Assembly (NCBI GenBank): GCA_025358885.1 | Contig: JANYHW010000059.1 | Location: 1 to 39,027 of the forward strand | From: Cytophagales bacterium | GTDB taxonomy: Bacteria; Bacteroidota; Bacteroidia; Cytophagales; Cyclobacteriaceae | Reading direction: 5' to 3' | Length of the DNA stretch: 39,027 bases | Shown here: positions 1 through 39,027 of the stretch, piece after piece | Position numbering within the stretch: the stretch's first letter is position 1 | How the letters are laid out: each line of letters opens with the position of its first letter | Program-made: the position numbers and the translations under genes | Notes under the pieces: model-generated | What the model saw: the letters and a program-made list of their open reading frames with translations, nothing else | Databases searched by the model: none | Told to the model about the DNA's origin: nothing

Positions 1-1185
1 ATTCATCTCGATTTAGACGCCTTTTTTGTAGCGGTGGAGTGCAAGAAAGAGCCAAAACTCAAGGGAAAGCCGCTCATTGTAGGAGGCAGCAGTCGCAGGG
101 GTGTGGTAGCCGCCTGTAGTTATGAAGCCAGGCGATTCGGGGTGCATTCCGCCATGCCCATGTACCTGGCCATGCAACTCTGCCCGGATGCCACCGTGAT
201 CTCTGGCGACATGGAATCGTACAGCCAGCATTCACACCTGGTGACGGACATCATTGCCGACTCCGCCCCGTCTTTTGAGAAAGCGTCCGTCGATGAATTT
301 TATATCGACGCCAGCGGGATGGACAGGTTCTTTGGAGCATTCAAGTGGGCGGTGGAGTTGCGCAAGAAAATCATCGACGAAAGCAGGCTTCCCATCTCCC
401 TCGGTATGTCGGTAAATAAACTCGTATCCAAAGTGGCGACGGGAGAATTCAAGCCCAATGCAGAAAAATTTATTCCATCAGGCACCGAAAAAGATTTTCT
501 GGCTCCGCTGTCTGTAGAGAAGATCCCCATGATCGGGAAGCAAACCTCTTCCTTCCTGTATGATATGGGGGTGCGTACTGTGGCAACCCTTCGCGAGATG
601 CCGCTGAAATTTCTGGTAAGCGCCTTCGGCAAAAATGGCATGTCGCTCTGGAACAAGGCGCAAGGTATTGACGAGTCGCCCGTGGTGCCTTACAGCGAAC
701 AAAAATCCATCTCTACAGAATGCACCTTCGAGGAAGACACCATCGATGTAAAGCGGCTGAAGTCGATCCTCATCGCCATGGTGGAAAAGGTGGCCTTCCA
801 GTTGCGCGAGCAGAAGAAACTAACGTCGTGCATCACCGTAAAAATCCGCTATTCCAACTTTGATACCGAAACAAAGCAACTCCATATCCCCTACACATCG
901 TCGGACCACGTGCTGTTGCGCACCGTGCAAGAGTTGTTCGACAAACTGTACAGCCGCAGGATGCTGATCCGCCTGGTGGGTGTGCGCCTCAGCAACCTGG
1001 TACAAGGCAACCACCAGATCAGCTTATTCGATGACACGGAAGAGGACATCAACCTCTACGAAGCAATGGATTACATCAAACACAAACACGGTGTGGAGAA
1101 ATTAGTACGCGCCACCACGCTGGGAGTGAACAGAAGGGTGCGGATGGAGATGAATATGTTCAATGGAAAAATAAAAAGATTATGA
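1..1185 (+). CDS. dinB: DNA polymerase IV (Y-family translesion polymerase), 5' end cut by window edge
   Basis: Y-family error-prone DNA polymerase that copies past lesions. The frame is open from base 1 and already reads HLDLDAFF, the family's N-terminal motif, so only a few codons are missing; the internal ATG at 34 is not the real start. The first catalytic Asp lies at bases 10-12 and the SVDEFYID motif puts the other two carboxylates at bases 292-297, so the catalytic core looks intact. This separates it from ImuB, a Y-family relative that has lost catalytic residues. A helix-hairpin-helix and a little-finger region follow, and the length (about 390 aa) is normal. It is followed 198 bp later on the same strand by a DnaE-like polymerase, the arrangement of a mutagenesis cassette. 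Any LexA or ImuA-like partner would be upstream, outside the window. Confidence 0.95.
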   Translation: MHLDLDAFFVAVECKKEPKLKGKPLIVGGSSRRGVVAACSYEARRFGVHSAMPMYLAMQLCPDATVISGDMESYSQHSHLVTDIIADSAPSFEKASVDEFYIDASGMDRFFGAFKWAVELRKKIIDESRLPISLGMSVNKLVSKVATGEFKPNAEKFIPSGTEKDFLAPLSVEKIPMIGKQTSSFLYDMGVRTVATLREMPLKFLVSAFGKNGMSLWNKAQGIDESPVVPYSEQKSISTECTFEEDTIDVKRLKSILIAMVEKVAFQLREQKKLTSCITVKIRYSNFDTETKQLHIPYTSSDHVLLRTVQELFDKLYSRRMLIRLVGVRLSNLVQGNHQISLFDDTEEDINLYEAMDYIKHKHGVEKLVRATTLGVNRRVRMEMNMFNGKIKRL

Positions 1186-1383
1186 AAATATGAACAACAT
1201 AACATCAGAAACAAGAACCCCAGATCTCATCTGCCTGGCCATCCGCCTACGACGATCCTATCACCCTGTCAAGCTGAGAACAATTGATGAGCAGGCCATC
1301 CCCCATTCAGATGTCGCCCCAAGCGATGACTTATTGGAACCATCGTTCACATCAAATGACCGATCACCGATCACCGTTTAAAA

Positions 1384-4300
1384 GTGTACCTCAACTGCCA
1401 CACTGCCTTCAGTTTCAAGTACGGAACACTCCCGGCACAAAGACTTTTTGATGAAGCACGACGGTGTGGTGTGCATAAACTGGTATTGACAGAAATCAAC
1501 AACACTGCCTCCTACATTGAGATGCTGAGGCTCTGTGCAGAGAATGCCCCTGTATCGGGAAATAATCTCACCGTGTATGGAAAAGAAGCGTATACACTGG
1601 AGATAGCCGTGGGCATTGAATTCAGGCAGGACAAACAACTGCTGTACATCACCATTGCCAAGAACAATGCTGGCTTTGAGGAGATCAACCGCTTTTTATC
1701 CCGCCACAACCGGGAAGAAAAACCACTTCCTGTCCGTGCACTTGAATTCGACAACGCATTCGTTATCTACCCATTTGGAAAAGCAGAACCGGAGCAACTT
1801 CATCCGAACGAATACATTGGTGTGGGGAAGCATCAATTAAATCAATTCGCACTCTACCCCGGCCGGAAAACCCATCCTGAAAAATTCGTTGTGCTCCAGC
1901 CTGTAACTTTTTCAGACAAAACGGACTATAATGTTCACCGTCTTCTCCGGGCCATCGACAACAATACCCTGCTCAGTAAACTTCCCCTCCATCAGCAAGC
2001 CCACTCCGATGAAATAATGACGCCTGAAGAGAATCTGGAGAAACACTTCCAGTCCTATTCCGAACTCATACGAACGACAAAACAATTGCTGAATCAATGT
2101 TCCATTCACTTTGATCTCAAGACGGACAAAAACAAAAGACACACCACCGGCAGTGAAGAGACGGATTGGGACTTTCTCGTCACACAAAGCTGGGAAGGTT
2201 TTCAGGAACGGTATGACGTCACCGATCCGAATCTGCGCGAACGGCTTCAGCGTGAGCTCAACATTATCCGACAAAAGGGATTTTGTTCGTACTACCTGGT
2301 GGCCTATGACCTGATCCGCTTCGCCAAGGAAAAAGGATTTGATTATGTCGGGCGGGGTAGCGGGGCCAACAGCGTCGTTGCCTTCTGCCTGGGCATCACG
2401 AATGTGGATCCTATCGAACTCGACCTGTATTTCGAGCGGTTCCTGAATTCCGAGCGCTCTTCCCCTCCCGATTTCGACATCGACTTCTCCTGGGACAACC
2501 GCGATGCCGTCTACGATTATTTCTTTTCGAAATATGGAGAAGAGCATGTTTGCCTTTTAGGAACGCACGTCACCTATCAAAAACGATCGGTGTTGCGTGA
2601 GTTGGGGAAAGTCTTTGGACTGCCCAAGGACGAGATTGACGCCATCGTGGAAGAGCCCTTCAAAAACAGGAACCGAGACCACATCACCGAACTGATTTTC
2701 AAGTATGCCGAACTCATGAAGGACTTGCCCGCCAACATCTCCATCCATGCCGGTGGTGTGCTCATCACCGAAAAACCCATCTACGCCTATACCGCCACCG
2801 AACTCCCGCCTAAAGGTTATCCCGTATCACATTTTGAGATGCACAACGCCGAAGACATGGGCATCTTCAAGTTTGATATCCTGAGTCAGCGGGGGCTGGG
2901 GCACCTGAAAGAAACCGTCCGGCTGGTAAAGCGCAACCACGGCATCCCCGTCAACATCCATCGCTTCAGGGATTTCAAACAAGATGAAAAAATCAAAGAC
3001 CTCATGCGCAACAGCAAGGCCATGGGATGCTTTTATGTTGAATCACCTGCCATGCGTATGCTGCTGGGAAAACTGCGGTGTGAAGATTACCTCACGCTTG
3101 TAGCTGCCAGTTCCATTATACGTCCAGGCGTCGCGAGGTCAGGTATGATGCGGGCTTACATTGAGCGGTTTCACGCTGTGCGATCCGGTGGAACGTACGA
3201 ATCCATCCATCCCCAGATGGACGTGCTGATGAAAGAGACTTATGGGGTGATGGTTTACCAGGAAGATGTGATCAAGGTGGCGCATCATTTTGCCGGGCTC
3301 ACCTTGACGGAAGCAGACGTCTTGCGTCGGGGGATGTCGGGGAAATACCGGTCGAGGGCAGAGTTTAAGTTGGTTGAAGATCGCTTTTTTGAAAATTGTA
3401 AAGCACGCGGATATGATCAGGCCGTAATAGACCGCGTGTGGTATGAGATCGAGAGTTTCTCCGGCTATTCGTTTGCCAAAGGCCACTCCGCCAGTTATGC
3501 CGTGGAAAGTTATCAGAGTCTTTACCTCAAAGCCCACTTTCCCCTGGAGTTTATGGTGGGTGTGATCAATAATTTTGGAGGGTTCTATCGCACCGAATTC
3601 TATTTTCACGAAGCACGAATGCACGGCGCCGACATCCAGGCGCCCTGTGTCAACCAAAGTGAATTTCTTACCACCCTCTATGACCGGCAGATTTACATCG
3701 GGTTCATTCACCTGAAAAGCCTGGAGGCCAAAGTAGCCAACCACATCCCGATGGAACGGCAGCAGCATGGACCCTACAAAAGCCTCGATAATTTTCTGAG
3801 AAGAACACCGGGTATCGGACTGGAGCAACTGCGCATCCTCATCCGTATCGGTGCCTTCCGGTTTACGGGTAAAAGCAAGCAAAAACTGCTCTGGGAAGCC
3901 ATGTTGTATTTCAGCAATGCGAAATCAAAGCCCACCACCACCGTCGACCTGTTTGACACAGAGCCAAAGGATTTTCCCCTGCCCGAACTTCACCGCCATT
4001 CACTGGAAGATGCCTTTGACGAAATGGAATTACTGGGCTTCCCCGTGTGCAGTCCGTTTCAATTACTGGACAGTACCCACTACGGCGATGTAACAGCAAG
4101 CGACCTCGTCAAAAAAATCCGCAAGCACGTGCGCATGGTTGGATATGTGGTGACTACCAAAGACACCAGCACCCTGAAAAACGAGCCGATGCACTTCGGC
4201 ACCTTTTACGATGTCCATGGAGAGTTTTTTGATACTGTACACTTTCCCGATGTGGCCAGAAAGTACCCTTTCCGCGGTCGTGGATTTTACGAGATCAAGG

Positions 4301-4407
4301 GAAAAGTGGTGGAGGATTTTGGCGTGTATATGATTGAAGTGTCACAGATGGAGAAGCTGCCCATGATTCACAAGAGACCCGAGCAGGTGCTGCAGGAAGT
4401 ACCCTAG
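1384..4407 (+). CDS. DnaE-like DNA polymerase III alpha subunit, short/error-prone type
   Basis: C-family DNA polymerase of 1007 aa, shorter than the replicative DnaE (about 1160 aa). The frame opens with GTG at 1384; an in-frame stop at 1357-1359 leaves no room for a longer form. An N-terminal PHP-like domain starts with LNCHTAFSFKYG. The palm contains GRGSGANS (residues 323-330), PDFDIDF (362-368, catalytic Asp365 and Asp367) and KFDIL with Asp498, so the three polymerase carboxylates are present. A finger motif GYSFAKGHSASYA follows, then a C-terminal OB-like part; the tau- and clamp-binding tail is reduced. In the PHP domain the usual HxH and TDH metal motifs read NCH and TEI, so the exonuclease-type metal site is probably lost. 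Position after dinB suggests a DnaE2-like translesion role. It ends 6 bp from the convergent amidase gene. Confidence 0.9.
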   Translation: MYLNCHTAFSFKYGTLPAQRLFDEARRCGVHKLVLTEINNTASYIEMLRLCAENAPVSGNNLTVYGKEAYTLEIAVGIEFRQDKQLLYITIAKNNAGFEEINRFLSRHNREEKPLPVRALEFDNAFVIYPFGKAEPEQLHPNEYIGVGKHQLNQFALYPGRKTHPEKFVVLQPVTFSDKTDYNVHRLLRAIDNNTLLSKLPLHQQAHSDEIMTPEENLEKHFQSYSELIRTTKQLLNQCSIHFDLKTDKNKRHTTGSEETDWDFLVTQSWEGFQERYDVTDPNLRERLQRELNIIRQKGFCSYYLVAYDLIRFAKEKGFDYVGRGSGANSVVAFCLGITNVDPIELDLYFERFLNSERSSPPDFDIDFSWDNRDAVYDYFFSKYGEEHVCLLGTHVTYQKRSVLRELGKVFGLPKDEIDAIVEEPFKNRNRDHITELIFKYAELMKDLPANISIHAGGVLITEKPIYAYTATELPPKGYPVSHFEMHNAEDMGIFKFDILSQRGLGHLKETVRLVKRNHGIPVNIHRFRDFKQDEKIKDLMRNSKAMGCFYVESPAMRMLLGKLRCEDYLTLVAASSIIRPGVARSGMMRAYIERFHAVRSGGTYESIHPQMDVLMKETYGVMVYQEDVIKVAHHFAGLTLTEADVLRRGMSGKYRSRAEFKLVEDRFFENCKARGYDQAVIDRVWYEIESFSGYSFAKGHSASYAVESYQSLYLKAHFPLEFMVGVINNFGGFYRTEFYFHEARMHGADIQAPCVNQSEFLTTLYDRQIYIGFIHLKSLEAKVANHIPMERQQHGPYKSLDNFLRRTPGIGLEQLRILIRIGAFRFTGKSKQKLLWEAMLYFSNAKSKPTTTVDLFDTEPKDFPLPELHRHSLEDAFDEMELLGFPVCSPFQLLDSTHYGDVTASDLVKKIRKHVRMVGYVVTTKDTSTLKNEPMHFGTFYDVHGEFFDTVHFPDVARKYPFRGRGFYEIKGKVVEDFGVYMIEVSQMEKLPMIHKRPEQVLQEVP

Positions 4408-4413
4408 GAAAAT

Positions 4414-6087
4414 CTATTTCCTCTTCGCCAAAAACATCTCCGGATGCTTCTCATCGAAATCAGTTGCCTGTTGAAGAATATAGGCAGCCTCAAGCAATGG
4501 TCCTTCATCATACAAATTCCCAATAAATGTTATCGAAGTCGGGTGGCCTTTTACATCAAGACCGTTTGGCACGACAATGGCCGGATGACCGGTCAGGTTG
4601 GTTGCCAGTGAAATGTTCCTTCCATTCGAGGGCGCCACAATGAAATCATAGCCCCTGATCATCTTATTGAATTTTTCGATGAGCACCTTCCGATGCCGGT
4701 TGGCCTGCAGGTATTCCACCGCAGAGATAAAGCGCGCCTGTCGCAGAGAATTAGCACGTGATTCTTTGTTCTGTTCGGACATCATCCTGTCTTTGTGATC
4801 ACGCACCAGTTCATCGAAGAAAGCCCCTGCCTCCGAGCGCAGGATAATGTCAAAGACCGCATAGGGTACGGTATCAGGAAGCGCGACTTCCTGAAGATCC
4901 GCTCCAAGTGACTTCAATTTCTCGAGACTGGCCATATTATTTGGTTTGGTCTTCGTCGTATCCTTATCAAATAATTTCTTGAAGTATCCGATCTTGTATC
5001 TTTTTAAGTCGGTTGGTGGATTGAAAGCAAATGGATAGTTCACCACAGAACGATCGTCGTTTATGCTTTCATCTGTTCCCTTCAAGGCAGAGAATACCAA
5101 TGCGCAATCCTGTGCCGAGCGACAAATCGGTCCCACTTTATCCATGGACCACGATAAGGTCATGGCGCCATCACGACTCACACTGCCAAATGTTGGTCTC
5201 AGACCGGTTACACCGCATCTTGTGGATGGTGCAAGGATGGAACCAAGGGTTTCCGTGCCGATAGCAAAGGCAACAAGACCCGCAGAAGTGGCGGATGCTG
5301 AGCCGGCAGAAGAACCGCTGGCACCTTGCTTCAAGTCCCAAGGATTTCTTGTCTTGCCTCCAAACCAAACATCCCCACGCGCCAATGCTCCTGAAGTAAG
5401 TTTTGCGACCAGAACAGCGCCGGCATCTTCCATGAGTTGAACAACAAATGCCTTCTCTTCAAGCACCTGCTCTTTATAAGGTTCTGCTCCCCAGGTTGTT
5501 TTGTAGCCGGGTACCGAGAACAAGTCTTTGATTCCGTATGGAATGCCATGCAGTGGTCCGCGGTATTTTCCTTTGGCTATTTCTTCATCCGCCTGAACAG
5601 CCTGCTTCAAGGCAAGTGTTTCGGTAATGGTAATCACTGCATGAAGGGTGTCACCGTATTTCTTTAGCCGGTCCAAATATATACCCGTCAACCTGGCGGA
5701 TGTCAACGCGCCGGACTTTATCAGCACCCCCAGGTCGGCCACAGAGAGGTATGCTATTTCGTCCTCCGACGACGGCAGTGAAACCATCTTGGGTAGTTTC
5801 CAATCAGAAACAGGATTTCGCTCTTTGAATGTAAAGTGATCAGGTCTCGGGTCAAAATATACCGCTGGCGGAGTGCCATATGTCAATCGAATTCTTCGCA
5901 TGCTGTCATATCCGTTCCTGTTCTCGTCCAGGTAGCTCAGCATCGTGTCAATTTCTCCATCGGAAAATTCGACACCCATCAGTTTTTCAGCGCCCCTCAC
6001 ATCGTTTTTAGTGATTTTTTCCTTTGGTGTGCATTGCAAAAGCATGGCAGCCACAATAACAGGAAGAAAATTCAGCGCTCTATTCAT
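4414..6087 (-). CDS. Amidase-signature hydrolase, predicted lipoprotein
   Basis: 557-aa member of the amidase signature family (relatives of GatA and fatty acid amide hydrolase) that hydrolyses amide bonds with a Ser-cisSer-Lys triad. The triad is visible: Lys187 in GIKDLF, Ser259 in GASGSSAGS and Ser283 in TLGSI; the 24-residue spacing between the serines matches the family. The N-terminus is hydrophobic and ends in LLQC (Cys19), a lipobox, so the protein should sit on the periplasmic side of a membrane. Residues 20-110 are an extra segment before the catalytic domain. Its ATG overlaps the trpA stop by 8 bp, so it is translated with the trp operon, although nothing shows a part in tryptophan synthesis. 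It is not GatA: there is no gatB or gatC nearby and it has an export signal. The substrate is unknown. Confidence 0.88.
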   Translation of the reverse strand: MNRALNFLPVIVAAMLLQCTPKEKITKNDVRGAEKLMGVEFSDGEIDTMLSYLDENRNGYDSMRRIRLTYGTPPAVYFDPRPDHFTFKERNPVSDWKLPKMVSLPSSEDEIAYLSVADLGVLIKSGALTSARLTGIYLDRLKKYGDTLHAVITITETLALKQAVQADEEIAKGKYRGPLHGIPYGIKDLFSVPGYKTTWGAEPYKEQVLEEKAFVVQLMEDAGAVLVAKLTSGALARGDVWFGGKTRNPWDLKQGASGSSAGSASATSAGLVAFAIGTETLGSILAPSTRCGVTGLRPTFGSVSRDGAMTLSWSMDKVGPICRSAQDCALVFSALKGTDESINDDRSVVNYPFAFNPPTDLKRYKIGYFKKLFDKDTTKTKPNNMASLEKLKSLGADLQEVALPDTVPYAVFDIILRSEAGAFFDELVRDHKDRMMSEQNKESRANSLRQARFISAVEYLQANRHRKVLIEKFNKMIRGYDFIVAPSNGRNISLATNLTGHPAIVVPNGLDVKGHPTSITFIGNLYDEGPLLEAAYILQQATDFDEKHPEMFLAKRK

Positions 6088-6874
6088 TGGATTTACCTTT
6101 AAGGTTGGTCACAAATTTCAGAATGTCCTTTTCGAAGTCCGTTGATGTTCTCAGTAGAGAGATGAAGGCGCTGCCCACAATAGCGCCTGATCCATGGAGG
6201 CAAGCCAGAGAAAATGTCTCGCGATTGGAAATCCCAAATCCAATCATGAAGGGATTCTTCAATTTCATTTTACGGATCTCTTCGAAATAATCTTCCTGCT
6301 CCTTCGAGAAGCTCAACTTTGCTCCTGTTGTACTTGAAGAAGAGACAGCATATATAAACCCATTCGTTGCTTCATCTATCTGGCGAATGCGTTCAGGGGA
6401 AGTGGTAGGGGAAATCAGAAAAGTAATGGTCAGATTATTTTCGTCGAAGAATTTGCGATACGCTCTACGATATTCTTCCGCCGGCATATCCGGAAGAATC
6501 AACCCATCTACTCCTGCATTCGCCGCGTCCCGGCAAAAAGATTCAATACCGTATTGCACCACAGGATTGAGATAACCCATCAATACGATCGGAATCTTAA
6601 CAGTCTTCCTGATTTCCCTGACTTGTTCCAATAGTTTCTTAACCGTCATGCCGTTGCCCAAAGCAATCGTATTGCTTTCCTGAATCACCGGACCATCAGC
6701 GATAGGATCAGAGAAAGGAATACCAATTTCAATCATATCCACACCCGAACGCTCGAGTAGACCAGCAATTCGGGGGGTATCCTCCAGTCGCGGAAAGCCT
6801 GCGGTATAAAACACAGAGAGCAGTTCATGCCGCTGTTGCCCAAACAAATCCTTAACCCGGTTGTGAATACTCAT
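6080..6874 (-). CDS. trpA: Tryptophan synthase alpha subunit
   Basis: Cleaves indole-3-glycerol phosphate to indole and glyceraldehyde 3-phosphate and passes indole to TrpB through a tunnel. Of normal length (264 aa), it is a TIM barrel with the two catalytic acids in place: Glu49 in MIEIGIPFSDP and Asp60 in DPIADGP. The flexible-loop and phosphate-binding parts (VSSSSTTGAK, GFGIS, GSAFI) are also present. Unusually, it is separated from trpB by a DUF1684 lipoprotein gene, with 15 bp to that gene on its 5' side and an 8-bp overlap with the amidase gene on its 3' side. It is the last true trp gene of the operon. Confidence 0.97.
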   Translation of the reverse strand: MSIHNRVKDLFGQQRHELLSVFYTAGFPRLEDTPRIAGLLERSGVDMIEIGIPFSDPIADGPVIQESNTIALGNGMTVKKLLEQVREIRKTVKIPIVLMGYLNPVVQYGIESFCRDAANAGVDGLILPDMPAEEYRRAYRKFFDENNLTITFLISPTTSPERIRQIDEATNGFIYAVSSSSTTGAKLSFSKEQEDYFEEIRKMKLKNPFMIGFGISNRETFSLACLHGSGAIVGSAFISLLRTSTDFEKDILKFVTNLKGKSNE

Positions 6875-6889
6875 TTATTTTTGAGGAAG

Positions 6890-7798
6890 TTAATGGTCAC
6901 TGTAATTCTTTTCCCCTGCCGTTATGGCAATGTCCAATATATTTTGTTTGGGCGGCAAGGGGCAGGTGGCGAAACTTGTGAAAGCACATGGTGGGTTATA
7001 TGCTTTGTTGAAATCAATGATGGTATTACCATCCGCGTCTGGCTTCTTCACATAGACATATCGCCCCGCACCATAAGTTTCATGGGCGTTGGTTGAATCA
7101 CCGAATATCATGAAGTATTCACCTCCTCCTGTTCCTTCATCAATTACATCAAGCCGAAACTCTTTACCGTGAATCTTGAATGCCAGAGCACCTGGCGATA
7201 CCTGCGGTGCTGTTTGTCCAAGAATGTTGGTAATGTCAATTGTTCTTGAATTCCAGGTAAATTCAAACTTGGCAGATAACCTCCAGGTAGAGTCAATAGG
7301 GAATCGTTCAATTCCGTTAAAATTAATGAGAGCCTGACTCTTATAGTCGCGGAGGCGGATTCCGTATTTGTCGTCACGCTTGATGATGAACCATTGAAGT
7401 GAACCGTATTCCATGGTTGGCGGAACGGAATCCTGCTGGAACACTACCATTCTTTTAACCGGCCTGCCTTTGGAAGTGATGGCCACATCCGGCGCGGCCT
7501 CAAAGACGACCTTATTACCTTTCAGCATAAAGAATCCTGCGCGTTCAGGAATTTTTCCTTCCGGAAATACAATAGTGTTATTTTTTCCGCTGCCCAAAGT
7601 TGTGATTCCATCTTTGAGCCAGAAGAGTCCGGCCAGGTTAAGCCATCCTTTTGGCCCCTTCAGGTCATGGAGCCGCTGTTGGTCCCACGCCTGTATCTCT
7701 GATGTATAAATAGCTAAATCCTCAGCTGCCTCAGCCTCCCTTTTAGAATCACACCGAACCAGTACACAAACAAGGATGATCAGATAAATAGCCTTCAT
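6890..7798 (-). CDS. DUF1684 family lipoprotein inside the trp operon
   Basis: 302-aa protein with a short hydrophobic N-terminus ending in VRC (Cys16), a likely lipobox, so probably anchored in the periplasm. The body matches the DUF1684 family by eye: GWLNLAGLFWLKDG near residue 52, and the characteristic C-terminal block NPPCAFTSFATCPLPP followed by ILDIAITAGEK. The function of DUF1684 is not known to me; the conserved block contains two Cys. It lies between trpB (56 bp upstream) and trpA (15 bp downstream) on the same strand with no terminator visible, so it should be co-transcribed with the trp genes and be under the same attenuator. Whether this is functional linkage or passive insertion cannot be told from the sequence. 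Confidence 0.82.
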   Translation of the reverse strand: MKAIYLIILVCVLVRCDSKREAEAAEDLAIYTSEIQAWDQQRLHDLKGPKGWLNLAGLFWLKDGITTLGSGKNNTIVFPEGKIPERAGFFMLKGNKVVFEAAPDVAITSKGRPVKRMVVFQQDSVPPTMEYGSLQWFIIKRDDKYGIRLRDYKSQALINFNGIERFPIDSTWRLSAKFEFTWNSRTIDITNILGQTAPQVSPGALAFKIHGKEFRLDVIDEGTGGGEYFMIFGDSTNAHETYGAGRYVYVKKPDADGNTIIDFNKAYNPPCAFTSFATCPLPPKQNILDIAITAGEKNYSDH

Positions 7799-7854
7799 AT
7801 GAGTTGTTCTTTATGCTTTGGTGCTCCGCCTGTACGGCGATTATATAAAATAGT

Positions 7855-9036
7855 TCAATATTTCCCCCACTTGATATAGGTCTCCAAATCCTTATCGCCT
7901 CGTCCTGAAAGGTTTATAACCACAACATCGTCACGGTCAAATTCCATTTTCTTCAGCATGGCCAAAGCATGTGCCGTTTCAATAGCTGGAATAATTCCTT
8001 CCATTCTGCTCAATTCGATTCCTGCCTCCATGGCTTCATCATCCGTGGCGCTGAGAAATTGAACCCTCCCCACATCAAACAAGTGCGCGTGCATTGGCCC
8101 GATGCCAGGATAGTCCAGTCCGGCGGAAATGGAATACGGCTCCACGACCTGACCATCTTCCGTTTGCATTAACAAGGTCTTGCTGCCATGGAGTATCCCC
8201 GGCTTTCCCAAAACCGTTGTGGCTGCTGACTGACCGGACTGGACACCCTTTCCGGCCGCCTCGACTCCAACCAGGTTAACATGCTCCGCCTCCAGATAGT
8301 GGTAGAACGCTCCTGCGGCGTTGCTCCCACCCCCCACACAAGCGATTACATAATCAGGGAATGGATTTCCTTCTGCTTCGATCAACTGCTCTTTCATTTC
8401 CTTACTGATCACCGATTGAAATCGCGCCACTATATCAGGATAAGGATGAGGGCCGACCACCGATCCAATGATGTAGTGTGTGTCAACAGGATGATTGATC
8501 CAATGACGCATGGCTTCATTTGTGGCATCCTTTAGAGTCATGCTTCCACTCAACACGGGTACCACGGTTGTCCCAAGGATGCGCATACGTTCCACATTGG
8601 GCCTCTGCCTCTCCATGTCGTGTTTGCCCATGTACACAGTGCACTCCATTCCCATCAATGCACAGACCGTGGCTGTCGCAACACCATGCTGGCCCGCTCC
8701 CGTTTCAGCTATAATTTTCTTCTTGCCCAGACGCTTCGCCAGGAGTATCTGACCAATGGTGTTATTGATTTTGTGTGCGCCTGTATGGCACAGATCCTCT
8801 CGTTTAAGATAGATCCTGGTTGCATATCGTTCGGACAACCGCGTGGCAAAATAGAGCGGAGTCGGCCTGCCTACAAAATCTTTTAGTAGCTCATTAAACT
8901 CTTTTTGAAATTCTTCTTCATACATTATTTGCAAATAATTCGAACGCAGTTCTTCTACGTTAGGATAAAGCATTTCAGGAATGTATGCCCCGCCAAACTG
9001 GCCATAGTATCCCTTATCTGTCACCGTGTATTTCAT
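7855..9036 (-). CDS. trpB: Tryptophan synthase beta subunit
   Basis: PLP-dependent enzyme that condenses indole with serine to tryptophan. Normal length (393 aa). The PLP lysine is Lys89 in the motif [11 protein letters not shown], the phosphate-binding glycine loop is [10 protein letters not shown], and the catalytic Glu region [13 protein letters not shown] is present. The C-terminus keeps [11 protein letters not shown], the cofactor-ring contact. It belongs to the classical TrpB1 type that partners TrpA, which agrees with trpA two genes downstream. It starts 11 bp after the trpF stop. Confidence 0.97.
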
Positions 9037-9047
9037 AGTTCTCCTTG

Positions 9048-9674
9048 TTAGAATTCCATCATTTTCTTTACCAAGTCCAAATCTTTCAAACCAACTGATT
9101 TCTCGACACCACTGTTAACATCAAGGGCATGCAGTCTTTGCATAGAGATTTCCCTGATTGAATCAGCAATCTTCGGTGAAAGTCCTCCACTTAGGAAAAA
9201 AGGAACTTCCAATGTATATCGTCTCAGCATATTCCAGTCAAACCGGACTCCATTGCCTCCATGCAAAGGTCCCTTTGTGTCAAACAGAAAATAATCAACT
9301 TCGTGCTCAAATGGCACAAGATCGCCAAAATCAAAGTCTTCATGCATTGGAATCGCTTTGATCACCTCGATACCATGCCTTCGAATCTCGGCGCAGAGCG
9401 CTGGCGATTCCGTTCCATGCAACTGCACCAAATCAAGGGCATGCTTTCCCGAAAGTTCAAGGATTTTATTGAAGTTTTCATTCACGAAAACACCTACCCT
9501 CTTTACATCCCGAGGCAGGTCTGCCGGAATACCGAAATCATCACCGACAAACCGCGGAGATCCCCGAAAAAAAATAAAGCCCATGTAGTCTGGATGAAGT
9601 AGTCCAACCTCCATGATATTGCCGGCATCACGAAGACCACAAACCTTAAGTCCTATTTTTCGGATAGTAGTCAC
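9048..9674 (-). CDS. trpF: Phosphoribosylanthranilate isomerase
   Basis: Performs the Amadori rearrangement of N-(5-phosphoribosyl)anthranilate, the third step of the branch. At 208 aa it is a monofunctional TrpF. The catalytic pair is visible: Cys12 in LKVCGL and Asp132 in LFDTKG. The substrate loop PRFVG and the phosphate-binding end LSGGLSP and ALDVNSGVE are also present. Its ATG overlaps the trpC stop by 4 bp (ATGA type), indicating translational coupling. TrpC and TrpF are separate here, unlike the fused protein of enteric bacteria. Confidence 0.95.
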
Positions 9675-10477
9675 TTCTTGTTGCGTTCAAGTTGCTTGAG
9701 TGAGTCAATAAAGTTCATCGCTGCCTCTCCAGGGTTTTTATGTTGCATGAAGGTCTGCCCAATAAGGAACCCGTTGAAACCTAGGCGTTTCAGTTCGACA
9801 ATGACTTCAGGTGATTCAATTCCGCTCTCTGACACCTTCAAGATGGACTCCGGAATCATTCCAATAAGCTGCCTGCTGATGTCTACATTCAATTCAAAGG
9901 TCTTCAGGTTGCGATTATTAATACCAATCATGTCTGCGCCTGCTTGAAGATTATGTTTCAACTCCAGGTCGCTATGCACTTCCACCAACACTTCCAGTTG
10001 CAAGCTATGCGCAAAGTGACATAATTCTTTCACTCGTTTTGCACTCAGGGCGGCAGCAATGAGGAGAATAGCATCAGCACCAATCGACCTTGCCTCAACG
10101 ATTTGATATTCATCAATGACAAAGTCCTTTCTCAGGATAGGACAGTCGTTCGATTTCCTTGCCAGAGTCAGGTCTTCATTCGCCCCCCCAAAAAAGGACG
10201 TGTCCGTCAATATGGAAATAGCCGATGCACCCGCCGATGAATAACCAGTCGTTACTTGCTCAACGGAACAATCTCCATTAATGACTCCTCTGGACGGTGA
10301 CTTGCGCTTAAACTCTGCAATGATACCTGAACTGCCCTCACGCATTAAATGCGCTTTTATCGACCGGGTGGTCGCTGAAAAATATTTACTTAACTCCAAA
10401 TGGGGTACCGGCCGAAGTATTTTATTCTCAGCCACCTCGGTGTGCTTATGCTTAATGATTTCATCGAGTATGCTCAT
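9671..10477 (-). CDS. trpC: Indole-3-glycerol phosphate synthase
   Basis: Closes the indole ring from carboxyphenylaminodeoxyribulose phosphate. I start it at the ATG at 10477 (268 aa, MSILDEIIKHK), which fits the family; a longer TTG start at 10519 would add 14 asparagine-rich residues and overlap trpD, and looks spurious. Family motifs: EFKRKSPSRG (substrate and catalytic Lys), LRKDFVIDEYQI (catalytic Lys), GINNRNLKTF and VSESGI. It lies 28 bp after the trpD stop and overlaps trpF by 4 bp. Confidence 0.95.
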   Translation of the reverse strand: MSILDEIIKHKHTEVAENKILRPVPHLELSKYFSATTRSIKAHLMREGSSGIIAEFKRKSPSRGVINGDCSVEQVTTGYSSAGASAISILTDTSFFGGANEDLTLARKSNDCPILRKDFVIDEYQIVEARSIGADAILLIAAALSAKRVKELCHFAHSLQLEVLVEVHSDLELKHNLQAGADMIGINNRNLKTFELNVDISRQLIGMIPESILKVSESGIESPEVIVELKRLGFNGFLIGQTFMQHKNPGEAAMNFIDSLKQLERNKK

Positions 10478-10505
10478 TTCTATGCGCGAAAGATTGTTAT
10501 TATTA

Positions 10506-11495
10506 TTATCCCTGCTCAAGCAGTTTTTTAAATGCCTTCAGGGCATTGCCTGACAGCAATGATTCCCTGGCCTTCAACATTGCCTGATCTATCCCACCCT
10601 GGGGATCAACACAAAATAGCGCCATGCCCGCATTGACAATCACTACATGGTTCTGCGCAGATGTGCCTTCGCCTTGCAGGATTTCAAGAAAGATTCTGGC
10701 TGAACTCTCCACCGTATCACCTCCAGCGAGCTCTGCAGCACTTAACTCATCAAAACCAAATTCGGGCGGATACATAAACTTTTCACCCGAATTCGAATAT
10801 AGCTTGCATGGACCGGTCAGTGATATTTCGTCAAACCCCTGGACATCGTGCAAGATCATGTATTGTTTTCCCGTATTCTGATACAAGTAGCCATATAAAC
10901 GGGCCAATTCTAAACTAAATACTCCGACAAGTTGCCGGGGAGGAAACGCAGGGTTAACCATGGGTCCCAGCATATTAAAAAATGTTTTCACACCAAGTTC
11001 CTTTCTGATGGGGGCAACATTTTTCATTGCCGGATGAAACAAAGGGGCATGCATAAAACAAATATTGGCCCGGTCAAGGCTTTCCTCCAGCCGCGACCGG
11101 TCATTCGTAAATACATAGCCAAAGTATTCAAGAACATTGGAAGATCCGCTCACGGAGGACACTCCATAATTTCCATGTTTAGCAACGGGCTGCCCTGCGG
11201 CTGCAACCACAAATGCTGACAGGGTTGAAATATTAAACGTATTCTTCCCATCTCCCCCGGTACCGCAAACGTCCATGACAGGTTGATCGAACCTGACAGG
11301 AATGCAGAGCTCAAGCATTGCATCGCGAAAGCCCTGAAGTTCTTCGAGCGTTATGGCACGCATCATATACACCGTCATGAATGCACTCATCTGACTCGAA
11401 TTAAACTTCCCTGATGCCAGGTCGACCAATACCTGCCGGGCGGTTTCCTTCGACAATGAGCGATGCTCGATCAATTCACTTAGTATCTCTTTCAT
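10506..11495 (-). CDS. trpD: Anthranilate phosphoribosyltransferase
   Basis: Transfers phosphoribosyl from PRPP to anthranilate. Of normal length (329 aa). The PRPP site is clear: CGTGGDGKNTFNIST near residue 78, then AKHGNYGVSSVSGSSNVLE; the Mg-binding and anthranilate regions (FNMLGPMVNPA) follow. It is a stand-alone TrpD and not a TrpGD fusion, with trpG as a separate gene 128 bp upstream; that gap holds a strong small hairpin. Confidence 0.96.
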   Translation of the reverse strand: MKEILSELIEHRSLSKETARQVLVDLASGKFNSSQMSAFMTVYMMRAITLEELQGFRDAMLELCIPVRFDQPVMDVCGTGGDGKNTFNISTLSAFVVAAAGQPVAKHGNYGVSSVSGSSNVLEYFGYVFTNDRSRLEESLDRANICFMHAPLFHPAMKNVAPIRKELGVKTFFNMLGPMVNPAFPPRQLVGVFSLELARLYGYLYQNTGKQYMILHDVQGFDEISLTGPCKLYSNSGEKFMYPPEFGFDELSAAELAGGDTVESSARIFLEILQGEGTSAQNHVVIVNAGMALFCVDPQGGIDQAMLKARESLLSGNALKAFKKLLEQG

Positions 11496-11581
11496 ATCCC
11501 TCTATCATTTGTCCATACACATAAATCTTTCCCTTGAACACCAAATCCCTGCCTACCGTCTGCCGGTTGGCCGGATCAAGT

Positions 11582-11601
11582 CCTTCTCCAAAGGGAGAAG
11601 G
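11582..11601. repeat. Perfect 8-bp-stem palindrome in the trpG-trpD gap
   Basis: CCTTCTCC and GGAGAAGG are exact complements around a 4-base loop (AAAG). There is no run of T on the operon strand, so it is not an intrinsic terminator. It sits inside the only long gap (128 bp) of the trp operon. It could be an mRNA-stabilising or processing hairpin, or one copy of a dispersed intergenic palindrome; I saw no second copy in this window. Confidence 0.6.
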
Positions 11602-11623
11602 TCAAAGCGAATTCTTAAAGCCT

Positions 11624-12190
11624 TTAGTTATCCAGCCAATTCTCCATCAGTTTTTTTCCGTGCTCAGTCATAATCGATTCAGGATGAAACTGAACACCCC
11701 GTACATCATATCTCTGGTGAGATACCGCCATCACCAAACCGTCGTTATTTACAGCAGTAACTTCTAATCCATCGCCAATTGATTCGGGACTTACCGCCCA
11801 GGAATGGTATTGTGTTACAATAAACCTGGACGGCAGATCACGAAACAGTCGTTCTGAAGGCTCGGTGACATTCAATTCACACGTAACACCATGTCTGACC
11901 ACTGGAAGGTTGTAGAGAGAAGCGCCATAGACTTCGGCAATTCCCTGGTGGCCAAGGCAAACACCCAGTATACTTTTTGAAGGACCATACTCCCTGATAA
12001 CTTCCTTCATGACTCCTGCCTCCTTGGGAATACCAGGCCCGGGTGACAATAGTATTTTATCATACTGTTTGACCTGTTCCAAACTTATCCTGTCATTTCG
12101 TATGACATCTACACCCAAACCCAGTGACCGGATGATATGAACCAGGTTGTAGGTAAATGAATCGTAATTGTCCAGTATCAATATCTTCAT
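11624..12190 (-). CDS. trpG: Anthranilate synthase glutamine amidotransferase subunit
   Basis: Class I glutamine amidotransferase that feeds ammonia to TrpE. 188 aa. The catalytic triad is visible: Cys78 in LGVCLGHQ, His169 and Glu171 in VQFHPES; the oxyanion loop SPGPGIPKEAG is near residues 49-59. The gene follows trpE after 24 bp. In many bacteria such a subunit also serves aminodeoxychorismate synthase, but no pabB is seen here, so TrpE is the evident partner. Confidence 0.95.
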   Translation of the reverse strand: MKILILDNYDSFTYNLVHIIRSLGLGVDVIRNDRISLEQVKQYDKILLSPGPGIPKEAGVMKEVIREYGPSKSILGVCLGHQGIAEVYGASLYNLPVVRHGVTCELNVTEPSERLFRDLPSRFIVTQYHSWAVSPESIGDGLEVTAVNNDGLVMAVSHQRYDVRGVQFHPESIMTEHGKKLMENWLDN

Positions 12191-12214
12191 AATCGTCTTT
12201 TTTGAAACACTATT

Positions 12215-13612
12215 CTAAATTTTTTCGGCCATGGCTATTGCTTTCCTCAATGCCTCCAGCTTGTTGTTCACTTCTTGCAGCTCATTCTTTGGAACAGACT
12301 TGGCAACAATTCCGGCGCCTGCCTGACAAATCAGTTTATTATCCTTGCTTAGAAACGTCCGAATCATGATGGCCTGATTGATGTTCCCGTTAAACCCGAT
12401 GAAGCCAATTGCGCCGCCATAGAAGCTTCGATTAACCTTCTCGTAGTCATTGATCAAGGTCATAGCCTTATGTTTTGGAGCGCCTGAAAGCGTGCCTGCA
12501 GGAAATGTATCCACTGCCAGTTTCAATGGCGAATGTTCGGGGCGAAGGGTGCCCGTCACTTTGGAAACGAGGTGAATCACATGAGAGTAGTATTGAATTT
12601 CCTTAAATACCTCTACGGTTACATTTTCAGCATCGCGACTCAGGTCATTTCGCGCCAGGTCGACGAGCATAACGTGTTCAGCATTCTCCTTCTCATCCTG
12701 AGTCAGCTTTTCGGCAAGTGCGGTATCCTCCTGGTCATTACCAGATCTTCTGAAAGTCCCGGCGATGGGAAATATGCTTGCTTCTCCATTCCTGATCTGG
12801 ATTTGGGATTCTGGTGATGATCCGAATATTTTGAAATTTCCGTAATCGAAATAGAACAAGTAAGGTGAAGGGTTAATGGATCGAAGTGAACGATACACAT
12901 TGAATTCATCGCCCCTAAACCCCCGCTCAAATCGTCTTGAAAGAACAATCTGGAATACGTCTCCCCTGAAGCAATGCTTCATCCCCTGGTCGACCATATC
13001 AAGGAAATCTTCATCCGTTGATGGTGATGATTCTTCATTCGTGGACTTAAATGGAAATGTAGAGAACCGGTTGCTATAAATGATTTTCTCAAGTTTCTCA
13101 AGTCCATGATCATGCACTTTTCCGGCAATTTCAGGCGTATTTTCATACAGGGTCATTTCATTGGAGAAATGATCGACTAGAATCACATACCGATAGACCT
13201 TGTATAACATGTCGGGACAAAGTTTTTCACTGATTGTTAAATCAATATCCTCAAAGTACCTAACGGCGTCGTAGGTGCTGTAGCCGAACAGTCCGGAAGA
13301 AGGATGGAACTGGTCCACCTCAAATGAGTTGCGGAATTTATCCAGCGCCTCAAGAACCTGTCCCCTGAAGGCAATTTTGTCTATGCTCTTTGAACGATCC
13401 GGGTAATGAATTTCAATGACTTCATTTTTTACCTCGAATGAGGCAATTGGATCGCAGCAAACCATGGACAAACTGTTCTCATGACCATGGTAATCGGAGC
13501 TTTCCAACAGAAGACTTCCCGCAAACATGTCTCGCAGCTTGAGGTAGATATTGACAGGCGTAAGCGTGTCGGCCAGCATCTTTTTGGATCGTGTTACTAA
13601 TCTGAATTTCAT
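12215..13612 (-). CDS. trpE: Anthranilate synthase component I
   Basis: Converts chorismate and ammonia to anthranilate, the committed step. 465 aa. The N-terminal LLESSDYHG carries the LLES element used for tryptophan feedback binding in this family. The chorismate-binding domain is shown by the FQIVLSRRFER, IFPIAGTFRR and DTFPAGTLSGAPKHKA motifs and by GAIGFIGFNGNINQAIMIRT. It is the first structural gene of the operon, 43 bp downstream of the attenuator's T-run, and so is expected to be controlled both by attenuation and by feedback inhibition. Confidence 0.96.
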   Translation of the reverse strand: MKFRLVTRSKKMLADTLTPVNIYLKLRDMFAGSLLLESSDYHGHENSLSMVCCDPIASFEVKNEVIEIHYPDRSKSIDKIAFRGQVLEALDKFRNSFEVDQFHPSSGLFGYSTYDAVRYFEDIDLTISEKLCPDMLYKVYRYVILVDHFSNEMTLYENTPEIAGKVHDHGLEKLEKIIYSNRFSTFPFKSTNEESSPSTDEDFLDMVDQGMKHCFRGDVFQIVLSRRFERGFRGDEFNVYRSLRSINPSPYLFYFDYGNFKIFGSSPESQIQIRNGEASIFPIAGTFRRSGNDQEDTALAEKLTQDEKENAEHVMLVDLARNDLSRDAENVTVEVFKEIQYYSHVIHLVSKVTGTLRPEHSPLKLAVDTFPAGTLSGAPKHKAMTLINDYEKVNRSFYGGAIGFIGFNGNINQAIMIRTFLSKDNKLICQAGAGIVAKSVPKNELQEVNNKLEALRKAIAMAEKI

Positions 13613-13655
13613 AGCTCGTTCGTTTTTCTTTCACCCTTTATTCTCCCTCGGACAT

Positions 13656-13689
13656 AAAAAAACCCACCCCGAAAGATCGGGGCGGGTTT
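13656..13689 (-). terminator. trp attenuator terminator (segments 3:4)
   Basis: On the minus strand, arms at 13677-13689 and 13660-13672 form a 13-bp stem with one G-U pair and a 4-base loop, followed by seven U (13656-13662). This is a canonical intrinsic terminator. It lies between the WWW leader peptide and trpE. Its upper arm contains CCGATCT (13674-13680), which is complementary to AGATCGG (13734-13740) in the leader, so an antiterminator can form instead. It is also the only terminator visible after the bTHX gene. Confidence 0.9.
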
Positions 13690-13715
13690 AGTGTACTTCT
13701 TTTCTTAAAGAAAAA

Positions 13716-13787
13716 TCACACAACAGCCAGGCACCGATCTGAACCAGATCCTTGCCACCACCATGCTGCTGAAATCGACATCCTCAT
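13716..13787 (-). CDS. trpL: trp operon leader peptide with three tandem Trp codons
   Basis: A 23-codon frame beginning ATG AGG ATG (start 13787) and ending TGA at 13716-13718. Codons 9-11 are three consecutive TGG (13755-13763), preceded by SISAA and followed by QGSGSD. Trp is rare, so three in a row just before a terminator and trpE is strong evidence for a regulatory leader. A second in-frame ATG at 13781 would give 21 aa. The start is 2 nt after the bTHX stop, so ribosomes may reach it by termination and re-initiation. Its only role is presumably to sense charged tRNA-Trp: stalling at codons 9-11 would cover the first strand of the 1:2 hairpin and favour read-through. Confidence 0.9.
   Translation of the reverse strand: MRMSISAAWWWQGSGSDRCLAVV
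13731..13755 (-). promoter_or_regulatory. trp leader: Attenuator 1:2 hairpin and antiterminator strand
   Basis: On the minus strand GATCTG (13745-13750) and CAGATC (13736-13741) form a 6-bp stem with a GTT loop, extended by GCA/TGC across a 2x2 internal loop. The same region includes AGATCGG (13734-13740), which can instead pair for 7 bp with CCGATCT (13674-13680) in the terminator arm. A ribosome stalled on the Trp codons at 13755-13763 would mask 13745-13750 and free the second strand. A small A/T-rich hairpin at 13700-13714 lies between the two antiterminator strands. These are the three alternative structures of a classical attenuator. Confidence 0.85.
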
Positions 13788-13789
13788 AT

Positions 13790-13990
13790 TTATTCTGCGG
13801 CTGCTTCTTTCTTACGAGGAGCGCGCTTAGCCTTAGGCTTCTCCTCAACAGGGGCTACTACCGCCGCTACTACAGGTTTTGCGGAAGTGACCCTTTTCAA
13901 CCTTGCCTTAATCGCCTTCTTGTTTCTGGACACGCCATATGATCCGATCGAGATCTTGCCCTTCTTGGTTTTTTTGTCTCCTCTACCCAT
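13790..13990 (-). CDS. Small ribosomal subunit protein bTHX, with Ala/Lys-rich tail
   Basis: 66-aa basic protein beginning MGRGDKKTKKGKISIGSYG, which matches the start of the 30S protein THX (MGKGD...RGKI..G.YG). I start it at 13990 because the family begins at MGRGDKK; an upstream ATG at 14023 would add 11 residues. After the conserved part (residues 1-25) comes a lysine/alanine/proline tail of about 40 residues ending EAAAE, which the Thermus THX lacks. A promoter with good element spacing is seen at 14012-14042. The stop codon is 2 nt before the trp leader peptide, and no terminator separates it from the trp operon except the attenuator. Confidence 0.75.
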   Translation of the reverse strand: MGRGDKKTKKGKISIGSYGVSRNKKAIKARLKRVTSAKPVVAAVVAPVEEKPKAKRAPRKKEAAAE

Positions 13991-14011
13991 GATACTGATT
14001 AAATATTTCGG

Positions 14012-14042
14012 CAAGTATAACAAGGGTTAGCAAATTTACAAA
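14012..14042 (-). promoter_or_regulatory. Predicted Bacteroidota-type promoter for bTHX and probably the trp operon
   Basis: On the minus strand TTTG (14039-14042) is followed after exactly 19 nt by TATACTTG (14012-14019), one mismatch from the TAnnTTTG -7 element of the Bacteroidota sigma factor. It lies about 20 bp before the bTHX start. I found no comparable pair inside bTHX, so this may also drive the trp leader and operon. Confidence 0.6.
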
Positions 14043-14246
14043 ATTTGACCTCGATTCCCGGAAAGAAATCCCCCAATCCAGCGTGGTTCGAATTGCCCGG
14101 CCGATGATTTCAATTGAACTTTCTTAAATATTCTGGCGAAAATGCAGAACCTCGCAGCCCGATGTACTGTTAAATACCTACCAGGGAGCAGCTCAAATGG
14201 TCAAAAAAAATCATCTACTCTCCATTCCTCCAAGGAATAGTGCGTT

Positions 14247-14744
14247 ATGGAAAAATTAAGGATCATTACCGCTATACGAAACGCAGCCCATCGCCTTGAG
14301 TCAGGTACCCATTACCAATGGGGACATATGGGCGCGTGTAACTGCGGCTACATCACCCAGGAGGTCACCAAACTTACTCAGGAGGAAATCCACCGCAAGG
14401 CAATGGTTCGTCATGGAGACTGGAGCGAACAACTAAATGACTATTGCCCATCCAGCGGCCTTCCCATGGACGACCTGATTTCCAAACTTATTAATTTTGG
14501 ATTCAATCTGGACGAATTGGCAAATCTCGAAAGATTGTCCGACCAACGTGTTTTGCAAGCGTTGCCATTGGAGAAAAGAGACCTTCAATTCAATATAAAG
14601 GCTGATGTTATCACGTATATGAGAACCTGGGCCACCATGCTGGAAGAAGAACTGTTAAGTAAAGTTCAACTTCCTCTCGGTTTAACTTCCCTGGCATCAA
14701 AACAAGAAACCAAGACGGAGGTAGAAGAGAGTCCCTTCTTTTGA
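14247..14744 (+). CDS. Conserved-looking unknown protein with a CNC motif
   Basis: 165-aa soluble protein, no signal peptide or membrane segment. I do not recognise a named family. Visible features are HMGACNCGYITQ (residues about 27-38) and YCPSSGLP (about 67), giving three cysteines and nearby histidines that could bind a metal, followed by helical segments and a charged tail ending EESPFF. Codon use is like that of neighbouring genes. Its 3' end overlaps the convergent phosphoesterase-barrel gene by 48 bp. The preceding 256 bp (13991-14246) hold the bTHX promoter on the other strand and otherwise nothing I can name. Confidence 0.75.
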   Translation: MEKLRIITAIRNAAHRLESGTHYQWGHMGACNCGYITQEVTKLTQEEIHRKAMVRHGDWSEQLNDYCPSSGLPMDDLISKLINFGFNLDELANLERLSDQRVLQALPLEKRDLQFNIKADVITYMRTWATMLEEELLSKVQLPLGLTSLASKQETKTEVEESPFF

Positions 14745-17700
14745 ATGTCCGACCTCTGTTACTACGGTAGTCAAGTCATAAGGAACAAACCAAAGCCCGC
14801 CGCCATAGCCCCTGTGCCAATCATCAGATTTACCTGTCGGTGAAGATGGATCTATTCCAGTAGCGTCTTTGTACCATACTCGTCCCACATCATAAAAGAA
14901 GTGCATGCCCACGGATGCTGGAAATAAGTAAGTGCGAAGACTTCCAAGTTTGATTCGCACCTCATTGTTGAAATAGACTTTTGAATCACCATAAAATCTC
15001 GTCTTGTGATACCCGCGAATTTCTGATTTCCCATCGAGCGCCTGAGCCTGATACAATTGGTATACTCCCGTATTGAGGCCGCCCCCGGCATTGAAAACAT
15101 AGGTGACCCTGGCAGGAAGTCGAAACGACTGATACAGGGTAAAAGAAGTATTGTGGGATGTGAAACTGGGGGCATCAAAACCATCCATCGCCCGCGAGGT
15201 ATGTTTGAACACAACTCCCCTGGTGGTGTAGTTGTGGTTGTCTCGCTTATCTACACCAAATGAAGTTACCAATCCCGCAAAGTTCTGCGCCTGTCCAAGT
15301 ACGGATTCAGGCAGCGTGGCATTGTATTCTTTGATGTACCTGTCCTCCGTCGGGTTCACAATTTCTCCGCGCTGAAAAACCGGGCCAACTTTAAAATAAC
15401 CCCACTGCCCAATCTTACGTCTCAATTTGACTTCTCCCCTGATGTCGCGGAAACGAAGTCGGTAGTAGTCAATAGAATTGGCCACATTGATACCGGGTTG
15501 CTGATTGATCGACTGATCAAATACTGACTCATTGCCCCATCCAAAGAAGTTATTTACGTAATTTGGAGACCTCACATCGGCGTCCAGCTCAAGGTCCCAC
15601 TTGCCCACATATTGGGGGAAGCGACCTTCATAGCGAACCGTAAATGAATGCGTCTTGATGGCATAACTTCCTTGAAGGAGATGGTGTGATAGATAGGGCT
15701 TCTTCCTGAAACCATGCGTTACCGTGGAGAAGCCTGTTCCAATGAAAACACCATCATCCACGTTGTAGGTGAGTGTATGTTTAGGTTCAAACTTGTCATA
15801 TTGATAATCCTTACGATCATATTCATTGACAAGTGGGTCGGTCGATGTTCGGTTGTGGATGCTGGCTCCTTCAATATTTACACCTGCAGGATGATCATAG
15901 ACAAATATTTTTTGGTCACCACCGGAGTCATTCCAAACCTGGTCTCTTCCATCTCCACCGATAACCCTGACCGTCTCACCACCAAGAGATACACCCGAAA
16001 AATGAAACACATCCTCGCCAGCCATTCCGTAGAGTCGAACTTCCTTGGTCTCATTGTATCTGAATTCCCGGTTAAACAAAAGTTTTCCCTTCTGACCCTC
16101 CTTGTTCAATTTGTACACCTGCACGTTGAGATTCCCACCCGGTAGCCACTTGCTTTCAAACCATTCGCGCTTGTCGGAGCCCATCACATCCACTTGCTTT
16201 GCCAGGAACTGATAGTAGGTCCTGACATTTTTGACCAACACTGACCTTCTCGACTTGAGTTTGCTCACAATCTCATTGCCATGCAATGCATAAATTTCAC
16301 TCGGCCAGGCCTGGGCTGCAGAGTCAATTGCCTGATCAGTCATTCGGTTGGCCAGATCAGTGGCGGCATGTACAAAGTCATCTTCAGGTAATGCATTAAG
16401 AAAACTTCGATCGAACCATCGACCTACCTGCATTAGTCCCGGGGCCCACAGGATGTGATGGTCGAATCCTTCCAAGTACGGAGACTTATAACGCGCCCTC
16501 CATTGATGTGGAACGAATCCCTCATTTACAAAGAAAGCTTGATCACGATCGCGGGGAATAGGGCGATAAATCTTTTCTTTCTTTCGTGTGTATTCGCCCC
16601 AGCGCCACTGATCATCGTGGCGGTCCCAGTCACCAATCCACATATCAAAGAGCCGGGAACGCAACACCCAATGCTGGTCCACCTGAACATCATGGTCCTT
16701 GGCCATATGTTCAAGTAACTTATGGGTACTGATCATTTTTTCCGGGCTGCCAAAAAAAGACATTCCCAATCCGCTGCCATCCGGGCGCTCTTCGAACGTC
16801 ATGATCTGACCGGCAAAGTCTTTCCGGTAAATACCCCATCGCGGATCATTGGGTGCAAATACTATTTTCGGATTGGCATGATAAATCCCTGCCGATTGAG
16901 CGAGTCGAGGTATGACGGTGGCTGCATAAGGATGATCAGCGGAAACCTGGTCCTGTTTGACTGTCTGCAAAAACGTTTTTCTGAAATTCGAGGGCAGGGC
17001 ACGAGTCGGGTATTTTTCAACCGTTCTCAAGGTGTATTCCCGACCCTGAACGTCATTGAGGCGCAAAGCCATGGTCTCCATTCCACCGCCCTTGCTTAGA
17101 ATTTTCAATCCGCCCTTTTCTCGTCCAAGGTCAAATGCCTGCAATGAAATTTTCTGGGCCCACTCGGCACGATAGTTATCGCCCAATAGCATTTTTCTGA
17201 ATCTGCCTGCTTCATACTGGTAACTCGCGCGTGCGGCGACCCACAAAGTATCCGTTTTTATTTCCGTGAATCTTTGCACTTCTGGAACTTTCTGTTTGGG
17301 AATGGCAGCGGAGTATAGAATTCCATTTTCTCCAAAGTAGTCTGCCTCCGCGCGGCCATCAGTCTTGAATCGCAGTCTTACAAACCCAATCTCAGACGAG
17401 CCAAATTTTGAAAAGCCCTTTTGTTTAACTGGAGTGGTTGCCGAGCCAGCGCCACTGACGATGTAGTGGACACTGTCACTTTCAATGTACTGCTGATTAT
17501 TCTCATGGGCGCTAACATAGATCGTTCCAGGATATTGCCGCATGATGTCCTGAAGACCACGACGCAAAGCTTTATTAAGGGGATGGGCAATATCTTGAAC
17601 ATTCCCAAAAATTTTACGATAAAGCGGAAACAGAGAACCAACGATAGGGAGCGGGATATACAAGTTTTCATTTGCTTCGGTAAAAGGGAAAAGATGGTCT

Positions 17701-18383
17701 TTAAATGTAAACACCCCGCCATGCCTGCCGTAAGTAAAAACCGGATGGTGTCCCACTACCAGTACGCGTTTCCCCTGGTTCCGGTTAAGAATATCATCTA
17801 GCTGGATCGTTACATCGACAGAGCTTTTGGTTTCACAGGGACTACTCTCACCTTCGGGCTTGGTCCATGGATGGAGAAACCATTGCGTGTCAATAAAGAC
17901 CAGCATCAAGTCATTGGATAAATGAATTTCTTCCGGACCCGGGCAACCATCCCTGGGCAACATCTGAACCTTCGGGTTTCTCAATGAGTCAAGAAATGCT
18001 TGTTGGTTTAGTAAATAACGTAGCCCATCATGGTGTCCATTCTTCCAATCATGATTCCCCGGAATAAAAAACACATTATCGAAATCGGAGGACATATCCA
18101 CCTGATTAAGTAGAATTTGCTCTCCTGCTTTTCTATCCTTGTCTCCCGTATCTGCCAAACCCCTGGGATAAATATTTCCGCCAAGAAAAATCAACGCGGA
18201 AGGAGTCCCGGTATGAGGAATGTATTTTGAAACCAGTTCTCTCGCCTTTAATCCATTGATCCCTCCCCCATCACCGATGAGGATCAACTCAAAAGAGTCA
18301 CCGTCCCGATTTGTTTGGGCAAGACCTGGTACAATGTGAATGAACATGATCCAGCAAAGAGCCAGGTAACGCATCTGGTACAT
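14697..18383 (-). CDS. Metallophosphoesterase / kinase-like middle region / outer-membrane barrel fusion
   Basis: 1228-aa exported protein in three parts. After a signal peptide (cut near GLAQ, residue 23), residues 30-350 are a calcineurin-like phosphoesterase: GDGG (37-40), GNHD (109-112), GHHP (210-213). Two metal ligands differ from the family: the GDN motif reads GGN (residues 68-70, Asp to Gly) and the final GHxH-type motif reads AHEN (His to Asn at 294). The middle (about 500-640) carries IGDWDRHDDQWRW (583-595) and RDRDQAFF (611-618), resembling the catalytic and metal-binding motifs of CotH/FAM20/HipA-type kinase folds; this is inference. The last 400 residues are a BamA/surface-antigen-like barrel ending in a C-terminal Phe. 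A second ATG at 18374 is an equally good start. It probably sits in the outer membrane with the soluble parts periplasmic or exposed. Confidence 0.85.
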   Translation of the reverse strand: MYQMRYLALCWIMFIHIVPGLAQTNRDGDSFELILIGDGGGINGLKARELVSKYIPHTGTPSALIFLGGNIYPRGLADTGDKDRKAGEQILLNQVDMSSDFDNVFFIPGNHDWKNGHHDGLRYLLNQQAFLDSLRNPKVQMLPRDGCPGPEEIHLSNDLMLVFIDTQWFLHPWTKPEGESSPCETKSSVDVTIQLDDILNRNQGKRVLVVGHHPVFTYGRHGGVFTFKDHLFPFTEANENLYIPLPIVGSLFPLYRKIFGNVQDIAHPLNKALRRGLQDIMRQYPGTIYVSAHENNQQYIESDSVHYIVSGAGSATTPVKQKGFSKFGSSEIGFVRLRFKTDGRAEADYFGENGILYSAAIPKQKVPEVQRFTEIKTDTLWVAARASYQYEAGRFRKMLLGDNYRAEWAQKISLQAFDLGREKGGLKILSKGGGMETMALRLNDVQGREYTLRTVEKYPTRALPSNFRKTFLQTVKQDQVSADHPYAATVIPRLAQSAGIYHANPKIVFAPNDPRWGIYRKDFAGQIMTFEERPDGSGLGMSFFGSPEKMISTHKLLEHMAKDHDVQVDQHWVLRSRLFDMWIGDWDRHDDQWRWGEYTRKKEKIYRPIPRDRDQAFFVNEGFVPHQWRARYKSPYLEGFDHHILWAPGLMQVGRWFDRSFLNALPEDDFVHAATDLANRMTDQAIDSAAQAWPSEIYALHGNEIVSKLKSRRSVLVKNVRTYYQFLAKQVDVMGSDKREWFESKWLPGGNLNVQVYKLNKEGQKGKLLFNREFRYNETKEVRLYGMAGEDVFHFSGVSLGGETVRVIGGDGRDQVWNDSGGDQKIFVYDHPAGVNIEGASIHNRTSTDPLVNEYDRKDYQYDKFEPKHTLTYNVDDGVFIGTGFSTVTHGFRKKPYLSHHLLQGSYAIKTHSFTVRYEGRFPQYVGKWDLELDADVRSPNYVNNFFGWGNESVFDQSINQQPGINVANSIDYYRLRFRDIRGEVKLRRKIGQWGYFKVGPVFQRGEIVNPTEDRYIKEYNATLPESVLGQAQNFAGLVTSFGVDKRDNHNYTTRGVVFKHTSRAMDGFDAPSFTSHNTSFTLYQSFRLPARVTYVFNAGGGLNTGVYQLYQAQALDGKSEIRGYHKTRFYGDSKVYFNNEVRIKLGSLRTYLFPASVGMHFFYDVGRVWYKDATGIDPSSPTGKSDDWHRGYGGGLWFVPYDLTTVVTEVGHSKEGTLFYLRLGFLF

Positions 18384-18411
18384 TTATTTCAACAATTCCA
18401 TGATCATATGG

Positions 18412-18951
18412 TTACAGGGGCAACCTGAATAGTAAGCAATCCTTGGGGACATTATCCTGATTAACAAACTTAAACCACTTCTCCAGTCTTGCCTCTTCGA
18501 TCAAACCGGATTTCAAGAGCACTTTTACCGAAGCTGTGTTTTCTATGTCCACAAAGGTGCTTACCCTGTAAATCTCCGGTATGGTGCGGACGAGCTCCAT
18601 CAATTTACAACAAACCTCCGTTCCATAACCCTGCCCCCAATGTGTAGGGCTAATGATATAGCCAAACTGGATCCTGCCCTCCTCATGCAATAGTCCACAG
18701 CTGCCGATCATCCTGTTTGTTTTTCTCGTACGGACACTAAAAGAATAATCCGTCCCTGCCCTCCAGCCACTGACAGCATACCTTAGAAATGATCGTGTGT
18801 CTTCCATGCTCTGGTGCGTGGGCCACGACATAAATCGGGTCGCTTCGGGCTTGCTGGCATAGGTATAGAATATTTCCTCTGCATCTTCGTATTTTAGGCG
18901 CAACAAAACCAGCCGGTCAGTTTCAAGTTGTTCAGGAATTGAAAGTTTCAT
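18412..18951 (-). CDS. GNAT family N-acetyltransferase, RimJ/RimL-like
   Basis: 179-aa acetyltransferase. It opens LETDRLVLLRLKYEDAEEIF as in the RimJ/RimL/ribosomal-protein-type GNAT subgroup, with the acetyl-CoA pyrophosphate loop in THWGQGYGTE (about residues 99-108) and the later NTASVKVLLKSGL element. The substrate cannot be read from sequence; members modify protein N-termini, small molecules or drugs. It lies 28 bp upstream of the phosphoesterase-barrel gene on the same strand, which would allow a shared transcript, but no functional link is evident. It is divergent from a 77-aa gene starting 19 bp away. Confidence 0.88.
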   Translation of the reverse strand: MKLSIPEQLETDRLVLLRLKYEDAEEIFYTYASKPEATRFMSWPTHQSMEDTRSFLRYAVSGWRAGTDYSFSVRTRKTNRMIGSCGLLHEEGRIQFGYIISPTHWGQGYGTEVCCKLMELVRTIPEIYRVSTFVDIENTASVKVLLKSGLIEEARLEKWFKFVNQDNVPKDCLLFRLPL

Positions 18952-18970
18952 CCATCAATAGGCGAAGGCC

Positions 18971-19204
18971 ATGAGCTCAAATATCGTTCATCAATACTTC
19001 AAAAAGGAGATAGAGGGCTCAAAAATCATCGTCAAAGTGAACCCAATTCAGCTGAAGGGAACAGAACTTACTATCCTTTCCAATGGCGAGGTGGAAAGCA
19101 GAGATCTTGAATTTGATGAGGCAATACTTGAAGACCTGACGACAGATGGCTTTGAACAGGCAAGTCCACTGGAATTTAATCTGTACCAGGCGGGTCTGGC
19201 GTGA
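18971..19204 (+). CDS. Small unknown acidic protein
   Basis: 77-aa soluble protein with no recognised domain. Features: a charged N-terminus (FKKEIEGSKIIVKVN), a beta-rich middle and an acidic end. It has normal codon use, is divergent from the GNAT gene by 19 bp and is followed 79 bp later by yebC on the same strand, so a shared transcript with yebC is possible. It may be a real small conserved gene, but I cannot assign a role. Confidence 0.55.
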   Translation: MSSNIVHQYFKKEIEGSKIIVKVNPIQLKGTELTILSNGEVESRDLEFDEAILEDLTTDGFEQASPLEFNLYQAGLA

Positions 19205-19283
19205 TATTTTCCTCAACCAGGCAGGCAATATTTTCTATTTCCAATGGGCCGGTTAATTTTACGGCCTCTTTACCAGAATTACT

Positions 19284-19991
19284 ATGGGACGTGTATTTGA
19301 AAAACGTAAACACAAGATGTTCGCACGCTTTGACCGCATGGCCAAAGGGTTTACGCGAATCGGCAAAGATATTGCCATTGCAGTCAAATTGAGCGGACCG
19401 AATCCGGACAATAACCCGAGGCTTAGAATGGCCATTCAGAATGCCAAGGGTATTAATATGCCTAAGGATCGTGTCGATGCCGCGATCAAGCGTGCAACGG
19501 CCAAGGAAGAGAAAGATTTTCAGGAAGTCATTTACGAAGGCTATGCCCCTCACGGCGTTCCGGTGCTCGTGGAATGCGCCACCGACAATCCAACACGTAC
19601 CGTTGCCAATATCAGGCTTCGTTTTTCAAAGAATGCCGGCAACATGGGCAACTCCGGGTCGGTCTCCTTTATGTTCGAACGGAAAGGAGTTTTCAAATTT
19701 GAACCCTCCAAACTTAACCTGGATGATCTTGAGCTAGACCTGATTGACGGCGGCGCAGAAGAAATTCAACGGGATGACGACGCCATTATCATTTATACCA
19801 AGTTCACAGAATTCGGGCATATGCAAAAGTTTCTCGAATCGAGGAACCTTGGAGCCAAAAGTTCTGAACTTCAATATATTCCCAGCACCATGAAAGAACT
19901 GAGTGAGGCTGACCAGGATGAAGTGATGGAATGCATTACTGCCCTCGAAGAAGATGAAGACGTACAAAATGTTTATCACAACCTGGCTTAA
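19284..19991 (+). CDS. yebC: YebC/TACO1 family protein
   Basis: 235-aa member of the YebC/PmpR/TACO1 family, reported in different systems as a transcriptional regulator and as a translation factor that relieves ribosome stalling at proline stretches. Family blocks are clear: an N-terminal basic segment (KRKHKMFARFDRMAKGFTRIGKDI), NPRLRMAIQNAKGINMPKDR, EVIYEGYAPHGVPVLVECATDNPTRT and the NMGNSGSVSFMFERKG motif. Length is normal. The stop overlaps the convergent GIN-domain gene by 4 bp. Confidence 0.95.
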   Translation: MGRVFEKRKHKMFARFDRMAKGFTRIGKDIAIAVKLSGPNPDNNPRLRMAIQNAKGINMPKDRVDAAIKRATAKEEKDFQEVIYEGYAPHGVPVLVECATDNPTRTVANIRLRFSKNAGNMGNSGSVSFMFERKGVFKFEPSKLNLDDLELDLIDGGAEEIQRDDDAIIIYTKFTEFGHMQKFLESRNLGAKSSELQYIPSTMKELSEADQDEVMECITALEEDEDVQNVYHNLA

Positions 19992-20710
19992 TCCGCCCTC
20001 ACGGTGCTGGCACCACTCACATTGGAATTAACGACAGGGTTACCACGGTAGAAAATCACACTCGCTCCGCTTGCCTGGGCTTTTAAAGACTGTGACACAT
20101 AAACATTTATCATACTGGCCCCGGAAGCATCAGCGTCGACTGAAAGGGCTTCCATCGCATAGGCATAAAGTTGTGATGCTCCGGAAACTTTGGCAATCAC
20201 CGATTCTGATTTTCCGGATAGAGAAAGCCTCGAGGACCCGGACAAATTCAATGAAACCAATTTCGATTCAATATTAAGTTGTCCTATCGAAGCGCCTGAC
20301 AATATCAACTCCGTCTGGTCTACAGATCTAAAACCGTTAATGGTCACATTGCAGGCACCAGAGAAATTTGCACCAGCTAACACAGGCATCGTGATAGTCA
20401 GGTAAGTGGAATGATCTCGGTTTTGGATGGAGCTGTATTTTGCCTTCAGTGTTGATCCAACCTTCATCATCTCCAGGTCATCGATATTCCTTCTGTCTCC
20501 TTGAACATGAATGCCATACTCAGGACCCTGCTGCACAGTAATGATAAATGCGTCGCCCATATCAAGGCGGTCAAAGTCGAACAGGGGATAATCTTTCTCG
20601 GTATTTTGCAGGGGTCCGGGGTCAACCTGGTTGAAACAAGAGGTAACCATCAAAGAGAGCGCAAGTACACCCATTGCCGCCCGAAGCAGTGTCAAAGATT
20701 TCATACGCAT
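19988..20710 (-). CDS. Head-GIN domain (DUF2807) lipoprotein
   Basis: 240-aa protein with a signal peptide ending MVTSC (Cys25 lipobox). Residues 40-240 form a head-GIN/DUF2807 beta-solenoid-like domain, common in Bacteroidota, built of repeats that each pass through an SGAS or SGSS motif (GASIGQ, SGSSRL, SGASQL, SGASMI, SGASVI, SGASTV). It is probably a periplasmic or surface structural or adhesive lipoprotein; no enzymatic role is known. It stands alone, with 62 bp to the next gene upstream (the sulfatase stop at 20773). Confidence 0.88.
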   Translation of the reverse strand: MRMKSLTLLRAAMGVLALSLMVTSCFNQVDPGPLQNTEKDYPLFDFDRLDMGDAFIITVQQGPEYGIHVQGDRRNIDDLEMMKVGSTLKAKYSSIQNRDHSTYLTITMPVLAGANFSGACNVTINGFRSVDQTELILSGASIGQLNIESKLVSLNLSGSSRLSLSGKSESVIAKVSGASQLYAYAMEALSVDADASGASMINVYVSQSLKAQASGASVIFYRGNPVVNSNVSGASTVRAD

Positions 20711-20772
20711 AATGTTCTATTCCGTATGACAACCTTCCTTCTTCGTACCCCTAAGGCAATGTAAAAAATATT

Positions 20773-22758
20773 TTAGTTGGACTTCCCGGGCAGTAGTGAG
20801 CCTTTCAGCGTAAGGTTGTCGTCTACCATTCGGTTGTTGTATTGCTGGATGAATGCCTTCAGGTGTTCTTCCATGGCGCGCGCAGTATCCGGCAGCTGCG
20901 GTATCAGGTTTGTTTGTAACAACCTGTCGTTTCGGAAGTCATAAAGACCCAGGGATTTGGTACCATCGAACTCCAAAATATAATTTCCGCGAAATGCCTG
21001 GTATGTATTATCCAGGTAATTGAAGGCAAACGGCCTTGTGTGGTCACGGAAAATGTCACGGCCAAAAGCAATGAAAGGTTTATCATAATGAAGTTGACCA
21101 AGGATAGTAGGCATGATGTCAATCTGTTGGACAATCTCCGGAGTCATGCCTCGCCATTCGGTTCCAGGTTTGTAAAAGAAAATGGGGATAGAAAAATAAC
21201 CCCATGCCGTATTGTAATCAGGAAGCTGTATTTGGGCAGAAGCGTGGTCTGCGGTGATGACAAAGAGGGTATTGCTAAACCATGGCATCTTGGCAGCGAT
21301 CTCGAAGAACTTCTTCAGGGAATAGTCTGTGTATTCAATGGTTCGATAAATGGGGAGGGTACCCTCTTTGAATTTTCCTTTGAATTCATCCGGCAACGCA
21401 TACGGGTGATGTGATGACACAGAAAAAAAGTTAGTATAAAACGGCTGCTTGAAGTTGTTCATCTGTTTGGCGTAATACTGCAGAAATTGATGATCCCAGA
21501 TTCCCCATATACCGTCGTAGTCAGCATCATTGTTATATTCGTCCTTTCCAAAATATTGATCAAAGGCACATGAATTCGCAAAAGCCTGGAAGCCCATGGA
21601 CCCATTCGGCGCACCATGAAAAAAGGCGGTGTAGTATCCTTTGTCCTTCAACAGGCTTGAAAGGCTGTTCACCTGGTTGCCCGAATAGTGCGAGAGAACA
21701 AATGGTACTTCAATGGAGGGAATGCTGCAAATCACTGAAGGCATGGCATCAATCGACTTACGGCCATTGGCGAATGAGTACTGGTATGCCCTGGAATGAC
21801 CGATGAGAGAATCCAGAAACGGTGTAAAGCCCCTGTAATTTCCTTGTTCTTCATCCCGGTTGTAGACACCAAAGAATTCCTTTGAGAAGCTCTCCAGGAT
21901 GATCACCACCACATTCAAAGGTTGAAAATCTCCCATGGAATCCCCTCGGTGCACAGGACTGAATATTTTTTCAGCCTCTTCATCAGAAGCGAAATAGTGA
22001 ACCTTTTCAATCACCGGCGTCTTCGCTGTCCGCATCAGTGCGAATGGAGTATTCAGCACAAGGTTTATATCTTTCGGAGTCGTGGCATACTGGGCAGCGT
22101 TACTCAAGGTGATGGGTCGCGTGCTTTCACCAAATCCTCCCCTCATCCCAGCCACCACCAATCCAGCAATAAGGACCATGGCAATGGAAGATGCCGTGTA
22201 GTAGGTGGTCTTATTCCTGATCTGTGGCCCTTCAATTTTTATAAGACTGAATACCCAATACAGCACGTACACCAGAACTATCCAAATCAGCCAAGCATAC
22301 CAATAGTCAAGAAAGAATTGAAATGCGAGACCGCCCAGGTTCTTTTCATTTTCAAACTGACGTATGACAACAAGGGTGGTGCGACGAAGGGTATAGGGGT
22401 AATACATGGAATCGGCCACATTGAGCGCAATACCCACCGCATTGATTCCCATAAAAAGAAAACGGACAACCCGGATATACCAGGGATGAAACCGGAAGGT
22501 GAAAGGTAAAATGAGCAGCAGCAGGAAGAGAGAGTTGAGGTAAAGGATGGCGGACAAGTCAAATCGCAAACCACCCACCATGATCTTTCCAAAACGAGAC
22601 AGAGTCATATTGGGGAAAAATTCAACATTATAATAGTAGAACCCGATGCGGCAAAACATATAGAGCGCCATCATCAACAGCAGAGATAATGAGATCGCGA
22701 CATACACATTTCCGCTCCACCGAAACCCATCTGTAAGCCGTCTGAATAACTCTCGCAT
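20773..22758 (-). CDS. LTA synthase-like membrane sulfatase/phosphotransferase
   Basis: 661-aa inner-membrane protein of the alkaline phosphatase/sulfatase superfamily. Five predicted membrane helices (about 17-43, 67-88, 94-115, 148-173, 188-206) precede a large periplasmic domain. Metal ligand Glu289 (VVIILESFSKEFFG), the nucleophile position in NGRKSIDAMPS (Ser335 where LtaS has Thr) and ITADHAS (metal Asp and His) are visible. Gram-negative members transfer phosphoglycerol or phosphoethanolamine groups to glycans or lipids; a Gram-negative cell does not make LTA, so the acceptor is unknown. It is divergent from an outer-membrane barrel gene across 144 bp. Confidence 0.9.
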   Translation of the reverse strand: MRELFRRLTDGFRWSGNVYVAISLSLLLMMALYMFCRIGFYYYNVEFFPNMTLSRFGKIMVGGLRFDLSAILYLNSLFLLLLILPFTFRFHPWYIRVVRFLFMGINAVGIALNVADSMYYPYTLRRTTLVVIRQFENEKNLGGLAFQFFLDYWYAWLIWIVLVYVLYWVFSLIKIEGPQIRNKTTYYTASSIAMVLIAGLVVAGMRGGFGESTRPITLSNAAQYATTPKDINLVLNTPFALMRTAKTPVIEKVHYFASDEEAEKIFSPVHRGDSMGDFQPLNVVVIILESFSKEFFGVYNRDEEQGNYRGFTPFLDSLIGHSRAYQYSFANGRKSIDAMPSVICSIPSIEVPFVLSHYSGNQVNSLSSLLKDKGYYTAFFHGAPNGSMGFQAFANSCAFDQYFGKDEYNNDADYDGIWGIWDHQFLQYYAKQMNNFKQPFYTNFFSVSSHHPYALPDEFKGKFKEGTLPIYRTIEYTDYSLKKFFEIAAKMPWFSNTLFVITADHASAQIQLPDYNTAWGYFSIPIFFYKPGTEWRGMTPEIVQQIDIMPTILGQLHYDKPFIAFGRDIFRDHTRPFAFNYLDNTYQAFRGNYILEFDGTKSLGLYDFRNDRLLQTNLIPQLPDTARAMEEHLKAFIQQYNNRMVDDNLTLKGSLLPGKSN

Positions 22759-22830
22759 GAACTTGGATTATGCCCTCAAAAAAGGCGTAAAATACTGCAA
22801 TACCGACTAATTGTGTCGGGCAAATAGCGA

Positions 22831-22860
22831 TTTTGTCTTAGTTTTGTAGTTGGCTATAAT
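22831..22860 (+). promoter_or_regulatory. Candidate promoter for the outer-membrane barrel gene
   Basis: TTTTG (22831-22835) is followed after 19 nt by TATAAT (22855-22860), the same element spacing as the bTHX promoter, 42 bp before the ATG. The -7 element matches TAnnTTTG poorly after its first two bases, so confidence is low. Confidence 0.35.
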
Positions 22861-22902
22861 CGAGGGGGCTGGTATTTTAACTTCTTGACCTAAACTTGAT
22901 CC

Positions 22903-23793
22903 ATGAGGATACCCGCATTTTGCGTCTTATTAGTCTTGGCTTCTCAACATCTCTATTCACAAAACGTGGAGTCCTTTGGTTTTTTTGCAGGATTCAACGT
23001 ACCCATTACCATCGATAAGGGACTCGATAAGGACCCCCGCTTCGAAGCAAGATTCCAAATCCGGGGTACACCCATTGGGTTTCATTATGGCTATGATAAA
23101 CCAGGTTTTGGTTATGTTATTTCCCCCAGTTACCTCACGATCGGACAGAAGTACACCATCAAGAACTCTACCGGCGGCGACGTTGGCACCCGGGATATTA
23201 AAATGAATTATTTCAGTTGCCCAATTGCACTTAAATTTCATGTCAACGATCTCTCTTTCTTCCGCCTCAGTGTGATTGCCGCGCTGGATTTCTGTTTTCT
23301 GCTCGATGGAAAAGAATCGTTTACCCATGAAGCTTCAAAACTTAGATATCCCGCCGGTGTATCTGTGCCTACCGACCCGGGTTATACAGTTGTTTATGAC
23401 GGGGTATTTGTGCCTGCCGTATCTAACCAGGTCTACGTATCAAAAGACAAGTACAATGCATTTCAATTATTTGGCGCTTTCGGCATACGGTCCGACCTTG
23501 ACTTCAGCGAGAATTGGAGTGCTTCGCTGGATGGTCGCGCTAATTTTGGAATTTTTGATTCACGTAACTCAGCCTATCTCAGTCAACTCAACGTTCCCAG
23601 TGGACCGCCCGATATAAATGGTAAGCCCGGCGCTCCTGATCTCGCGGGGCAACGAAGGGATGTATTTCTATCTGTCACCCTGGGGATCTCCCGAATTATT
23701 ACGACCAAGCCACAGTTTAAGTCACGCAAGTCGGGCCCCATTCCAAAGATGGATAATACCAGTCCGAAAGGAAAGCCGAAAAAGAGAAAGTAG
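22903..23793 (+). CDS. Outer-membrane beta-barrel protein, PorT-like
   Basis: 296-aa protein with a signal peptide (MRIPAFCVLLVLASQHLYSQ, cleaved after about residue 20). The rest is a series of alternating amphipathic strands (GFFAGFNVPI, GFHYGYD, GYVISPSYLTIGQKY, ALKFHVND, FQLFGAFGIRSDLDF, FLSVTLGISRI) typical of Bacteroidota small outer-membrane barrels. A basic tail of about 30 residues rich in Lys and Pro follows the barrel, which is unusual for a barrel whose last strand normally ends the protein. Function unknown. A hairpin lies 20 bp after the stop. Confidence 0.8.
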   Translation: MRIPAFCVLLVLASQHLYSQNVESFGFFAGFNVPITIDKGLDKDPRFEARFQIRGTPIGFHYGYDKPGFGYVISPSYLTIGQKYTIKNSTGGDVGTRDIKMNYFSCPIALKFHVNDLSFFRLSVIAALDFCFLLDGKESFTHEASKLRYPAGVSVPTDPGYTVVYDGVFVPAVSNQVYVSKDKYNAFQLFGAFGIRSDLDFSENWSASLDGRANFGIFDSRNSAYLSQLNVPSGPPDINGKPGAPDLAGQRRDVFLSVTLGISRIITTKPQFKSRKSGPIPKMDNTSPKGKPKKRK

Positions 23794-23813
23794 CCAAGAT
23801 CTACAGGTATGTG

Positions 23814-23855
23814 CTCCTCCATCGACATCTGATCAAAAATCAGTTGATGGCGGAG
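23814..23855 (+). other. Imperfect long hairpin downstream of the barrel gene
   Basis: Arms pair as CTCC/GGAG, CCATC/GATGG and CTGAT/ATCAG around a CAAAA loop with small internal loops. There is no T-run after it, so it is a 3' stabilising or weak terminator structure at best. Confidence 0.35.
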
Positions 23856-23901
23856 GGATGCTTAAAGGCTTCAGCCCACATGATCTCAGTCAATCATTCA
23901 C

Positions 23902-23915
23902 ATGACTTTCATCAT
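23902..23915 (-). promoter_or_regulatory. FNR-geometry palindrome, site 1 (upstream of the Mla/HPF operon)
   Basis: Reads ATGATGAAAGTCAT on the minus strand, identical to the site at 30341. Half-sites ATGAT and GTCAT are separated by 4 nt, the layout of a Crp/Fnr-family box. It lies 72 bp before the coiled-coil gene that heads the operon. Confidence 0.6.
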
Positions 23916-23987
23916 CCCTAATACCACACTGTATAGCGTTATTTGGAGAGAATAGAAATTCAAACCATACTATAACCGATATGCTTT

Positions 23988-24392
23988 ATGGTATCCGCCA
24001 TCCATAGCCATTACCTTCAGCCAAGCCTGGTTGAGATGCATAGAAGGAGTCTTGATTATTTATCCTCTACCCTGCTTTGGAAAAGAGAGCTCTCTTTTTT
24101 TCAAAGACTGTTAGAAAATTCGGTTCTGAAGTTTTCAAAGGCCGAGGAGAAGAAGAAAATAGGTCATTTCCAAAGTCTTATTACCTACTACTCGGGCGAA
24201 CTGGTGGATCTCCCGCACAAAAAGATTCGGCAGCATGAACATAGGCTTGCCGAAATCCTGCAAAAGCAGCATGAATCTGATGCCGAATATTTCGTAGAGC
24301 ACAGGAAAATCATCTCACAAGCTGAATCATTTTCAAAAAGCCACGATGAGTTCCGTCATGAACTTTATGATTTTGTCGAGAAGGCAATGTAA
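23988..24392 (+). CDS. Unknown helical protein at the head of the Mla operon
   Basis: 134-aa almost entirely helical protein, charged, no signal peptide. A leucine- and lysine-rich segment (about residues 50-110) should form a coiled coil. I do not recognise a family. It is 14 bp before the Mla permease gene, so it is likely co-transcribed. A Crp/Fnr-type palindrome lies 72 bp upstream. An upstream ATG at 23981 is in another frame and stops after 8 codons. Confidence 0.65.
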   Translation: MVSAIHSHYLQPSLVEMHRRSLDYLSSTLLWKRELSFFQRLLENSVLKFSKAEEKKKIGHFQSLITYYSGELVDLPHKKIRQHEHRLAEILQKQHESDAEYFVEHRKIISQAESFSKSHDEFRHELYDFVEKAM

Positions 24393-24406
24393 CAGTAGAA
24401 GTAATT

Positions 24407-25177
24407 ATGGCCATTACAAACAACCTTAAACGGTTTTTCGAAGAAACGGGTGACATCAGCCGGTTTGTTACCAGGTTTTTCAAAGAAGGATTCAAACCTC
24501 GTTATGAATTCGGTGAATTGATTAGGCAATCCTTTTTCATTGGCTATAAATCACTGCCTTTGGTGGGCATTACGGCATTTATTATGGGACTCGTGCTCAC
24601 CATACAGTCCCGGCCAACGCTCGTTGAATTTGGCGCAGAGTCCTGGCTCCCAGGAATGGTCTCTTTGTCACTGGTGAGGGAAATATCACCCATGATCACG
24701 GCGCTCATTGCCGCGGGCAAGATCGGCTCCAGCATCGGTGCAGAATTGGGATCCATGAAAGTCACGGAACAGATTGATGCCATGGAGGTATCAGGGACCA
24801 ATCCATTCAAATTTCTGGTTGTCACCAGGGTAATGGCCACCACATTTATGTTGCCCATCCTTTCCCTGTGGGCAAACGCGATTGGGTTGTATGGCTCCTA
24901 CCTGGGGGTAAATATCAAAGGTTCGGTGAGCTGGCACCTTTACTGGAACCAGGTATTTGAAGCCCTTTCCTACAGTGATTTCATTCCCTCCCTGACTAAG
25001 ACATTCTTTTTTGGTTTTACCATTGGAATTATCGGTTGCTATAAGGGGTATAACTCCAAGAAGGGTACTGAGGGAGTGGGTAACTCTGCCAACTCTGCAG
25101 TTGTTGTGTCCTCTCTACTCATTTTCATTCTCGACTTGATTGCAGTCCAGATCACCGACCTGTTGGGGCTGACTTAA
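24407..25177 (+). CDS. mlaE: MlaE-type ABC permease (lipid transport)
   Basis: 256-aa inner-membrane permease of the MlaE family that moves phospholipids between inner membrane and periplasmic MCE proteins. Family motifs: the amphipathic N-terminal helix, GKIGSSIGAELGSMKVTEQIDAMEVSGTNP (split here around the conserved EQIDAMEV), and several membrane helices at about 50-75, 145-170, 195-220 and 230-253. It is followed 10 bp later by the ATPase gene and then by an MCE protein gene, the standard order. Confidence 0.93.
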   Translation: MAITNNLKRFFEETGDISRFVTRFFKEGFKPRYEFGELIRQSFFIGYKSLPLVGITAFIMGLVLTIQSRPTLVEFGAESWLPGMVSLSLVREISPMITALIAAGKIGSSIGAELGSMKVTEQIDAMEVSGTNPFKFLVVTRVMATTFMLPILSLWANAIGLYGSYLGVNIKGSVSWHLYWNQVFEALSYSDFIPSLTKTFFFGFTIGIIGCYKGYNSKKGTEGVGNSANSAVVVSSLLIFILDLIAVQITDLLGLT

Positions 25178-25187
25178 TTTGACTGCC

Positions 25188-25937
25188 ATGGCTGATCAGA
25201 ACAAAGAGATAGTATTGGCAATTCGCGACCTGTGCAAGTCGTTTGGCGACAATCATGTTCTGAACCACTTTGATCTTGACCTGTACAAGGGTGAAAACCT
25301 GGTCGTGCTTGGAAAGTCCGGTTCAGGAAAGTCAGTTCTCATCAAGTGTATCATAGGACTTATGAAGCCCGACCAGGGAAGCATCACCATCTTCGGCCAG
25401 GATGTACTTAGCCTTGAACATGAAGAGCTGGACCGGCTAAGGATGAAAATCGGATTTCTGTTCCAAAGCAACGCGTTGTACGACTCCATGACTGTCAAGG
25501 AAAACCTGGAGTTCCCCTTGCGACGACATTGGATGAAGAAAGAAATGAACCCAGCAAAGGTCAATGAGCTGGTCATGGAAGCTCTTGAAAATGTAGGGTT
25601 GGAACACACCATAGACATGATGCCTGTCGAGCTCTCGGGTGGAATGAGAAAGCGGATTGCCCTCGCACGCACGCTTATTCTTAAGCCAGAAATCATTCTG
25701 TATGATGAACCTACCACGGGGCTTGATCCCATCACAGCCAAGGAGATCATTCAACTCATGATTGATATTCAACACAAATACCAGACCTCGTCCATCATTA
25801 TTTCTCATGACCTGCAATGCGTAAGCATGGCATCCGATCGTGTCGTAATGCTCATCGACGGAATATGCTATGCCTCCGGCAACTACAAGGAATTAAGAAC
25901 AAGAGAAGACCAAAAAGTTAAGTTATTCTTTGATTAA
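25188..25937 (+). CDS. mlaF: MlaF-type ABC ATPase (lipid transport)
   Basis: 249-aa ATPase that powers the MlaE permease. Start taken at ATG 25188 (MADQNKE); a TTG at 25179 would add three residues. Walker A is GKSGSGKS, the signature is LSGGMRKRIALAR, Walker B is IILYDEPTTGLDP, followed by the H-loop IISHD. The family-specific GLMKPDQGSI and FLFQSNALYDSMTV segments agree with MlaF. The MCE partner follows after 9 bp. Confidence 0.93.
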   Translation: MADQNKEIVLAIRDLCKSFGDNHVLNHFDLDLYKGENLVVLGKSGSGKSVLIKCIIGLMKPDQGSITIFGQDVLSLEHEELDRLRMKIGFLFQSNALYDSMTVKENLEFPLRRHWMKKEMNPAKVNELVMEALENVGLEHTIDMMPVELSGGMRKRIALARTLILKPEIILYDEPTTGLDPITAKEIIQLMIDIQHKYQTSSIIISHDLQCVSMASDRVVMLIDGICYASGNYKELRTREDQKVKLFFD

Positions 25938-25946
25938 TGCTTCGCT

Positions 25947-26948
25947 ATGAAAAGGACCACTTCCAGTAATGTACAACTAGGACTCTTCGTGACCATCGGC
26001 CTGATATTCCTGCTGGCATCCCTCTACCTGATTGGCAACAACCAGAATCTGTTTGATTCAACATTTGAAGTCCACGCAACATTCTACAATGTAAGCGGAT
26101 TAACCAAAGGCAACAATGTGAGGTTCTCTGGAATAGATGTAGGCACCATCAAGCAGGTGGAGATTATCAGTGACACCTCGGTGAACGTGACCATGGTCAT
26201 CCAGGATGAAGTCCGTCCATTCATCAAGAAAACGTCGGTCGCCTCAGTAGGTACAGACGGCCTTATGGGAAATAAACTCATCAATATCACCAACCTGTCA
26301 ACAACCATGGGAGAAACAATCGAACCCGGTGGAATGCTGGTCACCAGCAAAGCAATTGAAACTGATAACATGCTCAGGACTCTTGATCAGACCAACAAGA
26401 ACCTGTATGACATAACCAGCGACATCAAGCGGATCACCCAAAAAGTCAACAATAACAATTCCCTTTGGAGCATCCTGATGGACACCACGGTGGCAGACAA
26501 TCTTAAGCAATCCATCAGCAGCGTTCGTCAAACCACCAGGAATACCGCCAACTTTACGAATGAATTGAATCGGCTTCTGAATGACCTCAAGGCCGGAAAA
26601 GGCGCAGCGGGTGCGATACTCCTGGACTCAATTTCGTCTGTCAAATTAAGAAGCAGTATTCAACAACTCCAGGAAGCCAGTAACAAGGCGTTGAAGGTCA
26701 CCAATGATATCAAGCTGCTGACCGAAAAGATGAAGAAAGGCGAAGGGGGCGCCGGGGTGCTAATGAGTGATAGCATATTTGCCAAAGACCTTAAGAAAAC
26801 CATGCACAATATTACTGAGGGTTCAGCGCGCTTTGATGAAAATATGGAAGCTATGAAGCACAATTTTCTTTTCAAGGGCTACTTCAAGGACCAGGAGAAG
26901 GAATTGAAGAAACAGAAACAAGATTCATTAAAAAAGGCCAGGAAATAA
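25947..26948 (+). CDS. mlaD: MlaD-like MCE-domain protein
   Basis: 333-aa protein with one N-terminal membrane helix (about 10-28, LGLFVTIGLIFLLASLYLIG) and an MCE domain (about 38-120: VHATFYNVSGLTKGNNVRFSGIDVGTIKQVEI and VGTDGLMGNKLINI). The C-terminal 200 residues are long helices with Gly-rich breaks (AGKGAAGAILLD, KGEGGAGVLMSD), longer than E. coli MlaD, and could form a periplasm-spanning tube as in other long MCE proteins. It should bind lipids on the periplasmic side for transport by MlaE/F. 12 bp separate it from the hibernation factor gene. Confidence 0.92.
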   Translation: MKRTTSSNVQLGLFVTIGLIFLLASLYLIGNNQNLFDSTFEVHATFYNVSGLTKGNNVRFSGIDVGTIKQVEIISDTSVNVTMVIQDEVRPFIKKTSVASVGTDGLMGNKLINITNLSTTMGETIEPGGMLVTSKAIETDNMLRTLDQTNKNLYDITSDIKRITQKVNNNNSLWSILMDTTVADNLKQSISSVRQTTRNTANFTNELNRLLNDLKAGKGAAGAILLDSISSVKLRSSIQQLQEASNKALKVTNDIKLLTEKMKKGEGGAGVLMSDSIFAKDLKKTMHNITEGSARFDENMEAMKHNFLFKGYFKDQEKELKKQKQDSLKKARK

Positions 26949-26960
26949 ACAACAGCATAT

Positions 26961-27305
26961 ATGAAGACCATCATCCAATCACCGCATATTAAGGTAACCG
27001 AAAAGCTGCAACGCACCATGGAACAGAAATTTGAGAAACTGGACAGGCTTTTCGACAGAATTGAATTGTGCAGCATTGTGCTGAAGCAGGAGAAAAATAA
27101 CCGACAGGAAAACTGTATTACCGAAGCCAAACTGTCTGTACCCGGCAATGACTTGTTTGCAACAGCCAAGGCAGCAAGTTTCGAAACTGCCGCAGACAAA
27201 GTTTACCTTGAAATTGAAAGTCAATTGAGGAAGCACAAGGCCAAGCTTACAAAGAAAGCCACCCTGCCTGGTGATCATTTTGCAAATGATGAAGAACTGG
27301 AATAA
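26961..27305 (+). CDS. hpf: Ribosome hibernation-promoting factor (short HPF/RaiA type)
   Basis: 114-aa protein of the HPF/YfiA domain, which binds the decoding site of the 30S subunit and silences or dimerises ribosomes in stationary phase. It opens MKTIIQSPHIKVTEKLQRTMEQKFEKLDRLF and keeps the ATAKAASFETAADKVYLEIESQLRKHK helix of the family; there is no long C-terminal dimerisation domain. It directly follows mlaD by 12 bp, so it is probably read from the same transcript and under the palindrome at 23902. An overlapping frame into the next gene (from 27271) is not a better start for either gene. Confidence 0.88.
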   Translation: MKTIIQSPHIKVTEKLQRTMEQKFEKLDRLFDRIELCSIVLKQEKNNRQENCITEAKLSVPGNDLFATAKAASFETAADKVYLEIESQLRKHKAKLTKKATLPGDHFANDEELE

Positions 27306-27372
27306 TAGAAAAATTTCAAATTATTGGTTGCGAACCGGCCTAATATTTCTCAGTCCAATGCTGTCTCTCACT

Positions 27373-28397
27373 ATGAAATACATTCTTCCGATAGGGTTAC
27401 TGTTGACCATTTTCTCGTGTAAACAAAGTCCTGAAAAGACTAGCCCCGTGGTTGAGTCCATTTCGGAATCCGTGTATGCTTCCGGGGTAGTGAAGAGTGA
27501 AAATCAATACCAGGTCTATTCTACGGTCAGCGGACTTATCCAGGAAATCCTGGTTAACGAAGGTGATCGGGTAAAAAAAGGCGACCCACTCATGAAGATC
27601 TTGAATGAGCCGTCCAAACTGAATGCCGATAATGCAAGGCTGGCAGCGGATTACGCTGATCTAAGGGCTAACCAGGACAAACTTCGTGAGGCAAAAGCTT
27701 CACTTGATCTCGCTTTGACCAAAATGAAAAATGACTCACTTCTGTACGTGAGGCAGAAGAATATGAAAGCAAAAGGCGTTGGGAGCCAGGTGGAGCTTGA
27801 ACAGCGGGAACTGGCTTATAAAAACTCAGAATTTGTGTCGAACCAGTCAAAGACAACCCTGAAACTATACAGTGCCCTTGCCGGTGACTATACCATCAGG
27901 GCAGATGCAAACGCCAAAGTATATAAAGTCCTCAGAGAAAAAGGTGAGTTTGTCAACACACTTAACCCGGTGGCTATTGTCGGCGATGCAGATGCCTTCC
28001 TTATTGAATTGAAAGTGGATGAGTATGACATCGCCAGAATTCAATCAGGGCAAAAGGTAGTCATCAGCATGGACAGCTATAAAGGAAAAGTTTTTGAGGG
28101 CATCGTGAGTAAAATTGAGCCTTGATGAATGAGCAAACCCGCTCATTCACGGTAAAGGCGGCATTCATTGCAAAGCCCGAGACCCTTTACCCAGGACTTT
28201 CCGTCGAGGCTAATATTGTCATCCAATCAAAGGAGATGGCTTTAACCATCCCAAGAAGTTATCTTCTCCCGGATTCCACAGTCCACCTGTCCAAAGGAGT
28301 AATCAGAAAAGTAAAGGTTGGCCTGGCTGATTATCAAAAAGTTGAAATACTTGATGGGCTGAACAAAGATGACGTGATCTACAAGCCTGTGCAATGA
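27373..28397 (+). pseudogene. HlyD/MFP-family periplasmic adaptor lipoprotein, split by a frameshift near 28122
   Basis: Adaptor subunit of an ABC efflux system. The first part (27373-28125, 250 aa) has a lipobox (Cys16 in TIFSC), a lipoyl-like half (YQVYSTVSGLIQEILVNEGD), a helical hairpin, the second half (FVNTLNPVAIVGD) and ends VSKIEP then TGA. The second part continues immediately in the -1 frame (28122-28397), starting MMNEQTRSFTVKAAF, which in this family directly follows the I-P segment in one protein. One lost base near 28120-28124 explains it. No slippery heptamer is visible. The 3' end overlaps the permease start by 4 bp, so the operon was recently intact; a sequencing error is as likely as a real mutation. 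Confidence 0.8.
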
Positions 28398-29653
28398 AGT
28401 CACACCTCATCATCCGGATTGCAAAATCCCTCCTGCTCGCCAGGTGGAGACAAACACTGGTGGCCGCAGTAGGTGTTACATTCAGCATCGCCATGTTCAT
28501 TACCCTTCTGGGGTTTATGAATGGTCTTAACAAACTGCTTGATGGTTTGATCATCAATCGTATTGCCCATGTTCGTTTGTTTAAAGAAATAAAACCTAAT
28601 GCGCATCAGCCAATCAATTCCTCCGATCGATTCAAGCATAGCTATAACTTCATACGAACTGTAAAGTCTGAGAGCAGCCGGCAGGCGATTTACAATAGTG
28701 GAGCCGTCCTCCGCGCGCTTAAGAAAGATGATCGCGTATCGGGTGTTGCGCCCAGGATAACCGCCCAGGTATTTTTCAATGACGGCGTGGTTGATATCAC
28801 AGGGGTTATTAACGGTATTGATGTAGAGGCAGAAAGCCATTTATTTCATTTCAACGAGTATGTGACGGCTGGCAAACCGATAGACCTGAAGCATGTGTCC
28901 AGCAGCATAATTCTTGGAAAGGGGTTGGCTGCCAAACTTCTCGCCAACATTGGCGATGTCGTTCAGGTTACCACAGCCCAGCAAGAACGTTTCTCCTTGA
29001 AAGTTGTTGGCTACTTTCAGTCAGGCCTCCAGGAGGTAGACAAAACCCAGAGTTTCGCTTCATTGGCAACGACACAAAAGATTCTGGCCAGGCCCAGTGA
29101 TTACATAACCGATATTCAGGTCAAGCTCAATGACCTGAGCCTGGCTCCCGGGGTGGCAAGGGAATACGCTAAACTTTTTGATACCGAAACAGAGGACATT
29201 CAAACGGCCAATGCGCAGTTCGAAACAGGTTCATTTATTCGTTCACTTATTTCCTATTCTGTGGGGATCACTTTGCTGATTGTCGCCGGCTTTGGTATTT
29301 ATAATATCCTCAACATGATGATTTATGAAAAAATGGACTCTATCGCCATACTCAAGGCTACCGGCTTTTCAGGCTTTGATGTCAACAGAATCTTTATTGC
29401 CATTGCGCTCAGCATCGGGTTTTTCGGAGGCATAGTTGGGCTTCTGTTTGGGTTCCTGCTCTCCTCCATTATCGATCAGATTCCCTTCAATACGGCAGCG
29501 CTTCCCACGATCAAGACTTATCCCATTGACTATAACCCTGTATTCTATTTGATCGCTACCACCTTTTCTCTTGTTACCACCTACCTGGCAGGCTGGGCAC
29601 CCGCAAGAAAGGCTAGTAAGATAGACCCGGTTGTCATCATTCGAGGCAAATAA
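28394..29653 (+). CDS. FtsX/MacB-like ABC transporter permease
   Basis: 419-aa inner-membrane permease with the MacB/LolC/FtsX topology: one N-terminal membrane helix (about 21-43), a large periplasmic domain (about 50-275) and three C-terminal helices (about 284-306, 330-353, 378-400), closing with WAPARKASKIDPVVIIRGK, the family's coupling end. With a HlyD-type adaptor upstream and a LolD-type ATPase downstream it forms a tripartite efflux system or lipoprotein-release-like machine. The start overlaps the adaptor stop by 4 bp. The substrate is unknown. Confidence 0.92.
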   Translation: MKSHLIIRIAKSLLLARWRQTLVAAVGVTFSIAMFITLLGFMNGLNKLLDGLIINRIAHVRLFKEIKPNAHQPINSSDRFKHSYNFIRTVKSESSRQAIYNSGAVLRALKKDDRVSGVAPRITAQVFFNDGVVDITGVINGIDVEAESHLFHFNEYVTAGKPIDLKHVSSSIILGKGLAAKLLANIGDVVQVTTAQQERFSLKVVGYFQSGLQEVDKTQSFASLATTQKILARPSDYITDIQVKLNDLSLAPGVAREYAKLFDTETEDIQTANAQFETGSFIRSLISYSVGITLLIVAGFGIYNILNMMIYEKMDSIAILKATGFSGFDVNRIFIAIALSIGFFGGIVGLLFGFLLSSIIDQIPFNTAALPTIKTYPIDYNPVFYLIATTFSLVTTYLAGWAPARKASKIDPVVIIRGK

Positions 29654-29657
29654 GGCT

Positions 29658-30338
29658 ATGGGCGAAAATGTACTTCAAGCAAAGGGAATCTGCAAAAGTT
29701 TTCATGACCCGGTAAGGATAATGGTGTTGAAGGACGTGACATTCTCCATCAGCAAAGGAGAGTTTGTATCCGTTATCGGCAAGTCAGGCTGTGGTAAATC
29801 TACCCTGCTTTACATCCTCTCCACAATGGATACAGATTACAAGGGGGAATTATTCATTGATCAGGAAAATATGCTGGGCAGATCCGAAAAGCAGCTCGCT
29901 CGTATAAGAAACGAAAAGATTGGCTTCGTATTCCAGTTTCATTATCTGCTCAATGAATTCACCGTCCTGGAAAATGTAATGCTCCCCGGCTTGAAACTTG
30001 CCCGCTGGCCAGAAGCGGAGGTCAAGCTCCGGGCATTGGAAAAACTGAGGATGCTGGACATCCAGGCGCTTTCAGGCAAGATGGCAAATCAATTGTCGGG
30101 CGGAGAAAAACAAAGGGTTGCCATCGCACGCGCGCTCATCAATGATCCAATTATTATTATGTGTGATGAACCTACAGGTAACCTGGACAAGGCCAATGGC
30201 TTGACGGTTTTTAATATTTTTAAATTACTTGCACAGGAACAACACCAAACCCTCCTGGTGGTTACACACGATCAGGAATTTGCAAAGAATACCCACCGCA
30301 TTATAGAAATGGACGATGGCAGAATCGTTAGGCAATAG
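29658..30338 (+). CDS. LolD/MacB-like ABC ATPase
   Basis: 226-aa ATPase partner of the upstream permease. Start taken at ATG 29658, 4 bp after the permease stop; a TTG at 29631 would overlap the permease. Walker A is GKSGCGKST, the signature is LSGGEKQRVAIARAL, Walker B is IIIMCDEPTGNLD, H-loop VVTHD; the GNLD form of Walker B is typical of the LolD/MacB/FtsE group. The gene ends 2 bp before a Crp/Fnr-type palindrome that belongs to the next gene. Confidence 0.94.
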   Translation: MGENVLQAKGICKSFHDPVRIMVLKDVTFSISKGEFVSVIGKSGCGKSTLLYILSTMDTDYKGELFIDQENMLGRSEKQLARIRNEKIGFVFQFHYLLNEFTVLENVMLPGLKLARWPEAEVKLRALEKLRMLDIQALSGKMANQLSGGEKQRVAIARALINDPIIIMCDEPTGNLDKANGLTVFNIFKLLAQEQHQTLLVVTHDQEFAKNTHRIIEMDDGRIVRQ

Positions 30339-30340
30339 GT

Positions 30341-30354
30341 ATGATGAAAGTCAT
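30341..30354 (+). promoter_or_regulatory. FNR-geometry palindrome, site 2 (upstream of first usp)
   Basis: ATGATGAAAGTCAT, identical to the minus-strand sequence of site 1. It lies 130 bp upstream of the universal stress protein gene and just after the ABC ATPase stop. Confidence 0.65.
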
Positions 30355-30483
30355 GCCCCGCTTTGTCCTTTGTCATCGTCGATTTTAGGTCCAACAACTA
30401 GTTTTACAGAGCCTACACACCGAAAGAATATGTGTGTTCCAGCTCAAATTGAGTGCATTCACGAACATCTAATCAATAACACT

Positions 30484-31296
30484 ATGAAAAAGATATTGTG
30501 CCCAACTGACTTCTCTGAAACAGCCGCACAAGCCATCGAGTATGCTGCAAAATTATGCAAGACAATTGATGCAGAACTTACCTTACTGAATGTCCAGTCT
30601 GTTCTTTCCCTTCCTCCGGTCGAAGTCATCAAGGGTAAGTTTCTGGCGACGGAGCCTATTCGCGAACGACTGGAGGACTTGAGCTATCAGGTGATGGAAG
30701 CTTTCAAGATTACCTGTCTTACCGAAGTCCAACCCTCCAATCAGAGTTTGAGCGACATTATTTCCAGCCGCGCGAGGGATTTTGACATGATTGTAATGGG
30801 CACGAATGGCGCAGATGATTACTCCCAATTCTTCTTCGGTAGTAATTCTTATCAGGTGGCCAGGGCGTCGTCTGTACCTGTAGTGCTGATCCCCAGCGGC
30901 TGCGGAAAGCTGGACATTAACAACATGGTGTTTGCCTTTGATTATGAAGGCCAGCAAAAACCGCCCATTGAACAGGTTACAGAATGGACAACACTCCTGA
31001 ACATAAAGGTCACCATTTTACAGGTCAAGGATCACTATTCGAGGGAAGTTGAGGTGAATTCAAAAGAGATTGAGGAGAACCATAAAGTCTACACAGACCA
31101 CATGGGTGTTGATTTTGATACAGTCTATTCGGATGAAGTTGTAGACTGCATCAATCATTACGTCCTTCAAAAAAAGGCTGATGCCCTCGCTCTTTGTACC
31201 ATCGACCACGGTTTAATAAAATCACTTTTTCACAAGAGCATTATCAAAGCCTTAAGTTCAACAGTTAACTATCCCCTCTTCATTTTTCATGAATAG
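30484..31296 (+). CDS. Universal stress protein, two Usp domains
   Basis: 270-aa cytoplasmic protein. Start at ATG 30484 (MKKILCPTDFSETAAQ), the standard Usp beginning; a longer frame from 30316 is not supported. The first domain (1-140) has the ATP-binding motif G-2X-G-9X-G-S in MGTNGADDYSQFFFGSNSY. The second domain (about 145-270) lacks this motif and is degenerate. Tandem Usp proteins are common in Bacteroidota and respond to starvation, low oxygen or membrane stress. A Crp/Fnr-type site lies 130 bp upstream. It is convergent with the receiver-Crp gene. Confidence 0.92.
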   Translation: MKKILCPTDFSETAAQAIEYAAKLCKTIDAELTLLNVQSVLSLPPVEVIKGKFLATEPIRERLEDLSYQVMEAFKITCLTEVQPSNQSLSDIISSRARDFDMIVMGTNGADDYSQFFFGSNSYQVARASSVPVVLIPSGCGKLDINNMVFAFDYEGQQKPPIEQVTEWTTLLNIKVTILQVKDHYSREVEVNSKEIEENHKVYTDHMGVDFDTVYSDEVVDCINHYVLQKKADALALCTIDHGLIKSLFHKSIIKALSSTVNYPLFIFHE

Positions 31297-31386
31297 TACT
31301 GCTCATTCGGATGACAATGGCTAGCATGCAAGGTACTGGAGGAAAACTATGTAATGTCCTTGGTTGTTGAGAATCAGATTTTCTGA

Positions 31387-32445
31387 TTAGTGGCGCAACA
31401 TCTTTTCGAGGCCTGCAGGATTCACAATCCGAATTCCCCCATTGACCAGGTCAATCATACCTTCATCCTTGAAGTCTGCCAATGTGCGGTTAAGGGATTC
31501 CGTTGCCGTACCGACGATATTGGAAATATCTTTCCGGGCTATGGTGATGGTCTGTTTGGAGGCAGGTGGACCGGAAACCTTGTTCAACTTGAGCAAGGTA
31601 CCCGCCACCCGTTGTCTCACGGACTGGTATGCCAGGTCAAGTAACCTGTTTTCTGCCTCCGAAAGATTATTGGATAATAATTGAATGAATTTTCTGGCCA
31701 TATCCTTGCTGGAATAGATAAGGATCTGAAAGTCCTGCTTGGGGATAATGGCGATCTCGGCATCTTCGAGAACCATCGCGGTCTCATGACTGGGGGCATC
31801 TTCCAGCAGGGAAACGTAGCCCAGAAAATCTCCGGGGTTATGAATGCCTGTAATGAGTTCCTTCCCCTCCTCATTCGATTTATAAGTCTTTATCCTACCC
31901 TTATTGATGAAATAAACATCATTAAGAGTCTGTCCCTCCATGAAGAGAAACTCCCTCTTATGACATGTACGAACGTGACGTTTCTCTGAAAGCTTTTGAA
32001 AATCTTTTAATTCCTTGGCATGATTGAAGAAAAGATTTACTCCATCCAGGTCATTGTTATAAGTTGAATGCATAAAAGCCCTCTTCTTCAGCCTGAGTTC
32101 AACGACTTTGAGTAAGTCCAGTCCGTCAAATGGTTTAGTGACATAATCATCCGCACCCAGATTCATGCCCCTGCGAAAATCACTTCGGTCAGCTTTTGCC
32201 GTAAGAAAAACAAATGGAATGTCTGCAGTCTCAGGATTCGTACTTAGCAAATGTAAAACGCCGTATCCGTCCAACTCGGGCATCATGATATCGCAGAGCA
32301 CCAGATCGGGATGATACTTCTGTGCGGCTTCCACACCTGCTTTCCCGTTGGATGCCGTGATCACGGAATATCGTGCAAGGCTTAAAATTGCAGAGATGTT
32401 CTCAGCCATTTCAGGATTATCCTCAATTACCAATATGGTACTCAT
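31387..32445 (-). CDS. Receiver-Crp/Fnr fusion transcription regulator
   Basis: 352-aa regulator with a response-regulator domain (1-120) joined to a Crp/Fnr-type effector domain and helix-turn-helix. Phosphoacceptor Asp52 (LVLCDIMMPELDG), acidic pair Glu8-Asp9, Thr82 and Lys104 are present. The cyclic-nucleotide-binding-like domain (about 150-270) has GDFLGYVSLLEDAPSHETAM, where the cAMP-binding Arg of CRP is replaced by His, so cAMP binding is unlikely. There is no N-terminal Fe-S cysteine cluster. The recognition helix is TATESLNRTLADF (Glu316, Asn319, Arg320), FNR-like ExxSR with Asn for Ser. Start at 32445 is supported by a GGAGG at 32454-32458, 8 nt upstream. A matching palindrome lies 76 bp upstream. 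No sensor kinase is in the window. Confidence 0.93.
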   Translation of the reverse strand: MSTILVIEDNPEMAENISAILSLARYSVITASNGKAGVEAAQKYHPDLVLCDIMMPELDGYGVLHLLSTNPETADIPFVFLTAKADRSDFRRGMNLGADDYVTKPFDGLDLLKVVELRLKKRAFMHSTYNNDLDGVNLFFNHAKELKDFQKLSEKRHVRTCHKREFLFMEGQTLNDVYFINKGRIKTYKSNEEGKELITGIHNPGDFLGYVSLLEDAPSHETAMVLEDAEIAIIPKQDFQILIYSSKDMARKFIQLLSNNLSEAENRLLDLAYQSVRQRVAGTLLKLNKVSGPPASKQTITIARKDISNIVGTATESLNRTLADFKDEGMIDLVNGGIRIVNPAGLEKMLRH

Positions 32446-32453
32446 AGAACTTG

Positions 32454-32458
32454 CCTCC
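32454..32458 (-). promoter_or_regulatory. Strong ribosome binding site deciding the receiver-Crp start
   Basis: GGAGG on the minus strand, 8 nt before the ATG at 32445. It shows that the upstream TTG of the longer frame (32463) is not the start. Such a strong Shine-Dalgarno is unusual among the genes here. Confidence 0.65.
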
Positions 32459-32520
32459 AACAACGAGACAAAATAAAAATGTAAGCGTGAGAAGCGTACT
32501 GATTACAGTCAGTCAAGAAT

Positions 32521-32534
32521 ATGACTCACATCAT
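32521..32534 (-). promoter_or_regulatory. FNR-geometry palindrome, site 3 (upstream of the receiver-Crp gene)
   Basis: ATGATGTGAGTCAT on the minus strand, same half-sites and spacing as the other three, with a different 4-nt centre. It lies 76 bp before the start of the regulator gene, suggesting autoregulation. Confidence 0.6.
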
Positions 32535-32579
32535 GCGGAAAAATATTGGAACTTTTCGACCTATTTGACTTCAAAAAGC

Positions 32580-33308
32580 CTATTTGTAATGTTTGGCAAT
32601 CTTTGCCTTCAGTGTTGCGAGATCCGCTTTGGAGGTAGTCTTTAGCCGCTTCAGCTCATCAGCAGCTTTGTTCTTCCTCAGGACAGGCATTAGCATCTGC
32701 TTGTCATGCCACAAGCCAACAATTTTCTCCACATCCTTATAAAACGCATCATTCCGGGAACGATCCTCTAACCACCGCAGGTAAATTAGTTCCTTGGCAA
32801 TTTTACGCGCTTTATGAAGGTCCTTTAGGCTAAATGACGGAAACAATAATTGCTTTATCTGGTACTCCTTTTTTTTGAGGTATTTTTTCGCCTCTGCTTT
32901 ATCTACTGAACCCGCCACCTTTACGAGCTTCTTCTTATGAAGTTTGACAATAGTCATAAACTGTGGAACTTCTTTCTGAAAGGCGCCACTTAGTACATCG
33001 GACTTGCCTGCCTTAGGAATTTCAGAATCAGGGACTCCGGAAATCTCATATAGAAGCAATAACTTATATAACACATCCGATTGCCTGATTTCTCCTGCTC
33101 TCCTGAAGATAGTCCTGAACGGAATAAACTGCCGGTGTCCCTTGAATTTCTTCACGCTGGCATCCATCAGGTTTAGAACTACCTTTATTTTTTTTACATC
33201 TACCCTGATAGCATGCAGTACTTCAGGGTCCCGAAGCTGGCCATAACTCTCCAGGTTCTTCGTGAGGCTGCGGAATCTTTTGTTTGTATATGATCTGAGT
33301 CGCTTCAT
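32580..33308 (-). CDS. CHAD domain protein
   Basis: 242-aa basic, helical protein. Start taken at ATG 33308 (MKRLRSYTNKRF); a TTG at 33362 would add 18 residues. The CHAD (conserved histidine alpha-helical) domain is shown by LHAIRVDVKKIKVVLNLM (about 35-52) and the basic helices that follow. CHAD domains bind polyphosphate in other bacteria, so a role in polyphosphate granules or stress is likely. It is 86 bp downstream of the eRF1-like gene on the same strand and probably co-transcribed with it. Confidence 0.82.
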   Translation of the reverse strand: MKRLRSYTNKRFRSLTKNLESYGQLRDPEVLHAIRVDVKKIKVVLNLMDASVKKFKGHRQFIPFRTIFRRAGEIRQSDVLYKLLLLYEISGVPDSEIPKAGKSDVLSGAFQKEVPQFMTIVKLHKKKLVKVAGSVDKAEAKKYLKKKEYQIKQLLFPSFSLKDLHKARKIAKELIYLRWLEDRSRNDAFYKDVEKIVGLWHDKQMLMPVLRKNKAADELKRLKTTSKADLATLKAKIAKHYK

Positions 33309-33394
33309 TTTTCCTATGCCATTTCCCAATAACAGGCTAAAGCAACGGACTTCATCAACCAACGTGGAAAGTTACCTGCGATTTGTCCAAACTG

Positions 33395-34534
33395 TCAATT
33401 TGTTCCGGAGGCCATGTTCTTGTATCTCAACACCATAGCAATGTGATGGTATTTCTTCAGTCCCTCATTTTCAACAAATACAATTTTTCCTCTCTTTTCG
33501 CGGACGGTTTGAATCAAATTATCCACCGCATCGGCGACCACCTGGTATTCGCCATTGGGTGGGAAGGTATGAATATTATGTTCATCATTTCTTTTGAAGT
33601 AGGCCTTCCTCCTGTAATCCTTTTCCACCGCCAGCAACAGCCCCTTTCCATCATGTGCGGCTTTCCATACCTCTTCCAGTCCTTCCACGACCCTGTGGTC
33701 CCCGAAGTCTTCATCCAACTTCCGAATAACCATGTCTTGCTTACCAATTTTGAAATTGAAAATAGTCTGATGGAACTTGCTGATCATTTCGGACGAGAAA
33801 GTGCGATGATGGGAGACGGCCAGGGTTCCTGCCACCAGGTCACGGTGCTCCGTGACTCTCATGAAGGCGGATGTTTCTTCTGCCGGCCCGCATAAAATAA
33901 TAAGGTCCTGATTTTTGAGATACTTGTGAAGAAACCGGTCGGTCTCTTTGAAAAAGATATGCATCCTTTCCTTGGCTAATCCTAACTTATCCTTTTCATA
34001 GGACTTCATATTCTCGCCAAAGGATGTTCCCCTGCTTGGTTTGGCATATTGATGATCATCAACATACAATGCAGGGAAGTTGGAATCCATAAGTTCTTTG
34101 AGCTCATTGTGCTGACTCCTGTAGAGATTGATTTTGTTCTTCGCAAGCATTAGCACATAGAAGGAAGATGAAAATTCGCGATAGTAAAATAAGTTGCGCG
34201 TCTCAAATGAATCAGCCATACTGATCATCTCATGAACATCGAAAGGAAAATACAGGATTTCTGCAACATCGGGAGAAACAAATATGCCAACGCCCTTGCC
34301 TAATTTCTTAGTGTCAATCCCTACTGCCAATCTTTCAAAGTTCATGTTCACTTTGCTCATGTCACCTGGGGTCACTTCTTTTCGATGTGACAACAGTGTC
34401 CTTGCCTTATTTAAGTTTTTCTTAATTATTCCCTTATTAAGAAAGCGCATGGCGGAATAGCCGGTCGTTGGAATGATCACGGTCAGGCAGGGTTTTCCTT
34501 TGTATTGAATTAGTTTTTCAACCTGGGAAAGCAT
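33395..34534 (-). CDS. Bacterial archaeo-eukaryotic release factor-like protein (baeRF family)
   Basis: 379-aa cytoplasmic protein. Start at ATG 34534 (MLSQVEKLIQYKGKPCLTVIIP); a longer frame from 34615 would run back through a terminator. The layout matches the baeRF group, bacterial relatives of eRF1/Pelota: N-terminal VTVYIPT-like strand (CLTVIIPTTG), a middle domain (LDLIILCGPAEETSAFMR region) and a C-terminal eRF1 domain-3-like end (KIVFVENEGLKKYHHIAMVLRY). Members are proposed to act on stalled or stress-modified ribosomes; direct function is not established. The subfamily is uncertain. It lies in a stress cluster. Confidence 0.75.
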   Translation of the reverse strand: MLSQVEKLIQYKGKPCLTVIIPTTGYSAMRFLNKGIIKKNLNKARTLLSHRKEVTPGDMSKVNMNFERLAVGIDTKKLGKGVGIFVSPDVAEILYFPFDVHEMISMADSFETRNLFYYREFSSSFYVLMLAKNKINLYRSQHNELKELMDSNFPALYVDDHQYAKPSRGTSFGENMKSYEKDKLGLAKERMHIFFKETDRFLHKYLKNQDLIILCGPAEETSAFMRVTEHRDLVAGTLAVSHHRTFSSEMISKFHQTIFNFKIGKQDMVIRKLDEDFGDHRVVEGLEEVWKAAHDGKGLLLAVEKDYRRKAYFKRNDEHNIHTFPPNGEYQVVADAVDNLIQTVREKRGKIVFVENEGLKKYHHIAMVLRYKNMASGTN

Positions 34535-34559
34535 AGTCTTGAAGTTTATCTTGAATTGA

Positions 34560-34587
34560 ATGATGAGAGAAAAATGATGAGAGAAAA
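34560..34587 (+). repeat. Perfect 14-bp tandem duplication
   Basis: ATGATGAGAGAAAA occurs twice without interruption (34560-34573 and 34574-34587), between the eRF1-like gene and the hsp20 terminator. It probably arose by slippage. Confidence 0.85.
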
Positions 34588-34609
34588 ACGGGCCCCGAGA
34601 GGCCCGTTT
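34584..34609 (-). terminator. Intrinsic terminator of hsp20
   Basis: On the minus strand AAACGGGCC and GGCCCGTTT (34601-34609 with 34586-34594) form a perfect 9-bp stem with a 6-base loop, followed by a run of five T. It starts 9 bp after the hsp20 stop and separates it from the eRF1-like gene. Confidence 0.9.
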
Positions 34610-34617
34610 CAGCAACG

Positions 34618-35079
34618 TTAGGAAACCGAAATTTCCCTGGAAGGCTTGGACACAGTCACATCCTTCTTGGGAATACTAATCTTCAAAATACCATCCTGGT
34701 ACTTTGCATCAATGTTGCCTTCCTTTACGTTTTCCGGTAAAGAGAAAGATCTGCTAAAAGAATTATAAGAGAACTCCTTTTTGGTGTATCCCTCTCTTTC
34801 TTCCTTCTTCTCTTCTTTTTTTTCTGAGCTGACCGTCAGCAAGTGGTCTTTCACTTCCACTTTGAAATCTTTCCTTACCAGACCAGGAGCAGCCAATTCC
34901 ACCAGATATTCCTTGGGTGATTCAGTAACATTGGCCGAAGGAACATTCATACCCAACCGCAGGGCTGAGAAAGGTGCTTCCAAATCCATATCCATGAAAT
35001 CAGAAGCGAGCATAGCTGGATTTAACCAATCTGAAAACAAGGTTGGCAATCCTCCGTTGTTTTTTACAAGCAGACTCAT
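34618..35079 (-). CDS. Hsp20 small heat shock protein
   Basis: 153-aa ATP-independent chaperone that holds unfolding proteins. Start at ATG 35079 (MSLLVKNNGG); a longer frame from 35127 is unlikely. The alpha-crystallin domain (about 46-140) has ELAAPGLVRKDFKVEVKDHLLTV, a charged loop of alternating Glu/Lys (87-96), YNSFSRSFSLP and the GILKISIPK motif; the C-terminus keeps an I-x-V anchor (REISVS). It is divergent from the second usp gene across 214 bp holding one Crp/Fnr-type site, and is closed by its own terminator. Confidence 0.95.
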   Translation of the reverse strand: MSLLVKNNGGLPTLFSDWLNPAMLASDFMDMDLEAPFSALRLGMNVPSANVTESPKEYLVELAAPGLVRKDFKVEVKDHLLTVSSEKKEEKKEEREGYTKKEFSYNSFSRSFSLPENVKEGNIDAKYQDGILKISIPKKDVTVSKPSREISVS

Positions 35080-35194
35080 AAGGGTTTGTTTTAAAATGTT
35101 TAACACCCAAATAAACCAATACAACACCTATCGTTTCAATGATGGATATCAATGATATTCAAGATTTTCATCCCGCGTACAAGCCTTGATATTG

Positions 35195-35208
35195 ATGATA
35201 AAAGTCAT
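35195..35208 (+). promoter_or_regulatory. FNR-geometry palindrome, site 4 (between hsp20 and second usp)
   Basis: ATGATAAAAGTCAT, one base from site 2. It is 86 bp before the usp start and 116 bp before the hsp20 start, so it could serve either or both divergent genes. Confidence 0.65.
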
Positions 35209-35293
35209 ATGAATTAATGATGCGTGTAATCCGATTTCCAAACCCGCTCCTTTACTTTTAGTCACCAACCAAGGCACTTTCAATGCATGAACC

Positions 35294-36133
35294 ATGAAAA
35301 ATATCCTCGTACCCATTGATTTTTCGGCATATTCTCTCGCCGCCGCCAGAATTGCCGCCGCAATCGCCTCCAAGACACAAGGAGAAATTCATTTGCTCCA
35401 CCTTACTGATATACCGGTTGGCTGGAATCAACAGTCTGTTGAAATTCAGCAAGAATATCCCATGCTTGAAGGCAGGCTTGTTGAAGCTAACATCAAGATT
35501 GAGAAGTTCAGCAAGCAGGTCTTTCTGAAGAATTGTAAGGTATTTACTCATGTCCAGGGAGGGGTTGCCTTCGAGCAAATCAGCCTCTTTGCGAAAAGAA
35601 ACAAGGCCAACCTCATTGTCATGGGTGTTCATGGTGCTGGTGAATCTGACGCGAAGTTCATCGGCTCTACTGCCCAACGGGTGCTCAGGACCGCGACATG
35701 CCCGGTACTTGGAGTTAAAAAAGACTACAACCTGGGGACCTTAAAGAAGTTGCTTTTTGCCTCAGATTTTGTCGAAGAGGCCGGCCCTGCCATCAACATC
35801 ATGAAGAACCTTGCCCAGGACATGGGTGCCAACATTGACCTGGCATATATCAACACACCCGGGCATTTTGTAGATGATATTACCGTGGAAAAGAGGATGG
35901 CGAAGTTTGATATCATACAAAACAAAGTCAAGTTCCATCATGTAATTCAAAACAGCAATGAGAAAGTTGAAGGTATTCTGCACTGTGCACAGAAACGCAA
36001 TGCCAACCTGATCGCCATGGTGACGCACCTCAGGGCACATAAGGCAAGTTACTTGTTGGGTGTAACCGAGAGTGTACTCTTTCATTCAACAATTCCCGTA
36101 CTGAGTTTTATTACCAATGAATCGCGCCACTAA
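35294..36133 (+). CDS. Universal stress protein, two Usp domains
   Basis: 279-aa tandem Usp. MKNILVPIDFSAYSLAA opens the first domain, whose ATP motif G-2X-G-9X-G-S is in MGVHGAGESDAKFIGSTAQ (about 111-129). The second domain (about 145-275, LKKLLFASDFVEEAGPAINI) lacks the full motif. It is a paralogue of the usp at 30484. It is preceded by a Crp/Fnr-type palindrome and followed 18 bp later by a repetitive helical protein, probably on the same transcript. Confidence 0.94.
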   Translation: MKNILVPIDFSAYSLAAARIAAAIASKTQGEIHLLHLTDIPVGWNQQSVEIQQEYPMLEGRLVEANIKIEKFSKQVFLKNCKVFTHVQGGVAFEQISLFAKRNKANLIVMGVHGAGESDAKFIGSTAQRVLRTATCPVLGVKKDYNLGTLKKLLFASDFVEEAGPAINIMKNLAQDMGANIDLAYINTPGHFVDDITVEKRMAKFDIIQNKVKFHHVIQNSNEKVEGILHCAQKRNANLIAMVTHLRAHKASYLLGVTESVLFHSTIPVLSFITNESRH

Positions 36134-36151
36134 TCATAAATCATAGCCAGC

Positions 36152-36772
36152 ATGAAAACGAAAAGAAATGAAGTACATAAACCACTCTTACAACGACTGG
36201 GTGAGGGTATGTTAAAAGCACAGCAGGAGATTGATGAGCTAGCCGTCCAACTCTCACTCGGGAAGGCGGATGCAAGAGACAAATTCGAAGAAATCAAACG
36301 TGGATTCAAAAGCAGGCTGGCTGATTTAAAGCAAGTATTGAAGACCGCTCTGAATCAACCTATACCCGTGGACCTGAAGATGAAGATACAAGAACTCGAA
36401 CTCCAGCTAAAGGTGGGCAAAGCCAAGTCAAAGCAATCATTCGACCTGCAACGTCAGGCGCTCATCGCTGCCACCCTTGCGTTGGAAGAAGATATCCGGA
36501 AAGCGCTGCAAGACGACGACGTATCCGACAACTTCAAGGATGAAGTCGAAAAATTCCTACTCAAACTTGAAATCCTACGTCTGAAGTTTGATATCAAGAA
36601 ATTCGAAATTAAAGATGCCTTCCGCGCTCAAATGAAAAAGGTGAGCAAGTCCATTGGAAAAATAGCCGAAAAGGCAAACCAGGTCGCCCACCCTGCAAAA
36701 GGCCATGAGACCTTCCGAAGAGAAATTACCGCAGCTTACAAAAGCCTGAAGGGAGCCGTTAAACACCTTTAG
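36152..36772 (+). CDS. Unknown highly charged helical protein with internal repeat
   Basis: 206-aa, Lys/Glu-rich, predicted all-helical coiled-coil protein, no signal peptide. An internal repeat is visible: ELAVQLSLGKADARDKFEE (29-47) and ELELQLKVGKAKSKQSFDL (81-99), with a weaker third copy near 150-175. I do not recognise a named family; the repeat style resembles small stress proteins of unknown role. It follows the second usp by 18 bp. It is convergent with the GH57 gene across 25 bp. Confidence 0.7.
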   Translation: MKTKRNEVHKPLLQRLGEGMLKAQQEIDELAVQLSLGKADARDKFEEIKRGFKSRLADLKQVLKTALNQPIPVDLKMKIQELELQLKVGKAKSKQSFDLQRQALIAATLALEEDIRKALQDDDVSDNFKDEVEKFLLKLEILRLKFDIKKFEIKDAFRAQMKKVSKSIGKIAEKANQVAHPAKGHETFRREITAAYKSLKGAVKHL

Positions 36773-36797
36773 CTGAAGCCCTTAGTTTCATAGAGGT

Positions 36798-38063
36798 TTA
36801 CAACACAGCGCCTTTTAGTTTCAACTTCCCATGATGGGCTTTGATTGTTCGTGATAAATCGCCGGTGTCAACACGGAGCGACAAATCACTCATCACATTC
36901 ATGAAATTCATAAACGCTTCATAGGGAGAGGCGTATGGACTAAAATAATTATGAACATTTCCGTCGTCTCCCGCTTTGGTCGACATATAGTAGAGGTGAT
37001 CGCTCGTTTGCAAGTAACGCCAGGCCGCAATCAGATTATGATCATTGGTCTTCTGAACGCCCGCCTCAAGTTTCTTTAGCGTTTCGAATGCATCCCGCTG
37101 CATATCATTTCCGAGCCAGGCCGACAAATCGTGTTCCTGATCTGCCCATGAAATCGGTTTTCTCGAAGTGACAATATCTACCGGTGACATAAGATTAATT
37201 GCCTCCGCCGGCGTTACCATTTCATATTTCCTGCTCGTGGCCAGCAGGCTTATGAAGCCTTCCATAAATTTGAAAATGCCATCCTGTCTCTTCTGATGCT
37301 CACCGAAAGTTTCATAGTCCATACTGAGAGTTACCAGATTTTCATTCCTGGGCATGGTGTCCAGCCACTGAACATATTTCCGGGGAGTCAGCGGCCATGA
37401 CTTCCAGTCTTTTTGCATGAACCGGAATGCGATGTCATCACTCAATCGATAGTTCCTGAAAAAAATCATCAGTCCATTTCTATCAACATGCTCATACAAA
37501 TGATGAGGGCTCCTTCCTGCCAGTACAGAATCAACACCATCAGCGAAGATACAATCAAATTCCAGATCACGTACCTGTCGACCGATGTCGTCGGAGTAAA
37601 TCAATTCCGTGTTCCGGAACACGGTCGGGTAGATTCCAAATAACTGGTAAACCTTTTCCTGGTGCATTTTCACCTGCACTGCGAATTCCTCAGGGCTCAT
37701 CAGGCAAGCCAGTGAATGGTAATAAGTTTCAGCGAGGAAGGACACCGAACCGGTGGCTGCCAATTTCCTGAAACTTTCAATTACCGCTGGAGCAAAGTGC
37801 TCCATCTGCTTCAGGGCAACCCCCGAAATGGAGAATGTAATCCTGATGTTAGGATACTGCGATATCAGCTTGAGCAACAATTCATTTGCAGGCAAATAGC
37901 AGTCTCGCGCGACCCGGCGCATAATGATCTGGTTCATTCCGTCATCGAAATAATCGCGGTGGGTTCCAATATCAAAGAAGCTGAATTGACCGAGTCTTCT
38001 TGGTTGATGTACCTGAAAATAGATATTCAGGTAACGTATGTCAGTCACTGTTCGTGAGTTCAT
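36798..38063 (-). CDS. Glycoside hydrolase family 57 (alpha-amylase type)
   Basis: 421-aa cytoplasmic enzyme acting on alpha-glucans such as glycogen or maltodextrin, or transferring glucan segments. GH57 motifs in order: HQP (residues 19-21), SGVALKQ, RNTELIYSD with nucleophile Glu153, and SMDYETFGEH with Asp249 as the likely acid/base. The start overlaps the stop of the upstream glycosyltransferase by 23 bp, so they are translated together; this GT4-GH57 pair suggests glycogen metabolism. Since the GT gene is interrupted upstream, transcription of this gene may be altered. Confidence 0.92.
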   Translation of the reverse strand: MNSRTVTDIRYLNIYFQVHQPRRLGQFSFFDIGTHRDYFDDGMNQIIMRRVARDCYLPANELLLKLISQYPNIRITFSISGVALKQMEHFAPAVIESFRKLAATGSVSFLAETYYHSLACLMSPEEFAVQVKMHQEKVYQLFGIYPTVFRNTELIYSDDIGRQVRDLEFDCIFADGVDSVLAGRSPHHLYEHVDRNGLMIFFRNYRLSDDIAFRFMQKDWKSWPLTPRKYVQWLDTMPRNENLVTLSMDYETFGEHQKRQDGIFKFMEGFISLLATSRKYEMVTPAEAINLMSPVDIVTSRKPISWADQEHDLSAWLGNDMQRDAFETLKKLEAGVQKTNDHNLIAAWRYLQTSDHLYYMSTKAGDDGNVHNYFSPYASPYEAFMNFMNVMSDLSLRVDTGDLSRTIKAHHGKLKLKGAVL

Positions 38064-38889
38064 GATAAATGGTATTTATTTTCTTAGCTGCCCTGTCCCA
38101 GGTAATTCTCTTGCACTCTTCCCCGCTCTCCTTTTTAATGGTATTCTTAAGACTGTTGTATGTCAGCAGGTCACAGATGGCACTGGCCAACGCTTCCGTG
38201 TCCCAAAAGTCAACTTTAATGGCATGGTTAACGACTTCAGAAACACCGGACTGTTTGGAAATTATTACGGGCACTCCCGCCATCATGGCCTCCAAAGGCG
38301 TTAGTCCAAATGGCTCTGATACAGATGGCATAACATACACGTTGCTGATCGCCCAGACCTGGTCCACCTTGGCGCTGTTCAGAAATCCGGTAAAGTGAAT
38401 GTGAGAAGATAATTTTAGCTCAGCGGCGTGCTCAATCATGGCCGGGAGCAGATCTCCGGATCCGGCCATCACGAAGTGCACCTGAGGAAATTTCTGCAGT
38501 ACTTTCTGAGCCGCATCAATAAAATACACGGGGCCTTTCTGGTGCGTGATCCGTCCGAGGAAAGTCACCACAGGTCCGCCTACAGATGGAAGCATGTCCT
38601 TCGCCCTGACCTGCTTTACCATTACTCCATTGTGAACCACTTCTACCTTGGATTCCTCAATTTGGTACCTGGAAACAATAATGTCTCTTGTCAAGCGGCT
38701 TACGGCAATAACCCGATCAGCCGCATCCATCCCCTTGCGTTCGATATCGAATATTTCCGAATTGATATGATCACCACCCCTATCAAATTCTGTAGCATGA
38801 ACATGAACGACCAGCGTCTTTCCAGAAACCCGTTTTGCTTCCATCCCGGCCGGGTACGTTAACCAATCATGGGCATGGATTACATCAAG
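38041..38889 (-). pseudogene. GT4 glycosyltransferase cut off by an IS element
   Basis: C-terminal two thirds of a family-4 glycosyltransferase. The frame is readable upstream of the internal ATG at 38844: codons 38842-38886 give DVIHAHDWLTYPAG, the conserved N-domain motif of such enzymes. Then come HVHATEFDR, HNGV, FLGRITHQKG and the EPFGLTPLE nucleotide-sugar motif. Upstream of about 38887 the similarity ends, an in-frame TAA lies at 38914-38916, and an IS5-like transposase begins on the other strand. The N-terminal portion (roughly 130-150 aa) must lie beyond the element, outside the window. The ATG at 38844 could give a 267-aa fragment lacking the N-domain. Likely role before disruption: glycogen-type glucan synthesis. 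Confidence 0.8.
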
Positions 38890-39027
38890 GGTATCTCTAA
38901 AAACCCTATCAATTTATCTATAAATTTTGTTTCTTGAGAAAAAGGAGAAAATAGATGAACAACAAATCGAGAGGATTATTTGACGAGCAGTTTCGGTTGG
39001 ATAAAATTGGTAAGCAAAACGACCCGT
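38889..39027 (+). mobile_element. IS5-like insertion sequence, left end, runs off the window
   Basis: Begins where the glycosyltransferase similarity ends (38887-38890, boundary inferred within a few bases) and carries a transposase start at 38955. The left sequence GGGTATCTCTAAAAACCC may be the terminal inverted repeat. The right end, target duplication and family cannot be verified here. Confidence 0.65.
38955..39027 (+). CDS. IS5-family transposase N-terminus (partial)
   Basis: 24 codons before the window edge, opening MNNKSRGLFDEQFRLDKIG and then KQNDP. The pattern S-L-F-D-E-x-F-R-L-x-K followed by GDP/NDP is the usual start of Bacteroidota IS5-type transposases. A strong AGGAG (38943-38947) sits 7 nt before the ATG, consistent with a self-contained mobile gene. 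The catalytic DDE part is outside the window. Confidence 0.65.
   Translation, partial: MNNKSRGLFDEQFRLDKIGKQNDP

Follow-up and report, generated by a model that had tools for sequence, protein, structure and literature searches.

The window analysed here, a stretch of 39,027 nucleotides from a Cytophagales bacterium, contains the gene of a regulator, RR-Crp (31387..32445, minus strand), whose product combines a receiver, a cNMP-binding fold and an HTH_Crp domain with the recognition helix GTATESLNRTL. The other genes considered are those of two universal stress proteins assigned by family match, usp1 (30484..31296, plus strand) and usp2 (35294..36133, plus strand); of an Hsp20 small heat-shock protein (34618..35082, minus strand), whose start is uncertain; of a baeRF-type protein (33395..34540, minus strand), which among NCBIfam models scores highest with that of a ribosome hibernation factor, at 162.6 bits and below the cut-off of 330; and, in one gene run, of a hypothetical protein without a Pfam family at E 0.001 (23988..24392, plus strand) and an S30AE/HPF-type ribosome hibernation protein (26961..27305, plus strand). 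Genes were called with a codon-bias script trained on the window, and such calls are less reliable for the other genomes discussed below.

Four ATGAY-N4-RTCAT palindromes, or boxes, had been predicted at 23902, 30341, 32521 and 35195, and a check of the sequence finds all four there, each between genes. Their predicted distance to gene starts, 70-130 bp, needs a correction: from box centre to start we count approximately 80, 136, 82 and 92 bp, of which 136 exceeds the range, and the hsp20 start, itself of uncertain position, lies 120-190 bp off on the opposite strand. The box ATGACTTTCATCAT (23902..23915, plus strand) precedes gene 23988, in what the original prediction called the Mla/HPF run, and is the proximal member of a tandem pair whose distal member, ATGATCTCAGTCAA (23880..23893, plus strand), lies 22 bp above it and keeps one outer base. 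Exactly 33 bp from the proximal centre there is a TTTG (23942-23945), part of a candidate -7 element, GTTATTTG (23938..23945, plus strand), which fits the consensus TAnnTTTG, as given in PMC9723704, in its TTTG half only. The site in the regulator's own promoter is in fact a tandem pair as well. Namely, the distal box (32521..32534, minus strand; ATGATGTGAGTCAT, or ATGACTCACATCAT as site 32521) lies 22 bp above a proximal one (32499..32512, minus strand; CTGATTACAGTCAG in plus-strand letters), which keeps neither outer base, and a candidate -7 element, TTATTTTG (32469..32476, minus strand), has its TTTG, by hand count, at 33 bp from the centre of the proximal box and at 55 bp from that of the distal box. 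Both tandem pairs of the window had been overlooked in the original prediction. The box before usp1, ATGATGAAAGTCAT (30341..30354, plus strand), is without TTTG at +33, the one before usp2, ATGATAAAAGTCAT (35195..35208, plus strand), has TTTC there, and an extra box between hsp20 and usp2, ATGATGGATATCAA (35139..35152, no strand assigned), keeps one outer base and has a TTTG on the hsp20 strand at +34, one base off.

Could these palindromes be special only through chance or codon composition? Shuffled versions of the window contain 0.37 such sites on average and none of 100 reaches four, while the relaxed core TGAY-N4-RTCA, present 15 times in the window and in part inside genes, has a shuffled mean of 3.97, with none of 100 shuffles reaching 15. 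In the whole genome, the motif is not equally frequent inside genes, the outcome named beforehand as speaking against the prediction: 18 of the 43 exact copies are intergenic, where approximately 4 would be expected from an intergenic background of 8.9%. That said, the other 25 copies lie inside genes and are probably background, and genome-wide N4 exceeds the other spacers by a modest margin (43 copies, compared with an average of about 29 per spacer, the latter from a gapped search giving the shortest matches), both of which are in line with chance. Chance is contradicted, however, by the fact that only N4 shows an intergenic excess, by the exact 22-bp pairing, by the exact position of TTTG at +33 and by the recurrence of the box before ccoN, so that we regard this explanation as extremely improbable.

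The box is also preferred around the homologues of the regulator. In 80 RR-Crp loci, 74 copies of ATGAY-N4-RTCAT are intergenic and 11 lie within genes, spacers of 0-3 and 5-12 give 0-4 intergenic copies each, and the reversed N4 control gives 0 between genes and 5 inside. The operon promoters of RR-Crp itself carry the N4 core in 39 of 74 cases, whereas cores with another spacer are present in 1-6 of the 74; of the 35 promoters without a site, 18 belong by title to Pontibacter, Adhaeribacter or Rufibacter. As for the outer bases, the A..T form is found 74 times between genes in these loci and the FNR-type TTGAY..RTCAA 3 times, which bears out the suggestion of an FNR 5-4-5 layout with a changed outer base. 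By the same counts the plain FNR box, TTGAT-N4-ATCAA, was rejected as a description, the layout being kept but the outer bases being different. It should be noted that loci and genomes are related, some being near-copies, and p-values in the tandem, TTTG and co-occurrence tests therefore overstate the evidence. Judged by their sequence, the palindromes look like real operators of an FNR-like low-oxygen control common to many Bacteroidota.

What is more, the boxes recur in a fixed arrangement. An offset of 22 bp accounts for 60 of the 111 distinct tandem pairs listed from 36 genomes of the genus and is present in 27 genomes, the own genome having four listed pairs of this kind; the remaining 51 pairs are spread over 30 other offsets, and the reversed control gives 5 matches in all 58 genomes. 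A TTTG follows at +33 in 72 of 270 oriented intergenic sites, while the other offsets average 1.77 and sites within genes have it in 1 of 82 cases, and a full TAnnTTTG starts at +29 in 10 of 112 sites. Given that the Bacteroidota -7 consensus TAnnTTTG spans -12 to -5 according to PMC9723704, this fixed distance puts the predicted box centres at about -41.5 and, for the distal member, -63.5. The geometry is weak when the own genome is taken by itself: of the oriented sites there, 2 of 27 strong ones (p 0.03) and 3 of 37 relaxed ones (p 0.004) have TTTG at +33, a test too small by itself to rely on; the site before a kinase gene on contig C237 is, like that of usp1, without TTTG at +33. At ccoN, 20 loci have a near site, and 13 of them show TAnnTTTA at +51, which corresponds to the -63.5 register.

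Which genes do the boxes precede? The original prediction spoke of a stress regulon, and Usp and Hsp20 are indeed among the neighbours of intergenic sites. However, cbb3 oxidase, PFOR, cytochrome c and PPK2 are there too, and for this reason low oxygen fits better than general stress. A general stress regulon was rejected on account of these respiratory and low-oxygen neighbours. In particular, a site precedes ccoN (cbb3 oxidase) in 23 of the 26 loci examined, the own genome included; neither this nor the fixed distance to the -7 box had been noticed in the original prediction. With a predicted centre near -41.5 and cbb3 oxidase among the putative targets, the boxes agree, by sequence geometry, with FNR/FixK operators. 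We also tallied families behind composite promoters in 60 stretches from seven genomes, the window's excluded, of which 5 had no gene by the rule used and were dropped: the 55 genes scanned include cytochrome c (6), Crp-type HTH (3), 4Fe-4S ferredoxin (3) and NadA (2), all four absent among the 25 families listed, of 84, for 40 control genes. Given that the sets are small, that each control was the longest frame of an arbitrarily chosen stretch and that controls are absent for two of the seven genomes, we take this tally as supportive only.

The regulator in the window belongs to the Crp/Fnr superfamily, with matches to PF00027 (1.6e-20) and then PF13545 (4.5e-15), preceded by a Pfam Response_reg receiver (5.3e-27). 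Receivers are marked by an acidic pair, a phospho-Asp, T/S and Lys, and all three motif patterns used for these are present in 75 of 79 RR-Crp homologues. This receiver takes the place of the N-terminal cysteine cluster of FNR, the oxygen-sensing Fe-S regulator. RR-Crp proteins and the separate Fnr cousins described below have the recognition helices ESLNR, ESVIR and ETVIR, in which the Glu and Arg are kept and the Ser that has a role in the E-xx-S-R helix of FNR and FixK is replaced by Asn or Ile. The own genome encodes two paralogues, the window's and a kinase-linked one on contig C237. Of 79 RR-Crp genes, 69 have a histidine kinase gene immediately before them, and the window's has none beside it. 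Some partner kinases resemble the haem-PAS kinase FixL in sequence: PAS similarity reaches E 7.5e-31 for the kinase of locus L174 and E 1.1e-12 for the own-genome kinase, with alignment of the FixL His and Arg columns, which we take to be its haem residues (proximal His, distal Arg). The FixL-like His..GxGR motif is found in only 14 of the 69 kinases, and among solved structures the PAS domain of the own kinase matches 10jx better than FixL, 10jx being a multi-sensor kinase that lacks this Arg where the two are aligned.

To compare candidate readers, 149 genomes of the class were scored by the box plus TTTG at +33 against a control. The 35 genomes without any candidate reader give 20 matches against 12 in the control, and the 31 with RR-Crp alone, without Fnr or the third type described below at the cut-offs used, give 67 against 11, it being possible that distant relatives of that third type fall below the cut-off. 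For Fnr without RR-Crp the figures are 122 and 13 (37 genomes), and for both together 311 and 16 (35 genomes); composite promoters per Mb amount to 0.55 in RR-Crp-only genomes and to 1.01 and 2.27 in Fnr-bearing ones, a point against the explanation favoured below. These separate Fnr cousins carry CxxC, share the recognition-helix pattern of RR-Crp and seem to read the box elsewhere. One might argue that the sites here chiefly represent remnants or operators belonging to a cysteine-bearing Fnr since lost, with RR-Crp nearby by coincidence: the signal is strongest in Fnr-bearing genomes, and the four relatives L088-L091, none of which has a full match to RR-Crp, possess a 239-residue Fnr gene that adjoins a usp gene with a 22-bp tandem. 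The own genome, however, has no Fnr match at E <= 1e-42 and still has its 18 intergenic sites, along with the four 22-bp pairs listed for it, and the core recurs in the operon promoters of RR-Crp, all of which makes such a loss a distinctly unlikely explanation.

A somewhat less improbable, if still unlikely, alternative is that the reader here is a third Crp-type protein, encoded on contig C243 beside cytochrome c and having the helix RVETVIR, while the RR-Crp proteins have other targets. Its gene is preceded by a box with TTTA at +33 (L041:3523), another box lies between it and the cytochrome c gene, relatives L088 and L089 have a box between the members of the same gene pair, and three genomes with this type only give 10 matches against 0 in the control. 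Against it stand the excess in the 31 genomes with RR-Crp alone and the fact that the helix pattern of RR-Crp is also that of the Fnr proteins with CxxC, the C243 type being a distant branch. The original prediction's link between the receiver-Crp protein and the sites gains support from neighbourhood enrichment, from the N4 core in its operon promoters and from co-occurrence, and RR-Crp is most likely the reader of the box in this genome. With two RR-Crp paralogues and a box-preceded third Crp-type gene in this genome, any of the three proteins may read a given site.

Taking these results together, we think it probable that the sites are operators of a Bacteroidota low-oxygen regulon of FNR/FixK type, with the two receiver-Crp paralogues as the best candidates for its reader here. 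A dimer of the Crp/Fnr-fold protein would bind ATGAY-N4-RTCAT centred at about -41.5 from the transcription start, the class II position, and would activate rather than repress; in many promoters a second box would stand at about -63.5, separated from the first by 22 bp, or two helical turns. RR-Crp would be switched on through phosphorylation by a histidine kinase with a sensor domain like the haem-PAS of FixL, presumably in response to oxygen, and the window's RR-Crp gene would also be autoregulated, while elsewhere in the Bacteroidota the box would be read by an Fnr cousin that carries cysteines and has an identical recognition helix. More tentatively, with chances a little short of even, one may picture for Bacteroidota a FixJ-FixK cascade in one protein, in which a FixL-like kinase phosphorylates a receiver-FNR fusion that drives cbb3 oxidase, fermentation and dormancy genes from boxes paired at -41.5/-63.5, the operators being shared with cysteine-bearing Fnr, so that two oxygen-related inputs would meet on one box.

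Such an arrangement recalls rhizobia, where FixL-FixJ-FixK and FnrN work with the anaerobox TTGAT-N4-ATCAA (PMC7888657). The two systems would have in common a Crp/Fnr-fold activator, a 5-4-5 palindrome, a cbb3 oxidase target, a cysteine-bearing Fnr on the same box, a box in the regulator's own promoter and, in part of the RR-Crp loci, a FixL-like kinase. Here, in contrast, receiver and Crp/Fnr domain form one protein, the outer bases are A..T and not T..A, and there is a recurrent 22-bp tandem with a Bacteroidota -7 promoter. Response-regulator control of Usp and Hsp20 genes would be a further likeness, to another system. Namely, the mycobacterial DosR dormancy regulon places such genes under a response regulator at low oxygen, but the DNA-binding domain of DosR is LuxR-type and not Crp-type as here. 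Among the matches listed from the open literature, we found no description of the box or of a receiver-Crp cbb3 regulator; Bacteroidota Crp/Fnr low-oxygen regulators do appear there, without a box of their own, and a metatranscriptome study used a MalR matrix for homologues in Flavobacteriales, Saprospiraceae and Ignavibacteria (PMC8510549). A box at a fixed promoter position would make prediction of the regulon across the group a matter of scanning, and the fusion of receiver and Fnr domain allows one to test whether two steps of a signalling cascade have here been merged in one protein.

Finally, comparison with solved structures places both regulators in the fold of FNR (5cvr/9qlt and relatives; RR-Crp E 1.6e-16, Fnr cousin E 1.7e-22). 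The recognition-helix Glu and Arg of FNR align with those of the Fnr cousin, and the Ser in FNR's ETISR corresponds to Ile in the cousin, and in RR-Crp to Asn or Ile; RR-Crp differs from FNR in its receiver and in the outer base of the box. Of the solved sequences, PDB 2gau, a Crp/Fnr protein from P. gingivalis, is nearest to the Fnr cousin (E 9.4e-39) and also gives RR-Crp its best Crp-fold match (E 1.2e-18); it is without a receiver and has the recognition helix TVSNAIR where the cousin has TATETVIR.

The four palindromes ATGAY-N4-RTCAT of the original prediction lie at 23902, 30341, 32521 and 35195 as it had placed them, all between genes. In the window's own genome (3.84 Mb, 246 contigs), the exact box occurs 43 times and its reversed control pattern 4 times, a contrast that exaggerates, since genes are rich in ATG/CAT-type words; spacers of 0 to 12 bases together give 395 copies when only shortest matches are counted, the average away from N4 being about 29 per spacer. 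What tells more in this genome is where the copies lie. Namely, the motif is not equally frequent inside genes: 18 of the 43 copies are intergenic against a background of 8.9% (binomial p 9e-9), which is the intergenic share of fetched stretches each chosen for holding an N4 site, and p is 3e-6 if that share is set at 13%. Because of this choice of stretches, the scarcity of other spacers within them is only supportive.

A broader sample was drawn with the receiver-Crp protein of the window (RR-Crp; receiver, cNMP-binding and HTH_Crp parts; 31387-32445, minus strand) as the query: of 573 named loci, the best 80 were taken. They come from Cyclobacteriaceae, Chryseolinea, Pontibacter, Saprospiraceae, Flavobacteriaceae and others and total 1.46 Mb, of which our own gene caller marks 13.2% as intergenic. 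Here the box has 74 intergenic copies and 11 within genes, while spacers 0-3 and 5-12 give 0-4 intergenic copies each; with the outer bases free, N4 gives 254 intergenic copies and the remaining spacers 9-45, and since some of the loci are closely related, these counts are not independent. The outer bases of intergenic N4 sites are A..T in 74, C..G in 14, G..C in 9 and T..A in 3, which bears out the proposal that the box has the FNR layout with a changed outer base: the layout is common to both, whereas the outer base differs. In rhizobia, TTGAT-N4-ATCAA before fixNOQP is common to FixK and FnrN (PMC7888657), and homologues from the present part of the tree have been analysed with borrowed matrices (PMC8510549). 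Among the open papers listed by the searches, none was seen to describe this box, nor a receiver-Crp protein regulating cbb3 genes.

The boxes also tend to come in tandem. When 58 genomes were searched for paired boxes separated by 0-30 bases, with one outer A or T required, the matches listed held at least 124 distinct pairs, at least 111 of them from the window's genus (36 genomes); the reversed control gave 5 matches over all 58. Among the 111 genus pairs listed, a start-to-start offset of 22 bp accounts for 60, across 27 genomes, and the remaining 30 offsets for 51 together (offset 21, 10; offset 23, 9). At one place (G012:C83:148472-148825), ATGACTNNTGTCA-like words are repeated at steps of about 21 bp, inflating the offset-21 count. 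The own genome has at least four 22-bp pairs among the matches listed, and the window contributes two (23880/23902 and 32499/32521). Likewise, of the intergenic pairs within 60 bp in the 80 loci, 22 have the 22-bp offset, 6 an offset of 23 bp and 7 some other offset; coding pairs number 3.

Promoter geometry was examined in 270 oriented intergenic sites from the 80 loci that keep at least one outer base. Counted from the box centre, TTTG starts at +33 in 72 of them and at +55 in 31, against a mean of 1.77 for other offsets, and only 1 of 82 in-gene sites has it at +33; TAnnTTTG starts at +29 in 10 of 112. The TAnnTTTG -7 element of Flavobacterium psychrophilum occupies -12 to -5 (PMC9723704); by that register, a palindrome would be centred at -41.5 and, where boxes are paired, the upper one at -63.5. 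That said, support for this geometry from the own genome is weak (TTTG at +33 for 2 of 27 and 3 of 37 oriented sites); in the window, 23902 and 32499 match it, and 35195 has TTTC at that place.

The neighbouring genes are consistent with predicted operators of an FNR-like low-oxygen regulon in Bacteroidota. In the own genome, intergenic sites adjoin genes for pyruvate:ferredoxin oxidoreductase, lactate/malate dehydrogenase, PPK2, cytochrome c, fasciclin, a sulfide/dihydroorotate dehydrogenase-like flavoprotein, a metallo-hydrolase with rhodanese, two Usp and Hsp20; several other neighbours have no such role (e.g. carboxylesterase, peroxidase, a LysR-type regulator). The own-genome ccoN (contig C243) has a relaxed site upstream (L040:1286), and the core TGAY-N4-RTCA is present, from about 350 bp above to 60 bp below the start, at 23 of 26 ccoN loci (30 fetched, 4 partial ones excluded). 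Among the 20 ccoN loci that have a site between 40 and 160 bp upstream of the profile match, 13 show TAnnTTTA at +51, the -63.5 register. RR-Crp operon promoters carry the N4 core in 39 of 74 cases, and other spacers in 1-6; the 35 without it include every one of the 18 whose title names Pontibacter, Adhaeribacter or Rufibacter. A short Crp-type gene and a cytochrome c gene flank a box in three fetched loci (L041 2256-3471, L088 14169-15933, L089 3264-5102), followed in the latter two by a fasciclin gene. The site-bearing region of the window also holds two ribosome-hibernation-type genes, HPF (26961-27305) and a baeRF protein (33395-34540) whose top NCBIfam model is a hibernation factor, scoring under its cut-off.

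As possible readers of the boxes, the own genome encodes four proteins with HTH_Crp_2: two RR-Crp, that of the window and another after a kinase (C237), one protein on C243 near cytochrome c and one on C75. An RR-Crp match that spans the receiver and extends at least partly into the Crp half is present in 22 of 36 genus genomes (one truncated at a contig end), the nearest to the window protein being in G029, G023, G031 and G027 (59-75%). In another 12, the only Crp/Fnr match (about 240 residues) lacks a receiver, whether or not separate receivers occur as well; 2 have neither kind of match. In the 4 of these 12 inspected, the protein has a CxxC near its N-terminus and its gene adjoins a usp gene, with a 22-bp pair between. 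Apart from small variations, these Fnr proteins and RR-Crp have the helix GT[AS][TP]E[ST]x[IN]R in common. A tree of 67 rows, 50 of them RR-Crp (40 sampled from 79), has a supported branch (99/100) with 16 Fnr and Crp rows on one side. For RR-Crp it requires two changes, as the C75 row, on a very long branch, is placed within that group. This C75 protein (L043) has the helix TSRQTVTTIL.

The composite of box and TTTG at +33 was then counted, as matches/control, in 149 genomes of the class, presumably Bacteroidia, with regulator types assigned by E-value cut-offs and frame length and counts uncorrected for descent. Genomes with RR-Crp give 411/31 (74 genomes) and those without 152/25 (75). RR-Crp with Fnr gives 311/16 in 35 genomes, or 311/14 in 33 without G111 and G198, placed there on one gene each and having 0 matches; Fnr without RR-Crp gives 122/13 in 37, RR-Crp only 67/11 in 31, RR-Crp with the C243 type and no Fnr 33/4 in 8, the C243 type only 10/0 in 3, and none of the three 20/12 in 35. 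Two genomes with 8/0 each (G105, G180) have RR-Crp and neither other type at the cut-offs used; G105 has one additional HTH_Crp_2 protein of 214 residues.

As for the signal, 69 of 79 RR-Crp genes have a histidine kinase gene immediately upstream, and 75 of 79 RR-Crp show the full set of receiver motif patterns; the window RR-Crp gene has no adjoining kinase. The PAS domains of the kinase at L174 and of the own-genome kinase match FixL (E 7.5e-31 and 1.1e-12), with the FixL His and Arg columns aligned in both, the top match of the latter being another kinase, 10jx (E 3.1e-16). Since such FixL-like matches exist and 14 of the 69 kinases carry a His..GxGR motif, oxygen is a plausible input for part of the RR-Crp group, and a candidate input for the window protein. 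Rhizobial FixL acts via FixJ, or hFixL via FxkR (PMC7888657). Elsewhere in the window (34-4407), the translations, judged by eye, suggest a Y-family polymerase-like gene with a DnaE-like gene after it, an arrangement resembling an ImuB/DnaE2 pair.
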